A DNA stretch of 64,000 nt from Candidatus Eisenbergiella merdigallinarum (GTDB lineage: Bacteria; Bacillota; Clostridia; Lachnospirales; Lachnospiraceae), in assembly GCA_019119355.1 (NCBI GenBank), contig DWXE01000039.1, positions 62,001 through 126,000 of the forward strand, in the 5' to 3' direction. The notes below the pieces were generated by a model. That model was not told where the DNA came from and did not search any database. It was given only the letters and a program-made list of their open reading frames with translations. How positions within the stretch are numbered: position 1 is the first letter of the stretch; each line of letters begins with the position of its first letter. Made by a program: the position numbers and the translations under genes. Below are positions 1-64,000 of the stretch, piece by piece.

Positions 1-251
1 TCGTGACGGAAACGGACAAATACATCTGGTATTCCCAGACGGGCCGGGAGCAGTATTTCGACCTGCGAAGCGATCCTCACGAACGCTTCGACCGGATCGC
101 CGATCCCGCCTGTCAGGAGCGGATTTCCCTGCTGCGTGGGCATCTCGTGGACATCCTCTCCCAGCGGGAAGAGGGCTTCGTGCAAAACGGCGCCCTGGCC
201 ACGGGACGGCCCGTGACGGCGCTTCTGGAACGCTCCCTGCTGCGGGGCTGA
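1..251 (+). CDS. Sulfatase family protein, C-terminal fragment (truncated by window edge)
   Basis: YIWYSQTGREQYFDLRSDPHE resembles the C-terminal region of arylsulfatases; open at the 5' edge of the window. Confidence 0.7.
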   Translation, partial: VTETDKYIWYSQTGREQYFDLRSDPHERFDRIADPACQERISLLRGHLVDILSQREEGFVQNGALATGRPVTALLERSLLRG

Positions 252-324
252 ACCGCCAGGATTTTTCTTCCCCCATCCGTTCCCCGCGGATGGACGGACA
301 TCTGTGGAAAGGAGATTTTTTATC

Positions 325-1269
325 ATGAAATATCTGATCGTTGGGGCCGGCGGGACCGGCGGAGCCATCGGCGGCTATCTGGCCCGCGCCGGAAAGGACG
401 TGACCCTCATCGCCAGGGGCGCGCATTTGCAGGCCATGCGGGAAAACGGCCTGAAATTCGAGACGCCGCAGGGAGACTTCGCAGTCCCCGTCAGCGCCTG
501 CACTTCGGAAGAATATGAAGGTTCCCCGGATGCGGTTTTCGTCTGCGTCAAAGGGTACTCCCTGGAGGGCATCGTCCCGTTTCTCAGCCGCGTCTGCCGC
601 CCGGATACCGTCGTCATCCCGATCCTGAACATTTACGGCACCGGCGGGCGGCTGCAGAAGCTCCTGCCGGGCGCCATGGTGACGGACGGCTGTATTTACA
701 TCGCGTCCGAAATCAAATGCCCCGGCACAATCCTCCTGTCCGGCGCCATTTTCCGCGTGATTTTCGGCCCCCGCAGGGACGCGTCCAGCCCGCTCAAAGA
801 GACCCTGCTTCCCGTCCTTTCCTCCGTCCGCGCGGATCTGGAGGAAGCCGGGATCGAGTCCGTGCTCTCCGACGCCATCGAACGGGACGCTCTTCAAAAA
901 TTTTCCTTCGTCTCCCCCATGGCCGCTGCCGGCGCCTATTACGGCGTTTCCGCCTTCGCCCTGCAGGCCAGAGGGCAGATGCGCAACACCTTCCTCGCCC
1001 TGGTCCGGGAAATCCGGGATCTGGCGGACGCCATGGGGATTTCCCTGCCGGAGGATATCGGGGAGATCAACCTCAGGATCCTGGACGGGCTGGCCCCCAC
1101 GGCCACCGCATCCATGCAGCGGGATCTGCGGGACGGCAAACCCTCCGAAATGGACGGCCTCATCTTCGAAGTGGTCCGCCTCGGGAAGCGCTACGACGTC
1201 CCCACCCCGGTCTACGAAATGATCGCGGAAAAATTCGCCTCCTGCGGCGATACGGAAAGGAAGGGATGA
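325..1269 (+). CDS. Ketopantoate reductase family protein (2-dehydropantoate 2-reductase-like)
   Basis: N-terminal MKYLIVGAGGTGGAIGGYLARAGKDVTLIARG Rossmann motif; ATG at 325 preceded by AAAGGAG (track start at 304 is GTG). Confidence 0.85.
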   Translation: MKYLIVGAGGTGGAIGGYLARAGKDVTLIARGAHLQAMRENGLKFETPQGDFAVPVSACTSEEYEGSPDAVFVCVKGYSLEGIVPFLSRVCRPDTVVIPILNIYGTGGRLQKLLPGAMVTDGCIYIASEIKCPGTILLSGAIFRVIFGPRRDASSPLKETLLPVLSSVRADLEEAGIESVLSDAIERDALQKFSFVSPMAAAGAYYGVSAFALQARGQMRNTFLALVREIRDLADAMGISLPEDIGEINLRILDGLAPTATASMQRDLRDGKPSEMDGLIFEVVRLGKRYDVPTPVYEMIAEKFASCGDTERKG

Positions 1270-1270
1270 C

Positions 1271-2062
1271 ATGGCAGAAATAACCTCCGTACCCGCCGCC
1301 AGCGTGGCGGGAATGATCTTTTCCCTGATCCTCTCCATCGGGCTGCCCATCGGACTGCTGATCTATCTGCGCAACCGCACCGGAGCCCGCATATCGGCCT
1401 TTCTGATCGGCGGCGCAACCTTCTTTTTGTCCGCCATGGTGCTGGAGCAGCTTCTGCACGCTGCGGTGCTGGCCGCAGCCGGGAACGCTCTCACCGGAAA
1501 TATCTGGCTTTACGCCCTTTACGGCGGGCTGGCCGCGGGGCTGTTCGAGGAAACCGGGCGGTATGTGGCCATGAAGTTCTGCATGAAAAAACAGCTGACC
1601 CGCCAGTCGGCCCTCATGTACGGGGCCGGGCACGGCGGGATCGAAGCCGTTCTGATCCTGGGGCTGACGTCCATCAATAACCTGAGCGCCGTGGCCCTGG
1701 TCAACAGCGGCGGATTCGAGTCCTTCCTCTCCTCCCTTTCCGCAGAGGAGAGCGACGCTCTCATACAGGCGTTTTCCGCCCTCTGGTCCACGCCCTCCTG
1801 GCAGTTCTTCCTGGGAGGAATCGAACGGATTCTGGCGGTGGCCCTGCACATTTCCCTGTCCGTCCTGGTCTACCGCGCCGTCCGCGACCGCAGGATATCG
1901 TTCTATCTGCTGGCTGTGGGGCTGCACGTTCTGGTAGACAGCGCTGCCCTGGCGGCCTCCCGTTTCCTTTCCCCCATCCTGGTGGAAGCCCTGGTCCTTC
2001 TGCTCACCACGCTGACGGGGGCGTTGGCCGTCGGCCTGTACCGGGAATCCCCGGCCGACTGA
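1271..2062 (+). CDS. YhfC-type intramembrane metalloprotease family membrane protein
   Basis: Multi-TM protein with GLFEETGRYVAMKF and GAGHGGIEA motifs typical of the YhfC/DUF2324 family. Confidence 0.75.
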   Translation: MAEITSVPAASVAGMIFSLILSIGLPIGLLIYLRNRTGARISAFLIGGATFFLSAMVLEQLLHAAVLAAAGNALTGNIWLYALYGGLAAGLFEETGRYVAMKFCMKKQLTRQSALMYGAGHGGIEAVLILGLTSINNLSAVALVNSGGFESFLSSLSAEESDALIQAFSALWSTPSWQFFLGGIERILAVALHISLSVLVYRAVRDRRISFYLLAVGLHVLVDSAALAASRFLSPILVEALVLLLTTLTGALAVGLYRESPAD

Positions 2063-2119
2063 ACCGGCGCCGCAGTTTGAATCGCGCGCGGGCCGTGGCC
2101 AGACCGTTTGCGCCCGCCC

Positions 2120-3484
2120 TCACCGCGCCGGGAACGCGATGCGCACGGACAGGCCGCGCGGGAGGGCCCGTTCAAAGCGCACCGTCCCTCCGTGGATCGC
2201 TGCGATCTGCCGGACGATTTTCAGGCCCAGGCCGTGTTCCGTTTCCCCTGCGCCCTCCCTCGTGCTGGAAATATCCCGCTCCCCGTTGAGCGCCGCCATC
2301 CTGTCGTCCGAAATTCCGATGCCGCCGTCCCGCACGAGGAAGGCGCAGGTTCCTGTTTCGGATCCCACGGACACCAGGATGCGGCATCCTTCCGGATTGT
2401 GTACCACGCTGTTGCGGATCAGGTTATCCAGCATCCGCCGAAGGAGCGCCGGATCCCCCGTCATCCACACCGCCTTTCCCGGGCATTCTTCAAAAAACAG
2501 AATTTCGTACCGGTCCGGCAGCCCTTCGTTGAGCAGCTCGCTCACCGCCTGCCGCCCGATCTCCACGCAGTCCATCTCCTCCCGGCCGACGGACAAAAGG
2601 CCGTAGTCCAGCCTGGTGGTCAGGTTGAGGTTTTCGACCAGAGCCCTCATCTTTTCCCCCTGGCGGCGGATGATCCCCGCCTGCTGCCGCGCCGCCGGCG
2701 GCAGATCCCCGTCTTCCTCCAGTTCGCCGGCATAGCCCAGCACCATGGAGAGGGGCGTCCGGATATCGTGGGATACGCCGCGGATCCATTCCGCCCGGGT
2801 ATTGTCCTTTTTCATCATATAGTCCCCGGCCCGGTTCAGGCCGGCGCTGATCTCCGCCAGCTCCCCCTTCTCCTCCAGACGGCGCGGCTTCCCGCGCCCC
2901 AGATCCTGAATCCCCTGCAGGATGGGCGACATGGCCCGCTCCACCCTGCGGGCGTTTTTCAGGGTCAAAAAGAGCAGGATTCCCAGATTCGCGCAGAAAA
3001 TGCCGATCCCTCCCATCACCATGAACCGCACGTAGGGAAACGGGAGGTCGTAGTAAAATTTTACCCGGGTGCCCGGCTGAAAGCCCGCCACGGTGAGAAA
3101 ACCGTCTTCCCCCGCCCAGACCCTGACCGGATAGCCCTCCAGGTACCAGCGGCTGAAGGAGGCCACCTGCGCGCTGGTATAGGATCGGGGCAGTTCCGGG
3201 GGCATATCCCGTTCCCAGACCACCGCTCCTTTCGAGTCCAGTATCATGGCCCAGGCGCGGTTTTCCCGCAGCATATCCAGGGCCGTATCGTCGGCCGTCC
3301 AGACGCCCTCCCGCCGGGTCACGCGTTCCGAAAACGCGCGGATCGAAAACGATTCCTCCCTGCTGTTCTCATATCCCGCGATCATAATCCCCGCGAAAAG
3401 GACGAAGTTCACCGCCAAAAACAGCATCAGGATTCCCATGGTGGAAAAAATATAGCGCCTGAAAAATCTCCTGACCGAGTTCAT
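2120..3484 (-). CDS. Sensor histidine kinase
   Basis: Two N-terminal TM segments, VSHDIRTPLSMVLGYAGEL H-box, HATPase motifs (NLIRNSVVHNPEG, VRDGGIGIS, HGLGLKIV). Confidence 0.93.
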   Translation of the reverse strand: MNSVRRFFRRYIFSTMGILMLFLAVNFVLFAGIMIAGYENSREESFSIRAFSERVTRREGVWTADDTALDMLRENRAWAMILDSKGAVVWERDMPPELPRSYTSAQVASFSRWYLEGYPVRVWAGEDGFLTVAGFQPGTRVKFYYDLPFPYVRFMVMGGIGIFCANLGILLFLTLKNARRVERAMSPILQGIQDLGRGKPRRLEEKGELAEISAGLNRAGDYMMKKDNTRAEWIRGVSHDIRTPLSMVLGYAGELEEDGDLPPAARQQAGIIRRQGEKMRALVENLNLTTRLDYGLLSVGREEMDCVEIGRQAVSELLNEGLPDRYEILFFEECPGKAVWMTGDPALLRRMLDNLIRNSVVHNPEGCRILVSVGSETGTCAFLVRDGGIGISDDRMAALNGERDISSTREGAGETEHGLGLKIVRQIAAIHGGTVRFERALPRGLSVRIAFPAR

Positions 3485-4182
3485 TTTTCCTCCTTTAAAA
3501 CGAGACGGTATCCCAACCCTCTGACCGTCAGCAGGGAAACCGGCCGGGAAGGATCTTTCTCGATTTTTTCCCGCAGATGGCGGATATGGGTGGACAGCGT
3601 GGTTTCATAGCCCTGCCAGAATTCCCCGCAGATCGTTTCGCACAGGATGCCGGTTGTGACGATTCGCCCGGCATTTTCATAGAGCTTCCGAAAAAGGAGC
3701 AGCTCCCTGGCGGTGAGCGAAATGCGCTGTCCGCCTTTGATCGCTTCCGCCCGCTCCAGATCCACTTCGGACGCCGCCAGCTCCACCCTGCGGTCCGGTT
3801 CCGGATACGCCCTGTTGAGAATGGCCTGTACCCGCAGGAGCAGTTCTCTGGGCAAAAACGGCTTTGCCAGATAATCGTCCGCCCCGGATTCCAGCCCGGC
3901 GATCCTGTCCTCCGCCTCCCCCCGGGCCGTGAGCATCAGGACGGGAATCCGGCTGGTGCGGCGGATTTCCCTCAGCACCGCAAAACCGTCCATCCCCGGC
4001 ATCCTCACGTCCAGAATGATAAAATCCGAAGGCTCCTCCTTCAGCATCCGGAGGGCCTCCGGCCCGGAAGACGCCGTCCGGATATGAAGATAGCCCGCTC
4101 TGCGGAAGATGGAATCCAGCATCTTTTGAAGGTCCGGATCGTCGTCCACCGCCAGAATGCGTTTCTCGAACAAAAACATCAC
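3481..4182 (-). CDS. OmpR/PhoB-family response regulator
   Basis: ILAVDDDPDLQKML receiver and C-terminal winged helix (LSTHIRHLREKIEKDPSRP.LLTVRGLGYRL); 4-bp overlap with the kinase. Confidence 0.95.
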   Translation of the reverse strand: MMFLFEKRILAVDDDPDLQKMLDSIFRRAGYLHIRTASSGPEALRMLKEEPSDFIILDVRMPGMDGFAVLREIRRTSRIPVLMLTARGEAEDRIAGLESGADDYLAKPFLPRELLLRVQAILNRAYPEPDRRVELAASEVDLERAEAIKGGQRISLTARELLLFRKLYENAGRIVTTGILCETICGEFWQGYETTLSTHIRHLREKIEKDPSRPVSLLTVRGLGYRLVLKEEK

Positions 4183-4253
4183 CTCCCCGTCATCCCTATT
4201 ATACCCCGTCCGCCATGGTCTGCCTATCGCGCATGAAAAATCTCAGAGATAAA

Positions 4254-4296
4254 TTAAGGTGGGCTCAGGCTTCCCTTAAGGTGCGTCTGCTATCCT
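4254..4296 (+). promoter_or_regulatory. Direct repeat TTAAGGTG-N14-TTAAGGTG (22-bp centre spacing) followed by TATCCT; probable response-regulator-controlled promoter
   Basis: TTAAGGTG at 4254-4261 and 4276-4283, TATCCT at 4291-4296, between the divergent regulator and ABC genes. Confidence 0.6.
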
Positions 4297-4327
4297 GTTG
4301 TCATCAATCGAAGGAGGAATCTGCACT

Positions 4328-5251
4328 ATGAGCGATATCATCATCGAAACCCGCGGCCTGACAAAACGATACGGGGATCAGGTCAGCGTTTCCAAATTGA
4401 ATCTCCATGTAAAGAAAGGGCGCATCTACGGCCTTCTGGGCCGCAACGGCGCCGGGAAGACCACCACCATGCGGATGCTCCTGGGGCTGGCCGCCCCTTC
4501 CGCCGGCACGGTCCACCTCTTCGGCCGTCCCCTAAAGGGCGGCGAAAGGGAAATTTTGCCCCGCGTCGGCAGCCTCATCGAATCCCCCGGCTTTTACCCG
4601 AATCTGACCGGCACGGAAAACCTGAAGATTTTCGCCCGCCTGCGAAAGCTGAAAAACGAGGCGGCCATCAAAAACGCCCTGGAGCTGGTGAACCTTCCAT
4701 GGCGCGATAAGAAGCTGTATTCCCAGTATTCCCTGGGCATGAAACAGCGCCTGGCCATCGCCCTCGCCATCATGCACAATCCGGAACTGCTGATCCTGGA
4801 CGAACCCCTCAACGGCCTGGACCCCATCGGCATCGCCGAGGTGCGGGAATTCATCCGGGCGCTGTGCGACGAAAGCGGAAAAACGATCCTGATTTCCAGC
4901 CATATCCTTTCGGAAATCGCCCTGCTGGCGGACGACATCGGCATCATCGATGGCGGCGTTTTGCTGGAAGAGGAGAGCTTTTCCGAGCTGGAGCAAAAGA
5001 ACGGCAGATATTTCCGCTTCCTCGTCTCCAACGCCCCCGTCGCCGCCCGGATCCTGTCCGACGGCCTGGGGATCTCTTCCGCGGCCGTAAATGGCGGCCA
5101 TGAGCTGACCGTCCGGGATCCCCGCCTGGATATGGGCGAGGCGATACGGCTGCTGGTGGAGGCCGGGCTGACGGTGACCGACGCCCATCTCTGCGAAGAC
5201 ACGCTGGAAGATTATTTTAAGAAAATAACGGGAGGTGAAGGAATTGCCTGA
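4328..5251 (+). CDS. ABC transporter ATP-binding protein (BcrA/lantibiotic-immunity type)
   Basis: Walker A GRNGAGKTT, signature YSLGMKQRLAIA, Walker B LLILDEPLNGLDP; ATG at 4328 with AAGGAGG RBS. Confidence 0.92.
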   Translation: MSDIIIETRGLTKRYGDQVSVSKLNLHVKKGRIYGLLGRNGAGKTTTMRMLLGLAAPSAGTVHLFGRPLKGGEREILPRVGSLIESPGFYPNLTGTENLKIFARLRKLKNEAAIKNALELVNLPWRDKKLYSQYSLGMKQRLAIALAIMHNPELLILDEPLNGLDPIGIAEVREFIRALCDESGKTILISSHILSEIALLADDIGIIDGGVLLEEESFSELEQKNGRYFRFLVSNAPVAARILSDGLGISSAAVNGGHELTVRDPRLDMGEAIRLLVEAGLTVTDAHLCEDTLEDYFKKITGGEGIA

Positions 5252-6056
5252 TCTCATCCTGTGCGAATTTTTCAAGTTAAAGCGCAAGCCGCTCTTTTTC
5301 GCTGCGTCCGCGGCATCCGGGCTGATCCCTCTGGGCTGCGCCCTGTTTTTGCCGGACTTTCATACCTTTTCCAGCGGCGCGGAGGCCGTGGACAGCATGA
5401 TGTCCTCCCTGTTCCAGATGAGCGCCACCCTGCTTCTCATGCCGGCGCTGGTGGTGCTGGCCTCCAACCTGTTCTTCGAGGAGCACGACAACGACACGCT
5501 GAAAAACATCGTCACCGTGCCGGTGAGCATGCCCGCCCTGGCGCTGGCAAAAATATTCCTTCTGCTCCTGTTTTCCATGGCCTTTATGGCGGCGGGCGGG
5601 CTGATCAATCTGATCATCCTGACGGCGGCGGGATGGGAACCCACGGGCTTCTGGCGGCTGTTCTTCGTGGGGATCGGCCAGGGGATCCTGATGTGGGCAG
5701 GAGCCATGCCCTGCATTTTCCTGGTGGTGGCTTTAAACCGCAGCTATATCATCTCCGTCATCATCGCCTTTTTCTACACTGCCGTCAATTATATTTTCGG
5801 CACCAGCGATCTCTTTATCACCCAGCCCTTCGGCCTGAATCCGGGAACTCTTCTGCCCGGTTCCCTGACCTTTCGCTGGTATTTTCAGTACCTGGATTTT
5901 TCCGACCCGGGCGCGGAAATGGCCCGGCTTCTGGAACGGATCTCCTCCTCTTTTTTAAACGCCGCCCAGGCCTTTGGGACCGCCGGCATGGAAGCTTTTG
6001 TCTTTTTCATCCTGATCGCTCTGGTTTACCGGCGCCAGGGCAGGCAGAAGGGATGA
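5244..6056 (+). CDS. ABC-2 type permease (bacitracin/lantibiotic-immunity type)
   Basis: Hydrophobic 6-TM-like protein following the ATPase; TTG at 5244 follows GGAGGTG. Confidence 0.75.
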   Translation: MPDLILCEFFKLKRKPLFFAASAASGLIPLGCALFLPDFHTFSSGAEAVDSMMSSLFQMSATLLLMPALVVLASNLFFEEHDNDTLKNIVTVPVSMPALALAKIFLLLLFSMAFMAAGGLINLIILTAAGWEPTGFWRLFFVGIGQGILMWAGAMPCIFLVVALNRSYIISVIIAFFYTAVNYIFGTSDLFITQPFGLNPGTLLPGSLTFRWYFQYLDFSDPGAEMARLLERISSSFLNAAQAFGTAGMEAFVFFILIALVYRRQGRQKG

Positions 6057-6086
6057 GAAAAGTAAGAAAAAATAATGGAGGTAATT

Positions 6087-6899
6087 ATGTTTCAACTCAT
6101 CGAAAATGAATGCGCCAAGTTGCGCCGCTGCCAGATCCTCCTGGTGGGCCTGGTGGCCATGACGCTGTGCCCCGCAGCCCAGTACGGCGCGCAGCTCATC
6201 GTAAATCCCGAGATCCGGGATCCAGACTTCGACATGATCCGGCTCTTCGCCAACGTGATCTGGGGAAATACGCAGGTTTTTCTGCCCATTTCCCTGGTGA
6301 TGACCGGCGGATGGATGATCGACCGGGAAAATACCGACGATACCATGAAAAACCTGCTGGCGGTCCCCGTGCCCTATCGCCGCCTTCTGGCCGGCAAACT
6401 GGCCGCGACCGCCCTCCTCGCCCTGGCCTTCGGCCTTTACAGCGTTCTCGCCACGGTTCTCACCGGGATGCTGGCGGGGCTTCCCGGCCTGACCCCCGCT
6501 CTCCTGTTTTCCCGGGGCGCTCAGACAGTGGCCGCATCTCTGACCGTCTTTCTGGTCTGTATGCCCATGATCCTGATCTTCGGCCAGATCCGGGGCGCTT
6601 ACCTGGGCGGCTCCATCCTGACCTTCTTTCTGGGCTACTGCATCCTGTTCTTCAAAGGCGGTTTCCTGCTCTCCGCCTATCCCTTTTCCGCGGCCCTGGT
6701 CCTGGCCGGCTTCGACATGGTGGAATTCAACGGGGCCACGCAAACGCCATCCGTCCCGCTGTCCCTTCTGGGAATGGCCGCGGTCCTGGCCCTCACCGCC
6801 GCGGTCCTGCGCTTCTCACGCCCCCTTTCCCGCCCCGTCAGGGGGAAGAAAAGAGCAGGGCGGCACGGCCTTTCGACCATACCGCCCTGCGGCGACTGA
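6087..6899 (+). CDS. ABC-2 type permease, second subunit
   Basis: MFQLIENECAKLRRCQ... LanG/EpiG-like start; ATG at 6087 preceded by GGAGG. Confidence 0.8.
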   Translation: MFQLIENECAKLRRCQILLVGLVAMTLCPAAQYGAQLIVNPEIRDPDFDMIRLFANVIWGNTQVFLPISLVMTGGWMIDRENTDDTMKNLLAVPVPYRRLLAGKLAATALLALAFGLYSVLATVLTGMLAGLPGLTPALLFSRGAQTVAASLTVFLVCMPMILIFGQIRGAYLGGSILTFFLGYCILFFKGGFLLSAYPFSAALVLAGFDMVEFNGATQTPSVPLSLLGMAAVLALTAAVLRFSRPLSRPVRGKKRAGRHGLSTIPPCGD

Positions 6900-6930
6900 A
6901 TTTCTTTTCAGGATTTGCCCCTTTCACCGC

Positions 6931-7848
6931 TCAAATTCTGCTCAGCACGATTTCGTGCAGCGCCCGTTTCACCCGCTCGAAATCCCCGGTTTCCGGGCAC
7001 TGGACGGATACCGTCAGCCCCGCCCGCGGCAGCACCGTGGTGATCTGCCCGAACGCTCCGTCCGCCCGATAGCTGTCCGGATAGGGGGACCGCCAGAACT
7101 GATAGCCGTACCCGCAGCGCCAGATGTCCGCTGAATCCGGCTCCGTTTCGATCTGCTTCGCCGCAGCCTCCCGCACCCAGCTTTCTTCCACCAGGCGCTG
7201 CCCCCGAAAGCGGCCGCCCGCCAAAAACAGCTGGCCCAGCTTCATCATGTCCGCAATTTTCAAAAACATGCCTCCTCCGCCGATGGGATGGCCCTGAGGA
7301 TCGTTTTCCCAGAGAGGAAACCCGATGTCCATGGGCTCAAAGAGGCGCCGGTAGAGATATTCGGACAGCCGCATCCCCACCGCCTTTTCCAGCATCCGCC
7401 CGGCCAGGATGGAGTCCGCCGTGGAATAGCAGAAACGGCTTCCGGGTTCTTCCTTCACTTCCCGGGACAGCATATAGGCCATATAATCCGGAAATCCCGT
7501 CCCGTTTCGGCGGTCGTTCCCCATCAGATACGCTTCCCCGAAGCCGCTGGACATGGTCAGCAGATCCTTCAGCCGGATGGAAAGAAGCCGCGGCGAAGGA
7601 TGTTCGGGAAGCCGGTCCGGGAAAAAGTCAGCGAGCCTGTCCTCCAGGCTCAGCTTTCCTTCCGCTGCGGCGATCCCCACCGCCGCGGAGAGGAAGCTCT
7701 TCGTATGGGAATAGATATTTCTGGGAAGATCCGGCGCGAAGTGGTGCTCGAAGATCACCTTCGACTCGTCGCCCGCCGCCACCGCTTCCACGGGAAGCCC
7801 GGTTTCCCGGGCTTCCTCCACGAATTCCTGCATGAACTTTTCGATCAT
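6931..7848 (-). CDS. Serine hydrolase (beta-lactamase/class C-like)
   Basis: SHTKSFLSAAVG (SxxK), YSTADSILAGRML (YxxN-like), CGYGYQFWRS. Confidence 0.85.
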   Translation of the reverse strand: MIEKFMQEFVEEARETGLPVEAVAAGDESKVIFEHHFAPDLPRNIYSHTKSFLSAAVGIAAAEGKLSLEDRLADFFPDRLPEHPSPRLLSIRLKDLLTMSSGFGEAYLMGNDRRNGTGFPDYMAYMLSREVKEEPGSRFCYSTADSILAGRMLEKAVGMRLSEYLYRRLFEPMDIGFPLWENDPQGHPIGGGGMFLKIADMMKLGQLFLAGGRFRGQRLVEESWVREAAAKQIETEPDSADIWRCGYGYQFWRSPYPDSYRADGAFGQITTVLPRAGLTVSVQCPETGDFERVKRALHEIVLSRI

Positions 7849-7860
7849 TTTTTCGTCCTC

Positions 7861-9306
7861 TTATTCGAAAACCTTCTCTTCCCCGCCCTGCGTATAGCGG
7901 ATCTCCCACTGGAAGGTGTCGAACCGCACGGTGAGCTGCGCGTACTCCTCTCCGGCTTCCCAGCGCAGCCCCAGGGTGACTTCATCCGTATCCATCAGCA
8001 CGAAGTTCCCGTTGAAGGCCGGATGGGAATTTCTCAGCTTCATCAGCCGGTTCATCCTCTGCACCACCGGGCGTTTGAACTCCGCCTCGATTTCCTCCAA
8101 GGAGTAGTAGTGGCGGTTGATGTCCCTGGGCTGCTGTGTCTTATCGTACAGTTCGTAATCGTTCCTGCCCGCGAACAGCCCCACGTAGTACACCTGCGGG
8201 ATGCCCGGCGCGAAGAACTGGACCGCCCTGGCGATGAGATAGCGCTCGTCGTCGGATCCCAGAGCGTCGTAATAGGAGCAGCAGATCTGATAGGTGTCGA
8301 ATTTGGAGAAATTCACCTTCTTATGCAGCCTCGTGATGTCCGGATTCGCCTCGAATACCTTCTTCTTCGTCTCCAGCACCTCTTCGTCCGGCATGAGATA
8401 GCGCACGTCCACCACGCCGATTCCGTCGTGCGTGTCCAGGGTGGTGAACTGTTTTCTCGGGCACAGCTTCATCCAGTCCTTCAGATAGAGCGTCCTGCCG
8501 AAGTAGACCGCGTTCAGGATCAGCATGGGAAGTTGGAAATCGTAGGTATAGACGTCCTTTTCCTCCAGTTTTTTCTGGATGAAATAGTTCTCGTGGATCT
8601 CCGGAAGGATCTCCACCCCGGTCCCTTCCAGGGCCTTCTGGCAGTCGCCCATGATCTGCCAGATCTCCGGCTCCACGAAGAAACAGCTGGTGTTGCGCCG
8701 TTTGGAAGCGTAGGCCAGAGCGTCCAGGCGGATCAGCGACGCGCCGTGAGCGCTCAGAAACTGCAGATTTTCCCGCAGGTATTCCTTCGCCGTCTCAGAA
8801 TGCAGGCAGTCGATGTCGATCTGTTCCGGGCTGAAAGTGCACCACAGCTTTTCCGTGCTGCCGTCCGCGAACTCCGCCTCGATATAGGGAACCTCCCGGC
8901 GCAGATAGAGCTGGGAAATCTGCTCCTGCGTGGGCTCGCCTTCCGGCCAGAAATCCTTGAAGCGGATGAAGAAATCCCGGTATCTGGACTCGTCCTTTTT
9001 CGCCAGAAAATCCCGATAGATTTCGCTGTGGGCGGAAAGGTGGTTGATCATGTAGTCGTACATCATGTAATAGCGGTCCGCCAGCGACATGATGTCGTCC
9101 CAGTTCCCGAACTCCGGGCTCACCTCCCTGTAGGTGACCGGCGCGAATCCCCTGTCCGCCGAAGACGGGAAAAAGGGAAGGATATGCAGCCCGCTGACAG
9201 CCCCCTCCAGGTAATCGGACAGCACCCTGTCCAGATCCTTTAAGTTGTTTCCCAGGCTGTCCGCATAGGTAATCAGCATGATTTGATTGGTCACTTTTTT
9301 GCTCAT
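7861..9306 (-). CDS. gtfA: Sucrose phosphorylase (GH13)
   Basis: MLITYADSLGNNLKDL start, LIRLDALAYASKR and DTHDGIGVVDVR motifs typical of GH13 sucrose phosphorylases. Confidence 0.88.
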   Translation of the reverse strand: MSKKVTNQIMLITYADSLGNNLKDLDRVLSDYLEGAVSGLHILPFFPSSADRGFAPVTYREVSPEFGNWDDIMSLADRYYMMYDYMINHLSAHSEIYRDFLAKKDESRYRDFFIRFKDFWPEGEPTQEQISQLYLRREVPYIEAEFADGSTEKLWCTFSPEQIDIDCLHSETAKEYLRENLQFLSAHGASLIRLDALAYASKRRNTSCFFVEPEIWQIMGDCQKALEGTGVEILPEIHENYFIQKKLEEKDVYTYDFQLPMLILNAVYFGRTLYLKDWMKLCPRKQFTTLDTHDGIGVVDVRYLMPDEEVLETKKKVFEANPDITRLHKKVNFSKFDTYQICCSYYDALGSDDERYLIARAVQFFAPGIPQVYYVGLFAGRNDYELYDKTQQPRDINRHYYSLEEIEAEFKRPVVQRMNRLMKLRNSHPAFNGNFVLMDTDEVTLGLRWEAGEEYAQLTVRFDTFQWEIRYTQGGEEKVFE

Positions 9307-9336
9307 ACTTGCGTCCTCCAGATTTCTTCACCCTCA

Positions 9337-10320
9337 TCAGGTGGTTTTTCTTTCGATCAGCTCCACCGGAACGACTTCCAGCGGTTTCGGCGTCTTTTCG
9401 TGCACCATGTCCACGATGGCGCGGACAGCCGTTTTCGACAGCTGCGCATAGTTCTGCCGCACCGTGGTCAGAGGCGGATAAATCAGGGCGCTGATGCTGA
9501 TATCGTCGTATCCCACGATCCGGATGTCGTCCGGGATCCGAAAGCCCTGGGACCTGGCGTAGCTGATGCACTGGGTAGCCATGATGTCGTTGCTGGCGAA
9601 AATTCCGTCCATCTGCGGATTCTCGTAGAAAATCCGGTTGATCAGATCCAGGTTGTCCTCCAGCCCCAGCTTTTCGGGACAGCTCTCATACACCCTGTAA
9701 GCCACTCCCCGCTTCCGGCATTCCTCGATGAACGCGAACGACCGGTCGTCCGCGTGCTTCTGCAGCTTCAGATCGCCGCTGATGTGAACCAGATTTTTGC
9801 AGCCCTTGGCGATCAGATGCCTGGTGGCCAGAAGCCCTCCCTGCGTATCGTCGGAGACCACGGAAGGGACTTCCTTCACGTCGCTGATGAGGGCCACGAG
9901 AGGGAGGCCGACGTGTTTGAGGATGGCCGACCACACCTCCTGGCTGGCGGAAAAGGTCTGGATGATCCCGCACACCTGGCTGGCGCGCAGATAGGATATG
10001 CTCTCATCCATCCCCTTTTCCCCTTCCCCGGCTATGGAAAACAGCACGTGATAGCCTTCCTCCTTCGCGCTCTTCTCGATCTCCTGAGCGATTTCGCTCC
10101 AGAACGGGTTATTGAAAGACGGCAATATTACGCCGATGGTATTGTTTCGCCCTTTGACCAGAGCTCTCGCCATATGGTTGGGGTGATAATCCAGCTTCTG
10201 CATGGCCAGCGTGACGGCGTTTTCCGCTTCCGGGCTCACCGCTCCCTTCTTGTTCAGCACTCTCGACACCGTGGCGATGGAGACCCCGGCGCACCTGGCA
10301 ACATCTTTAATTGTGGACAT
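9337..10320 (-). CDS. LacI-family transcriptional regulator
   Basis: MSTIKDVARCAGVSIATVSRVLNKKGAVSPE HTH plus periplasmic-binding-like domain. Confidence 0.95.
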   Translation of the reverse strand: MSTIKDVARCAGVSIATVSRVLNKKGAVSPEAENAVTLAMQKLDYHPNHMARALVKGRNNTIGVILPSFNNPFWSEIAQEIEKSAKEEGYHVLFSIAGEGEKGMDESISYLRASQVCGIIQTFSASQEVWSAILKHVGLPLVALISDVKEVPSVVSDDTQGGLLATRHLIAKGCKNLVHISGDLKLQKHADDRSFAFIEECRKRGVAYRVYESCPEKLGLEDNLDLINRIFYENPQMDGIFASNDIMATQCISYARSQGFRIPDDIRIVGYDDISISALIYPPLTTVRQNYAQLSKTAVRAIVDMVHEKTPKPLEVVPVELIERKTT

Positions 10321-10336
10321 AACGTCAATCCTGCCT

Positions 10337-11215
10337 TTATGATTTTACGGCACCTGCGACGACTCCACCGATGATGTATTTCTGCAATGCGATATAGACG
10401 ATGATAACCGGCACGACGGTCATCACAAGCGCTGCCATCATATTACCATAATCGCTGGAAAAAGTCCCTACAAAAGTTCGAATTGCGATTGGCAACGTAT
10501 GTAATTTTGGCCTGACGAGCACCAGGCTGGGCAGCAGATAGTCGTTCCAGAGCCCCAGGACCTGCAGAATGGCGATGGTCGAAAGGATGGGCTTGAGCAG
10601 AGGGAACACGATTTTGAAAAACGTCTGGATCGGCCCGCAGCCGTCGATGATGGCCGCTTCTTCCAGCGCCAGCGGCACGCCCGTCTTGATGAAGCCGTGA
10701 CAGAGGAAGACGGCGAAGCAGGTTCCGAAGCCGAAGTTCATCAGGATAAGCGTGATCCTGGAATTCAGCATGTTGAAGGTGCTGCCGTAAATGGAAAGCA
10801 GCGGGATCATGATGACCTGGAAGGGCACCACCATATAGGAGATCAGCAGAAGGAAGCTGACCTTACAGGCAAAATAGTTTTTCCGCACCAGGATGTAGGC
10901 GCACATGGAGGAGAGCACGATCAGCAGGGTCACGGAACAGGACACCACGAAGAGGGAGTTTCCGAACGCCCGGAAGAAATCCATATCCACGAAGGCGTTG
11001 GAGTAGTTCTCGAACTGGGGCCCATCGTCGTCCACCAGCTGCAAAGGGGTCTTGACGATGCTGATCTTCCGCTTGAAGGAGTTGATCACCACCAGAAGGA
11101 AGGGGATCATGTAAATGAGAAACAGGGCGAACGCCAGCGCGGATTTGCCGATTTCCGCGGCTGTGCGCTTCGATCCGCCGACTCTGACCGCTTTTTCCCG
11201 ACCTTTTTTGCTCAT
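10337..11215 (-). CDS. Carbohydrate ABC transporter permease (MalG-like)
   Basis: EEAAIIDGCGPIQTFFKIVFPLLKP EAA loop; multi-TM. Confidence 0.93.
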   Translation of the reverse strand: MSKKGREKAVRVGGSKRTAAEIGKSALAFALFLIYMIPFLLVVINSFKRKISIVKTPLQLVDDDGPQFENYSNAFVDMDFFRAFGNSLFVVSCSVTLLIVLSSMCAYILVRKNYFACKVSFLLLISYMVVPFQVIMIPLLSIYGSTFNMLNSRITLILMNFGFGTCFAVFLCHGFIKTGVPLALEEAAIIDGCGPIQTFFKIVFPLLKPILSTIAILQVLGLWNDYLLPSLVLVRPKLHTLPIAIRTFVGTFSSDYGNMMAALVMTVVPVIIVYIALQKYIIGGVVAGAVKS

Positions 11216-12093
11216 GCTTCCACCTCCTTCGATTTACCCGACTGCACCTGCACGACCGCGATCACCAGCATGATGATGAAGAACACGATGGCCTGCGCCT
11301 GGCCCAGCCCATATTCATGCGACGTAAACGCCGTTTCGAAAATCGTCATGGCCGCCATCTTCGTGGTTCCGTAAGGGCCGCCGTCCGTCAGGGACAGGTT
11401 CAGATCGTAGACCTTGAAGGCCGAGGTCAGGGTCAGGAAGAGGCAGATGACGAAGGACTGCATCATCAGCGGCAGGCGGATGTACCAGGTGATCTGCCTG
11501 GAATTCGCGCCGTCGATGGCCGCCGCCTCGATATAATCCTTCGGCACGCCCACGATGCCCGCGATGTAGATCAGAAGCATGTAGCCCGACTGCTGCCAGG
11601 TGGCGACCACCACCAGGGCCCAGAACGCCATGTTCGGATCGCTCAGCCAGGACTTCTGGAAGATCGGGATGGACTGCAAAAAGGAAACGTTGGGCAGCAC
11701 GCGCCCGAAGATGAAGGACCAGATAAAGCCCAGAACGATGCCGCCGATCAGGTTGGGCGTAAAGAATCCCGCCCGCAGGAAGTTCTGGCCCCTGATCCCG
11801 CTGGTCAGAAGGTAGGCCAGGGCGAAGGCGATGATGTTCACCAGGATCACCACGCAGACCACGTATTTGAACGTGAGGAAAATGGAAGACCAGAACGTCT
11901 GATCCTGAAAGGTGGTGATATAGTTTTGAAGTCCCACAAACTCCTTCGTCTTGGAAATGCCGTCCCAGGACGTAAATGTCAGATAAATGCCGTAAATAAA
12001 CGGAAGGATCACGACGCAGGTAAACGCCAGCATGGACGGCCCGGCGAAGATCAAAAACAGCTTCGATTTCTTCCAAAAGCTTTCCTTTCTCAT
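11212..12093 (-). CDS. Carbohydrate ABC transporter permease (MalF-like)
   Basis: EAAAIDGANSRQITWYIRLPLM EAA loop; start at MRKESFWKKSK. Confidence 0.92.
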   Translation of the reverse strand: MRKESFWKKSKLFLIFAGPSMLAFTCVVILPFIYGIYLTFTSWDGISKTKEFVGLQNYITTFQDQTFWSSIFLTFKYVVCVVILVNIIAFALAYLLTSGIRGQNFLRAGFFTPNLIGGIVLGFIWSFIFGRVLPNVSFLQSIPIFQKSWLSDPNMAFWALVVVATWQQSGYMLLIYIAGIVGVPKDYIEAAAIDGANSRQITWYIRLPLMMQSFVICLFLTLTSAFKVYDLNLSLTDGGPYGTTKMAAMTIFETAFTSHEYGLGQAQAIVFFIIMLVIAVVQVQSGKSKEVEA

Positions 12094-12111
12094 AAAAACA
12101 CCTCTTTTCAG

Positions 12112-12143
12112 AAAAGGCACCGACCGTCCGATCGGTGCCTTTT
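12112..12143 (-). terminator. Stem-loop between solute-binding protein and permease genes
   Basis: 12-bp stem AAAAGGCACCGA / TCGGTGCCTTTT on both sides of an 8-nt loop. Confidence 0.75.
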
Positions 12144-12179
12144 TCGCGCGTTTATTCGCGGGATGAATTTTCAGATCCC

Positions 12180-13568
12180 TTATGAAGGGTCATGCGTCTG
12201 CCAGTATTCGGTGATGGCCGCCGCTACATCCTCGATGGTCTCCTGCCCGGCCAGATACGCCTGCATGTGAGGAGCCATTTCGCTGGTGTGGTCCGTAGGA
12301 AGGGTAAACGGAGCGTTGTTCACCGTATTGCCCGCATCGATGTAGGTCTTGAGCACGGCGTTGACCGGATTGACGGGCGCGTTCGGGTTGTTGGTGAACG
12401 CCACCACGATCTCCAGATCGTTCACCAGTGCGGACTGCCCTTCTTCGGAATAGACCAGCCAGTTCAGGAACTCCTTCGCGGCCGCCTGCTGTTCCTCCGT
12501 AGCCACTTCCCTGTCGATGACGATCTGTTTGGAAGCGAAGGCGTAGATCTTGCCCTGCATATCCGCATCGTTCTTCGGGATGGGCATCACGCCGTAGTCC
12601 ATGGATCCGTCCACATAGGTGGACATGTCGGGCCATACCCAGGTGCCGTTGATCCAGAACGCCGCTTCGCCTTCCGCGACGTAGGAAGCGTTCAGGTCGT
12701 AATCCGCCGCCAGCGGGTCGTCCTTGTTGATGTTGTACTCGATGAACAGGTCATAGTCCTGGAACAGGTTCTGGAACATTGCGTTTTCCATCACATCAGC
12801 GCCGCCCTTGATGTCCTCCACGAACTGATAGGAGCCCTCCGCGGTGCCGTCCTGGAAGTTGAACAGGTTGGAGCCCAGCAGATGTCCGCCCAGAGACCAG
12901 GTTTCCTGATTGAGGATCACCGGGTTCTCCATGCCGCCCGCGCGCAGCGTTTCCAGCAGCTCCTGGAAAGCTTCGGGGGAGCTGTAGTTTTCGGGAACGA
13001 ACTCCTCGCCGAGGACGTTCTCGATAGCCGTCTTATTGTAAACCATACCGGGCGCTTCCACGCACAGCGGGAATCCGTACAGGACGCCGTTCACCTTCGT
13101 CCCCATGGTATCTCCGCCGACCGCTACCCAGTCCTCGCCGGACAGATCCAGGAACCTCTCTTCGCCCATCTCCGTCACGTTACCGGGGTCTACGATGGCC
13201 AGCGCCGGAGGATCGCCGGCCGCGTATCTCTGCGCCAGCATATCTGCCGGGGAATCGGTCTCATATACTTCGAAGGTCACATTATGAGCGTCTCCCCATA
13301 ACGCGGTCACCTCTTCCAGCGCGTCCTGGATCTCGGGCTTGGAATTCATCATCGTCAGGGTAATCCCGCCGTAGTCGGTAGCGTCTTCCTCCGCAGCGGC
13401 GGCTTCGCTCCCTTCCGCGGTATCGGCGGGCGCCGCTTCTTCCGCGACGGCGCTCTCCGGCTGCGCTGCAGCAGGGGTGGATTCCTCAGCCTTGTCCGAA
13501 CCGCACGCGGCCAGGGATGCCGTCATGGTCAGCGCCATGATGAGAGCAAGTGCTTTCTTCGCTTTCAT
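12180..13568 (-). CDS. Extracellular solute-binding lipoprotein, sugar ABC transporter
   Basis: Lipobox LAACGSDKAEE; family 1 solute-binding protein-like sequence upstream of two permeases. Confidence 0.93.
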   Translation of the reverse strand: MKAKKALALIMALTMTASLAACGSDKAEESTPAAAQPESAVAEEAAPADTAEGSEAAAAEEDATDYGGITLTMMNSKPEIQDALEEVTALWGDAHNVTFEVYETDSPADMLAQRYAAGDPPALAIVDPGNVTEMGEERFLDLSGEDWVAVGGDTMGTKVNGVLYGFPLCVEAPGMVYNKTAIENVLGEEFVPENYSSPEAFQELLETLRAGGMENPVILNQETWSLGGHLLGSNLFNFQDGTAEGSYQFVEDIKGGADVMENAMFQNLFQDYDLFIEYNINKDDPLAADYDLNASYVAEGEAAFWINGTWVWPDMSTYVDGSMDYGVMPIPKNDADMQGKIYAFASKQIVIDREVATEEQQAAAKEFLNWLVYSEEGQSALVNDLEIVVAFTNNPNAPVNPVNAVLKTYIDAGNTVNNAPFTLPTDHTSEMAPHMQAYLAGQETIEDVAAAITEYWQTHDPS

Positions 13569-13615
13569 AATTTGTTCCTCCTTCGTAAAGTGTTCGTCAG
13601 CTTTCGCTTGATCTC

Positions 13616-13653
13616 AGCATACTATCAACTTGTATAATTGTCAACGTTTACAA
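13616..13653 (-). promoter_or_regulatory. sigma-A promoter with LacI-type operator overlapping the -35
   Basis: Minus strand TTGACA-17-TATGCT (13616-13644); near-palindrome TTGTCAACGTTTACAA at 13638-13653. Confidence 0.7.
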
Positions 13654-13784
13654 TATCATAATTATAGACAAACTTTATAATTCATTTTCAGCTATTTTCC
13701 ATAAGATCGGTTCTCATGGCGCTGTTTTTTCTATTTTTGCCGTATATTTTGAACATTTTTGCAATTTTTGCATCTTTAATAGTC

Positions 13785-13827
13785 TTGACTTTTTTCGCGC
13801 GCAGAAATATATTGTAAACGTATACAT
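13785..13827 (+). promoter_or_regulatory. sigma-A promoter with LacI-type operator overlapping the -10
   Basis: TTGACT (13785)-17-TATATT (13808); TTGTAAACGTATACAT at 13812-13827. Confidence 0.7.
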
Positions 13828-13855
13828 AAAAAATGAAAAAAGGAGGGTTTTCAGC

Positions 13856-14812
13856 ATGAACACAAAATATCTTGGCAAAAGCGGCGTTGCGGTTTCCGAT
13901 CAGATTTTCGGCTGCTGGGCCATCGGCGGCACTTATTTCACCGGCGCCGAAGACGGGCAGTCCGAGGCCGCCATCCGGGAAGCCATCGACGCCGGCATCA
14001 CTTCCCTGGACACCGCCTACATTTACGGAAAGGGGCACTCCGAACAGATTGTGGCCCGCTCCATCAAAGGATACGACAGGACGAAACTGACCCTCATCAC
14101 CAAGCTCTGGAAGGACCGGATGGCGAAGGATCTGGTGGAAACCGCCTGCGATCAGAGCCTGAAGGATCTGGATACGGATTATATCGACGTCTATTTTATC
14201 CACTATCCTTCCGACACAGGCGTCCCCATCGCCGACACCATGGAAGCTATGATGAAGCTGAAGGAAAAGGGGAAGATCCGCTGCATCGGCGTTTCCAATT
14301 TCAGCAGGGACCAGCTAGAGGAAGCCTGCAAATACGGGCAGATCGACGTGATCCAGCCCTGCTACAGCCTCGTCTGGCGCTTTCTGGACCTGGAGGAGAT
14401 GGATTTTTGCGTTCAAAACGGGATCGGGATCATTTCCTACTGCACCCTGGCCCAGGGAATCCTGACCGGAAAGTTCAGCCGGGAAACCCGTTTTTCCAAA
14501 GAGGACGGACGAAGCCGCGCCCCTCTCTTTCAGAGCCCTTATTATGAAGGCGCGCTGGACGTTGTGGAAAAGCTGCGCCCCTTTGCGGAAAAATACGGCG
14601 TCACCCCGGCCCAGCTGTCCATCCGCTGGGTGATGCAAAAAGCGGGGATCACGGCCCCCATCGTGGGCGCGAAAAATCCCGCTCAGGTACAGGACAACGC
14701 CAAAGCCTCCCGCTTCGCGATTTCGGACGAAGATTTCGCCGCCATGGACGCCGTCAGCCGGGATTTCGCCTATGGGCTCCCCCGGTTTAAAACATTTTTT
14801 TCTGCCAGATAA
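13856..14812 (+). CDS. Aldo/keto reductase
   Basis: GITSLDTAYIYGKGHSEQIV, GVSNFSRDQLEEA motifs. Confidence 0.93.
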   Translation: MNTKYLGKSGVAVSDQIFGCWAIGGTYFTGAEDGQSEAAIREAIDAGITSLDTAYIYGKGHSEQIVARSIKGYDRTKLTLITKLWKDRMAKDLVETACDQSLKDLDTDYIDVYFIHYPSDTGVPIADTMEAMMKLKEKGKIRCIGVSNFSRDQLEEACKYGQIDVIQPCYSLVWRFLDLEEMDFCVQNGIGIISYCTLAQGILTGKFSRETRFSKEDGRSRAPLFQSPYYEGALDVVEKLRPFAEKYGVTPAQLSIRWVMQKAGITAPIVGAKNPAQVQDNAKASRFAISDEDFAAMDAVSRDFAYGLPRFKTFFSAR

Positions 14813-14829
14813 AAAAGGAGGATTGATCC

Positions 14830-15684
14830 ATGCCGCTCACAAAGGTAAAGGACCTGCTGGTCCACGCGCAGGAACACGGCTACGGCGTGCCCGCCATCAA
14901 CGTGTTCGACTATAACAGCATCAAGTTCGCAGCCATGGCCGCGGAAGAAGCCCGAATGCCCCTGATCATCCAGTATTTCCCGGGCTTCGACGTGCACGCC
15001 CCCCTGGCCGATATCCGCGATATCGCCGTGGCCTTCGCCCGCCGCGCCGCCGTCCCCATCGCGGTCCATCTGGACCATTCCAGGAGCTTTGAAATCGCCG
15101 TTTCCGGCCTGGGCGCGGGGTTTCCCTCCGTCATGGTGGACGGATCGGCCCTGCCCTATGAAGAGAACGTTTCCCTGACGGCGGAAGTGGCCCGCTGCGC
15201 CCACGCCATGGGCGTGGACGTGGAAGCGGAGCTGGGGCACGTGGGCGTGGGAATGAACCTGGAGGACATGACCGATGCCGCCCGTTTCACGGATCCGGAT
15301 CAGGCCGTGGACTTCGTAAGCCGCACGGGCGCGGATTCCCTGGCCATCGCGGTGGGCAACGCCCACGGCAACTATATCAGGACCCCGGAACTGGATTTCG
15401 ACCGGATCCGGAAGCTTCGGGAGGTCCTGGACATTCCCCTCGTCATGCACGGGGGCTCCGACATTCCCGACGACCAGCTGGCCCGCGCCGTCCGCTGCGG
15501 CATGTCGAAATTCAACATCGCCACCGAATACCAGCGGGCCTTTTACAATAACATGAAGGAATTTTTCGCGGACGGATCCAACGCCGGCGCCTATTTCAAA
15601 GCCCTGCGCGCCATCGAACGGCCCTGCATCGATTTCGTGAAGTCCAAAATCGACGTCCTGAATCCGGACGGCTACCGTCTGTGA
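14830..15684 (+). CDS. Class II fructose-bisphosphate (ketose-bisphosphate) aldolase family
   Basis: VPAINVFDYNSIKFAAMAAEEAR, HLDHSRSFEIA, MVDGSALPYEENV, LVMHGGSDIPD. Confidence 0.92.
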   Translation: MPLTKVKDLLVHAQEHGYGVPAINVFDYNSIKFAAMAAEEARMPLIIQYFPGFDVHAPLADIRDIAVAFARRAAVPIAVHLDHSRSFEIAVSGLGAGFPSVMVDGSALPYEENVSLTAEVARCAHAMGVDVEAELGHVGVGMNLEDMTDAARFTDPDQAVDFVSRTGADSLAIAVGNAHGNYIRTPELDFDRIRKLREVLDIPLVMHGGSDIPDDQLARAVRCGMSKFNIATEYQRAFYNNMKEFFADGSNAGAYFKALRAIERPCIDFVKSKIDVLNPDGYRL

Positions 15685-15709
15685 AGGGGATGCAGAAACG
15701 GAGGCTGCC

Positions 15710-16723
15710 ATGACAGAAAAAACGTTTGACGTCATCGGGATCGGGCATCCCTGTGTCGATTATCTGCTCCACATCGACAGCCTGCCGCGCTCCAACGAAT
15801 CCCGCTACGCCCGGGAGGGGAGCTGGCAGTGCGGCGGCAAGGTGACCACGGGCCTGGTGGCTGCCTCCCGGTGCGGGCTTTCCTGCGCCCTCATCGGCGC
15901 CATGGGGGACGATCTGTTCGGCCGGTACTGTTACCGGGATTTTGAGCTTCACGGCATCGATCTCTCCCAGGCGAAAATGAGGGAGGGCTGCACCACGGAC
16001 ATCGGCGTCGTGCTGTCCGAGGAGGAGACGAACGGAAGGAATATTTTTTACCGGAGAGGGAGTTACGAGAGGATCCGGCAGGACGAAGTGGACCTCCCCT
16101 TTCTGGAACGGGGGCGGTATCTCTTCCTCGCCCTGGCGGACGAACTCCACGTGACCGCCGCCAGATACGCGAAGGAACACGGCGTGAAGGTGCTCATCGA
16201 CGCGGACAGCCGCCCCATGGACGAGTATGAGGAAATCCTTCCCTGGGTGGACTACTTCGTGGCTTCGGAATTCGTATACAAGAGCAGTTTTTCCGACTGC
16301 CGCTACAGGGAACACATGGAGGAAATCCTCCGGAAAGGGCCCTCCGCCGCAGTGTTCACCTTCGGGTCGAAGGGCTGCCGGGGCCTGTCGGAAGAAGGGT
16401 ATTTTGAGCTTCCCGCCTTCCGGGTTCCCGTGGTGGATACGGTGGGCGCGGGGGACACCTTCCACGGCGCGTTTTTCTACGGCCTTCGCCGCGGGCTCTC
16501 CCTGGAGGAAACCGCCCGGTTCGCCAGCGCCGTAAGCGCCGTAAAATGCACCTGTATCGGCGGCAGAGCGGGAATCCCCACCCCGGATATCGCCAAGAAG
16601 TTTATGGAAACCGGAATCATCGACGACGCGTCGCTCCGGGAACGGGTTGCCCGCTATTCCTGGGGGCTGGACGATTTTTTCCGGGAGGTCATGGAACTTG
16701 AAAAGAAAAAGAACCCGGGATGA
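15710..16723 (+). CDS. PfkB/ribokinase-family carbohydrate kinase
   Basis: GGKVTTGLVAASRCG near the N-terminus and VVDTVGAGDTFHGAFFYGL signature. Confidence 0.93.
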   Translation: MTEKTFDVIGIGHPCVDYLLHIDSLPRSNESRYAREGSWQCGGKVTTGLVAASRCGLSCALIGAMGDDLFGRYCYRDFELHGIDLSQAKMREGCTTDIGVVLSEEETNGRNIFYRRGSYERIRQDEVDLPFLERGRYLFLALADELHVTAARYAKEHGVKVLIDADSRPMDEYEEILPWVDYFVASEFVYKSSFSDCRYREHMEEILRKGPSAAVFTFGSKGCRGLSEEGYFELPAFRVPVVDTVGAGDTFHGAFFYGLRRGLSLEETARFASAVSAVKCTCIGGRAGIPTPDIAKKFMETGIIDDASLRERVARYSWGLDDFFREVMELEKKKNPG

Positions 16724-17912
16724 ATGCCCGGTCTGGCTGTTGTTGGCGCTGAACGCTTTCCTCTATATTTCTTCGGCCCTTTACTCGCCTTTTTTAAGCG
16801 CTTACTACACCCAGAACGGGCTTTCCCCTTCCGAAATCGGGATCCTGATGTGCGTAGGGCCCGTCGCTTCCGTCCTGATTCAGCCCCTCTGGGCCAGGGC
16901 CAGCGACGCCAGCGGCAAGGCCAAAACGTTTGCCGCCCTGGTCATGGCGGGAACCGCCCTTTCCCTGCTCACCTATTATCTGGGGCACAGCTTCGGCGGC
17001 TTCCTGTTTTCCAGCGTTTTGCTCGCCCTTTTCTCCACCTCGGTCAATCCCATGACCGATGCCATCGTGATCCGAAACGCAAACCGCTGCCATTATAATT
17101 TTGCCCTGATCCGCATGGGAGGGACCGTAGGATACGCCGTCGTCGTGCTCCTGGCCGGCATATACCTGCGCCGGTATCCGGCCGCCCAGTTCTTTCTGGC
17201 CGCAGCGTCCTATCTGGCGCTTATGGGGTTCGTTCTCATCATGCCCCGCCAGGAAAACCGCCTGCCCGTATCCCCTCCATCCGGGAGGAAAGAATCCCGG
17301 CGAAAACCGGCCTTCCTCCGCCTGGGAGATATTTTCGAGGATAAAAAGGTGGTTTACGTGCTGGCCTTCGCCTTCGTCTTTCAGGTCGGCGCCAGCTTCT
17401 GCTCCGCCTTTCTCGGCGTGTATGCGGTAGAACTGGGATACGGGCAGTCCCAGATCGGGCTGCTGAACTGTATCTCCGCCAGCAGCGAGATCCCGATCCT
17501 TTTGGGGATCAGAAAACTGACCAGAAAATTCGGCGCCCTCCATCTCATCGCGGCATCCACGTTTCTGATGGGAATCCGCCTGTTTCTCGTTTCCGGAGGA
17601 TCTCTCCCCTTTTTCATGCTGGCTCAGGCCATGCAGGGCGTCACCTACATGGTGGTTCATTTCGGATGCGCTACCTTCATCGGCGGCTGCGTCAAAAGCG
17701 GGAAATCGTTTCAGGGGCAGAGCGTGCTCTATATCATTCAGGCCGGGCTCGCCAGCATCGTCGGAAATGTGCTGGGCGGCCGTCTGGCGGATCTTGCGGG
17801 CAACCGCCTGTCCTACCGGCTGACCGGAGGATTCGTCCTCCTGGCCGCCGTTATCGTTATCTTCGCCCTGTATATGCAGGAGCGCAAAGAAAGGAGGTCC
17901 CCACTCTCATGA
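16698..17912 (+). CDS. Major facilitator superfamily transporter
   Basis: 12-TM-like protein (YTQNGLSPSEIGILMCVGPVASVLIQPLWARASD); TTG start at 16698 with GGGAGGT, overlaps the pfkB-type gene by 26 bp. Confidence 0.82.
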   Translation: MKRKRTRDECPVWLLLALNAFLYISSALYSPFLSAYYTQNGLSPSEIGILMCVGPVASVLIQPLWARASDASGKAKTFAALVMAGTALSLLTYYLGHSFGGFLFSSVLLALFSTSVNPMTDAIVIRNANRCHYNFALIRMGGTVGYAVVVLLAGIYLRRYPAAQFFLAAASYLALMGFVLIMPRQENRLPVSPPSGRKESRRKPAFLRLGDIFEDKKVVYVLAFAFVFQVGASFCSAFLGVYAVELGYGQSQIGLLNCISASSEIPILLGIRKLTRKFGALHLIAASTFLMGIRLFLVSGGSLPFFMLAQAMQGVTYMVVHFGCATFIGGCVKSGKSFQGQSVLYIIQAGLASIVGNVLGGRLADLAGNRLSYRLTGGFVLLAAVIVIFALYMQERKERRSPLS

Positions 17913-19414
17913 AATCGTACTTCACATCCGTCACCCCCGAATCCCAGGGCATCCCGTCTTCGGCCGTGCTGGAATTTCTTTCCGATCTGAAGCGCCGCGG
18001 CCTGGAAATGCACGGGTTCGCCGTCCTGCGGCACGGGAAATGCGTCGCCCGGGGAAGCTGGTATCCCTACGGGGACGATATGGAACACAACGTGTTCTCC
18101 TTTTCCAAAAGCCTGACTTCCACGGCCATGGGCTTTTTGTGGCAGGAAGGGCTCTTAAATCCGTCCGAAAAGCTGACGGACGCCTTCGCGGACTGCATGC
18201 CGGAGGAAATCTCCCCGAACCTGGCCAGGGCCACGGTCCGGGATCTTCTCACCATGGGCTGCGGCCATGATACGGAACCCGCCCTGTCCCGTTACGATGA
18301 CGCCGACGGCTGGCTCAGGCAGTTTTTCTCCCATCCCTTCGTCCACGCCCCGGGAACCGTATACGAATACAATACGGCCGGCACCAACGTGCTCTGCGCC
18401 CTGCTCCTTCGAAAGACCGGGCAGAGCCTGACCGATTATCTGCGGCCCCGCCTCTTCGATCCCCTGGGGATCGGCCGGGATATTTCCTGCGCCCCTCTGG
18501 GCGGCGGCGTCCAGTTCGGCGGCGCGGGATTTCGGCTGAAGCTGGAAGACATGATGCGGTTCGGACAGTTTTTCCTGCAGAAGGGCCGCTGGGAGGGCGA
18601 ACAGCTGCTTTCGGAAGAGTGGTTCCATCAGGCCTGCAGCAAACAGATCGAAACCGCCGGCCGGGCCCATCCCTCCCATCCGGACTGGAACGCGGGCTAC
18701 GGCTATCAGTTCTGGATGTGCAGCGAGCCCGGCAGCTTCCGGGCTGACGGCGCTTTCGGCCAGTTCGCCGTCGTCCTCCCCCAAAAGGACGCGGTCATCG
18801 TCACCCAGTCCTCCACGGAGCAGACCTTTTCCCTGATGGAAGCCATCCACGCCCTTTCTTCCCGGATGCAGGACTGCGCCCTGGCCCCAGATCCGGAGGG
18901 CTGCCAGCGGCTTCTCAGGGCCCAGCAGAGCCTCGAAATCCCTGGCTTTCTCTGTGTCCGGAACCGGCGCATGGAAACCGAAATCGAAGGGCGCGCCTAT
19001 CTTCCCGCGGACAGAGCGGTTTCCTTTAAAGCGTTTTCTTCCGGCATCCGCATCCGGACCGGAAGCCAAACGGATGACGGGGAATGCAAAAAAATCCGAT
19101 TCTCCTTCGAAGCGGACCGGATGATTCTGCACGCGCAGGACAGCGACGGCGACGTTTCCCTGCCCCTGTCCATGAACGGAAGCTATTGCGTCAGCGACCA
19201 GCCCTTCTCCCGGCAGAGCGTGGCCGGCATCGCCCGCTTCGTGGATCATAACGTCATCGAAGCCGTGGTCCGAAACCTGGATCAGCCTTCCGGAAAGCGG
19301 ATGTATTTCCGTTTTTGCGGCGACCGCCTGACCGTTTCGGCCGCATCCACCATCGTCACCGACAGCCCGCTGGCCGGCAGCGGAACCTGGCCCGTTTTTG
19401 AAGCGGAATTATAA
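17909..19414 (+). CDS. Serine hydrolase (beta-lactamase family) with C-terminal extension
   Basis: FSFSKSLTSTAMG SxxK motif, AGYGYQFWMCSEPGSFRADGAFGQF; ATG at 17909 with AAAGGAGG. Confidence 0.85.
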   Translation: MKSYFTSVTPESQGIPSSAVLEFLSDLKRRGLEMHGFAVLRHGKCVARGSWYPYGDDMEHNVFSFSKSLTSTAMGFLWQEGLLNPSEKLTDAFADCMPEEISPNLARATVRDLLTMGCGHDTEPALSRYDDADGWLRQFFSHPFVHAPGTVYEYNTAGTNVLCALLLRKTGQSLTDYLRPRLFDPLGIGRDISCAPLGGGVQFGGAGFRLKLEDMMRFGQFFLQKGRWEGEQLLSEEWFHQACSKQIETAGRAHPSHPDWNAGYGYQFWMCSEPGSFRADGAFGQFAVVLPQKDAVIVTQSSTEQTFSLMEAIHALSSRMQDCALAPDPEGCQRLLRAQQSLEIPGFLCVRNRRMETEIEGRAYLPADRAVSFKAFSSGIRIRTGSQTDDGECKKIRFSFEADRMILHAQDSDGDVSLPLSMNGSYCVSDQPFSRQSVAGIARFVDHNVIEAVVRNLDQPSGKRMYFRFCGDRLTVSAASTIVTDSPLAGSGTWPVFEAEL

Positions 19415-19432
19415 AAAAGAAAGGATATCCCT

Positions 19433-20725
19433 ATGAGCAAAGTCGTGGTCATTTCCTCCGACGCCATGGTCGGAGAAGATCTGGAAACCTACAAAACCCT
19501 GCCTTCCTGGCAGAAATACTTCCGGGGCGGCGCCGAAATCACCGGCGTTTCCTCCATCTATCCCACAGTCACCTTTCCGGCCCACGCCACCATGATGACC
19601 GGCATGTATCCGGACCGGCACGGCGTCTTTTCCAACATGCAGCTGATCCCGCAGGCGGATCCCACTCCCTGGCAGTGGGACAGCGGCTTTCTGACCTGTT
19701 CCGACATCTTCCGTGCGGCAAAAGCGGCGGGGAAGACCACGGCTGCCGTCTTCTGGCCCGTCACCGCAGGCAATCCCGCCATCGACTATCACATCGCGGA
19801 TTACTGGGCCCAGGGCGGGGACGATACCACCGAAAAGGCTTTCGCCCGCGCCGGGGCCAGCCCGGAGGTGCTGGAAATCGTCAGAAAGCACAAAATCCTG
19901 TTCGAAGGCCACGAGCGGGAGCACCCGCAGCGGGACGCCTTCGGCATGGCCTGCGCCGCCGATATCATCCGGCGTTTTCAGCCCGATCTTATGATGGTCC
20001 ATCCCGCCAATCTGGATACGGCGCGGCATGAATCCGGGGTCTTCGGCCCTCACATCGGCCGGGCTCTGGAGGATCTGGACCGCTGGATCGATCAGATCGG
20101 CCTCGCCCTGGAAGACGCCGGGATTCTGGAGGAGACGGACCTGTTTCTGGTCAGCGATCACGGGCAGCAAAACGTGTGCCGCAACATCGGCCTCAACGTG
20201 CTGTTTGCGGAAAACGGCCTGATCCGCCTAGATGAATCCGGCGCCGTAAAGGACTGGGACGCTTGGTGCCTTTCCAACGGCATGTCCGCCCTGGTCTTTT
20301 TGAAAGATCCCTCCGACCGGGCGCTGTATGCAAAAGTCCACGATCTGCTCAAAGGCCTCCTGGCGGAAGGGGTATACGGATTCTCCCGGATCTATACGGA
20401 AGAGGAGGCCAGGCTGGAAGAGCGGTTTGGCGGCCCCTTCTCCTTCGTGCTGGAAACCGACGGGTACACGGCCTTCGGCGATTTCGTCACCCGCCCGCTG
20501 GTGCGCCGCCTGACCAATTCGGATTACCGCTTCGGCCAGGCCACCCACGGCTACCTGCCCCGCTTCGGCCCCCAGCCCATCCTGCTGGCAAAGGGCCCTT
20601 CCATCCGGGAAAACGCCGTGCTGCACGGAAACCACATCGTCAACGAAGCGCCCACCTACGCCAAAATCCTGGGCGCGGACCTGGGCGATACGGACGGAAA
20701 GCCCATAGAGGAAATTCTACGCTAG
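19433..20725 (+). CDS. Alkaline phosphatase superfamily / type I phosphodiesterase-nucleotide pyrophosphatase
   Basis: VVVISSDAMV, YPTVTFPAHATMMTGMYPDRHGVFSN, LVSDHGQQ metal-binding motifs. Confidence 0.9.
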   Translation: MSKVVVISSDAMVGEDLETYKTLPSWQKYFRGGAEITGVSSIYPTVTFPAHATMMTGMYPDRHGVFSNMQLIPQADPTPWQWDSGFLTCSDIFRAAKAAGKTTAAVFWPVTAGNPAIDYHIADYWAQGGDDTTEKAFARAGASPEVLEIVRKHKILFEGHEREHPQRDAFGMACAADIIRRFQPDLMMVHPANLDTARHESGVFGPHIGRALEDLDRWIDQIGLALEDAGILEETDLFLVSDHGQQNVCRNIGLNVLFAENGLIRLDESGAVKDWDAWCLSNGMSALVFLKDPSDRALYAKVHDLLKGLLAEGVYGFSRIYTEEEARLEERFGGPFSFVLETDGYTAFGDFVTRPLVRRLTNSDYRFGQATHGYLPRFGPQPILLAKGPSIRENAVLHGNHIVNEAPTYAKILGADLGDTDGKPIEEILR

Positions 20726-22035
20726 GGGCGTTTCCCTTCCCCCTTCCTGTCCAGCCAGGCCCCCAGAACGGCGGTCAAAAGCTCCGTAACGGGAAATGTC
20801 AGCCACACCCCCATCATGCCCCAGGCCGCGGACATCAGAAAGGCCAGAGGGACGATGAGCAAAAGCCCGCGCAGAAGGGAAGTCAGATGGGCCGGAAGAG
20901 CCCGTTCCACGGAGGTAAAATAAGTGGACAGGATCAGGTTGTATCCGACGAAGGCCACGGAAGTGAAATACAGCTTCAACCCCGTCACCGCGATCCGCTG
21001 CAGCTCTTCGTTCCCCTCGCTGTTGAAGATCCGGGCGATGGGATCCGCAAAGCAGAAAATTCCCAGATAAATGGCTGCGGACAGCGCCAGCATGGAAACC
21101 ATGGCATAGCGCAGGAATCTTCTCGCCGCCTGTCCGTCGTTTTTCCCGTATTCCCTGCTCACCAGCGGCTGGATGCCCTGAGCGATTCCGGTATGGATGG
21201 ATACCACCACCAGAGCGATGTTGGCGATGACCCCATAGGCCGCCACCCCGGTATTTCCCGCGATCCTCAGGATGATGGCGTTGAAAACGATCATCACCAC
21301 GCCCGAAGACAGCTGGGCCAGCAGGGAAGGGAATCCCAGCGACAGATTCACCTTCACCAGTTCTCCCTGGAGGGAAGTCCTGACCGCATGAAATCCCTTC
21401 TCCTTCCGGAGCCAGTGCGGGGCCATGACCGCGATCCCGATGGCGGGAGCCATCCCGGTGGCCAGAACCGCGCCGAAAATTCCCATTCCCAGCGGAAACA
21501 TGAACACATAATCCAAAACGATATTGGAGAAGCTGCCGCACACCGTCGCGGCCATGGCCAGTTGCGGGTTCCCGTCGTTTCTCACGAAACACAGAAGGAT
21601 GTCGTTGAACACAAAGGCGGGCGCGAACAAAAGCAGCACTTTCAGATATATGTTGGACATCTCAAAAATATCCCTGTCCGCGCCCAGAAGGGCCGTAATG
21701 GGTTCCGATGCGAAAATCCCCACCGCCGCGAACAGAAGGGAAAACAGGACTCCCATCCATACGGTATGGGTGAACATCTCGTCCGCCCCCTTCCGGTCTC
21801 CGCAGCTTTTGCTGATGGTAAACCGGGTGGCTCCCCCCATCCCCAGCATCAGCCCCGTTCCGTGAATGAAGTTGTAAATGGGAATGGCCAGATTCAGGGC
21901 CGCCAACCCGTTGGTCCCCAGACTTTTGGACACGAAAAACGTATCCGCCAGAATATAACAGGAAATCGCAACCATGCCAAGCACGCTCATGGACGTATAT
22001 TTGGCGAATTCCCCCATCATTTTTCCCGTTTTCAT
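20722..22035 (-). CDS. MATE family efflux transporter
   Basis: Multi-TM, ILADTFFVSKSLGTNGLAALNLAIP; start ATG at 22035 after GGAGG (track start is TTG). Confidence 0.88.
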   Translation of the reverse strand: MKTGKMMGEFAKYTSMSVLGMVAISCYILADTFFVSKSLGTNGLAALNLAIPIYNFIHGTGLMLGMGGATRFTISKSCGDRKGADEMFTHTVWMGVLFSLLFAAVGIFASEPITALLGADRDIFEMSNIYLKVLLLFAPAFVFNDILLCFVRNDGNPQLAMAATVCGSFSNIVLDYVFMFPLGMGIFGAVLATGMAPAIGIAVMAPHWLRKEKGFHAVRTSLQGELVKVNLSLGFPSLLAQLSSGVVMIVFNAIILRIAGNTGVAAYGVIANIALVVVSIHTGIAQGIQPLVSREYGKNDGQAARRFLRYAMVSMLALSAAIYLGIFCFADPIARIFNSEGNEELQRIAVTGLKLYFTSVAFVGYNLILSTYFTSVERALPAHLTSLLRGLLLIVPLAFLMSAAWGMMGVWLTFPVTELLTAVLGAWLDRKGEGKRP

Positions 22036-22063
22036 CATTTCCTCCATTCCGCCATTCCGCAAA

Positions 22064-22119
22064 AAAAGCGCTGAACGTCTGTATCTTCATGGCCTATCGA
22101 TACAAACCTCAACGCTTTT
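22064..22119 (-). terminator. Long stem-loop plus T7 run in the MATE leader (GH32 terminator and/or attenuator)
   Basis: Minus strand AAAAGCGTTGAGGTTTGTATC ... GATACAGACGTTCAGCGCTTTTTTT. Confidence 0.75.
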
Positions 22120-22155
22120 ACCCGGCGGCAAATTTTCTGTATTCTGCTGGTTTTG

Positions 22156-22185
22156 AGTATAACAGAGGACGGCCGGATTTGTCAA
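22156..22185 (-). promoter_or_regulatory. sigma-A promoter for MATE gene
   Basis: Minus strand TTGACA-18-TATACT; -35 overlaps the GH32 stop codon. Confidence 0.65.
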
Positions 22186-23705
22186 CGCCTCAGTTCGCGC
22201 CAAACCGCTTCGAACTCCGCCCTTCCCTGCGATCCGAACCGGATCCTGTCGGCCTTTTCATCCGCATAGGTCAGGCAGCTCATGGCCTGTTCCCCTCCGT
22301 TGACAAACACCTCGACGCCGTAGCGGTCCATCACGATCCTCAGCTCGATCCCCCCGCCTCGCGAATCCACATAGCAGCTGCGGCTGCTGACGGAATCCCG
22401 CGTCTGTCCTCCGGACCAGGTGCGGTCGAAGGTCAGCGCGCTGCTGCCCGGCTCGTAATACAGCATCGTCTTATGGCTGTCGTCCGCAGCCAGATCGATC
22501 TCAAACCGACGGTAATCCCCGGCTTTCACCCGCACCGTCATGTCGAACTGCCTGCCCCGGATCCCGGGGATTTCCATCCCCTTATCCTCACCGGAAACGG
22601 GCAGCGGATCCCGGCCGTACACGAAGCTTCCTCCTTCCACGGCAACCGGCCCCGTCTCCACGACCTTTCCGTAATAGCTTTCCAGTTCCCGCACGGGGAG
22701 CTGATACAGCTTATCCCCTTTCAGGTGCAATTCCCGGGGGATCGTCATGAATCCGCACCAGGAGAAACCCTCCGGCGTCAGGTCGTTGTCCCAGCTCTTC
22801 ATCCAGCCGATCATCACCCGGCGGCCGTCCGGCGTCAGCAGCGTCTGGGGGGCGTAGAAATCCAGCCCGTAATCGATGGCCCTGGCTTCCGGGACGATCC
22901 GGCGAAATTCGTGGGTTTCGGGATCGTAGCTTCCCACAAGATAGATGGTCCCGTTTCCGTTATGAAACTCCAGACCCTCCGCCTCCATGGTCTGGGGGGA
23001 AGCGATCAGCACCTGACGGCCGTCCAGGGGGAAGAAGTCCGGGCACTCCCACATCTTTCCGAAGCGGTTTTCGCTGCGGTCCAAAACGGATACCAGTTCC
23101 CATTCCCGCATATCCTTCGAGCGAAACATCGCGATCTGCCCGCTGGTATCCCGGCTCCTGCTGCCCACGACGGCATAAAAACCGTCCTCTTCCTTCCAGA
23201 TCTTCGGATCCCGGAAATCCTCCGGAAAGCTCCCGGCAGGAAGGCAGTCCGCTTCGATCACGGGATTGCATTTCCACTTTTCATAGTTCACCCCGTCGCC
23301 GTCCGCCATGCACTGAGTCTGCCGGACGACGGGCTTTCCATCCGGCCCGGGAATCTCCTTCACGCCCGTGTACATCAGATACTGTCTGCCTTCCCACTCC
23401 AGCGCGCTGCCGGAAAAACAGCCCATCGCATCGAACTCCTCGTCCGGGGCCAGGGCGCAGGGAAGCAGTTCCCAGGAAATGAAATCCTTCGTCTTCGCAT
23501 GCCCCCAGTGCATGGGCCCCCACTGAACGCTGTAGGGATGATATTGAAAAAACAGATGATACTCCTCCCGAAAACTGGAAAAACCGTTGGGATCGTTGAT
23601 CCATCCTGTCGGGCTGCAAAAGTGGAAATCCGGCTTTTGCCCCTCCGGAATCCGTCCGATCTCCTGAAGTTCGAACTCCCTGGCCCGCTGCAATTTCTCG
23701 CTCAT
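22182..23705 (-). CDS. Glycoside hydrolase family 32 (sucrose-6-phosphate hydrolase/beta-fructofuranosidase), copy 1
   Basis: WINDPNG, FRDPKIW, WECPDFF GH32 motifs; 507 aa. Confidence 0.95.
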   Translation of the reverse strand: MSEKLQRAREFELQEIGRIPEGQKPDFHFCSPTGWINDPNGFSSFREEYHLFFQYHPYSVQWGPMHWGHAKTKDFISWELLPCALAPDEEFDAMGCFSGSALEWEGRQYLMYTGVKEIPGPDGKPVVRQTQCMADGDGVNYEKWKCNPVIEADCLPAGSFPEDFRDPKIWKEEDGFYAVVGSRSRDTSGQIAMFRSKDMREWELVSVLDRSENRFGKMWECPDFFPLDGRQVLIASPQTMEAEGLEFHNGNGTIYLVGSYDPETHEFRRIVPEARAIDYGLDFYAPQTLLTPDGRRVMIGWMKSWDNDLTPEGFSWCGFMTIPRELHLKGDKLYQLPVRELESYYGKVVETGPVAVEGGSFVYGRDPLPVSGEDKGMEIPGIRGRQFDMTVRVKAGDYRRFEIDLAADDSHKTMLYYEPGSSALTFDRTWSGGQTRDSVSSRSCYVDSRGGGIELRIVMDRYGVEVFVNGGEQAMSCLTYADEKADRIRFGSQGRAEFEAVWRELRR

Positions 23706-23730
23706 CCTGAATGACTCCTTTTCTCCGATT

Positions 23731-25161
23731 TTATTTTTCCGCCATCGCCATGGCCTTCACATTGCTGAATTTCGCCTTCCCAAAAGAAAAGAGACCGAAT
23801 TCCCCTTCCCTGCAGTCATACATCCGAAAGCTCAGGGCCGCCTCTTCGTTCACCCACACGGTCCCGGCGCTCTTTTCCGTCACGATTTCCATCCGGTAGA
23901 CTCCGTCCTCCGGAATCCGCAGGGCCGTTTCCAGCTCCACGTCGTAGGGGAAGGCCTTCCCTCCCTCTTCCGACTGGCGCAGCCACGACCGGAAGACCAG
24001 CCGCCGGCGCTGCGGCTCCACGTAAAGAAAATACCCCCTCGACAAATCCCGTTCCAGATGCAGCGCCACGCCGGCACAAACGGCTTCTCCCGCTTCCATT
24101 TCCACCGAAAAGCGGCCGGTTTCGGGCATCGGCCCGCACAGCGCGGTCTGGCAGCTCTCCTCCTGCGCCGCCACAAGCTGCCCGTCCCGTTCTCTCCACC
24201 CGGGCGTGACCGGCTCCATCCTGCGATTCGACAAAACGGGGAAAAACGATTCCGCGCCGTCCGGGAGGCAGAGCCCCAGATCTCCGTCCGGCTGCTGCGT
24301 CAGCTGGTGAATGACCATATTTCCGCCCCAGTCCCAGGTCCGGTAATCCTGCCCCGGCTGCCGCTTTGGCCAAAATCCGAACAGGTCCTCTTCCTTCGTG
24401 GGATTCCAGCCGAACAGGCAGCGGCGGTTCCCGTCGTCTGCGGTCTTCGCCGCATAAAAGGCGCGGCCGTCCAGCCTGTGATTTTTGGGGATCTTCCACC
24501 CCGTTTCCCCGATCCGGCGCTTCACATAACGGGTTCCGAACAGGGTGGTATAGGAAGAAAAGACCAGATATTCCCACCCGCCCATCCGGAAGAAATCCGG
24601 ACACTCGCAGGCTCCGGCAAAGCGCCGGGGATTGTAGAAGGGCTCCCGGTATTCCCAGTTCTTCAGATCCTTTGAGACGCACAGCCCCACGCATCCCGTC
24701 TGAGCATGCCCTTCGTTCGCCCTGGCCGCCACCAGCATCCAGTATTCTCCCAGATCCTCCCGCCGGATTATCCTGGGATCCCTCCAGTCCGGGCCGCTGT
24801 AAATGACCCCGTCCGGGCCGAAGGTATCCTCTTCCACGAAGTCCCATCGATCCAGACTTTCGTCCCTGCTGACGTAATGGGTGATCTCCTGATTTCCCTC
24901 CGGAAAACGGCAGGCGAACAGATGCCATTTTCCTTCCGCATAAATCAGATCCCCGGTCCCTCCCAGGACGCCGACGGGCGTCTCCGGCCCCATATGGATC
25001 AGATCCGCGCTGTCCATCCTGTGCCATCCAAAAACCGCGTCCGGCCGCTTCGGATCCTTCCAGGACTTCAAGTAAAAGATCCTCCACTTTCCGTCGATAA
25101 ACTTCGGGATCACATCCCCGCATCTTGCTCCGGGCGCTCTGTAAAAATAGGTCTCTCCCAT
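23731..25161 (-). CDS. GH32-like glycoside hydrolase, divergent
   Basis: WRDPRII and ECPDFF GH32 motifs with a C-terminal beta-sandwich-like domain; start MGETYFYRAPG at 25161 (track ORF over-extends). Confidence 0.78.
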   Translation of the reverse strand: MGETYFYRAPGARCGDVIPKFIDGKWRIFYLKSWKDPKRPDAVFGWHRMDSADLIHMGPETPVGVLGGTGDLIYAEGKWHLFACRFPEGNQEITHYVSRDESLDRWDFVEEDTFGPDGVIYSGPDWRDPRIIRREDLGEYWMLVAARANEGHAQTGCVGLCVSKDLKNWEYREPFYNPRRFAGACECPDFFRMGGWEYLVFSSYTTLFGTRYVKRRIGETGWKIPKNHRLDGRAFYAAKTADDGNRRCLFGWNPTKEEDLFGFWPKRQPGQDYRTWDWGGNMVIHQLTQQPDGDLGLCLPDGAESFFPVLSNRRMEPVTPGWRERDGQLVAAQEESCQTALCGPMPETGRFSVEMEAGEAVCAGVALHLERDLSRGYFLYVEPQRRRLVFRSWLRQSEEGGKAFPYDVELETALRIPEDGVYRMEIVTEKSAGTVWVNEEAALSFRMYDCREGEFGLFSFGKAKFSNVKAMAMAEK

Positions 25162-26048
25162 CGTTTTCCTCCTGTTTCTCTCCGCATCCGTTCTTCCATT
25201 TCCCGCAGGTCCGCGCCCCGGTTCCATTCGGGGGCTTCCTTTCCCATGGCCCTGTATTTCGACGCCGCATGGTTGGCTACTGCGAAACAGTCCACCCGGA
25301 CCACGTTGTTCAGCTTTTCCATCAGCCTGCGTCGGGCCTCCATTTCCTCCGGCGCATCGTTGACTCCCGCTGCCAGCGGCATTCTTAAAATCACCGGCTT
25401 TTTTGCTTCCGACAGCCGGATCAGATTTTCCGCCGCAAGCCTTCCGTCTGCGCCCGTGTATCGGACCGCCCGCTTCGGATCCATGCACTTGACGTCCACC
25501 AGAAACAGGTCGATCATGGGGAGGAGGGGAAGGATTTCGGACCATTTTACCTGCAGGGATGTATCCATGCAGACGTTCAGCCCCCGGTCCCTGCACAGGG
25601 AAAGAAATTCCCCCAGAAAATCCGCCTGCATAAGCGGTTCCCCGCCGGAGCAGGTCACCCCTCCTTCCTTCCCGTAAAACTCCCGGTCCAAAAGCACCTG
25701 TTCCAAAAGTTCTCCCGATTCCACTCTCCGGCCGCAGACCGCCATGGCCTGTGCGGGGCAGCTCAGGGCGCATTCCTCCATCCTGTCGCAGGAGAGACAG
25801 GCGCTTACGTCTACCGTATGCCGCCCCCCTTCGAACCGGTGCGCCCCCTTTTTACAGACGGCCAGACAGCTCCCGCAGCCGATGCATTTCTGTTCGAAAT
25901 ACAGCATCTCCGGCGCAGCTTTTATGGTTTCCGGATTGTGGCACCAGGCGCAGGACAGGGGACAGCCCTTGAAAAAGACCGTCGTCCGGATCCCCGGCCC
26001 GTCGTGAATGCAAAACCTCTGGACTTCCGCGATCATCGCCTGTTTCAT
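25110..26048 (-). CDS. Glycyl-radical enzyme activating protein (radical SAM, PflA-like) with ferredoxin-type clusters
   Basis: CPLSCAWCHNPET (CxxxCxxC), CIGCGSCLAVCKKGA ferredoxin motif, GGVTCSGGEPL. Confidence 0.93.
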   Translation of the reverse strand: MKQAMIAEVQRFCIHDGPGIRTTVFFKGCPLSCAWCHNPETIKAAPEMLYFEQKCIGCGSCLAVCKKGAHRFEGGRHTVDVSACLSCDRMEECALSCPAQAMAVCGRRVESGELLEQVLLDREFYGKEGGVTCSGGEPLMQADFLGEFLSLCRDRGLNVCMDTSLQVKWSEILPLLPMIDLFLVDVKCMDPKRAVRYTGADGRLAAENLIRLSEAKKPVILRMPLAAGVNDAPEEMEARRRLMEKLNNVVRVDCFAVANHAASKYRAMGKEAPEWNRGADLREMEERMRRETGGKRWERPIFTERPEQDAGM

Positions 26049-28102
26049 CCGTTGTCCCCTCCGCCCATCCGGCCGATGATATGTTCCTGCAGCTCCCGGT
26101 CCAGCTCCACGAAACGGGCGTTGAACCCCCAGACCCGCACGATCAGATCCCTGTATTTCTCCGGCTCCTTCTGCGCCGCCCGCAGCGCCTTTTTATCGTA
26201 CATGGCCAGATTGAGCACCGGGACGTGGGCCCTGCGCGCTCCCTCCATCAGACGGTACAGTATTTCCTCCCGGTCCGCCCCCATTTCGAATCCGCCCTGA
26301 TCCAGCGTCAGCTGGAGGGGGGACGAGGCGTATCCGTCCCGCATGGGGAGCCTGGAAGCGGACTCCACGACGGCCGTAGGCCCCTTCTGCGCCGCCCCGG
26401 GCGTGGGACAGCAATGTTCGCCGATGGGATCCCGAAACCTCCTGCCGTCCGGGGTGGCCCCCACCGTGTTGGCGAAGATTCCGAAGTCGATGTTGTAGAG
26501 CCCGGGCCTCAGCGGCTTTGTTCCGCAAAATCCGTTCACCCTCCGGATAAAATGTTTTCCGATCTCCGCGGCCAGGCCGTCCGTCCTCTCATCCCCGTTC
26601 CCGAATTTCGGAACGTGTAAAAGCCTTTGCCGAAGGGCTTCCCAGCCCTGAAAATCGGCTGCCAGCGCGCGTTTGAGTTCCGCCGCCGTACACCATTTGC
26701 GCACAAAGACGCACTCCTCCACCGCCCGCAGGCTGTCCGCCGCCGTGGTGATGGTTCCGGACAGAAGCTGGTAGTTGGATACGTCGAATCCCCCTCCTCT
26801 CAGGGGATCCTTTCCCGTGACCGCGCTTCGCCAGAACGATCCTCCCACCAGAGGCGAGGTCACGGTATTCGTTTCATCCTCCTGCATCTTCTCCTCGATC
26901 CGCAAAAACTGCTGATCCAGCTGGAAATCCAGCTGACGGAAAAATGCGTTCAGAAACTCCTCAAAGCTCTTCATTTCCTCAAAAGCGCCGGACCGAAACC
27001 CTTTTACCAGAGAGGTCTTCGGCGTAAACAGGGGACCCTGCGCGCTGTTCTTCCGCATCCGCACCGGAACCACGCAGGGGTTTTCTTCCCCGTTAAACAG
27101 GGTCAGTTCCACCGTTTTCACCATCTCATGCTGCCAGAATACGATCCCGCTCTTCTGATCGATCACCGTCTCGGTACATCCGTCGTTGGCATAGCGGCAG
27201 GCGTCGACATGGGAAATCCCCGCCCGCTCCATGGCCAGAATGATATTTTCGTCGAAGTACAGGGTCGGCTGCCCCTTTCCCTTCGCCAGAAGGCGCACAC
27301 AGGCGCGGATCAGGGATTTCGGCGTATTTTCATGGATCCTGACGTTGAGGTGCGGTTCCGCGTCCCCCGCCCGCTCATAAGCTTCCAGAAAGATCCATGT
27401 CAGCTCGTTGGTCTGATCCTTCCCGGCTTCGTTCTGGCCGGAAAGCATCAGATTGCGCAGGGTGTCCCCTGCCCGGAGCCGGTTGAGATTCCGGTAAAAC
27501 CGCAGCACGGCTTCCATGGCCTCTTCCCGGTTCCAGCTCCCGGCCCTGCATTCCATGCGATAAAAGGGATAGAGGGTCTGATCCAGCCTCCCGATGCATC
27601 CTACCCCGAAGGGGCTTCGGGCCAGATACAAAAACCAGAACAGCTGAAGCCCTTCCTCAAAGGTAGCGGGCCTTTTTTCGGAAATCCGCCCGCAGATCCC
27701 TGCGATCCTTTGCAGGCTGTTTTTTCGGTTCGCATCCGCCTCCTGCTCCGCCAGCCGTTTTGCTTCCCGGGCATGGCGCAGGATCAGCCTTTGCACCGCC
27801 TTATAAACCGTGTGGATGCCCCGGCGGTAAGCCGCCGTTTCCTCCGTATCTTCGCTTCGTCTCCGCCCGGTCCATTTCAGGATTTCTCCGATCCCGTGGT
27901 ACAGGCACCCTGTTCCGAAGGGATAGTGGGCGTTGTCCGACTCCAGGATCAGCCTTACCGATTCCGCCCTTCCCCCCGGCAGGTAAAACCCTTCCGGAAC
28001 GCCTTCTCCCGAAATCCTGATTTCACAGCCGTCCAGCAGTTCTGCGTACGCCTGCGCGCACCGGTCTATGTTCTTCTCCTTTTCTCTTTCCATTTCCGTC
28101 AT
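26045..28102 (-). CDS. Glycyl radical enzyme (PFL-like superfamily), substrate unknown
   Basis: C-terminal RVWGFNARFVELDRELQEHIIGR glycyl-radical loop and DGCTET Cys-x-Glu active-site motif; overlaps the activase start. Confidence 0.9.
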   Translation of the reverse strand: MTEMEREKEKNIDRCAQAYAELLDGCEIRISGEGVPEGFYLPGGRAESVRLILESDNAHYPFGTGCLYHGIGEILKWTGRRRSEDTEETAAYRRGIHTVYKAVQRLILRHAREAKRLAEQEADANRKNSLQRIAGICGRISEKRPATFEEGLQLFWFLYLARSPFGVGCIGRLDQTLYPFYRMECRAGSWNREEAMEAVLRFYRNLNRLRAGDTLRNLMLSGQNEAGKDQTNELTWIFLEAYERAGDAEPHLNVRIHENTPKSLIRACVRLLAKGKGQPTLYFDENIILAMERAGISHVDACRYANDGCTETVIDQKSGIVFWQHEMVKTVELTLFNGEENPCVVPVRMRKNSAQGPLFTPKTSLVKGFRSGAFEEMKSFEEFLNAFFRQLDFQLDQQFLRIEEKMQEDETNTVTSPLVGGSFWRSAVTGKDPLRGGGFDVSNYQLLSGTITTAADSLRAVEECVFVRKWCTAAELKRALAADFQGWEALRQRLLHVPKFGNGDERTDGLAAEIGKHFIRRVNGFCGTKPLRPGLYNIDFGIFANTVGATPDGRRFRDPIGEHCCPTPGAAQKGPTAVVESASRLPMRDGYASSPLQLTLDQGGFEMGADREEILYRLMEGARRAHVPVLNLAMYDKKALRAAQKEPEKYRDLIVRVWGFNARFVELDRELQEHIIGRMGGGDNG

Positions 28103-28204
28103 ATTCCTCCACCGCTGTCATGAAAACTGCAGGATGCCGAAGGGCCGCCGCACAAAACGCCCTCTTTTGACCTTTGCGCGGCAGCCCTTCCGATTCCCTT
28201 TGCG

Positions 28205-29866
28205 TTATTTTGCCAGCGCTTTCTGATAACGGTCATAAGCTGCCTGCCATGCCGCTACCACTTCCGAAAGCCCCATGTTATCCAGATCCTGCAGGTACTG
28301 ATCCCACTCTTCTTCGATACCGCCGTCCCGAAGCCAGTGAGCGACCTTCTCTTCCGTCAGCGCTTTGATATCGCTGAGCTTGTCGTTGATCACTTCGATT
28401 TCTTCCGCCGTGTTGGTGACGGAAGGATAGTATTCCGTGCTGTCCACATACTGGAACCAGAAATCGTTCAGATCGTTCAGGCGTTCCTGCGCTCTGTCTT
28501 CCATGTAATAATAAGTCCCGTAGTCCTCAGCCAGCTGCTCCGTAGGCCCGAGAAGCTCGGATTTGGATTTCAGTTCGCCCGCGGTTTCGCCTTCCTGAAG
28601 CTCCCTCATGGAGTAGCAGCCGTTTTCATCGGGCTCCTCATCCCAGTAAACGCCGATGGGGCCGTAAATGGCCTGCATGCTGTTGATGGGATCATACATC
28701 TGATCCACCCATTTGAGCAGCAGTTCCGGATTTTTACACGCGTTGGTCACCGCAAAGCTGTTGTGGCTGGTGGTTCCCATTTCGTTCAGATTCACGCCGT
28801 AAGTCCCGTCAGGGCCTTCCAGGATCGGAAGATACTCATAGCTCTCCGCTCTCTCTTCCCCTACGACCTCCGGGATTTCCCACCAGACGAATACGCCCAG
28901 CCTGGGATCCTCTCCGTTGCCTTTCGCGATATACTGGCTGGAATCCTGGGAAAAGATCTCGATATCGATCAGCCCTTCTTCAAACCATTCGTGATAATAG
29001 GCGATGGCATTTTTGTACTCTTCCGTAGCCGCCTGATAATATACCTTACCGTCCTCGATGGCCCTGTGGTCGGCCTGATAATCCGTGCATCCGAAGGGCG
29101 CCAGCAGGGTGCCGATGCCCGCGCACCAGGATCCGTTCTTCTCCGGGAAAATGAAGGAGAGAGGGATTTCATCCGTGGGGTCCCCGTTGCCGTTTACGTC
29201 GTTCTCCTTAAACGCGACCAGGACGTCGTGCAGTTCGTCCACCGTGGTGGGCATTTCCATGTCTACCGCTTCCAGCCAGTCCGTGTTGATGGCCGTAAAC
29301 TGCGGGATCGCGCCGATGTAATACGTGTTTCCGTCGGAATACTGAAAGCCCATTTCGGAGATTCCGGGCAGCCCGTAGATGTGCCCGTCCGGCATGGTAC
29401 AGGTCGCCAGCATTTCCGGGCGCTTCTCCACGATCTTCATCAGGTTGGGCATGGTCTCCTCGTTGATGTAATCCTCCAGGGGAATGAGCAGGCCGTTGCC
29501 GCCGTAGGTCAAAAGCTCGTTGTCCGTCAGGGAAGCCGCCATCAGGGCGTCCGGAAGATCGCTGCCCGCGTTCAGGATCAGGTTCTTTTTCTCCGTCAGG
29601 GTATCTCCGGAAACGCAGTTCCATTCGATGGTCACTCCCATGGCCTCGTTCATCTGCTGCACCAGGGGCTTTTCGCTGTTATCCGGAGACAGGGCGCTGA
29701 TCCCCGCAAAAATGCTGAAGTTCGTCTGTTCTTCCCCCGAAGAAGCGCTGTCGCCTCCGTTGCCGCCGGAGCAGGCCGCTGCCGAAACCGCCATGACCGC
29801 CGCCAGTCCCAACGCCGTCATCCTCTTTAACTGTTTCATCTTTTTCCTCCTTTTCATCCGTTTCAT
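28205..29866 (-). CDS. Extracellular solute-binding lipoprotein (LplA/YtcQ-like)
   Basis: Lipobox SAAACSGGNGG; followed in sequence by LplB/LplC-type permeases. Confidence 0.9.
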   Translation of the reverse strand: MKRMKRRKKMKQLKRMTALGLAAVMAVSAAACSGGNGGDSASSGEEQTNFSIFAGISALSPDNSEKPLVQQMNEAMGVTIEWNCVSGDTLTEKKNLILNAGSDLPDALMAASLTDNELLTYGGNGLLIPLEDYINEETMPNLMKIVEKRPEMLATCTMPDGHIYGLPGISEMGFQYSDGNTYYIGAIPQFTAINTDWLEAVDMEMPTTVDELHDVLVAFKENDVNGNGDPTDEIPLSFIFPEKNGSWCAGIGTLLAPFGCTDYQADHRAIEDGKVYYQAATEEYKNAIAYYHEWFEEGLIDIEIFSQDSSQYIAKGNGEDPRLGVFVWWEIPEVVGEERAESYEYLPILEGPDGTYGVNLNEMGTTSHNSFAVTNACKNPELLLKWVDQMYDPINSMQAIYGPIGVYWDEEPDENGCYSMRELQEGETAGELKSKSELLGPTEQLAEDYGTYYYMEDRAQERLNDLNDFWFQYVDSTEYYPSVTNTAEEIEVINDKLSDIKALTEEKVAHWLRDGGIEEEWDQYLQDLDNMGLSEVVAAWQAAYDRYQKALAK

Positions 29867-29908
29867 TTTGATTCGCTGCTCGCGTTCCGTTTGTATTTTC
29901 AGAGCCGG

Positions 29909-30817
29909 TTATCCTTTTACGGCGCCGGCCATGAATCCTTTTTCAAAATATTTCTGCACGAACGGGTAGGCCACCAGCATGGGGACCGATCCCACCACGA
30001 TGGAAGCGCACTTGATCAGCTCCGTGATCTTATTGGCTTCCGCATAACCGCCGTCCATGTTCCCCATCATCGTCGCCGTTGCCTGGCTCTGGATCAGCAC
30101 CTGGCGCAGTGCAAGCTGCAGGGGATACTTCGCCTTTTCATTCATATAGATCAGGGCGGTGAACCAGTCGTTCCAGTACGCTACCATGGTGAAAATCACC
30201 ATGACGGCCAGAATGGGCTTTGCCAGAGGCAGGGCGATCTTCACGAAGGTCCTCAGATTGCTGCTGCCGTCGATGGCCGCCGCCTCGTACAGCTCCTCCG
30301 GAATGCTGCTTTCGAAAAACGTCCTTGCCACGATCACGTTGAACACCGCCACCCCGCCGGGCAAAATCAGCGCCCAGACGCTGTTGAGCATTCCCAGCTT
30401 GGAAACCACCAGATAGGTGGGGATCAGCCCGCCGTTGAAATACATGGTGAACACGTAAAAGACCATGATGGCTTTCCGGAAGGGCAGCGTCTTTTTGGAG
30501 ACGCAGTACCCGGTGGTGATGATCAGCGCCACGCTGATGACGGTTCCCAGAACCGTGTAGTAAATGCTGTTCAGATAGCCCGTGGCGATGGACTCCTCCC
30601 GAAAGACCCGGAAGTATCCTTCCAGCGTGATTTTGGAAGGGAGGAGGAACGTCTTCCCGCCGTATACCTCATAGGGATCCGAAATGGAAGCGATGAGGAC
30701 GTAGTACAGCGGATAGGCCACCACGACGATCAGCAGGATCAGGAGCGTATAATTGAAAATATCGAATACCTTGTCCGAAGAGATCTTCTTCGTTTTTGTG
30801 CTCATCGAGCCGCGCAT
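29909..30817 (-). CDS. Carbohydrate ABC transporter permease (LplC/YtcP-like)
   Basis: EAAAIDGSSNLRTFVKIALPLAKP EAA loop. Confidence 0.93.
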   Translation of the reverse strand: MRGSMSTKTKKISSDKVFDIFNYTLLILLIVVVAYPLYYVLIASISDPYEVYGGKTFLLPSKITLEGYFRVFREESIATGYLNSIYYTVLGTVISVALIITTGYCVSKKTLPFRKAIMVFYVFTMYFNGGLIPTYLVVSKLGMLNSVWALILPGGVAVFNVIVARTFFESSIPEELYEAAAIDGSSNLRTFVKIALPLAKPILAVMVIFTMVAYWNDWFTALIYMNEKAKYPLQLALRQVLIQSQATATMMGNMDGGYAEANKITELIKCASIVVGSVPMLVAYPFVQKYFEKGFMAGAVKG

Positions 30818-30833
30818 TGTTTTCCCTCCCCCC

Positions 30834-31799
30834 TTAAATAAAGCTCACGTTGGAAAGCTTTTTGCAGATCCGGTTCACCACCACCAGAAGCACGATGTTC
30901 ACCGCCGTGTTGAACAGCCCAACCGCGGTGGAAAAGCTGTACATGGCTTTCAGCATACCCTGTTCGTACACATAGGTGGCGATGATTTCGGAAGTTTCCT
31001 TGTTCAGGCTCGTCTGCAGCAGATACGCCTTTTCGAATCCCACGTTCATCAGGTTTCCGAACTGCATGATCAGCTGGATGACGATGACCGGAATCAGCTC
31101 CGGCACATCGATGTGTAAAATCCTCTGCCAGGTGCTGGCCCCGTCCACCCTGGCCGCTTCATGCAGGGAAGCGTCCACGCTGGAAAGGGTGGCCAGATAG
31201 ATGATGGTTCCCCATCCTGCGTCCTGCCAGATGCTGGAGGCGATGTAAATCGTCCGGAAGGCCGACGCGGAATCGATGAAGTTCACCGCTTCCTTCGCTC
31301 CGAAAGCCTGGGCGATCACGTTGATCAGCCCTCCGTAAGGGGAAAGGAAAATCCTCAGCATACCGCACAGGATCATGATGGAAATGAAGTGCGGCGCATA
31401 AATGATCGTCTGCGTGACCCTCTGGAACTTTTTGGACTTCACCTGATTGATGAGCAACGACAGGATGATGGGAATCGGAAAAGTCCATAAAATGCTGTAA
31501 AGGCTCAAAAGCACCGTATTCCGGATCATTCTCACGCTGTTATAGCTGTTGAAAAAGCGTTCGAACCATTTCAGCCCCACCCAGGGGCTCCCGAAAAATC
31601 CTTCCACCGCGTTGTAATCCCGAAACGCGATCTGTACGCCGTAAATCGGAACGTACTTGAAAATAATCGTCAGGATAATGCCGGGCAAAAGCAGAAGATA
31701 AAATTCCCAGTGCTTCATCATCTGCTTCGCCAGGCTCTTGTGAACCGGCACGGCCGCGGCCGTCGTTTTCCTTTTCACTGCCATCGCTCTTCCTCCCAT
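30834..31799 (-). CDS. ABC transporter permease (LplB/YteP-like)
   Basis: KYVPIYGVQIAFRDYN...; EAARVDGASTWQRILHIDVPELIP EAA loop. Confidence 0.93.
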   Translation of the reverse strand: MGGRAMAVKRKTTAAAVPVHKSLAKQMMKHWEFYLLLLPGIILTIIFKYVPIYGVQIAFRDYNAVEGFFGSPWVGLKWFERFFNSYNSVRMIRNTVLLSLYSILWTFPIPIILSLLINQVKSKKFQRVTQTIIYAPHFISIMILCGMLRIFLSPYGGLINVIAQAFGAKEAVNFIDSASAFRTIYIASSIWQDAGWGTIIYLATLSSVDASLHEAARVDGASTWQRILHIDVPELIPVIVIQLIMQFGNLMNVGFEKAYLLQTSLNKETSEIIATYVYEQGMLKAMYSFSTAVGLFNTAVNIVLLVVVNRICKKLSNVSFI

Positions 31800-31874
31800 C
31801 TCCCGTTCTGGTTTTCCATTTCCTGTGAATCCGTTTCTTTGTCTTTGCTTATTCGACTCTGTTTCTTCGTCTTG

Positions 31875-31929
31875 TGAAACGTTTCATATTTTATGATTTT
31901 ATTTTAGTCCCACGCTCCCCGTTCGTCAA
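31875..31929 (-). promoter_or_regulatory. sigma-A promoter of ABC/GRE operon with downstream LacI-type operator
   Basis: Minus strand TTGACG-17-TAAAAT (31901-31929); perfect palindrome TGAAACGTTTCA at 31875-31886; related half-site AACGTTTCATA at 32020-32030. Confidence 0.7.
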
Positions 31930-32135
31930 GGATAAAATCCATATTTTTTGGTAAAAGAGTATATTTTATTACATTTATACAAAAATATCGCCGTCGTTTT
32001 ATCTGTTTTCACAGTATATAACGTTTCATATATATGATATGATCCATGTATCAGCACAGGAGAATTTCTTTTCTCTGTTCAGAAGGGGATTTTTCGTATA
32101 AAATAGAACTATCATTCAGGAGGATCTTTCGAGCT

Positions 32136-33146
32136 ATGACGAAAAAAAATGCGCCCACCATGAAGGATGTGGCGAGAGAGGCAGGCGTGGCCCTGGGAAC
32201 GGTTTCAAAAGTCATCAACGGAATTCCCGTCAGCGAGGAATATCGCAGCCGCGTCCTGGACGCGATCCGGACTTTACATTATGAAGTGAATACCTATGCC
32301 AGGGGGCTCAAAACGCAGAAGACGAACCTCATCGCGCTGATCATTCCCAATACCATCAATCCCTTTTTCGCCTCCTTCGCGGATTATATCGAGGGGGCTC
32401 TGTACCAGAGAGGGCTCAAGCTGCTGCTGTGCTGCGCGGACGGAATCCCGGAAAAGGAAATCGCCTATCTCAATCTGGCGACCCAGAACAAGGTGGACGG
32501 AATCGTCGCCCTGACCTATTCCGACGTGGGAAAATACATCGCGAAGGATATCCCCATGGTGGTCTTCGACCGCTTTTTTGACAACCACATCATCCCGCGG
32601 GTGGCCTCCGACAATTTCGCCGGCGGTTGTATGGCGGTAGAAAAGCTCCTGGAGCTGGGCTGCACCCACCCCGTCTATATCCGCTTTCATTCCGTTTTTC
32701 CCGGAGAATCGGACAAGCGGATGGACGGTTATCTTCACGCCTGCAAAAAACACGGCCTCGAGCCGGATTATCTGAATATGGAGGACTGTCCGGAAATGCT
32801 GGATTACATGCGGGATTTTCTGGAGCGCCACAAAAGGGCCGACGGTTCTCTGACCTTCGACGGCGTCTTCGCCCATACCGATTACCACGGCTATCATTTT
32901 CTCAGGCTTCTGCGCGGCCAGGGATACCGGGTCCCGGAGGACGTACAGATCATCGGCTTCGACGGCATCCGCCAGTTCGGCGGGGAGCAGGAAGACCTCT
33001 TCGTCTCCTCCATCTGCCAGCCGGTGAAGCAGCTGGCGGAAAAGTGCGTGGAAATTCTGGTAGCCCCGGACCGTTCCATGGTTCCCAGCCTGACGCTGCT
33101 GCCCGTATCCTACCAGTATGGGGGAACCACGAAGCGGGAAGGATGA
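32136..33146 (+). CDS. LacI-family transcriptional regulator
   Basis: MKDVAREAGVALGTVSKVINGIPVSEE HTH; ATG at 32136 with AGGAGG. Confidence 0.94.
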   Translation: MTKKNAPTMKDVAREAGVALGTVSKVINGIPVSEEYRSRVLDAIRTLHYEVNTYARGLKTQKTNLIALIIPNTINPFFASFADYIEGALYQRGLKLLLCCADGIPEKEIAYLNLATQNKVDGIVALTYSDVGKYIAKDIPMVVFDRFFDNHIIPRVASDNFAGGCMAVEKLLELGCTHPVYIRFHSVFPGESDKRMDGYLHACKKHGLEPDYLNMEDCPEMLDYMRDFLERHKRADGSLTFDGVFAHTDYHGYHFLRLLRGQGYRVPEDVQIIGFDGIRQFGGEQEDLFVSSICQPVKQLAEKCVEILVAPDRSMVPSLTLLPVSYQYGGTTKREG

Positions 33147-33187
33147 TGGGAAAGAGGCGGATCTGAAACGAATTTGTGCAAAACAAA

Positions 33188-33209
33188 AGAGTCGGTTTTC
33201 CGACTCTTC
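33188..33209 (-). terminator. Rho-independent terminator of the arginase gene
   Basis: Perfect stem AAGAGTCGG-TTTT-CCGACTCTT, T-rich on the minus strand (TTTTGTTTTG). Confidence 0.75.
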
Positions 33210-33319
33210 AACAGGAACGATGTTGGGGAGCAAATTCTGCGTGCAAAAGCCGAATTTGCTCCCCGGTATTGTTTTCCGGCAGCGTCCCTTCATGAAGGAT
33301 GCGATGACGGAAGTTTTTC

Positions 33320-34183
33320 TTACTCAAAGATGGAAATTGACTTTAATGCCCTGCGCAGATTAAATGCGTCCCATGGCAGATGTTCTGTGATACTCATACC
33401 GACAATTTCCGCTTTCTTCAATACATCATTCAGGATTCTCACGATCTCCGACAATTTCATTCGCCCGACCGCCGCCGGAAATTCCCGTGGGTCGGTATAT
33501 GGTTCAGCGGGGTAAATACTTCTGAAATCCGACGGGTGCAGCACATCTAAATCCCAATGTACAGCCACATATTCAATTCCTGTTTCCGAAATCCAGGCGA
33601 GTATTTCATCGCTGTTTTCTTTCAGGCTTTCCGGTGAAAGAATACGGATTCCCTTTTCTTTGCAGGCCATATCCATAGGGCGCAGGGATTTTTCGATTAC
33701 TCCTGCGAGCAGCACCCTTTTCGCTTCATAGGGATGCCGTACTGCTGTAATTTCCGAAAAAGGACTAAGGCCAATCAGATTCCCCATGACCATTTCATGC
33801 AGATGTGAGGATTCCTTTACGGTGGAACAATCGGGATGGGCGTCCAGCCATAGCAGCCCGATCCTGCTGCCATATTTACCGCTCAGATAATCGAACGGAA
33901 CCTGCGTCACAGCACAGTCGCCTCCAAAAACAATCACTTTATCCGGCTGTTTATCCCGCAATATTTTTTCCGCCTGTTTCGCCTGCTCCAACAACGACGC
34001 GCCGCAGTCTATTCCGTCAAGCCGGCACGACTTCAAATCAAATTCCCCGTTCACCGTCACGGCAGCGCGCTCGGCTGTCGAACCCGGCGGGGCAATCCGC
34101 TCCAATAATTCTGCTCCGAATACATAGTCGGGATTCATTCCCCCCTGCCATTGCGGGTAAGTCAATCTCAATGTTTTTTTCAT
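33320..34183 (-). CDS. Arginase/agmatinase family protein
   Basis: VIVFGGDCAVTQVPFDYLSGKYGSRIGLLWLDAHPDCST ureohydrolase motifs. Confidence 0.88.
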   Translation of the reverse strand: MKKTLRLTYPQWQGGMNPDYVFGAELLERIAPPGSTAERAAVTVNGEFDLKSCRLDGIDCGASLLEQAKQAEKILRDKQPDKVIVFGGDCAVTQVPFDYLSGKYGSRIGLLWLDAHPDCSTVKESSHLHEMVMGNLIGLSPFSEITAVRHPYEAKRVLLAGVIEKSLRPMDMACKEKGIRILSPESLKENSDEILAWISETGIEYVAVHWDLDVLHPSDFRSIYPAEPYTDPREFPAAVGRMKLSEIVRILNDVLKKAEIVGMSITEHLPWDAFNLRRALKSISIFE

Positions 34184-34274
34184 AATGCACGCCTCCCCGT
34201 GTCCTGTATTGAAAAAAGCCGCTCATAATAGTACAATCACAGTGACGAAATCAGATAGATTGTGAGGTGGTACA

Positions 34275-34946
34275 TTGCTGACGCCACGCTATTTTTTCGC
34301 AGATGACTTCCGGCAGTTCTATGAATACTTCCTTTCACAGCCCCACGCCGCAAGGACATTCCGCAAAGGGGACTATCTGTGGAAGCCCGGACAGCCTTAC
34401 GAAAAAATCCACTATATCATTTCCGGGGCGTCCATTCATTTTGCAGACCATGAAAATGGCCGCAGAAAAATTATCAGCTTCCACGGAGCCGGTACGGTAT
34501 TCCCCGGTTATCGCCAGAATGACTATAAAATAGAGCTTTCATTGATCACAGTCGCCTTATCCGATATGAAAGTTCTGGAATTTACGAAAGACCAGTTTCA
34601 GAAAATGTTTGAAACGAATACGGCATTGAGCGAACAGGTCGTAAACTGGAACTCCATGTATATCAACCGTTTCCTTTTTGAGATCGTCCATCAGGAGTAC
34701 AATCCGTCTTTCGTAAAAATCTGCAATCTTCTGTACCTTCTTACCGTCAATCAGCCCGCCTGTTCCGGCCTTGTAATCGATATGACGCAGGAAGAACTTG
34801 CGGAAATTCTCGGACTCAGCCGGATTCAGCTCACCAGAGGTCTGTCTGACCTGCGAAAACGGAACATTATTTCAACTACCCGCAGAAAAGTTCATGTGAT
34901 CGATCTTCCGGCTCTGGCAAGACTTTGTACGTCGGAAACACTTTAA
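34275..34946 (+). CDS. Crp/Fnr family transcriptional regulator
   Basis: Cyclic-nucleotide-binding-like N-terminus; MTQEELAEILGLSRIQLTRGLSDLRKRNII HTH. Confidence 0.85.
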   Translation: MLTPRYFFADDFRQFYEYFLSQPHAARTFRKGDYLWKPGQPYEKIHYIISGASIHFADHENGRRKIISFHGAGTVFPGYRQNDYKIELSLITVALSDMKVLEFTKDQFQKMFETNTALSEQVVNWNSMYINRFLFEIVHQEYNPSFVKICNLLYLLTVNQPACSGLVIDMTQEELAEILGLSRIQLTRGLSDLRKRNIISTTRRKVHVIDLPALARLCTSETL

Positions 34947-34971
34947 GCTTTTTTCACAGTAAATAATACAG

Positions 34972-35020
34972 TTTCAGCCTGCACATCATCTGCTTCAAAT
35001 GATATACAGGCTGAAATTTT
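34972..35020 (+). terminator. Rho-independent terminator after the Crp-like gene
   Basis: TTTCAGCCTG ... CAGGCTGAAATTTTT. Confidence 0.8.
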
Positions 35021-35051
35021 TAACGGAAATGTCATGCTGCTACAATCCTTT

Positions 35052-35615
35052 TCACAGTTTTCTGTATGTATCGAGAATTATTTTTAAATTCTTCTCTAAC
35101 GAATGCGCACCGTCCAATTGAATCACCCTGCATTTGAGAGATTTTATCCAGAGTTCATGTTTTTGTAAGGTAGAACTTCCGATTCCAAAATCATATCCTG
35201 CGATGTCGTTTAAAAATTTCCGGTGTTCCTCATACATATCTCCGCCTTCCAGGATACGCTCGCCGAACAACCTCAATTCCCGGTCATGGACGCGCTTCAT
35301 GCGAATTTCCGCGTCCGCGTGTAAGTGGACGGCCAACTCGAAAAACGGGTCAAAATGTTCGTGAAATGAATTCATGGAACCAGCCATTACGAAGTGGCTG
35401 CAGGTCGATATTGCCTCCATTAAGCGACCGATCTTTTCATCCTTTGGATACATTTCTGAAAAAGGAATCGCTGTGTCCTTCCTCCAAATATATTCATCTA
35501 TGTCAACAAAGTTATAGCCTAATTCGTCGGCCAACAATTTCCCAAGAGTCGTTTTTCCCGACCCTGAGGAACCCATTATCATAATGCCAGTTGCCAATTG
35601 ACTCACCCCGTTCAA
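35052..35615 (-). CDS. P-loop kinase-like ATPase (shikimate kinase/AAA-like)
   Basis: MGSSGSGKTTLGKLLADELGYNFVDIDEYIW Walker A. Confidence 0.75.
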   Translation of the reverse strand: MNGVSQLATGIMIMGSSGSGKTTLGKLLADELGYNFVDIDEYIWRKDTAIPFSEMYPKDEKIGRLMEAISTCSHFVMAGSMNSFHEHFDPFFELAVHLHADAEIRMKRVHDRELRLFGERILEGGDMYEEHRKFLNDIAGYDFGIGSSTLQKHELWIKSLKCRVIQLDGAHSLEKNLKIILDTYRKL

Positions 35616-35623
35616 TCAGGATT

Positions 35624-36331
35624 TTATTCTTCCCGCCTTTTCTTCATCAGGATTACCCACATAAAATCTTTTCCAAAAATTTTGACATTGTCTGTTTCTT
35701 TCATTTTTCTAAAGTCTATTATGTCAAAATAACTGTTCAGTATCCTCTTTATTTTGTATTCGGAAAACCCCAGACCTCCATGCATAGAATAATCTCTGTA
35801 CACATCGTAATCGGATATATTTGCGCCGCCGTCTAAATTAAAGCAGGTCATAAGAAAGTATCCGTCATCTTTCAGGCAACGCAATATGCAGTTTATATAC
35901 TGCTCTCTTCTGTGCGGTTTAATATGGTGGAAACAACCGCTGTCGAGAATAAAATCAAAGCTGTCAGCTTCCGCAGCATATTCCAGCATCGACGCACATT
36001 GGAAATTGATATTCTGATCTTCATTTGTCAAATCCTTTGCCCAACGAATGGATTGCCCGGAAATATCAATTCCGGTAACCCGAAACCCCCGTGCTGCCAG
36101 ATACCGTGAATTGCGTCCGTTTCCGCAACCGATATCCAGAGCATTTCCTCCCGTCAATATCCCCTCTTCACAGTACGAAACCAGTTCTTCGTCAGGGATA
36201 TCCTTAAAAAACGGAACCGGTTTGTTTCGATCGGAATAGAATTTATTCCACCATTCGTGATCCCTTTTTTCCAAAATTTCATCCAACATATTCAAAGTAT
36301 CGCTATACGAGATGATTATTTCATGATCCAT
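35624..36331 (-). CDS. Class I SAM-dependent methyltransferase
   Basis: NALDIGCGNGRNSRYLAARGFRVTGIDIS; ATG at 36331 preceded by AAAGGA. Confidence 0.88.
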   Translation of the reverse strand: MDHEIIISYSDTLNMLDEILEKRDHEWWNKFYSDRNKPVPFFKDIPDEELVSYCEEGILTGGNALDIGCGNGRNSRYLAARGFRVTGIDISGQSIRWAKDLTNEDQNINFQCASMLEYAAEADSFDFILDSGCFHHIKPHRREQYINCILRCLKDDGYFLMTCFNLDGGANISDYDVYRDYSMHGGLGFSEYKIKRILNSYFDIIDFRKMKETDNVKIFGKDFMWVILMKKRREE

Positions 36332-36741
36332 ACTGGTTTCCTTTCTGTAAAATACCAACGTCACTTTATCGTTGACTATTTGTTGCTTACCTGTTTTCTG
36401 ATATCCCATCTTTTCATACAGATGGCAATTTCCCGCTTCCTGCAGAATTGTATCCAGCTCCCAACCAGAACTTCCATGGATTCGCTCAACTAATTGTATT
36501 GCCTTTTCTTATCGATTACTCGTATTGCGCCTGCTTTTTTCCCATCAACCACGATAAAATAGAAGTATGTAAACGGCTGATTTAGTCTCATCTGAATTTT
36601 ATCCAGTTTTTCCGCAGCAGGACTCGTATCGGTATCCTGATACTTCTCATATAATGAGGAAAAAGCCTCCACTTGCATTTTCCATAATTCTTCAGCGCTT
36701 TCAACGCCAATACGAATCAATTTCAGCTCGTTCGTTTCCAT
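36332..36741 (-). pseudogene. GNAT N-acetyltransferase pseudogene (internal deletion and frame change)
   Basis: N-terminal GNAT half ends ...AGAIRVIDKKRQYN*; the C-terminal half AIQLVERIHGSSGWELDTILQEAGNCHLYEKMGYQKTGK is in another frame. Confidence 0.75.
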
Positions 36742-36820
36742 ATAAAAAGCTATCCTTTCCGTAAAATCACTTTTCTCTTTTTGCGATAAATCCGGTAAAT
36801 TTTGCCTATGGAATATTCCA

Positions 36821-37408
36821 TCATCTTAACCCGTTTGCAAAAACCCAGGAATAAAACAATTCTTTTGGAGGCTTTTCATATGCGTAATTCAATTCAGAAA
36901 TAAAGGTATCGATCATGTTTATAGCTTCAATGCGCACTTCCTCTGCTGTTTTTTCAGTAACATCAATTTCTACCTCATTTACGAGCGGTTTTCTTTCCAA
37001 ATTTTTTGTGTTCATCTTTTCCTGTAATTCATAATCGATAAGCCCATTATTAGGACGGTTCTCCATTTGTCTTCTTATTTGTTCCGGATCATGGCATACG
37101 AGTTTTATCGTTATGTAATGATATCCTTTAAAAACTACCGGAATATCTGCTGTTCTCAGATCATCAATATCGGTAGCAATGATATTTTTATAACCCAGCC
37201 TGTGAAAACACAAAAGCATTGCGACCTGGTTTTCCCAGCAGGTTCGCTCTTCAAGTTCCCCTGTCATTTCCTCGACTCCATCTCTGGATATAAATTCGGG
37301 AATCATATGTTGTTCAATACAAGTGGTCTTGTAATGCTTAAGCAACCCATTTGCCAATGTAGTTTTTCCTATCCCGCTGGCGCCTGTTATAAAAATAAAA
37401 TCCTTCAT
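36821..37408 (-). CDS. P-loop nucleoside/nucleotide kinase-like ATPase
   Basis: MKDFIFITGASGIGKTTLANGLLKHY Walker A. Confidence 0.7.
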   Translation of the reverse strand: MKDFIFITGASGIGKTTLANGLLKHYKTTCIEQHMIPEFISRDGVEEMTGELEERTCWENQVAMLLCFHRLGYKNIIATDIDDLRTADIPVVFKGYHYITIKLVCHDPEQIRRQMENRPNNGLIDYELQEKMNTKNLERKPLVNEVEIDVTEKTAEEVRIEAINMIDTFISELNYAYEKPPKELFYSWVFANGLR

Positions 37409-37453
37409 AACTAATGTCCCCTTAACCAACAAAAGGCTGTATTCTCACAGGTT

Positions 37454-38050
37454 TTACGACTCGAATGATTTATCAAAATCTTTTACTCTATTACGATTAA
37501 GGTTATCATCATAAATATCCGATTCATAATATTTCCCGCCCCTCGCATACGATAGATAACCAGCGATCAGTTCCATTCCCATAAATGCCGGATAATTATA
37601 TCCGTCTGAATCGGTAATCTGCCATTCGGAAGCCTCTTTGAACCCAAATTGAGGATAATACTCCGGTCTTCCAAAAAACAGAATAGCTCCAAATCCCAAT
37701 TCAGCCGCTTTGCCTGTCATACTCCTGATGAGCGCTTTTCCAACGCCTTTCCGCTGATACTCAGGCAACACGCTGAGCGGTCCAACATTCAAAACCGGAA
37801 TAATCCTGTCAGAAGTTCTCACCTCTGCTTTACTACAGATAATATGTCCAATAATATTATGATCAACTTCCGCAACGAAACTCAATTCGGGGATACCATC
37901 CCGCTTCCGTAACTCATGAACCATCCAGTGTTCATATGGGCATCCAATACCGCCCCTTTCAATCCTTTCAGGATATGAAAATGCAGCTCTTGTTATTTCC
38001 TCAACTCTTCGATAATCCTTTCCCAGCTCGGTTCTAATTGAGATATCCAT
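37454..38050 (-). CDS. GNAT family N-acetyltransferase (YhbS-like)
   Basis: LNVGPLSVLPEYQRKGVGKALIRSMTGKAAELGFGAILFFGRPEYYPQFGFKEA. Confidence 0.92.
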   Translation of the reverse strand: MDISIRTELGKDYRRVEEITRAAFSYPERIERGGIGCPYEHWMVHELRKRDGIPELSFVAEVDHNIIGHIICSKAEVRTSDRIIPVLNVGPLSVLPEYQRKGVGKALIRSMTGKAAELGFGAILFFGRPEYYPQFGFKEASEWQITDSDGYNYPAFMGMELIAGYLSYARGGKYYESDIYDDNLNRNRVKDFDKSFES

Positions 38051-38086
38051 TTTCTCACCTACATCTTTCCAGTCAATGTTTCCCTT

Positions 38087-38632
38087 TTAATAATTTTTAT
38101 TGCCCGATGATTTTGAGTCCAGTAATCCTTCAGAAACCAGTAGTTCAATAACTCTGGCCTCTCTCTCAAACATCATGGGATTATGAGGAGTTGAAATGAC
38201 ATTTCGATTTTTCGTAATGACAATTTGAGGATCCACAAATTCCAAAATATAGTTTTCTTTGGCTTCATAATCATCCAGACATGGAGAGACTATTTCATTT
38301 TCTGCTTCACAAAGATAATAGTAGCTGTCTTGAATAAAACATTCCGCAGCATCCTGATCACTTCTTTGAATGCGATGAACATAACCATATTCTTTTACTG
38401 TTTCGAACTTTACCACTAAACCTGCCTCTTCGCGGGTTTCACGTATCATGGCGGCGACAGGATCTTCACCACTTTCGATACCGCCACCAGGAAATTTGTA
38501 GTAATCGTACTTCTTGCTATGTATCATAGCTATCTTCCTGTTCGAAATAATAATGCTTCTGGCAGAATTTCGTACAAAAGAATGTGTACAATTTTCATAA
38601 TCCTGTTTATCCATTTCAAATAAAAGTCTCAT
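38087..38632 (-). CDS. NUDIX hydrolase
   Basis: GGGIESGEDPVAAMIRETREEAGL Nudix box; start at MRLLFEMDK. Confidence 0.9.
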   Translation of the reverse strand: MRLLFEMDKQDYENCTHSFVRNSARSIIISNRKIAMIHSKKYDYYKFPGGGIESGEDPVAAMIRETREEAGLVVKFETVKEYGYVHRIQRSDQDAAECFIQDSYYYLCEAENEIVSPCLDDYEAKENYILEFVDPQIVITKNRNVISTPHNPMMFEREARVIELLVSEGLLDSKSSGNKNY

Positions 38633-38673
38633 AAAATATCCTCTGTCAAAATTTATTTCACTTTCGACAAACA

Positions 38674-38880
38674 TCATTTTTTATATTCAGAAATGAGTTC
38701 TTCTGCCAAATACTCATCGCTCATGCAATGCAGATCGGAGACTCCTTCGCTGATAAGAGGATATAATTTCGAGCGATAGAAAAAATCCAGGGCATTATTC
38801 AAAGAGATCCCTTCCTTTTTAGAAAACAGTTCTATAATCCTGGCGTATTTTTTCTGTAATAAAACAGGATTCGCTTTCAA
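38674..38880 (-). CDS. DUF3791 domain protein
   Basis: Small helical protein ALDFFYRSKLYPLISEGVSDLHCMSDEYLAEELI; 4-bp overlap with the upstream DUF3990 gene. Confidence 0.7.
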   Translation of the reverse strand: MKANPVLLQKKYARIIELFSKKEGISLNNALDFFYRSKLYPLISEGVSDLHCMSDEYLAEELISEYKK

Positions 38881-39350
38881 ATCCGTTCACTCCCTTCATA
38901 ATGCAGATACTCATCCAGAGCCTTTTGAGTTCGCAGGCATATTTGCAGATTTGGCTTTTCAAAACGTAATCTGCGGATGGCTTCTTTTTTATCAATTAAG
39001 TGGTCAAAGTAAAGTTCAACGGTATTAAATACTTTATCATTTGCCACACCTCCGATAACAATATCATAATCAGTCGTGTCTTTTCCTGTTCTGCAGTTCA
39101 GTATAAAATCAAGCCATTCTTCCGAATAGTTGTCAAACTTCAGTATCCTGAGGTCCTGAAATGCTGTTTCATCAAAATCATAACGGGAAACTATGCCCTC
39201 TTTGCCACGGCGCTTGAATTTTTCACACCATTTTACAGCCTGCTCATGGATAGGTGTCGTGTAAAATCCCCGTCCAAAATCGACATTGTCTCTGGAATGT
39301 ATCAAATCAGGCTTTGAAATTTCCAGACACGAACCATGATGTAAAATCAT
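38877..39350 (-). CDS. DUF3990 domain protein (ADP-ribosyltransferase-like; putative toxin)
   Basis: ILHHGSCLEISKPDLIHSRDNVDFGRGFYTTPIHEQAVKWC and DYDIVIGGVANDKVFNTVELYFDHLI. Confidence 0.8.
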   Translation of the reverse strand: MILHHGSCLEISKPDLIHSRDNVDFGRGFYTTPIHEQAVKWCEKFKRRGKEGIVSRYDFDETAFQDLRILKFDNYSEEWLDFILNCRTGKDTTDYDIVIGGVANDKVFNTVELYFDHLIDKKEAIRRLRFEKPNLQICLRTQKALDEYLHYEGSERI

Positions 39351-39586
39351 ACCTCGATCCCCCTTTCTGCCATCAGGCTGATAATATCATCAACAATATA
39401 CTCTTTGCTCTGGGTGTGCAGCATTTCATATTCCGGAATAATATAGCTTTCCAGAATATTGTTTTTATCCGTCAATGCCCGATAAACCTCCTCTCCACTT
39501 TTTCCCAGCCTGATCGCGATATTCTCAATACAGAATACTGCAAATTCCAGCTCGTCGGCATTCTTTATTTCAGAATCGCATAACAT
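39347..39586 (-). CDS. DUF3791 domain protein (second copy)
   Basis: ADELEFAVFCIENIAIRLGKSGEEVYRALTDKNNILESYIIPEYEMLHTQSKEYIVDDIISLM; ATG at 39586 with AGGAGG upstream. Confidence 0.75.
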   Translation of the reverse strand: MLCDSEIKNADELEFAVFCIENIAIRLGKSGEEVYRALTDKNNILESYIIPEYEMLHTQSKEYIVDDIISLMAERGIEV

Positions 39587-39612
39587 GTTCCTCACACCTC
39601 CTGCTATTATAA

Positions 39613-41136
39613 TTATTCTATCTTCAGTTCGCGCCACGCCGCTTCGAACTCCGCCCTTCCCTGCGATCCGAACCGGATTCTGTCGGCCTTTTCATCTGTA
39701 TAGGTCAGACAGCTCATGGCCTGTTCCCCTCCGTTGACGAACACCTCGACGCCGTAGCGATCCATCACGATCCGCAGCTCGATCTCCCCGCCTCGCGAAG
39801 CCACATAGCAGCTGCGGCTGCTGACCGTATCGTGGATCTGCCCTCCGGACCAGGTGCGGTCGAAAGTCAGCGCGCTGCTGCCCGGCTCATAATACAGCAT
39901 CGTCTTATGGCTGTCGTCCGCCGCCAGATCGATCTCAAACCGACGGTAATCCCCGGCTTTCACCCACACCGTCATATCGAACTGCCTGCCGCGGATCCCC
40001 GGGATTTCCAGCCCCTTTTCCTCGCTTGGAACGGGCAGAGGATCCCGGCCGTACACGAAGCTTCCTCCTTCCACGACAACCGGGCCCGTCTCCACCGCTT
40101 TTCCGTAATAGTTTTCCAGTTCCCGCACAGGGAGCTGATACAACTTATCCCCTTTCAGGTGCAGTTCCCGGGTGATCGTCATGAATCCGCACCAGGAGAA
40201 GCCCTCCGGCGTCAGATCGTTGTCCCAGCTCTTCATCCAGCCGATCATCACCCGGCGGCCGTCCGGCGTCAGCAGCGTCTGAGGGGCGTAGAAATCCGGG
40301 TCGTAATCGATAGCTCTGGCTTCCGGGACGATCCGGCGAAATTCGTGGGTTTCGGAATCGTAGCTTCCCACAAGATAGATGGTCCCGTTTCCGTTATGAA
40401 ACTCCAGCCCCTTCGCCTCCATGAACTGGGGGGAAGCGATCAGCACCTGACGGCCGTCCAGGGGGAAGAAGTCCGGACACTCCCACATCCTCCCCTCTTC
40501 CCGCTTTCCCCGTTCCAGGACGGTTTCAAAGGCCCAGTTTTCCACATCCTCAGATGAAAACAGCACAGCCTGTCCACAATCGTCCTTTGTTTTATTCCCA
40601 ACCACCGCATAAAACCGGGAACCTTCCTTCCAGATCTTCGGATCCCGAAATTCCTTCCGGTCGCTGTCCTCCGGCAAAAGATCCGGACAAATTGCGGGAT
40701 TTTTCTCCGATTTTATGAAATCCCGGCCGTCGCCGAAAGCGACGCACTGAGTCTGGCTCACGAGGCGCTTCCCGCCTTCCTCCGATTCCCGCACTCCCGT
40801 ATAGAGAAGGATCTGCCGCCCCCCATCCTCCAGAGCGCTTCCAGAAAAGCACCCCTGTCCGTCCCATTCTTCGTCCGGGGCCATGGCGCAGGGCAAAAGC
40901 TCCCAGGAAATAAAATCCTTCGTCTTCGCGTGCCCCCAGTGCATGGGCCCCCATTTCGTGCTGTAGGGGTGATATTGAAAAAACAGATGATATTCCCCCC
41001 GAAAGCAGGAGAATCCGTTGGGATCGTTGATCCATCCTACGGGGCTGCAAAAATGGAAATCCGGCTTTTGTCCCACCGGGATTTTTCCGCTCTCCAAAAG
41101 CTCGAATTCCCTTGCCCGCTGCAATTTTTCGCTCAT
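39613..41136 (-). CDS. Glycoside hydrolase family 32, copy 2 (507 aa)
   Basis: WINDPNG, FRDPKIW, WECPDFF; same length as copy 1; start MSEKLQRAREFEL at 41136 (track ORF over-extends). Confidence 0.95.
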   Translation of the reverse strand: MSEKLQRAREFELLESGKIPVGQKPDFHFCSPVGWINDPNGFSCFRGEYHLFFQYHPYSTKWGPMHWGHAKTKDFISWELLPCAMAPDEEWDGQGCFSGSALEDGGRQILLYTGVRESEEGGKRLVSQTQCVAFGDGRDFIKSEKNPAICPDLLPEDSDRKEFRDPKIWKEGSRFYAVVGNKTKDDCGQAVLFSSEDVENWAFETVLERGKREEGRMWECPDFFPLDGRQVLIASPQFMEAKGLEFHNGNGTIYLVGSYDSETHEFRRIVPEARAIDYDPDFYAPQTLLTPDGRRVMIGWMKSWDNDLTPEGFSWCGFMTITRELHLKGDKLYQLPVRELENYYGKAVETGPVVVEGGSFVYGRDPLPVPSEEKGLEIPGIRGRQFDMTVWVKAGDYRRFEIDLAADDSHKTMLYYEPGSSALTFDRTWSGGQIHDTVSSRSCYVASRGGEIELRIVMDRYGVEVFVNGGEQAMSCLTYTDEKADRIRFGSQGRAEFEAAWRELKIE

Positions 41137-41195
41137 AACCTTCTCCTTTCGAAGCGCTCTGTCCATGGATCGGATGCGCCATCTCGCCCGGGCCC

Positions 41196-42302
41196 CTATC
41201 TGGGCCACCGTTCTCTTCTTTCCATCAGGGCAGGAAACGGCCGGTGGGGTTCCGCCTGATACCAGTACGCCACGCTGGCCACATCGTCCTGCCGCTCGAA
41301 CAGCCCTCCATGACAAACTCCGATCTGCTGGATCGTGACCTTCAAATCCTCTTCGAACAGAATCGGATCCATGATGTGCCAACGGTAAAAACAGCGTTCG
41401 GGCAGATGGTCGTCCGTATGATAGTCGTTGTGAATCGCCGTATCGCGGCAGGAATACCAGGGATATCCCAGAAACGGCGTGCAATAGGTATTTTCTATCG
41501 TCCTCCCGTTTTCCTGGGAAGCGAAGCTCCAGGCCCCTCCGAAATAATCCTCCGTACCGGTGCCGCAGATGGTGGGATATGTTTAATCCCCGTCCAGATA
41601 AAATTTCACTTCCCCTTCCCCGTACCAGTACCGCTCCAGGGCGGTGATCTCCAGACAGGTCCCCACATATTGTCCCCTGCCCTTTACGCCGTCTAAAATC
41701 ACATAATCCTTTCCCCTTTCCGTCATCCGCTGCCTTCTGAACTGCGCGTGGAAATAACCGGTCTCCTCCGGCAGCTCCTGCACCAGGCAATAATCCACCT
41801 GATAGAAAAAGGCGGGAACGTCCTCGTCCCCCTGATTCTCCAGGGTAATTTTTGCCCTTTTTCCAAACGGCATGGGAAAATAGCAGTTGAATCCCCGGGT
41901 AGGGTTCACCGCAACCGGCATGGAATTTACAGGATAGGACACGCCGAACCCGCAGCAGAAAAAATCGCCCAGCGGGCTTTCCACGGAAGGGGTCTCCTCC
42001 CCGTCCCAGTACATGCGCAGCACCAGATCCCGCAGCACGTACCGGTTTCGTTCGCTGGTTTTGTCCGTTACCGTCATCCAGATGTGCTGTATGACGCCCG
42101 GGCCCCCGATTTCAGCCAGCGTCACCGTCTCGTTCGCCCCCACCTTCGGGATGCAGGGGGATTCCTTTCGGGAAGGGCCCAGAACGCTTTCCTCCATTCC
42201 TCCCTTTCCCTTTTCTCCGGTCCGGTTCTCCCAGTTGATGCTCCTGCTCTTTCCCCGTCTCAAGATGGGGAGTCCCATCATGCTGCTTCCAAAAACGTCC
42301 AT
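41196..42302 (-). pseudogene. DUF2961/GH172 family protein interrupted by an in-frame TAA
   Basis: MMGLPILRRGKSRSINWENRTGEKGKGG ... KFYLDGD-TAA(41583-41585)-TYPTICGTGTEDYFGGAW ... VTIQQIGVCHGGLFERQDDVASVAYWYQ, same frame to TAG at 41196. Confidence 0.85.
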
Positions 42303-42499
42303 TCTGCCCTCCGTTTCGATCCTCCGGGATCTTTCTTTTCATCTTTCATATCTTCTAACTTAAAGTATATTTCATCTGGCGGCCAAAGCAATCCCCGCCG
42401 CGAAAATTTTTTCCGATTTTCAACCCCACGCTGATTGATCCCTTTCCTCCCCTGTTTTAAGATAATCCCATAAAAATGATTTATGCAAAGGAGTATCCC

Positions 42500-43027
42500 A
42501 TGATCAGGCGCGCGCAAAAAAAAGATGCCTCCCGCCTCGCGGAAATTCTGATTTTCGCGAAGCGGGCGGCATACCGTCCCATTTTTCAAGATGATATTGT
42601 TTCTTTCAACGAAATGCAGGTGCTGGATCTGGCCCTGCGCTTTCAAAACGATCCCGACGCCTTAAACGGGCTGTTCGTATACGATGACGGCATCCTGCGC
42701 GGGCTTCTCCGCATGGACGATCCCGCGGGCGCCTCTCCCTCCCTGCAGCTGAAGGAACTCTATGTGGATCCGTTCTTCCAGGGGCAGGGAGTGGGCTCAA
42801 AGCTGATGAAATACTTTCTTTCGGAAGTTTCCAGCCGAAACGCGAAGGAAGCGTTTCTCTGGGTTCTGGAAAAAAACGCGAAAGCCCGGGCTTTCTATGA
42901 ATCCTTCGGATTTTTTCCGGAAGGGGAACGGAAATTACAGCCGGGAACCCCTGAATTTCTGCTCAAATACCGTTATTCCTCTCCTTCCATCTTCTCCATG
43001 GCGTCTTCCATATCGTCGAATTCCTGA
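42500..43027 (+). CDS. GNAT family N-acetyltransferase
   Basis: [32 protein letters not shown] at 42500 with AAAGGAG; 3' end overlaps gyrA. Confidence 0.88.
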
Positions 43028-45480
43028 TTTCCATCGGAAACCTTTTCCCGCACTTTGGCGATCTGGGCCACCTTTACGCCGGGATCCAGGTTGATCAGCT
43101 TCACGCCGGAGGTAATCCTTCCGAGAATGGAAACGTCTTCCATCCGGATCTGGATGATGATCCCTTCCGTGGTGATCATCATGATTTCATGGTCGTCGTT
43201 CACCGCCTTGACGCCCACCACATCTCCGGTCTTTTCCGTGATCTTATAGCACTTCACGCCCTTTCCGCCGCGGTGTTGCAGGGTGAACTCATCCAGGGAG
43301 GTTCGCTTGCCCATGCCCTGTTCGGACACGATGAGCAGGGTTTTTCCCTGATGATCCAGCTGCATTCCCACCACTTCGTCGCCGTCCGCCAGGGTCATTC
43401 CGATGACGCCCATGGACATCCGTCCCGTGGCCCTCACATCCGTCTCCTGGAAGCGGATACACATGCCGAACTTCGTCACCAGGAAGATTTCGGAATTTTC
43501 ATCCGTGATCTTCACCTCGATGAGCTCGTCGTCCTCCCGGAGGCTGATGGCCGCCAGGCCGTTCTTGCGCACGTTGCTGTATTCCAGAATGGAGGTCTTT
43601 TTCACGATTCCCTTCCGGGTGACCATGAACAAGTTCTTATCCTCTTCGTAATCCTTCACCGGGATGATGGCGGAAATCTTTTCTTCCGGATTGAGCTGCA
43701 GCAGGTTGATGATGGCCGTCCCCCTGGCCGTCCTGCCCGCCTCCGGGATCTCGTAGGCTTTCAGCCGGTAAACCCGACCGAAATTGGTGAAAAACATCAC
43801 ATAGTGGTGGGTGGAGGTCATCAGCAGATCCGCGATGAAGTCGTCCTCGATGGTCTGCATTCCCTTGATGCCTCTGCCTCCCCGGTTCTGGGCCCTGAAA
43901 TTGTCCACGGTCATCCGCTTGATATAGCCCAGATTCGTCATGGCGATGACGGTGTTGTCCCTGGGGATCATATCCTCCATGGAAATATCGTATTCATCGA
44001 ATCCGATCTTGCTTCTGCGGTCGTCCCCGAATTTCTCCTTCACGATGAGGATCTCTTCTTTGATGACGCCCAGCAGCCGCTTTTCATCCGCCAGAATGGC
44101 CTTCAGATCCGCGATTTTGATCAGCAGCTCCTGATGCTCCGCTTCCAGCTTCTCCCTCTCCAGTCCGGTGAGGGCGCGCAGGCGCATGTCGATGATGGCC
44201 TGGGCCTGCATGTCCGTCAGGCCGAACCGCTGGATCAGCCGTTCCTTGGAAATCTGAGGGGTCTGGCTGGAACGGATGATCTGGATCACTTCGTCGATGT
44301 GATCCTGGGCGATGAGCAGGCCCTGCAGAATGTGATCCCGTTCTTCGGCCTTGTTCAGATCGTACTTCGTCCTTCTGGTCACCACATCCTCCTGATGGCG
44401 GATGTAATGCTGGAGCATCTGCAGCAGATTCAGCACCTTCGGCTCGTTGTTCACCAGGGCCAGCATGATGACGCCGAAGGTATCCTGCATCTGGGTATGC
44501 TTGTAGAGCTGATTCAAAATGACGTTAGCGTTGGCGTCCCTGCGCAGCTCGATCACCACCCGGGTTCCCTCCCGGTTGGACTCGTCCCTCAGGTCCGTGA
44601 TCCCGTCGATCCTCTTTTCCTTGTGAAGGTCCGCGATCTTCTCGATGAGCCTGGCCTTGTTGACCATGTAGGGAAGTTCCGTGACCACGATCTGGGATTT
44701 TCCGTTGGGCAGGGTTTCGATATCCGTCACGGCGCGCACGCGGATCTTGCCGCGCCCCGTCCGGTACGCCTCTTCCGCTCCCCGGGTGCCCAGGATGACT
44801 CCCCCGGTAGGGAAATCCGGCGCCTTGACGATCTGCATCACCTCTTCGATATCCGTATCCCGGTCTTCCAGGATCCGGTTGTCTACGATCTTCACCACGG
44901 CGTCCACCACTTCCCGCAGGTTGTGGGGCGGGATATTGGTGGCCATCCCAACGGCGATGCCGGAAGTTCCGTTCACCAGCAGGTTGGGATAACGGGAAGG
45001 CAGAACCACGGGCTCTTTCTCCGTCTCGTCGAAGTTGGGCTCGAAGTCCACCGTGTTTTTGTTGATGTCAGCCAGCATTTCCATGGAGATTTTGGAAAGG
45101 CGGGCTTCCGTGTAACGCATAGCCGCAGGGCCGTCCCCGTCCTCGGATCCGAAGTTCCCGTGGCCGTCCACCAGCGGATAGCGGGTATTCCATTCCTGGG
45201 CCATATTCACCAGAGCGCCATAAATGGAACTGTCCCCGTGGGGATGGTATTTACCCATGGTATCGCCCACGATACGCGCGCATTTTCGATGCGGCTTATC
45301 CGGCCCGTTGTTCAGCTCGATCATGGAATAGAGCACGCGCCTCTGAACGGGCTTTAAGCCGTCCCTGACGTCCGGCAGCGCCCTGGACGCGATGACGCTC
45401 ATGGCATAATCGATATAAGAAGTCTCCATCTTCTTTTTCAGATCGACCTCTTCTATTCTGTCAAAAATATTCTCTTCCAT
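42973..45480 (-). CDS. gyrA: DNA gyrase subunit A
   Basis: [61 protein letters not shown]. Confidence 0.98.
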
Positions 45481-45517
45481 CTATGGCTCCCATCTGCGCG
45501 CGGGGCGCGAGTTGATT

Positions 45518-48530
<3,013 letters not shown>

Positions 48531-48534
<4 letters not shown>

Positions 48535-48749
48535 AATTCACCCGATTCGATTTTCAGGGTCCGGCCGTCGTATTCCACGATATCTCCGGGCACCAGCTTC
48601 TTGCCGCGCTGCGTTTCCGTAACGCTGTTGACCTTCACGAGGCCGTCCTGCACGGCGTATTTGGCGTCCACGCCGGACTCCGTCAGCCCTGCCGCCTTCA
48701 GAGCCTGTCCCAGTTTGATCCATTCGTCTTTGATCCGATAAATTTCCAT
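48531..48749 (-). CDS. yaaA: S4-domain RNA-binding protein (YaaA-like)
   Basis: KLGQALKAAGLTESGVDAKYAVQDGLVKVNSVTETQRGKKLVPGDIVEYDG; located between dnaN and recF. Confidence 0.93.
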
Positions 48750-48770
48750 GTCGATTCCTTTCCGCCCTTT

Positions 48771-49880
48771 TTAGTTCACCGCGGTGAAATTCACCGGAAG
48801 GATCAGGTAAATATAGCTGTTTTCATCGTTGCGGATAAAACAGGGGGCTTTCGGATTGACCAGATAGACGGTAATCTGCTCCTCGTCGATGACCCGCAGC
48901 GCGTCGATGAGGAATCTGGGGTTAAATCCGATCATAATATCCCGGCCCTGCTTTTCGATATCGATCTGTTCGTTCATGCTGCCCAGGGCGGAATTGATTT
49001 TAAGTTCCATAGATCCGTCCGTAATATTGATAATAATGGGCTTTTTATCCCCTTCCCGCACGAGGAGGGTAGCTCTGTCGATACAGCTTAAAAATTCCCG
49101 CTTGTTGATCACCACTCGGGTTTCGTAGTCGTTTGACAGCATCTGATCGATGTGGAAATATTCCCCTTCGATCAGGCGGGAAACGACCGTGGTCCGGTCG
49201 AATTCGAAGACCACATGTTTGTCCGTGAAGTAGATGGCCGCGTCGTCCTCCGTGCCGCCTGTGAGAATCTTGCTGATTTCATTTAACGTTTTTCCGGGGA
49301 TGACGGCCTTTCTGGGGTCGTAAGCGTTCTTCAGCTGAATTTTGCGGATGGAAATCCGGTGGCCGTCCAGGGAGACGACTTTGAGCTCATCCTGGTTGAT
49401 TTCGAACAGTTCTCCGGTCATCAGCCGGTTGTTTTCGTTGTCAGCGATGGAAAAAATGGTCTGCCGGATCACTTCCTTGAGGGTGAACTGGGAGACGATG
49501 ACGCTTTCATTTCTCTCGATGTCCGGAAGTCCGGAGAAGTCGTCGCCGGGCTTTCCGACGATATCGAACTTCGCTTTTTCACAGGTGATGGTCGTCCTGC
49601 AGCCCGCGTCGGTGACGATGGTGATGTCGTTGTCAGGCAGCTTTCTGACGATCTCAAGAAAAATCTTCGCATCCAGAGCGATGATTCCAGGTTCTGCGAT
49701 CACGCCTTCGATGCTGGTCTCGATTCCGAGCTCCATGTCGTTGGCTGTGAGCTTTATGCTGTCGCCGGTGCAGTCCACGAGGATGCATTCCAGGATGGAC
49801 ATGGTGGTTTTGCTTGGCACCGCTTTGGAGACGACCTGAAGGCCGTTTAACAGGTTCGATTTGGAGCAGATCATTTTCAT
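48771..49880 (-). CDS. dnaN: DNA polymerase III beta subunit (sliding clamp)
   Basis: MKMICSKSNLLNGLQVVSKAVPSKTTMSILECIL; conserved position next to dnaA. Confidence 0.98.
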   Translation of the reverse strand: MKMICSKSNLLNGLQVVSKAVPSKTTMSILECILVDCTGDSIKLTANDMELGIETSIEGVIAEPGIIALDAKIFLEIVRKLPDNDITIVTDAGCRTTITCEKAKFDIVGKPGDDFSGLPDIERNESVIVSQFTLKEVIRQTIFSIADNENNRLMTGELFEINQDELKVVSLDGHRISIRKIQLKNAYDPRKAVIPGKTLNEISKILTGGTEDDAAIYFTDKHVVFEFDRTTVVSRLIEGEYFHIDQMLSNDYETRVVINKREFLSCIDRATLLVREGDKKPIIINITDGSMELKINSALGSMNEQIDIEKQGRDIMIGFNPRFLIDALRVIDEEQITVYLVNPKAPCFIRNDENSYIYLILPVNFTAVN

Positions 49881-49929
49881 AGGTGGAAAACTCCCTTCTG
49901 TGATTCAGGTAAAAGACGTCTTGATACAC

Positions 49930-50053
49930 TTATCCACAGTTCCGGGGCTTCAAAGGCCCTGCGGGCTGCGGCGTGCGCGCTTCTGCGCGCGGGATGGATA
50001 TAAATATTTAAATCCGTAGTCGTTCGTCGTAAGGGGTGTTGATATGTGGATAA
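49930..50053. promoter_or_regulatory. DnaA boxes in the dnaA-dnaN intergenic region
   Basis: TTATCCACA at 49930-49938 (+) and TGTGGATAA at 50045-50053 (- strand box); also TTATACACA at 50139-50147. Confidence 0.75.
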
Positions 50054-50138
50054 CCCTCTCCATTATACTATTTATCAGGAAAAATGGGAATCAGAAGCCT
50101 GTGAAAAACCCATGGATAACCTGAGAAAAGAGATGAAG

Positions 50139-51500
50139 TTATACACATATCTTTTTCTTGATGGTTTCGATCCTGTAGGACAGCTCCTGGTTCGAATTCA
50201 GTTCATCCTCAATTTTATTCACACCGTGGATAATTGTGGTGTGGTCTTTTTTCCCCAGGAGCTTCCCGATGTTGACGTAGGAAGTGTCCGTGAGCTTGCG
50301 ACAAAGATACATGACAACCTGCCGCGGCTGGACGAATTCGGAGTTCCTCTTTTTGGAGGTGATATCGTCCGGAGAGACGCCGAACTGCTCCGCGACCACT
50401 TCTATAATGAGGGAAGGAGTGATCTCCTTGGGTTTATCCGGGTTGATAATGTCCTTTAAAGCGTCCTCCGCCAGCTCCAGCGTGATTTCAGACTGATTTT
50501 CGATCTTGGATTTGGCGATAATCCGGTTAAAGGCGCCCTCCAGCTCCCTGATGTTGGATTTGATGTTGGTGGCGATGTACTGGAAGATCTCGTCGTCGAT
50601 CTGCCGGTTGAAGGTTTCGGCGTTCTTTTTGAGGATCGCCATCCTGGTCTCATAATCGGGTGGCTGGATATCCGCGATCAGGCCCCAGTCGAAACGGGAA
50701 CGGAACCGTTCTTCCAGCGTTTCCATCTCTTTGGGCGGTTTATCGGAAGAAATCACGATCTGTTTCCCGGAGGAATGGAGCACGTTAAACGTATGGAAAA
50801 ATTCTTCCTGCGTGCTCTCCTTTCCTATAATAAACTGGATATCGTCGATCATGAGCACGTCCACGGTCCGGTATTTCTCCCGCAGCTTGGTCATGGCTGT
50901 GGCGTTACCGCTTCGGATGGATTCGATCACCTCGTTGGTAAAGGATTCTGAGGTGACATAGAGCACCTTCATTTCGGGGTTCTGCTCCAGGATGAAGTGG
51001 CCGATGGAGTGCATCAGGTGGGTCTTACCCAGCCCGGGCCCGCCGTAAATAAAGAGCGGGTTGTAAGCGTTTCCGGGGGATTCCGCCACCGCAAGACAGG
51101 CGGAATGAGCGAATTTGTTGTTGTTGCCCACCACGAAAGTGTCGAATTTGTATTTCGGATTCAGGTTCGCCTGCTCGTAGTTCACGTTTCCGGTGTTGCT
51201 GGAAGGGGACTTGAGATCCGCTTCGGAATCCCTGGGCTTTTCCTTTTCCAGAATAAACGAAATTTCATAGTCATGATCCATCATTTCGGAAATGGTGACC
51301 TTGAAGTAGCTTCCGTACTTATTGGATATGTAGTTGAGGGCATGGGCCTGTCCCGCAGGAATCTGAATATAGACGGTGCTGTTCTTCACGTCTGAAAACT
51401 GCAGGGGTTCGATCCAGGTCGTATATGAAATATTGGTGAGATCATATTCTTTATGAATGGTCTGTTTGATCATTTCCCAGTTTTCCCCAATAAAATGCAT
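50139..51500 (-). CDS. dnaA: Chromosomal replication initiator protein DnaA
   Basis: FVVGNNNKFAHSACLAVAESPGNAYNPLFIYGGPGLGKTHLMHSIG; C-terminal KKDHTTIIHGVNKIE; ATG at 51500 with AGGAGG 7 nt upstream. Confidence 0.98.
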   Translation of the reverse strand: MHFIGENWEMIKQTIHKEYDLTNISYTTWIEPLQFSDVKNSTVYIQIPAGQAHALNYISNKYGSYFKVTISEMMDHDYEISFILEKEKPRDSEADLKSPSSNTGNVNYEQANLNPKYKFDTFVVGNNNKFAHSACLAVAESPGNAYNPLFIYGGPGLGKTHLMHSIGHFILEQNPEMKVLYVTSESFTNEVIESIRSGNATAMTKLREKYRTVDVLMIDDIQFIIGKESTQEEFFHTFNVLHSSGKQIVISSDKPPKEMETLEERFRSRFDWGLIADIQPPDYETRMAILKKNAETFNRQIDDEIFQYIATNIKSNIRELEGAFNRIIAKSKIENQSEITLELAEDALKDIINPDKPKEITPSLIIEVVAEQFGVSPDDITSKKRNSEFVQPRQVVMYLCRKLTDTSYVNIGKLLGKKDHTTIIHGVNKIEDELNSNQELSYRIETIKKKICV

Positions 51501-51514
51501 AGATAGGCCTCCTC

Positions 51515-51880
51515 TTATCCACAATCCACAGAGAGATTTAATCTATTCTATAATAAACGAATTGATTGAAAATGGCAAATGTAATTTCCTGAGGAGAAGT
51601 TGTCCACATAAGATGTGGATTTTGAAAACAGGAGAGGGGTTTTGTGGATTTTATTGGGGAAGCTGTGGATAATTAGAATTCACATATTCACATTGATTTT
51701 CAAGGCGTTTGAATCCTGATTTGTGGAATAAAAAGAGTTTTATCCACAAGTTTTCCACAATTTGTGGATAAAGTTATGTCAATCTGGATAATGTGGATTT
51801 CAAAATCCACAGATGTTGAAGTTCTATATCTTGTATTTTCGCTCGAAAAAAGGAAACTAGATCTTGTATTGTGGAAAATA
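51515..51880. other. oriC: Chromosomal replication origin (oriC), DnaA-box cluster
   Basis: Exact TTATCCACA boxes at 51515-51523 (+), 51664-51672 (-), 51740-51748 (+), 51763-51771 (-); TTTTCCACA at 51751-51759; several near matches; AT-rich; between dnaA and rpmH. Confidence 0.93.
51550..51578 (-). promoter_or_regulatory. Candidate dnaA promoter
   Basis: Minus strand TTGCCA-17-TATTAT. Confidence 0.5.
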
Positions 51881-51939
51881 ACGATTTTTTTGCGGCGTTT
51901 TGGGCGGAAATTATATTTTCGAAATTTGCCGGGATTTGC

Positions 51940-51968
51940 TTGACTTCTATTTTCTTTCCTTATATAAT
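51940..51968 (+). promoter_or_regulatory. rpmH-rnpA promoter
   Basis: TTGACT (51940-51945)-17-TATAAT (51963-51968). Confidence 0.75.
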
Positions 51969-52076
51969 GATAGCGATATTTTCCGATATATTACGATTTT
52001 GCGCAGCAGCCGGTTTTGTGCTGCTGTAGATTTTGCCTTGATGATGGATTGAGGTTGGAAAGGGAGGTGGCAGTTT

Positions 52077-52211
52077 ATGAAGATGACATTTCAGCCGAAG
52101 AAAAGGCAGCGCTCCAAAGTACACGGCTTCAGAGCGAGAATGAGCAGCGCTGGCGGAAGAAAAGTGCTGGCAGCCAGAAGAGCAAAAGGAAGAAAGAGAT
52201 TATCCGCATAG
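52077..52211 (+). CDS. rpmH: 50S ribosomal protein L34 (44 aa; absent from ORF track because of size)
   Basis: [56 protein letters not shown]. Confidence 0.98.
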
Positions 52212-52251
52212 GCCGCAGTTTTGTGGCCTATTTTTCTATGGAGAAAAACGG

Positions 52252-52602
52252 ATGAAATTCACAGAGAGTCTGAGAAAAAACCGTCAGTTCCAGGAAGTTT
52301 ACAAAACCGGCGTTTCCCGCGCCAACAAGTATCTGGTTATGTTCGTATCGGAAAATCATCAGGACGTAAACTACCTCGGAATTTCTGTCAGCAAGAAAGT
52401 AGGAAACAGCGTGGTGAGACACCGCGTGAAGCGGCTCGTTAAGGAAAGCTATCGATTACATGAGGATATATTTAATAGTGGTTTAAATATAGTAATCACA
52501 GCGCGGGCCACAGCGGCCTCCATCCCTTATTCGAAGATGGAGAGCGCAGTATTGCATTTGGGAAAGCTTCACAATATCGTGAAGCCGTCGGATCATGAGT
52601 GA
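52252..52602 (+). CDS. rnpA: Ribonuclease P protein component
   Basis: [39 protein letters not shown]. Confidence 0.97.
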
Positions 52603-52847
52603 TGAAAAATATTCTGATAGCAGCGATACGGTTTTACCGGAAATATCTGTCCCCCTTAAAGCGGATGAGATGTCCCTATATTCCCACCTGTTCGGAATAC
52701 GGCCTGGAAGCGATTCAGAGATATGGGGCGGTCAGGGGAGGATTGCTTGCTGTCTGGAGAATTTTGAGATGTAATCCTTTTTCCAAAGGAGGATACGATC
52801 CGGTTCCGGATCTTCCGGGACCTGAAAGCAGGAGGAAACACCATTGA
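52599..52847 (+). CDS. yidD: Membrane protein insertion efficiency factor YidD
   Basis: [47 protein letters not shown]. Confidence 0.97.
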
Positions 52848-54181
52848 ATTCAATTTTATTATCGCAGTATGACGGAGCGATTCTGGGCCCGATCGCCAGG
52901 GTGCTGGGATGGATCATGAACGGTATTTTCTGGGTTTTGGACAAGATCGGAATTCCGAATATCGGTCTCGCCATCATCCTGTTCACCATTGTGATTTATC
53001 TGCTCCTGATGCCTCTGACGATCCGCCAGCAGAAGTTTTCCAAGCTGAGCGCGAAGATGAACCCCGAACTGCAGGCGATTCAGAAGAGGTACAGCGGCAA
53101 AAAGGACAATGAGTCCATGATGGCCATGAATCAGGAAACGAAGGAAGTCTATGCCAAGTACGGAGTATCCCCTACGGGCAGCTGCGTACAGCTTTTGATC
53201 CAGATGCCGATCCTGTTCGCCCTCTACCGGGTATTCTCCAATGTGCCCGCTTATGTGGCGCAGGTAAAGGAAGCCTTTTTCCCTCTGGTGGAAAAGCTGG
53301 TGAACACGCCGGGAAGCGCGGAGTTTCTGAGCAATTCGGAGAACTTTACCAACGGGGCGATGTATGCCAGACAGTTCGCCAGCGAAGCTTTTACTTCCGG
53401 AAACGTGGAATACATGCAGAATACGTTTATCGACGTCCTTTACAAGGCTTCCACCGCGGAATGGAACAACCTTGCCGCGAATTTCCCGGATCTGGCGACG
53501 GATATCGCTGATACCATGGAAAAAATGGACCGCTACAACAATTTCCTGGGGCTGAACATGGGAAATCCCCCGTCCTTCATGGTGAGCGAAGCCATCGCGG
53601 CCGGCGCCTGGCTGATGGTGATCGCGGCGCTGGCGATCCCGATCCTTTCCGCCGTGACCCAGTGGCTGAACGTGAAACTGATGCCTCAGGCAGATACGGG
53701 AACGGACAACGATAAAGCGAACTCCATGATGTCCTCCATGAAGATGATGAACAACATCATGCCGATCATGTCCGCCGTATTCTGTTATACGCTGCCCGCC
53801 GGTATGGGCCTTTACTGGATCGCCGGTTCCGTGGTCAGAAGCGTACAGCAGGTGGCCATCAACAAGCACATCGATAAGATGGATATCGATGCGGAGATCA
53901 AAAAGAATGTGGAGAAGCACAAGGAGAAGCTCCGCAAAAAGGGAATCGATCCGGAGAAGCTCAACAGCTACGCGACCATGAGCACCAGGAACGTGAAGCC
54001 GCAGAGCCCGGCTCCCGCCGTGAATACGAAGCCGAAGGCTTCCTCCATGACCCAGGAAGAGAAGGATGAAGCCGTCAGAAAGGCGACGGAATATTACAAT
54101 AAGAATGCGGCCAGGCCCGGAAGTCTCGCCGCGAAAGCGAATATGGTAAAGGACTACAACGAAAGGAATAACAGGAAATAG
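52844..54181 (+). CDS. yidC: Membrane protein insertase YidC/OxaA
   Basis: [66 protein letters not shown] start overlapping yidD stop. Confidence 0.95.
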
Positions 54182-54192
54182 GAGGGGTTGCC

Positions 54193-54816
54193 ATGGAATT
54201 CCAGAGATTTACCGCAAAAACAGTGAGCGACGCTGTTACCGCAGCCTGCAGGCACTTTGTGGTGACCAGCGACCGCCTGGAGTACGATGTGGTGGAAGAA
54301 GGATCTTCCGGTTTCTTAGGGTTCAACGCCAAACCGGCGGTTATTCTGGCACGGGTCAGGGAAACGGTGGAAGACAGGGCCAGGATCTTCTTAAACGACG
54401 TTTTCGCTGCCATGAACATGACCGTGGCGGTGGATGTGGCTTACGATGAGGAGTCGGGACAGATGGATATCGATTTGAGCGGCGACGAGATGGGCGTCCT
54501 CATCGGAAAGCGCGGACAGACTCTGGATTCCCTGCAGTATCTGGTCTCCCTGGTGGTGAACAAGGGATCCGAAGATTATATCCGCGTGAAGGTGGATACG
54601 GAGAACTACCGGAAGAGAAGAAAGGATACGCTGGAGAATCTGGCGAAGAACATCGCCTATAAGGTGAAACGGACCAGGAGACCGGTTTCCCTGGAACCGA
54701 TGAACCCTTATGAGAGGAGAATCATCCATTCCGCGCTCCAGAACGACAGATATGTGACCACGCACAGCGAAGGGGAAGAGCCTTTCCGCCATGTGGTTGT
54801 AACGCTGAAGAAATAA
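54193..54816 (+). CDS. jag: RNA-binding protein Jag/KhpB (KH-R3H)
   Basis: Jag-N domain, GDEMGVLIGKRGQTLDSLQYLVSLVVNK KH motif, R3H-like NPYERRIIHSAL. Confidence 0.93.
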   Translation: MEFQRFTAKTVSDAVTAACRHFVVTSDRLEYDVVEEGSSGFLGFNAKPAVILARVRETVEDRARIFLNDVFAAMNMTVAVDVAYDEESGQMDIDLSGDEMGVLIGKRGQTLDSLQYLVSLVVNKGSEDYIRVKVDTENYRKRRKDTLENLAKNIAYKVKRTRRPVSLEPMNPYERRIIHSALQNDRYVTTHSEGEEPFRHVVVTLKK

Positions 54817-54823
54817 CGGATGA

Positions 54824-54876
54824 GAGCTGCCGCACAGGAAAGGCTTTGACGAGCCCCATGCGGCAGCTCGTTTTTA
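54824..54876 (+). terminator. Rho-independent terminator after jag
   Basis: GAGCTGCCGCA ... TGCGGCAGCTC-GTTTTTATT. Confidence 0.85.
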
Positions 54877-54903
54877 TTCACTTGATTCACGATGGAGGGA
54901 ACA

Positions 54904-56295
54904 ATGAAAACGGATACAATTGCGGCCATCGCTACGGCGATGTCGGACTCTGGAATCGGAATCATCCGCATCAGCGGGCCGGAAGCGGTGGAGGTAGCGG
55001 ACCGGATTTTTCAGATCGGAACCGGACATCACAGGCTTCGGGAATATGAGACGCACACGATTCATTACGGGTTTCTTGCGGACGGGGAGGAAATTCTGGA
55101 CGAGGTCATGATTTCCCTGATGCTGGCCCCCAGGAGCTATACGAAAGAAGATACGGTGGAAATCAACTGTCACGGAGGGGTTCTCCTTTTGCAGAAGGCC
55201 CTGAACCTGGTGCTGAAAAACGGGGCCCGGCTGGCGGAGCCCGGGGAGTTTACCAGAAGGGCTTTCCTGAACGGGAGGATCGACCTTTCCCGGGCGGAAG
55301 CGGTGATGGACCTGATTCATTCCCGTAACGAATTCGCCCTGAAGGCTTCCATCCGGCAGCTGAAAGGATCGCTGGCGGAAGCGGTGCGGAAGATAAGAAG
55401 CGAAATTCTGTATGAAATCGCCTTCATCGAATCCGCTCTGGACGACCCGGAACACATCAGCACGGAAGGGTATCCGGAAAAACTCTCCCTCACGGTGGAC
55501 GGACTTCTGGACCGCCTTCGGCGTCTGCTGGAATCTGCGGAAGGCGGAAGGCTGCTGAAAGAGGGGATCCGCACCGTGATCGTGGGAAAGCCCAACGCCG
55601 GAAAATCCTCCCTTCTGAATCTTCTGGTAGGAGAGGAAAGGGCCATCGTCACGGATGTGGAGGGCACCACCCGGGACGCGCTGGAAGAATCCATCCGGAT
55701 TGGAGGAATCAGCCTGAATGTGGTGGATACGGCGGGAATCCGCGACGCGCAGGACGTTGTGGAAAAAATCGGCGTGCAGAAGGCGCGGAAATATGCGCAG
55801 GATGCGGAGCTGATTCTGTACGTGGTGGATTCCTCCCGGGCCCTGGACGAGAGCGACGCGGAGATCATGGAGCTGATCCGGGATAAAAAGGTCATCGTTT
55901 TGTTGAATAAGACGGATCTGGAACCGGCCCTTTCTGAAGAATCCCTCCGGGAACAGTTCGGCAAATGGGGAGAGGAGATTCCGGTGATCAGGACATCCGC
56001 CAGGGAAAACATCGGGCTGGAGGCCTTTGCAGAACAGATTCGGAAGATGTTTTTTCATGGGAAAATCGGGATGGACGACGAGGTGATGATCACCAGCTTA
56101 AGACACAGGGAGGCGGTTCAGGAAGCCTATGACAGCCTGTGCATGGTGAAAAGGAGCCTGGAAGACGAAATGCCGGAAGACTTTTATTCCATCGATCTGA
56201 TGAACGCCTACGCCAGCCTGGGAAGGATTCTGGGCGAAGAGGTAGGAGAGGATCTGGTGAACGAAATCTTCTCCAAATTCTGCATGGGAAAATGA
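54904..56295 (+). CDS. mnmE: tRNA modification GTPase MnmE
   Basis: TIAAIATAMSDSGIGIIRISGPEA, GKPNAGKSSLLNLL, DTAGIRDAQDVVEKIG, C-terminal FCMGK. Confidence 0.97.
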   Translation: MKTDTIAAIATAMSDSGIGIIRISGPEAVEVADRIFQIGTGHHRLREYETHTIHYGFLADGEEILDEVMISLMLAPRSYTKEDTVEINCHGGVLLLQKALNLVLKNGARLAEPGEFTRRAFLNGRIDLSRAEAVMDLIHSRNEFALKASIRQLKGSLAEAVRKIRSEILYEIAFIESALDDPEHISTEGYPEKLSLTVDGLLDRLRRLLESAEGGRLLKEGIRTVIVGKPNAGKSSLLNLLVGEERAIVTDVEGTTRDALEESIRIGGISLNVVDTAGIRDAQDVVEKIGVQKARKYAQDAELILYVVDSSRALDESDAEIMELIRDKKVIVLLNKTDLEPALSEESLREQFGKWGEEIPVIRTSARENIGLEAFAEQIRKMFFHGKIGMDDEVMITSLRHREAVQEAYDSLCMVKRSLEDEMPEDFYSIDLMNAYASLGRILGEEVGEDLVNEIFSKFCMGK

Positions 56296-56360
56296 CGGAG
56301 AAAATCGCGCTGCGGCAGAGAAAATCCGTTGAAAACGCGGCCTGCCGCAGGATGAAAACT

Positions 56361-56390
56361 GCGGAGAACCCGGGTCGTGGGGTTCTCCGC
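56361..56390. other. Hairpin between mnmE and antisense dehydrogenase (no T-tract)
   Basis: GCGGAGAACC-CGGGTCGTGG-GGTTCTCCGC perfect 10-bp stem. Confidence 0.5.
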
Positions 56391-56429
56391 GTGAAGATAC
56401 GTATATTTGATCGGTTTTGGATGTTTCGA

Positions 56430-57368
56430 TCAGCTCTCCTCGAAGGAAAATCCGGCTTTGAAGGCCGGGGAAGAGAACGCTTCCCGGAAATCCTTCAATT
56501 CGTAGAGCCGGACGGGAGGAAGCTGTACCCGGCCGGTTTCCAGAAGCTTTAAGGCGGGTTCGAACGGGCCGCAGCGGCTTCCCACGATGGTGAGCTCATT
56601 GACCACCGCCTGGCTCATATTGATGGATGCGTTTCCTGCATAGGTGCTCTTGATGACGATGGTTCCCTTCTTGCGGACGAGGTTCATGGCGTCAGCGAGG
56701 CCGGATGGGGATCCGGTGGCGTCCACCACGAGTTCATAGCCTTCCGTTTCTCCCCGGGTCGCGGTTTTGGCAAAGCGGCTGAAGGTTTCCAGCTTTTCGG
56801 GATGGCGTCCGATCACCGTCAGGTCGATCCCGTTGAGCGCCAGCGCCTGGGCTACGAAGAGGGCAAGCCTGCCGTCCCCGATGACCGCGGCGTTTAAGTC
56901 GGGCCGTACATGCACCTGGTTCAAAATCTCCAGGGCGGCGGCCAGAGGTTCCGTAAAGATGGCGATCCGGGTGGGGAGCGAATCCGGCACCTCATGGAGG
57001 AGGCGGGTGGCGATGGTCATATACTCCGCGAAGCAGCCGTCGCGGCCCGTGAGGCCGATGACTTTGCGGTTCGTGCAATGATGGGGCCTTCCGGTTCTGC
57101 AGTAGATGCAGCGCCCGCATTCCTCATTCAGTTCTCCCACAACCCGTTTTCCCACAAGGGAAGGATCGGAAGAAGTGATCACTTTTCCGACAAATTCATG
57201 TCCCATGACGCCCCTGAAGTCGGGCTTGTACCCCTTTAAAACTTCTTTATCGGTATTGCATACGGCGGAGAGGAGGATTTGCACCAGGCTCTCCCCTTCT
57301 CCTGGTTCCGGGATGGGGTAGTCTTCCCGGTAAACGGCATCCTTTCCGTCATAAAAAACTGCTTTCAT
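56430..57368 (-). CDS. Zinc-type alcohol dehydrogenase (MDR superfamily)
   Basis: MKAVFYDGKDAVYREDYPIPEPGEGE, GHEFVGKV, CGRCIYCRTGRPHHCTN structural zinc motif. Confidence 0.9.
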   Translation of the reverse strand: MKAVFYDGKDAVYREDYPIPEPGEGESLVQILLSAVCNTDKEVLKGYKPDFRGVMGHEFVGKVITSSDPSLVGKRVVGELNEECGRCIYCRTGRPHHCTNRKVIGLTGRDGCFAEYMTIATRLLHEVPDSLPTRIAIFTEPLAAALEILNQVHVRPDLNAAVIGDGRLALFVAQALALNGIDLTVIGRHPEKLETFSRFAKTATRGETEGYELVVDATGSPSGLADAMNLVRKKGTIVIKSTYAGNASINMSQAVVNELTIVGSRCGPFEPALKLLETGRVQLPPVRLYELKDFREAFSSPAFKAGFSFEES

Positions 57369-57510
57369 GGGTTCTCCTTTCCGGTTTTTTTCCATTTTAT
57401 CACAGGAGAGCGCGGGGGTCAAAAGGGGGAGGGATCAAAAAACGTCTTTCTTCCCGGCGAAAGATGTTGTATGATAGGTTCAGATTAAGATGGAGACATA
57501 GGGTGAGACG

Positions 57511-59430
57511 ATGGATCAGATTGTAATCAGGACAGATGTATGCGTAGTAGGGGCGGGACATGCGGGCTGTGAGGCAGCGCTCGCCTGCGCCAGGATGGGA
57601 TTGGAAACGGTGATTTTTACAGTGAGTGTGGACAGTATCGCCCTCATGCCGTGCAATCCGAATATCGGGGGATCTTCCAAGGGACATCTGGTGCGGGAAG
57701 TGGACGCCCTGGGCGGGGAGATGGGAAAGAATATCGACCATACCTTTATCCAGTCCAAAATGCTGAACCTTTCCAAAGGCCCGGCCGTCCATTCCCTTCG
57801 GGCGCAGGCGGATAAGGCGGAATACAGCCGCAGGATGCGGATGATCCTGGAGAACCAGGAGCATCTGACCATCAAGCAGGCGGAAGTCTGCGAGCTTTTG
57901 ACGGAGGACGCGGATCCGGAGGAGAGACGGAGGGGCGCGGACAAAAAGGTAACCGGGGTTCGGATTTTTACCGGAGCCGTCTACGAGGCGAAGGCGGTGA
58001 TCCTCTGTACGGGGACTTATCTCAATGCCAGATGTCTCTGCGGGGAATCCATTACCCATACCGGCCCCAACGGGCTGCAGGCGGCTGTGCACCTGACGGA
58101 CTCCCTGAAAGAACTGGGAATCGGGATGCGCAGGTTTAAAACCGGGACGCCGGCCAGAATGGATAAAAGGAGCATCGATTTTTCCAAAATGGAGGAACAA
58201 AAGGGGGACGAGAGGGTCGTTCCGTTCTCCTTTTCCACGGATCCGGAGGAAGTGCAGATCGGGCAGGAGTCCTGCTGGCTGACCTATACCAGCGAAAAGA
58301 CCCATGAAATCATCCGCGCCAATCTGGACCGTTCCCCCATCTATGCGGGGATCATCGAGGGAACCGGCCCACGATACTGCCCATCCATCGAAGATAAAGT
58401 GGTGAAATTTGCGGAAAAGGATCGCCATCAGGTTTTCATCGAGCCTGAGGGGAGATATACCAACGAGATGTACGTGGGAGGGATGTCTTCTTCCCTTCCG
58501 GAAGATGTTCAGCTGGCCATGTATCGGACCGTTCCGGGACTGGAGCACTGTAAAATCGTGAGAAACGCCTACGCCATCGAATACGATTGTATCGACGCCA
58601 GGCAGCTGTATCCCACGCTGGAATTCCGAAAGATTTCGGGGCTCTTTTCCGCCGGGCAGTTCAACGGGAGCAGCGGTTACGAAGAGGCGGCCGCTCAGGG
58701 TATTCTGGCGGGAATCAACGCGGGGAGAAAATGTCTGGATCAGGAACCCGTGATGATCGACCGGTCGGAAGGATATCTGGGTGTTCTTGTGGACGATCTG
58801 GTGACGAAGGACAACCGGGAGCCCTATCGGATGATGACATCCCGGGCGGAATACCGGCTTTTGCTCCGGCAGGATAATGCGGATCTTCGCCTGAGGGAAA
58901 AGGGATTTGAGGCGGGACTGATTTCGGAAGAGCAGATGCGCCATCTGGAAGAGAAGAAGCGGTCGATTGAAGAGGAAGTAAAGCGGCTTCAAAATACTGT
59001 CATCGGAGCTTCTTCGGCAAATCAGAATTTTCTGGAGCGGCATAACAGCGCGCTGCTGAAAACGGGCACCACGCTGGCGGAATTGATGTGCCGGCCGGAA
59101 CTCTCCTATGAAGCACTGAAAGAAATCGATCCGGAGCGCGGGGAGCTGTCCCAGGAGGTTCTGGAACAGGTGGAAATCGAGATCAAATATCAGGGATACA
59201 TCGAGCGGCAGCAGCGCCAGGTGGAACAGTATCGGAAGATGGAAAAGAAACGGATCCCGGACTCCATCGACTATGATGATGTGAAGAGCCTTCGCCTGGA
59301 AGCGCGGCAGAAACTCAAAGAGTTTCGCCCCGTTTCCGTGGGACAGGCCTCCCGGATTTCCGGGGTATCCCCTGCGGACATCTCGGTTCTTCTGGTCTAT
59401 CTGGAACACGAATCCCGCAGGCAGCCATAA
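57511..59430 (+). CDS. mnmG: tRNA uridine-5-carboxymethylaminomethyl modification enzyme MnmG
   Basis: [66 protein letters not shown]. Confidence 0.98.
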
Positions 59431-59455
59431 GAATAAAAAGGAGAACATACGTTCT

Positions 59456-60181
59456 ATGTATGATTTGGGACAGTTTCGAAAAGATCTGCAGCAGTTTGAC
59501 ATACAGCTGACGCAACAGCAGGAAAACCAGTTTATCCGCTATTTTGAGTTGCTGACGGAATGGAATGAAGTCATGAATCTGACCGCCATTACGGATTTTG
59601 ACGACGTTTTGAAAAAGCATTTTGTGGACAGCCTTTCCCTCGTCCGGGCATGGCCCCAGATCCGCGAAAGGAGTGCGGCTGTTATCGATATCGGAACCGG
59701 CGCGGGATTTCCGGGCGTTCCTCTGAAAATTGCATTTCCACAGATCAGGCTCACTTTGCTGGACTCCCTGCAGAAAAGAATTCGTTTTCTGAATGAACTC
59801 TCGACGGAACTGGGATTGCAGGATGTGGAGCTGATTCATGGAAGGGCGGAAGACTATGCGGCCCCTTCCAAAAAGCGCGAACAATATGACCTCTGCGTTT
59901 CCAGAGCGGTGGCCAATCTATCTACGCTTTCCGAACTCTGCCTTCCCTATGTGAAAGAGGGAGGATATTTCATATCCTATAAATCCGAAAAGATAGCCGA
60001 AGAGGCGAAAGCGGCAGAACATGCCATTTTCCTGTTGGGGGGAAAGATAGAAGGACAGAAGGAATTCATCCTTCCGGACAGCGATATCTATCGGAATCTC
60101 TTCATGATTCAGAAAGTGCGTTCAACTCCAAAACGGTTTCCGAGAAAAGCCGGAGCGCCTGCAAAAGATCCTTTGAAATAG
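59456..60181 (+). CDS. rsmG: 16S rRNA (guanine527-N7)-methyltransferase RsmG
   Basis: NEVMNLTAITDFDDVLKKHFVDSLSL, DIGTGAGFPGVPLKIAFP, SRAVANLSTLSELCLPYVKEGG. Confidence 0.97.
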   Translation: MYDLGQFRKDLQQFDIQLTQQQENQFIRYFELLTEWNEVMNLTAITDFDDVLKKHFVDSLSLVRAWPQIRERSAAVIDIGTGAGFPGVPLKIAFPQIRLTLLDSLQKRIRFLNELSTELGLQDVELIHGRAEDYAAPSKKREQYDLCVSRAVANLSTLSELCLPYVKEGGYFISYKSEKIAEEAKAAEHAIFLLGGKIEGQKEFILPDSDIYRNLFMIQKVRSTPKRFPRKAGAPAKDPLK

Positions 60182-60213
60182 TAATAAAATAGTGTGCACA
60201 GGTTTATAAAAAA

Positions 60214-60229
60214 TGTTTCACGTGAAACA
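60214..60229. promoter_or_regulatory. parS: parS centromere site 1
   Basis: Perfect TGTTTCACGTGAAACA. Confidence 0.95.
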
Positions 60230-60234
60230 TTAGA

Positions 60235-60275
60235 AAAACCGATTCAGTCTCTGAGGCCGAATCGGTTTTACTTTT
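60235..60275. terminator. Bidirectional terminator between rsmG and alpha/beta hydrolase
   Basis: AAAACCGATTC ... GAATCGGTTTT followed by TACTTTTATTTT. Confidence 0.8.
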
Positions 60276-60278
60276 ATT

Positions 60279-61226
60279 TTATAAAAAGATGTGAAGCTGC
60301 TGAAGAGTGGCTTCGGGCTGTTCGATATGAGGAAAGTGGCCCGCATCGTCGATTCCGACTTTTTCGATGGCGCTGTTAAAATTGAGATAGTGGTCGGTAA
60401 TCGTTTCGATCTCGCGCTGTCCTTTTCCGTAAACGATATAGATGCAGTGGTTGATCTCCCTGAGAGCATGAACAATTCCCGTATTCATATATCTCCCCAC
60501 ATAACTGGTATAGCTGTACTTCGCGTTGTAGTCCGGATAATGGGATGCTTCGGAATATGCCGTGACCATTTCTTCAGAAATCAAATGCGCATTGTAAAAA
60601 AAATCTTCTCTGAAATTCTGACGAAAGCTCTCCTTCGACGTCATCATGTTATAGATAAATGTTCCCAGGACAGGAAGATCCAAAAGAAACTTCATCAACC
60701 GGGTCTGGCGATTGGGAGAAAGGTTCAGACGGCTCAAACTCTGTGGATTGAGTAAAATCACATCCTGAATGCATTCGGGATCATTATGACATGCCATAAT
60801 CGCGATGGCAGAGGAGTCTCCGGATGCGACGATGTTCGTCTTTCTTCCAATTACATTTTTAGCAAAATCCAGAATCAACTGGACATAAAGATAATTGGTA
60901 TAAGTCATATTGGGTTTGTCCGAAAGGCCATAACCGAGAAGATCGATGACATAGACTTCATGATTCCGGGAAAGCTCATCCACAATTTTTCGATATTCGT
61001 ATCCGGAACTTCCGACGAGCAAATCGTGGAGAAGAAGAAGAGGAGTTCCATTTCCCTTTTTCGTATATTTTATTTTTCCAAATCTCCATTCAAAATAGTT
61101 GGAATCATCTTCCTTCAAAATGTTTTTTAAAGTGCTGGTGGAAAAACAAAATCGGTTCACTGCGTGGAATGCCAGAGCGGTAACGGCGGAAAAAGCTGCA
61201 AGAGATGGAATCGTCTTTTTATTCAT
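60279..61226 (-). CDS. Alpha/beta hydrolase
   Basis: GTPLLLLHDLLVGSSGYEY, VIDLLGYGLSDKP, NIVASGDSSAIAIMAC, DDAGHFPHIEQPE. Confidence 0.88.
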   Translation of the reverse strand: MNKKTIPSLAAFSAVTALAFHAVNRFCFSTSTLKNILKEDDSNYFEWRFGKIKYTKKGNGTPLLLLHDLLVGSSGYEYRKIVDELSRNHEVYVIDLLGYGLSDKPNMTYTNYLYVQLILDFAKNVIGRKTNIVASGDSSAIAIMACHNDPECIQDVILLNPQSLSRLNLSPNRQTRLMKFLLDLPVLGTFIYNMMTSKESFRQNFREDFFYNAHLISEEMVTAYSEASHYPDYNAKYSYTSYVGRYMNTGIVHALREINHCIYIVYGKGQREIETITDHYLNFNSAIEKVGIDDAGHFPHIEQPEATLQQLHIFL

Positions 61227-61322
61227 ATCAGGAATTTGCTCCTTTTCTCTTTGAAATTTAGAAATCTGTCTTCATTATACCATAGAAAGAAGTGAGATGA
61301 TAGGAAAAATACAACTCTAAAA

Positions 61323-61338
61323 TGTTTCACGTGAAACA
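61323..61338. promoter_or_regulatory. parS: parS centromere site 2
   Basis: Perfect TGTTTCACGTGAAACA. Confidence 0.95.
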
Positions 61339-61439
61339 TCAAAACAAAATTTATACAAAAAGGAGATAGTATTCCCCAAGCAGAAGTGATATAATCGAAA
61401 AGGTAATTAGCGAATGAGAAAAGTGTTTGTGTCAGTTCA

Positions 61440-62219
61440 ATGGAGAAAAAGATGAAGAACAGGGCAATCGCCGTCGCAAATCAGAAAGGCGGGGTCGGGA
61501 AGACTACGACCGCGATCAACCTTTCAGCTTCCCTGGCGGCAAAAGGGAAAAAAGTATTGGTCATCGATATGGACCCGCAGGGAAATACGACCAGCGGGTT
61601 CGGAGTAGACAAAAATGAACTGGAGAATACGGTTTATGAACTGATCCTCGGGGAATGTTCCATTCAGGAATGTCTGCTGAAAGATGTGATTGAGAACATT
61701 TCCTTAATTCCTTCCAATGTCAATCTTGCCGCAGCGGAGATTGAATTGATCGGAGTAGAAAAGAAAGAATTTATTTTAAAAAATGAAGTGGACTGGATCA
61801 GAAATCAGTATGATTTTATTGTAATAGACTGTCCTCCGTCCCTGAATATGTTGACGGTAAATGCCATGACGACGGCGGATACCGTTCTCGTGCCGATTCA
61901 ATGCGAATATTATGCTCTGGAAGGACTCAGCCAGCTGATTCATACGGTAAATCTGGTCAGAGAAAGGCTGAACCCCACGCTGGATATCGAGGGAATCCTG
62001 TTCACCATGTATGATGCCAGAACCAATCTTTCCATGCAGGTGGTGGAAAATGTGAAGGATCATCTGAATCAGAAAATCTATAAAACGATGATTCCCAGAA
62101 ACATCCGATTGGCGGAAGCGCCGAGCTATGGAATGCCGATCAATCTTTATGATCCAAAATCGGCAGGAGCTGAGAGCTATATGGCGTTGGCGGACGAAGT
62201 GATCAAAAGGAAAGGATAA
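61440..62219 (+). CDS. parA: Chromosome partitioning ATPase ParA/Soj
   Basis: AIAVANQKGGVGKTTTAINLSASLAAKGKKVLVIDMDPQGNTTSGFG. Confidence 0.97.
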   Translation: MEKKMKNRAIAVANQKGGVGKTTTAINLSASLAAKGKKVLVIDMDPQGNTTSGFGVDKNELENTVYELILGECSIQECLLKDVIENISLIPSNVNLAAAEIELIGVEKKEFILKNEVDWIRNQYDFIVIDCPPSLNMLTVNAMTTADTVLVPIQCEYYALEGLSQLIHTVNLVRERLNPTLDIEGILFTMYDARTNLSMQVVENVKDHLNQKIYKTMIPRNIRLAEAPSYGMPINLYDPKSAGAESYMALADEVIKRKG

Positions 62220-62225
62220 GCGGAT

Positions 62226-63104
62226 ATGGCGAAAAGAGGTCTTGGAAAGGGATTGGATTCCCTGATTCCGTCCAATGTGATGGAAACGACAAAATCCCCT
62301 GCGCCTTCGAAAGAAAAGAATGAAGAGGGCGCTGTTGTCGTGAAGCTTTCCATGGTGGAGCCCAACCGGGAGCAGCCCAGAAAGAATTTTGATGAGGATT
62401 CGCTGCAGGAGCTGGCGGATTCCATCCGTCAATTCGGATTGCTGCAGCCGATTCTGGTACAGGATAAAAAGTCCTATTATGAAATCATAGCCGGGGAGCG
62501 CAGATGGCGTGCGGCCAAACTGGCAGGATTAAAAGAAGTCCCTGTTATCATTCGAAATCTGACGGATCAGGAAGTGGTGGAAATCTCTCTGATCGAAAAT
62601 ATTCAGAGAGAAGATCTCAATCCCATCGAAGAAGCGCAGGCGTATAAAAGGCTTTTGGAAGAGTTTCATCTGAAACAGGATGAGGTGGCGGAGCGGGTCT
62701 CCAAAAGCAGAACTGCGGTGACGAACTCCATGCGGCTTTTGAAACTCTGCGAGCCTGTACAGAAAATGGTCGTGGATGGAATGATCAGTACGGGCCATGC
62801 GAGAGCGCTGCTGGCGATCGAGGATCCGGAACAACAGTACCTGATCGCGCAGAAGGTTTTCGATGAAAAACTCAGCGTGAGGGAAGTGGAAAAACTGGTT
62901 AAAAACCTGAACAAACCTCCCAAACCGGCAAAGACGGAGAACACCACGCTGAATGTGATTTATCAGGATATTTCGGAAAGGCTGAAACAGTCTCTCGGGA
63001 CGAAGGTTTCGATCCAGGCAAAAGAAAACGGCGCCGGAAAAATAGAAATCGAATTTTATAATCACGAGGATCTGGACAGGCTGTTGGAACAGATGACCCG
63101 CTAG
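62226..63104 (+). CDS. parB: Chromosome partitioning protein ParB/Spo0J
   Basis: MAKRGLGKGLDSLIP, QPILVQDKKSYYEIIAGERRWRAAKLAG, ENIQREDLNPIEEAQAYKRLLEEF. Confidence 0.97.
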   Translation: MAKRGLGKGLDSLIPSNVMETTKSPAPSKEKNEEGAVVVKLSMVEPNREQPRKNFDEDSLQELADSIRQFGLLQPILVQDKKSYYEIIAGERRWRAAKLAGLKEVPVIIRNLTDQEVVEISLIENIQREDLNPIEEAQAYKRLLEEFHLKQDEVAERVSKSRTAVTNSMRLLKLCEPVQKMVVDGMISTGHARALLAIEDPEQQYLIAQKVFDEKLSVREVEKLVKNLNKPPKPAKTENTTLNVIYQDISERLKQSLGTKVSIQAKENGAGKIEIEFYNHEDLDRLLEQMTR

Positions 63105-63134
63105 AGCATATTACAAACGAAAGGAAGGTTACAA

Positions 63135-63644
63135 ATGTCAAGTCCTCTGATGGAATATCTGGGGATCGCCGGAATGGACGTCGCATATCTGTTCATCGCG
63201 ATTTTCGTCCTGCTGATCGCCATCATTGTTCTTTTGATCGTACAGATGGTCAAATACAGCAAGCTGAAAAAGAAGTACGAGAAATTTATGAAGGGGAAAG
63301 ACGCAAAGAGCCTGGAACAGGATATTATCGCGCTCTTTGAAGATAATAAGTTTATTAAAAACGAGAACGAAAAGAATCGGAAGGATATTCGCGAAATTCT
63401 GAGACGGATGGAATACTGTTATCAGAAAATCGGACTGGTAAAATACGATGCGTTCCAGCAGATGGGAGGAAAACTGAGTTTCTGTCTCTGCCTGCTGGAT
63501 AACAAAAACAGCGGTTTCATTTTAAATTCCGTGCACAGCAGCGACGGCTGTTATTCTTATACGAAAGAAATCAAAAAAGGAGAGAGCGAAATTTCCCTCG
63601 GAGAAGAGGAGAAAAAGGCTCTGGATATGGCCATGGGATATTGA
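63135..63644 (+). CDS. DUF4446 family membrane protein
   Basis: N-terminal TM then YSKLKKKYEKFMKGKDAKSLE..., VKYDAFQQMGGKLSFCLCLLD; downstream of parB. Confidence 0.88.
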   Translation: MSSPLMEYLGIAGMDVAYLFIAIFVLLIAIIVLLIVQMVKYSKLKKKYEKFMKGKDAKSLEQDIIALFEDNKFIKNENEKNRKDIREILRRMEYCYQKIGLVKYDAFQQMGGKLSFCLCLLDNKNSGFILNSVHSSDGCYSYTKEIKKGESEISLGEEEKKALDMAMGY

Positions 63645-63676
63645 ATCCCAAAGCCGGATGAGGAGGAAAAGAAACG

Positions 63677-64000
63677 ATGATCGATATCAAATTTTTAAGG
63701 GAAAATCCGGATACGGTAAAGGAAAATATCCGCAAAAAATTTCAGGATGAGAAGCTTCCCCTGGTGGATGAAGTGATCGAGCTGGATGCGGAGAGCAGAA
63801 AGACGCAGAAAGAAGCGGACGATCTGCGCGCGAACCGGAATAAGGTATCCAAAGAAATCGGAGCGCTGATGGCACAGGGAAAGAAAGAAGAGGCCATGGC
63901 GAAGAAAGCGGAAGTCGCCGCAGGAGCAAAGCGCCTTGCCGAGCTGGAAGCGAAAGAGGAGGAGCTCCAGGGGAAGATTCTCAAAATCATGATGACGATC
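63677..64000 (+). CDS. serS: Seryl-tRNA synthetase, N-terminal part (runs off window; absent from ORF track)
   Basis: MIDIKFLRENPDTVKENIRKKFQDEKLPLVDEVIELDAESRKTQKEADDLRANRNKVSKEIG; AGGAGG RBS. Confidence 0.95.
   Translation, partial: MIDIKFLRENPDTVKENIRKKFQDEKLPLVDEVIELDAESRKTQKEADDLRANRNKVSKEIGALMAQGKKEEAMAKKAEVAAGAKRLAELEAKEEELQGKILKIMMTI

Follow-up and report, generated by a model that had tools for sequence, protein, structure and literature searches.

A short, oxygen-sensitive glycyl radical enzyme (GRE) of the gut bacterium Candidatus Eisenbergiella merdigallinarum belongs to a previously undescribed subfamily, probably of the eliminase class, and is tied to an operon coding for an ABC importer and glycoside hydrolases of family GH32. 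On our best reading, its substrate is a sugar or polyol that is freed from, or forms part of, imported fructosides. The GRE gene lies in a stretch of 64,000 nucleotides, referred to as the window in the rest of the text, and all coordinates are those of this stretch.

Results

Gene content and regulation of the operon

Gene calls and Pfam searches placed every gene of the minus-strand train and the divergent plus-strand lacI gene where the initial annotation had located them (Table 1), although its interval, 23731-31799, omits the last gene of the operon (GH32, 22182-23705) and the predicted operator (31875-31886). Both reported overlaps were also recovered: the GRE and activase genes share 4 nt at an ATGA junction, and the start ATG of the GH32-like gene at 25161 lies 52 nt within the activase gene. 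The activase scored 286.6 bits against the NCBIfam model TIGR02494 (glycyl-radical-enzyme activating protein, cut-off 174.35), which together with the overlapping gene identifies it as the dedicated radical SAM activase of the GRE. The substrate-binding lipoprotein (SBP) had no match in the Pfam search.

Table 1. Features of the operon and its surroundings in the window.
Feature	Position	Strand	Basis
LplB-type ABC permease	30834..31799	-	Pfam BPD_transp_1; conserved in relatives
LplC-type ABC permease	29909..30817	-	Pfam BPD_transp_1; conserved in relatives
SBP, 553 aa, lipobox VSAAAC	28205..29866	-	Direct sequence reading
Strong hairpin, SBP/GRE intergenic	28115..28204	-	MFE -46.2 kcal/mol, z = -5.8 vs dinucleotide shuffles
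Short GRE, 685 aa	26045..28102	-	Pfam, tree, AlphaFold2 model, Foldseek, residue table
Radical SAM GRE-activating enzyme, two-cluster ferredoxin insert	25110..26048	-	NCBIfam TIGR02494; Pfam Radical_SAM + 4Fe-4S
GH32-like hydrolase (BT1760-like family), 476 aa, predicted cytosolic	about 23731..25161	-	Partial Pfam GH32N; GDV, RDP, EC motifs
GH32 beta-fructofuranosidase (ScrB family), 507 aa	22182..23705	-	Pfam GH32N 320 bits; TIGR01322
LacI-family regulator, divergent	32046..33146, alternative start 32136	+	Pfam LacI + Peripla_BP_3
LacI operator palindrome TGAAACGTTTCA (predicted)	31875..31886		Window match search, conservation, genome scan
Second GH32, near-identical N-terminus	39613..41166	-	Pfam + direct reading
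GH172/DUF2961 gene with one in-frame TAA	41200..42302	-	Sole DUF2961 in genome

The terminal GH32 enzyme scored 368.7 bits against TIGR01322, above the cut-off, and no signal peptide was seen in it. By sequence reading, both hydrolases of the operon carry the Asp nucleophile, the Asp of the RDP motif and the Glu of the EC motif; the closest solved relative of the GH32-like family, identified through the homologue at locus L021, is GH32 6r3r/8a9y. The genome contains four GH32 genes, three of which lie no more than about 14 kb from the GRE gene, and the second GH32 gene of the window may belong to the same substrate system.

The predicted operator in front of the operon is conserved across several genera. 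The palindrome TGAAACGTTTCA is the sole match in the window at up to one mismatch (0.15 expected) and is kept upstream of the LplB gene at loci L017, L019 and L021, with a one-mismatch form at L020; a LacI protein of the same family is divergently encoded at all four of these loci and at L018. When a wider LacI regulon was sought by scanning four whole genomes, essentially the GRE locus alone emerged, exact copies being located at the GRE operon with one extra site in a single genome.

The GRE defines a distinct subfamily

The GRE matched the Pfam PFL-like and Gly_radical domains (281 and 46 bits), and its AlphaFold2 model (pLDDT 91.2, pTM 0.92) matched the fold of GRE eliminases in Foldseek. 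The glycyl radical loop, of the RVxG type, reads RVWGFNAR at 656-663 and contains the radical residue Gly659, while Cys309, Glu311 and His59 (the beta-1 His) are the other key residues. Cys309 and Glu311 form C309-T-E311, the CXE motif of the eliminase class, the definition and role of which in GRE eliminases have been described (PMC7077986). Both residues of the motif are invariant in 23 of 23 aligned sequences, and the catalytic residues are intact in all clade members covered. Together with the conserved His, the CXE motif supports at the sequence level assignment of the GRE to the class of enzymes for radical dehydration or C-O cleavage. That part of the radical sugar pathway proposed in the initial annotation is upheld; a named substrate and a complete pathway are not.

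The GRE falls in a 25-member clade of short GREs (support 100/100), apart from the characterised enzymes tested, namely glycerol dehydratase, HypD, CutC, YbiW and PflD; the clustering with a characterised subgroup that the initial annotation had named as refuting its proposal was thus not observed among those tested. The clade has about 100 N-terminal residues fewer and two peculiar signatures, a Trp preceding the radical Gly and the motif YxNDGC[TC]E. Since the stop-to-stop frame of the GRE gene is only 690 codons in the window, the short form is real and not the product of a miscalled start; in most relatives of clade A, which includes the window enzyme, this frame spans approximately 677-701 codons. 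A literature search, most subscription journals lying outside its scope, found no paper on the subfamily.

None of the NCBIfam equivalogs was passed by the GRE: its best score against those for HypD, CutC, HpsG/HpfG, IAD and HPAD was 246.5 bits, compared to cut-offs of at least 1000. Identity with pyruvate formate-lyase was rejected from the DGCTE sequence, the lack of adjacent Cys-Cys and a TIGR01255 score of 53.8 bits (cut-off 994), and identity with YbiW or PflD from the position of both outside the short-GRE clade. The best match among solved structures, by sequence and by fold, is the B12-independent glycerol dehydratase of Clostridium butyricum (1r8w), which shares the fold (TM 0.81, query-normalised), the CXE motif, the beta-1 His and the radical Gly. 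However, the two proteins are only 27% identical, the GRE is about 100 residues shorter at its N-terminus and sits in a fructosidase operon, and the positions of His281, Ser282, Tyr339 and Asp447 of glycerol dehydratase are all replaced, which eliminated this identity as well. HypD (trans-4-hydroxy-L-proline dehydratase) likewise has the CXE motif and the beta-1 His, but is 26% identical, serves proline metabolism rather than a sugar operon and has an Asp278 and residues around Thr645 that are not matched in the GRE.

Neighbourhood conservation and spread

We called the genes around the relatives' GREs with a codon-usage-based pass and compared 15 clade-A loci with 25 other GRE loci in the same scan. 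GH32 genes occurred near 14 of the 15 clade-A GREs and near none of the 25 others (Fisher p = 6e-10), and a chance neighbourhood is highly unlikely for this reason: the GRE is tied to the ABC-importer/GH32 operon. GH32-like and SBP genes were each found at 11 of the 15 loci and lacI at 10, while genes for iron alcohol dehydrogenase (Fe-ADH), PfkB and DUF2961 were found at 7 each. The other outcome named as a refutation in the initial annotation, a neighbourhood not conserved in relatives, was not observed either: the neighbourhood recurs in several genera of two phyla, Bacillota and Spirochaetota.

The cassette is nonetheless rare and patchy within the genus. A close relative was found in 1 of 298 other genomes of the family sample, and that one belongs to sister clade B. 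Such rarity would be expected of an accidental association or of a GRE that is a non-functional passenger, an explanation that we regard as highly improbable given the intact catalytic residues, the recurrent operon architecture in both phyla and the 4-nt GRE/activase overlap. Carriers include the named strains Eisenbergiella tayi DSM 26961 and Clostridium sp. KNHs205. At three clade-B loci, the GRE is accompanied by an FGGY kinase resembling xylulokinase, by Fe-ADH and by DeoC, the last scoring above its cut-off; a sugar kinase, an aldolase and an alcohol dehydrogenase in this position fit sugar or polyol dehydration group-wide.

The relatives' Fe-ADH proteins are nearest to YqhD (PRK15138, 254-271 bits, below the 645-bit cut-off). 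YqhD-like dehydrogenases reduce small aldehydes, which, along with the rank of glycerol dehydratase as top structural match, would suit a GRE that, during fructan fermentation, serves simply as an electron sink by dehydrating a small diol (glycerol or 1,2-propanediol, for example) with no structural relation to the fructoside. We consider this improbable: the four glycerol dehydratase residues are replaced, and the dedicated LacI operator and tight GH32 linkage favour one shared substrate.

The PfkB proteins are nearest to fructokinase (179-193 bits, below the 450-bit cut-off). Their presence at 7 of the 15 loci, a count that takes in one window gene outside the operon, could point to a GRE acting on a phosphorylated sugar, as in the anhydroglucitol-6-phosphate pathway, and 6-phosphates are the substrates of the characterised sugar GREs. 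There is only a small probability, in our estimate, that such a route operates here. PfkB is missing from the operon of the window and from those at L017, L018, L019 and L020, and the importer is an ABC system rather than a PTS. The E. coli enzymes YbiW and PflD, also sugar-linked GREs of the eliminase type, open the rings of anhydrohexitol phosphates (1,5-anhydroglucitol-6-phosphate and 1,5-anhydromannitol-6-phosphate) by radical elimination; pflD lies beside PTS genes and the fructose-6-phosphate aldolase genes fsaA/fsaB flank ybiW/pflD, whereas clade-A operons combine an ABC importer with GH32 and have no PTS or fructose-6-phosphate-aldolase-like gene among their annotated genes.

The GH172 (DUF2961) gene of the window lies about 14 kb from the GRE gene and about 10 kb from the operon. 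Because GH172 recurs in the relatives' operons, it offers an independent lead for the difructose anhydrides guessed at in the initial annotation; loci L018, L021 and L024 share the LacI, ABC, GH32 and GH172 layout of the difructose dianhydride I operon of Bifidobacterium dentium. As a pointer to difructose dianhydride I itself the lead is weakened, the tested copy being nearer to exo-alpha-D-arabinofuranosidase (8ic8) than to the difructose dianhydride I enzyme. The B. dentium operon is described with no GRE, activase or alcohol dehydrogenase. The known difructose anhydride pathways of B. dentium and Blautia run without a GRE, so use of that substrate does not in itself require one.

The GRE might instead cleave the glycosidic or anhydro C-O bond of an intact imported fructoside or dianhydride by radical elimination. 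YbiW and PflD already show that an ether C-O bond of a sugar can be cleaved by radical chemistry (ligand complexes 8id7 and 8id0), the GRE gene is located ahead of or amid the hydrolase genes at several loci, and the relatives' GH172 hints at anhydride-like alpha-furanosides. GH32 and GH172 are nevertheless enough for such substrates in other bacteria, and the GRE falls outside the YbiW/PflD cluster; we judge this route unlikely.

Discussion

Conservation of the GRE in operons for importing and cutting fructosides means that it probably deoxygenates one of the sugars concerned by a previously undescribed route. On balance, we think it somewhat more likely than not that the operon imports and cuts fructosides, that the GRE is an eliminase acting on a neutral sugar or polyol, and that the resulting carbonyl is then reduced. 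The dedicated ABC importer, controlled by the local LacI repressor, would take up fructofuranose-containing glycosides or oligosaccharides, which the two GH32 enzymes, together with GH172 in relatives, would hydrolyse in the cytosol. The activase would generate a radical at Gly659 and thereby a thiyl radical at Cys309, which would abstract a hydrogen from a hydroxyl-bearing carbon of the sugar or polyol. Glu311, helped by His59, would deprotonate that hydroxyl and the adjacent C-O bond would break, most likely with loss of water, yielding a deoxy-aldehyde or ketone. In relatives, the operon-encoded YqhD-like Fe-ADH would reduce this carbonyl product, making the GRE branch an electron sink alongside fructose fermentation via fructokinase.

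Several observations count against this reading: the window operon contains neither an Fe-ADH nor a kinase gene, only about half of the relatives have an adjacent Fe-ADH gene, and the cassette is rare. GH32 could also merely supply carbon while the GRE acts on an unrelated co-imported compound. More tentatively, and with less than an even chance of being correct, the GRE may be the first radical enzyme to cleave a C-O bond of a furanose sugar or fructoside that carries no phosphate, as one step of an anaerobic pathway dedicated to the fructan side, and all short GREs of the clade may be sugar or polyol dehydratases; clade B would then supply deoxy-sugar phosphates to DeoC.

Some of the most demanding reactions of anaerobic metabolism are catalysed by GREs, and each of several recently characterised subfamilies has uncovered an unexpected pathway. 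Here, gene order, an operator of its own and recurrent partner enzymes bind a compact and distinct subfamily to a single carbohydrate system. The subfamily would provide a second sugar-directed GRE lineage besides the anhydroglucitol-phosphate enzymes, and these ties, together with its occurrence in named strains, make the role of radical chemistry in fructan use directly testable.

A distinct clade of short glycyl radical enzymes

The glycyl radical enzyme (GRE) of the window is none of the characterised GREs that could be tested. It approached no NCBIfam equivalog cut-off, and its best match among solved structures had 27% identity. In a maximum-likelihood tree in which glycerol dehydratase, HypD (trans-4-hydroxy-L-proline dehydratase) and CutC were represented by partial sequences from HMMER alignments, CutC lying on a long branch, 25 short GREs including that of the window formed a single clade (100/100 support, branch 0.94). 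These three references and the E. coli anhydrosugar-phosphate GREs YbiW and PflD all fell outside it. Clade members carry a Trp preceding the radical Gly, where 5/5 references have Ala, and share the signatures Y[AT]NDGC[TC]E, an EH..TPG loop and DNxH[FY]P.

Pfam detected both GRE domains in the window protein, with catalytic Cys309 and Glu311 (motif NDGCTE) and radical Gly659 (RVWGFNAR). At 685 aa it is shorter than typical GREs (765-830 aa), and this shortness is real, since the frame measures 690 codons from stop to stop in the window and about 677-701 in most relatives. Alignment placed the absent part at the canonical N-terminus and between the [IV]PxxGxLAG and DNxH stretches, where YbiW and PflD have roughly 80-90 extra residues.

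Association with a fructoside operon

The minus-strand operon encodes two ABC permeases, a lipoprotein binding protein, the GRE, its activase, a GH32-like enzyme and a GH32 fructofuranosidase, with lacI divergent on the plus strand. The GRE and activase genes overlap by 4 bases (ATGA), and the GH32-like gene starts 52 nt within the activase gene. Because our reading of the sequence revealed no signal peptide in either hydrolase and a lipobox in the binding protein, import would precede cleavage. Strongly expressed binding-protein genes are commonly followed by hairpins such as the one lying between the binding-protein and GRE genes here (see table).

Scanning 84,980 species genomes with a four-sequence GRE alignment yielded 50 loci. 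Clade A comprises the window and L017-L030, from Eisenbergiella tayi, Clostridium sp. KNHs205, Anaerocolumna, other Clostridia and a Treponema. Counting the window, which is longer than the other loci, as one locus, GH32 lies near the GRE in 14/15 clade-A loci compared to 0/25 other GRE loci of the same scan (Fisher p = 6e-10, which overstates the evidence because the loci share ancestry and are not independent). The sole exception, L026, lies on a contig ending just past the activase gene. No more than about 14 kb separates the GRE from 3/4 GH32 genes and from the only DUF2961 (GH172) gene of the window's genome. As the initial annotation had proposed, the GRE very probably has a role in a fructoside pathway, and the GREs of these operons form a real, conserved and apparently undescribed subfamily.

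The cassette is patchy, as expected for a mobile specialist function, and few genomes contain a GRE closely related to that of the window. An even sample of the family (299 genomes) contained a close GRE relative only in the window and in one clade-B member (sister clade of short GREs, L031-L040; 36% identity), its other three matches being ordinary long GREs; no close relative turned up at E <= 1e-80 in the 391 further genomes sampled from the order. Within the genus, 3/13 genomes gave a match, one being the window and one clade B.

The palindrome TGAAACGTTTCA, located between lacI and lplB, is shared by L017 and L019, where it likewise stands ahead of this operon. L021 carries the form TGAAACGTTACA and L020 a form with one mismatch; the palindrome was not found at L018. 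As a putative LacI operator, TGAAACGTTTCA links the importer, the GRE and the hydrolases as a single unit. A search of four whole genomes (2.8 to 7.6 Mb) for the exact motif located it at the GRE locus, with a single additional site in KNHs205. No wider regulon emerged, so the specific functions required are probably encoded in the operon itself.

Features of the window and of related loci
Locus	Position	Strand	Feature
Window	9337-16723		Second ABC sugar importer with aldo-keto reductase, class II FBP aldolase and PfkB kinase; separate sugar locus
Window	25110-26048	-	Activase gene
Window	26045-28102	-	GRE gene
Window	28115-28204		Very stable hairpin between binding-protein and GRE genes (z = -5.8)
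Window	31875-31886		Palindrome
Window	39613-42302		Second GH32, N-terminus nearly identical to operon GH32, following the sole DUF2961/GH172 gene of the genome, with a single in-frame TAA in the latter (broken gene or sequence error)
Window	42973-49880		gyrA, gyrB, recF-like and dnaN genes
L019	1998-5031		ROK kinase, GH4 glycosidase and NagB-like sugar-phosphate isomerase past lacI (genus relative)
L024	12869-13669		PF00756 esterase beside operon
L027	7805-8596		PF00756 esterase beside operon
L028	14085-14840		PF00756 esterase beside operon
L029	10083-10808		PF00756 esterase beside operon
L030	17674-18399		PF00756 esterase beside operon
L031	8480-11809		Clade-B GRE adjoining GDPD/CN-hydrolase fusion and GH123-type protein
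L033	6325-11821		Short GRE, FGGY kinase, DeoC, Fe-ADH
L034	8420-16976		Short GRE, FGGY kinase, DeoC, Fe-ADH
L037	1760-10469		Short GRE, FGGY kinase, DeoC, Fe-ADH

The gyrase, recF-like and dnaN genes make it likely that the window spans or adjoins a replication origin.

Active site and chemistry

An AlphaFold2 model built from the subfamily alignment was confident (pLDDT 91.2, pTM 0.92) and matched GRE eliminases, best of all glycerol dehydratase (TM 0.81 by query length, 0.71 by target length). The chemistry is very likely that of an eliminase. The Glu of the CXE motif (defined in PMC7077986) is present, and His59 aligned with glycerol dehydratase His164; His281, Ser282, Tyr339 and Asp447, which we take to be the substrate residues of the glycerol dehydratase structure, are all replaced. 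HypD variants H160Q and E436Q are inactive (PMC7077986), and HypD His160, CutC Asp216 and IslA Gln193 all lie at a single position on strand beta-1 that contacts the substrate (PMC8473560). From their shared position, glycerol dehydratase His164 would be the same site as HypD His160. Polar residues specific to the short-GRE clade (Asn306-Asp307 beside the Cys, and His563) or to clade A (Asn537, Asp539) would fit a hydroxyl-rich substrate.

Partner enzymes and a proposed pathway

Three further enzymes are each encoded in 7/15 clade-A loci: DUF2961/GH172, a PfkB kinase with fructokinase as its closest match, and a YqhD-like Fe-ADH. A PF00756 esterase, present in 5/15, is a hint that some of the fructosides taken up bear acyl groups. 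L018 also encodes a GH51-type arabinofuranosidase, and the genes past lacI in L019 suggest a mixed glycoside substrate. The nearest solved structures to the GH32-like family are the GH32 entries 6r3r/8a9y, presumably BT1760 endo-levanase, in agreement with the BT1760-like C-terminal domain reported by Pfam. The founding GH172 enzyme converts inulobiose into difructose dianhydride I and back, and its gene belongs to a LacI/ABC/GH32/DUF2961 operon (PMC8605356). The GH172 copy tested was closer to the exo-alpha-D-arabinofuranosidase 8ic8 than to that enzyme, which leaves its alpha-furanoside substrate uncertain.

Clade B is almost devoid of GH32 (1/11 loci, L048 included). Three of its loci combine the short GRE with a xylulokinase-like FGGY kinase, DeoC (above the NCBIfam cut-off) and Fe-ADH, and L034 and L037 have a second, longer GRE. 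A candidate fermentation route would explain this set: a pentitol or its phosphate would be dehydrated to 2-deoxyribose-5-phosphate, from which DeoC would give acetaldehyde and Fe-ADH ethanol. Such a route points to sugar or polyol dehydration as the common chemistry of the short-GRE group.

For clade A, the most economical reading combines hydrolase release, GRE dehydration and YqhD-like reduction. GH32 and GH172 would free fructose and/or another sugar or polyol, and fructose would pass through fructokinase. The GRE would dehydrate a polyhydroxylated moiety, with about an even chance that its substrate is a neutral sugar or polyol in free form. The resulting carbonyl compound would be reduced by the YqhD-like enzyme, balancing electrons from fructose fermentation.
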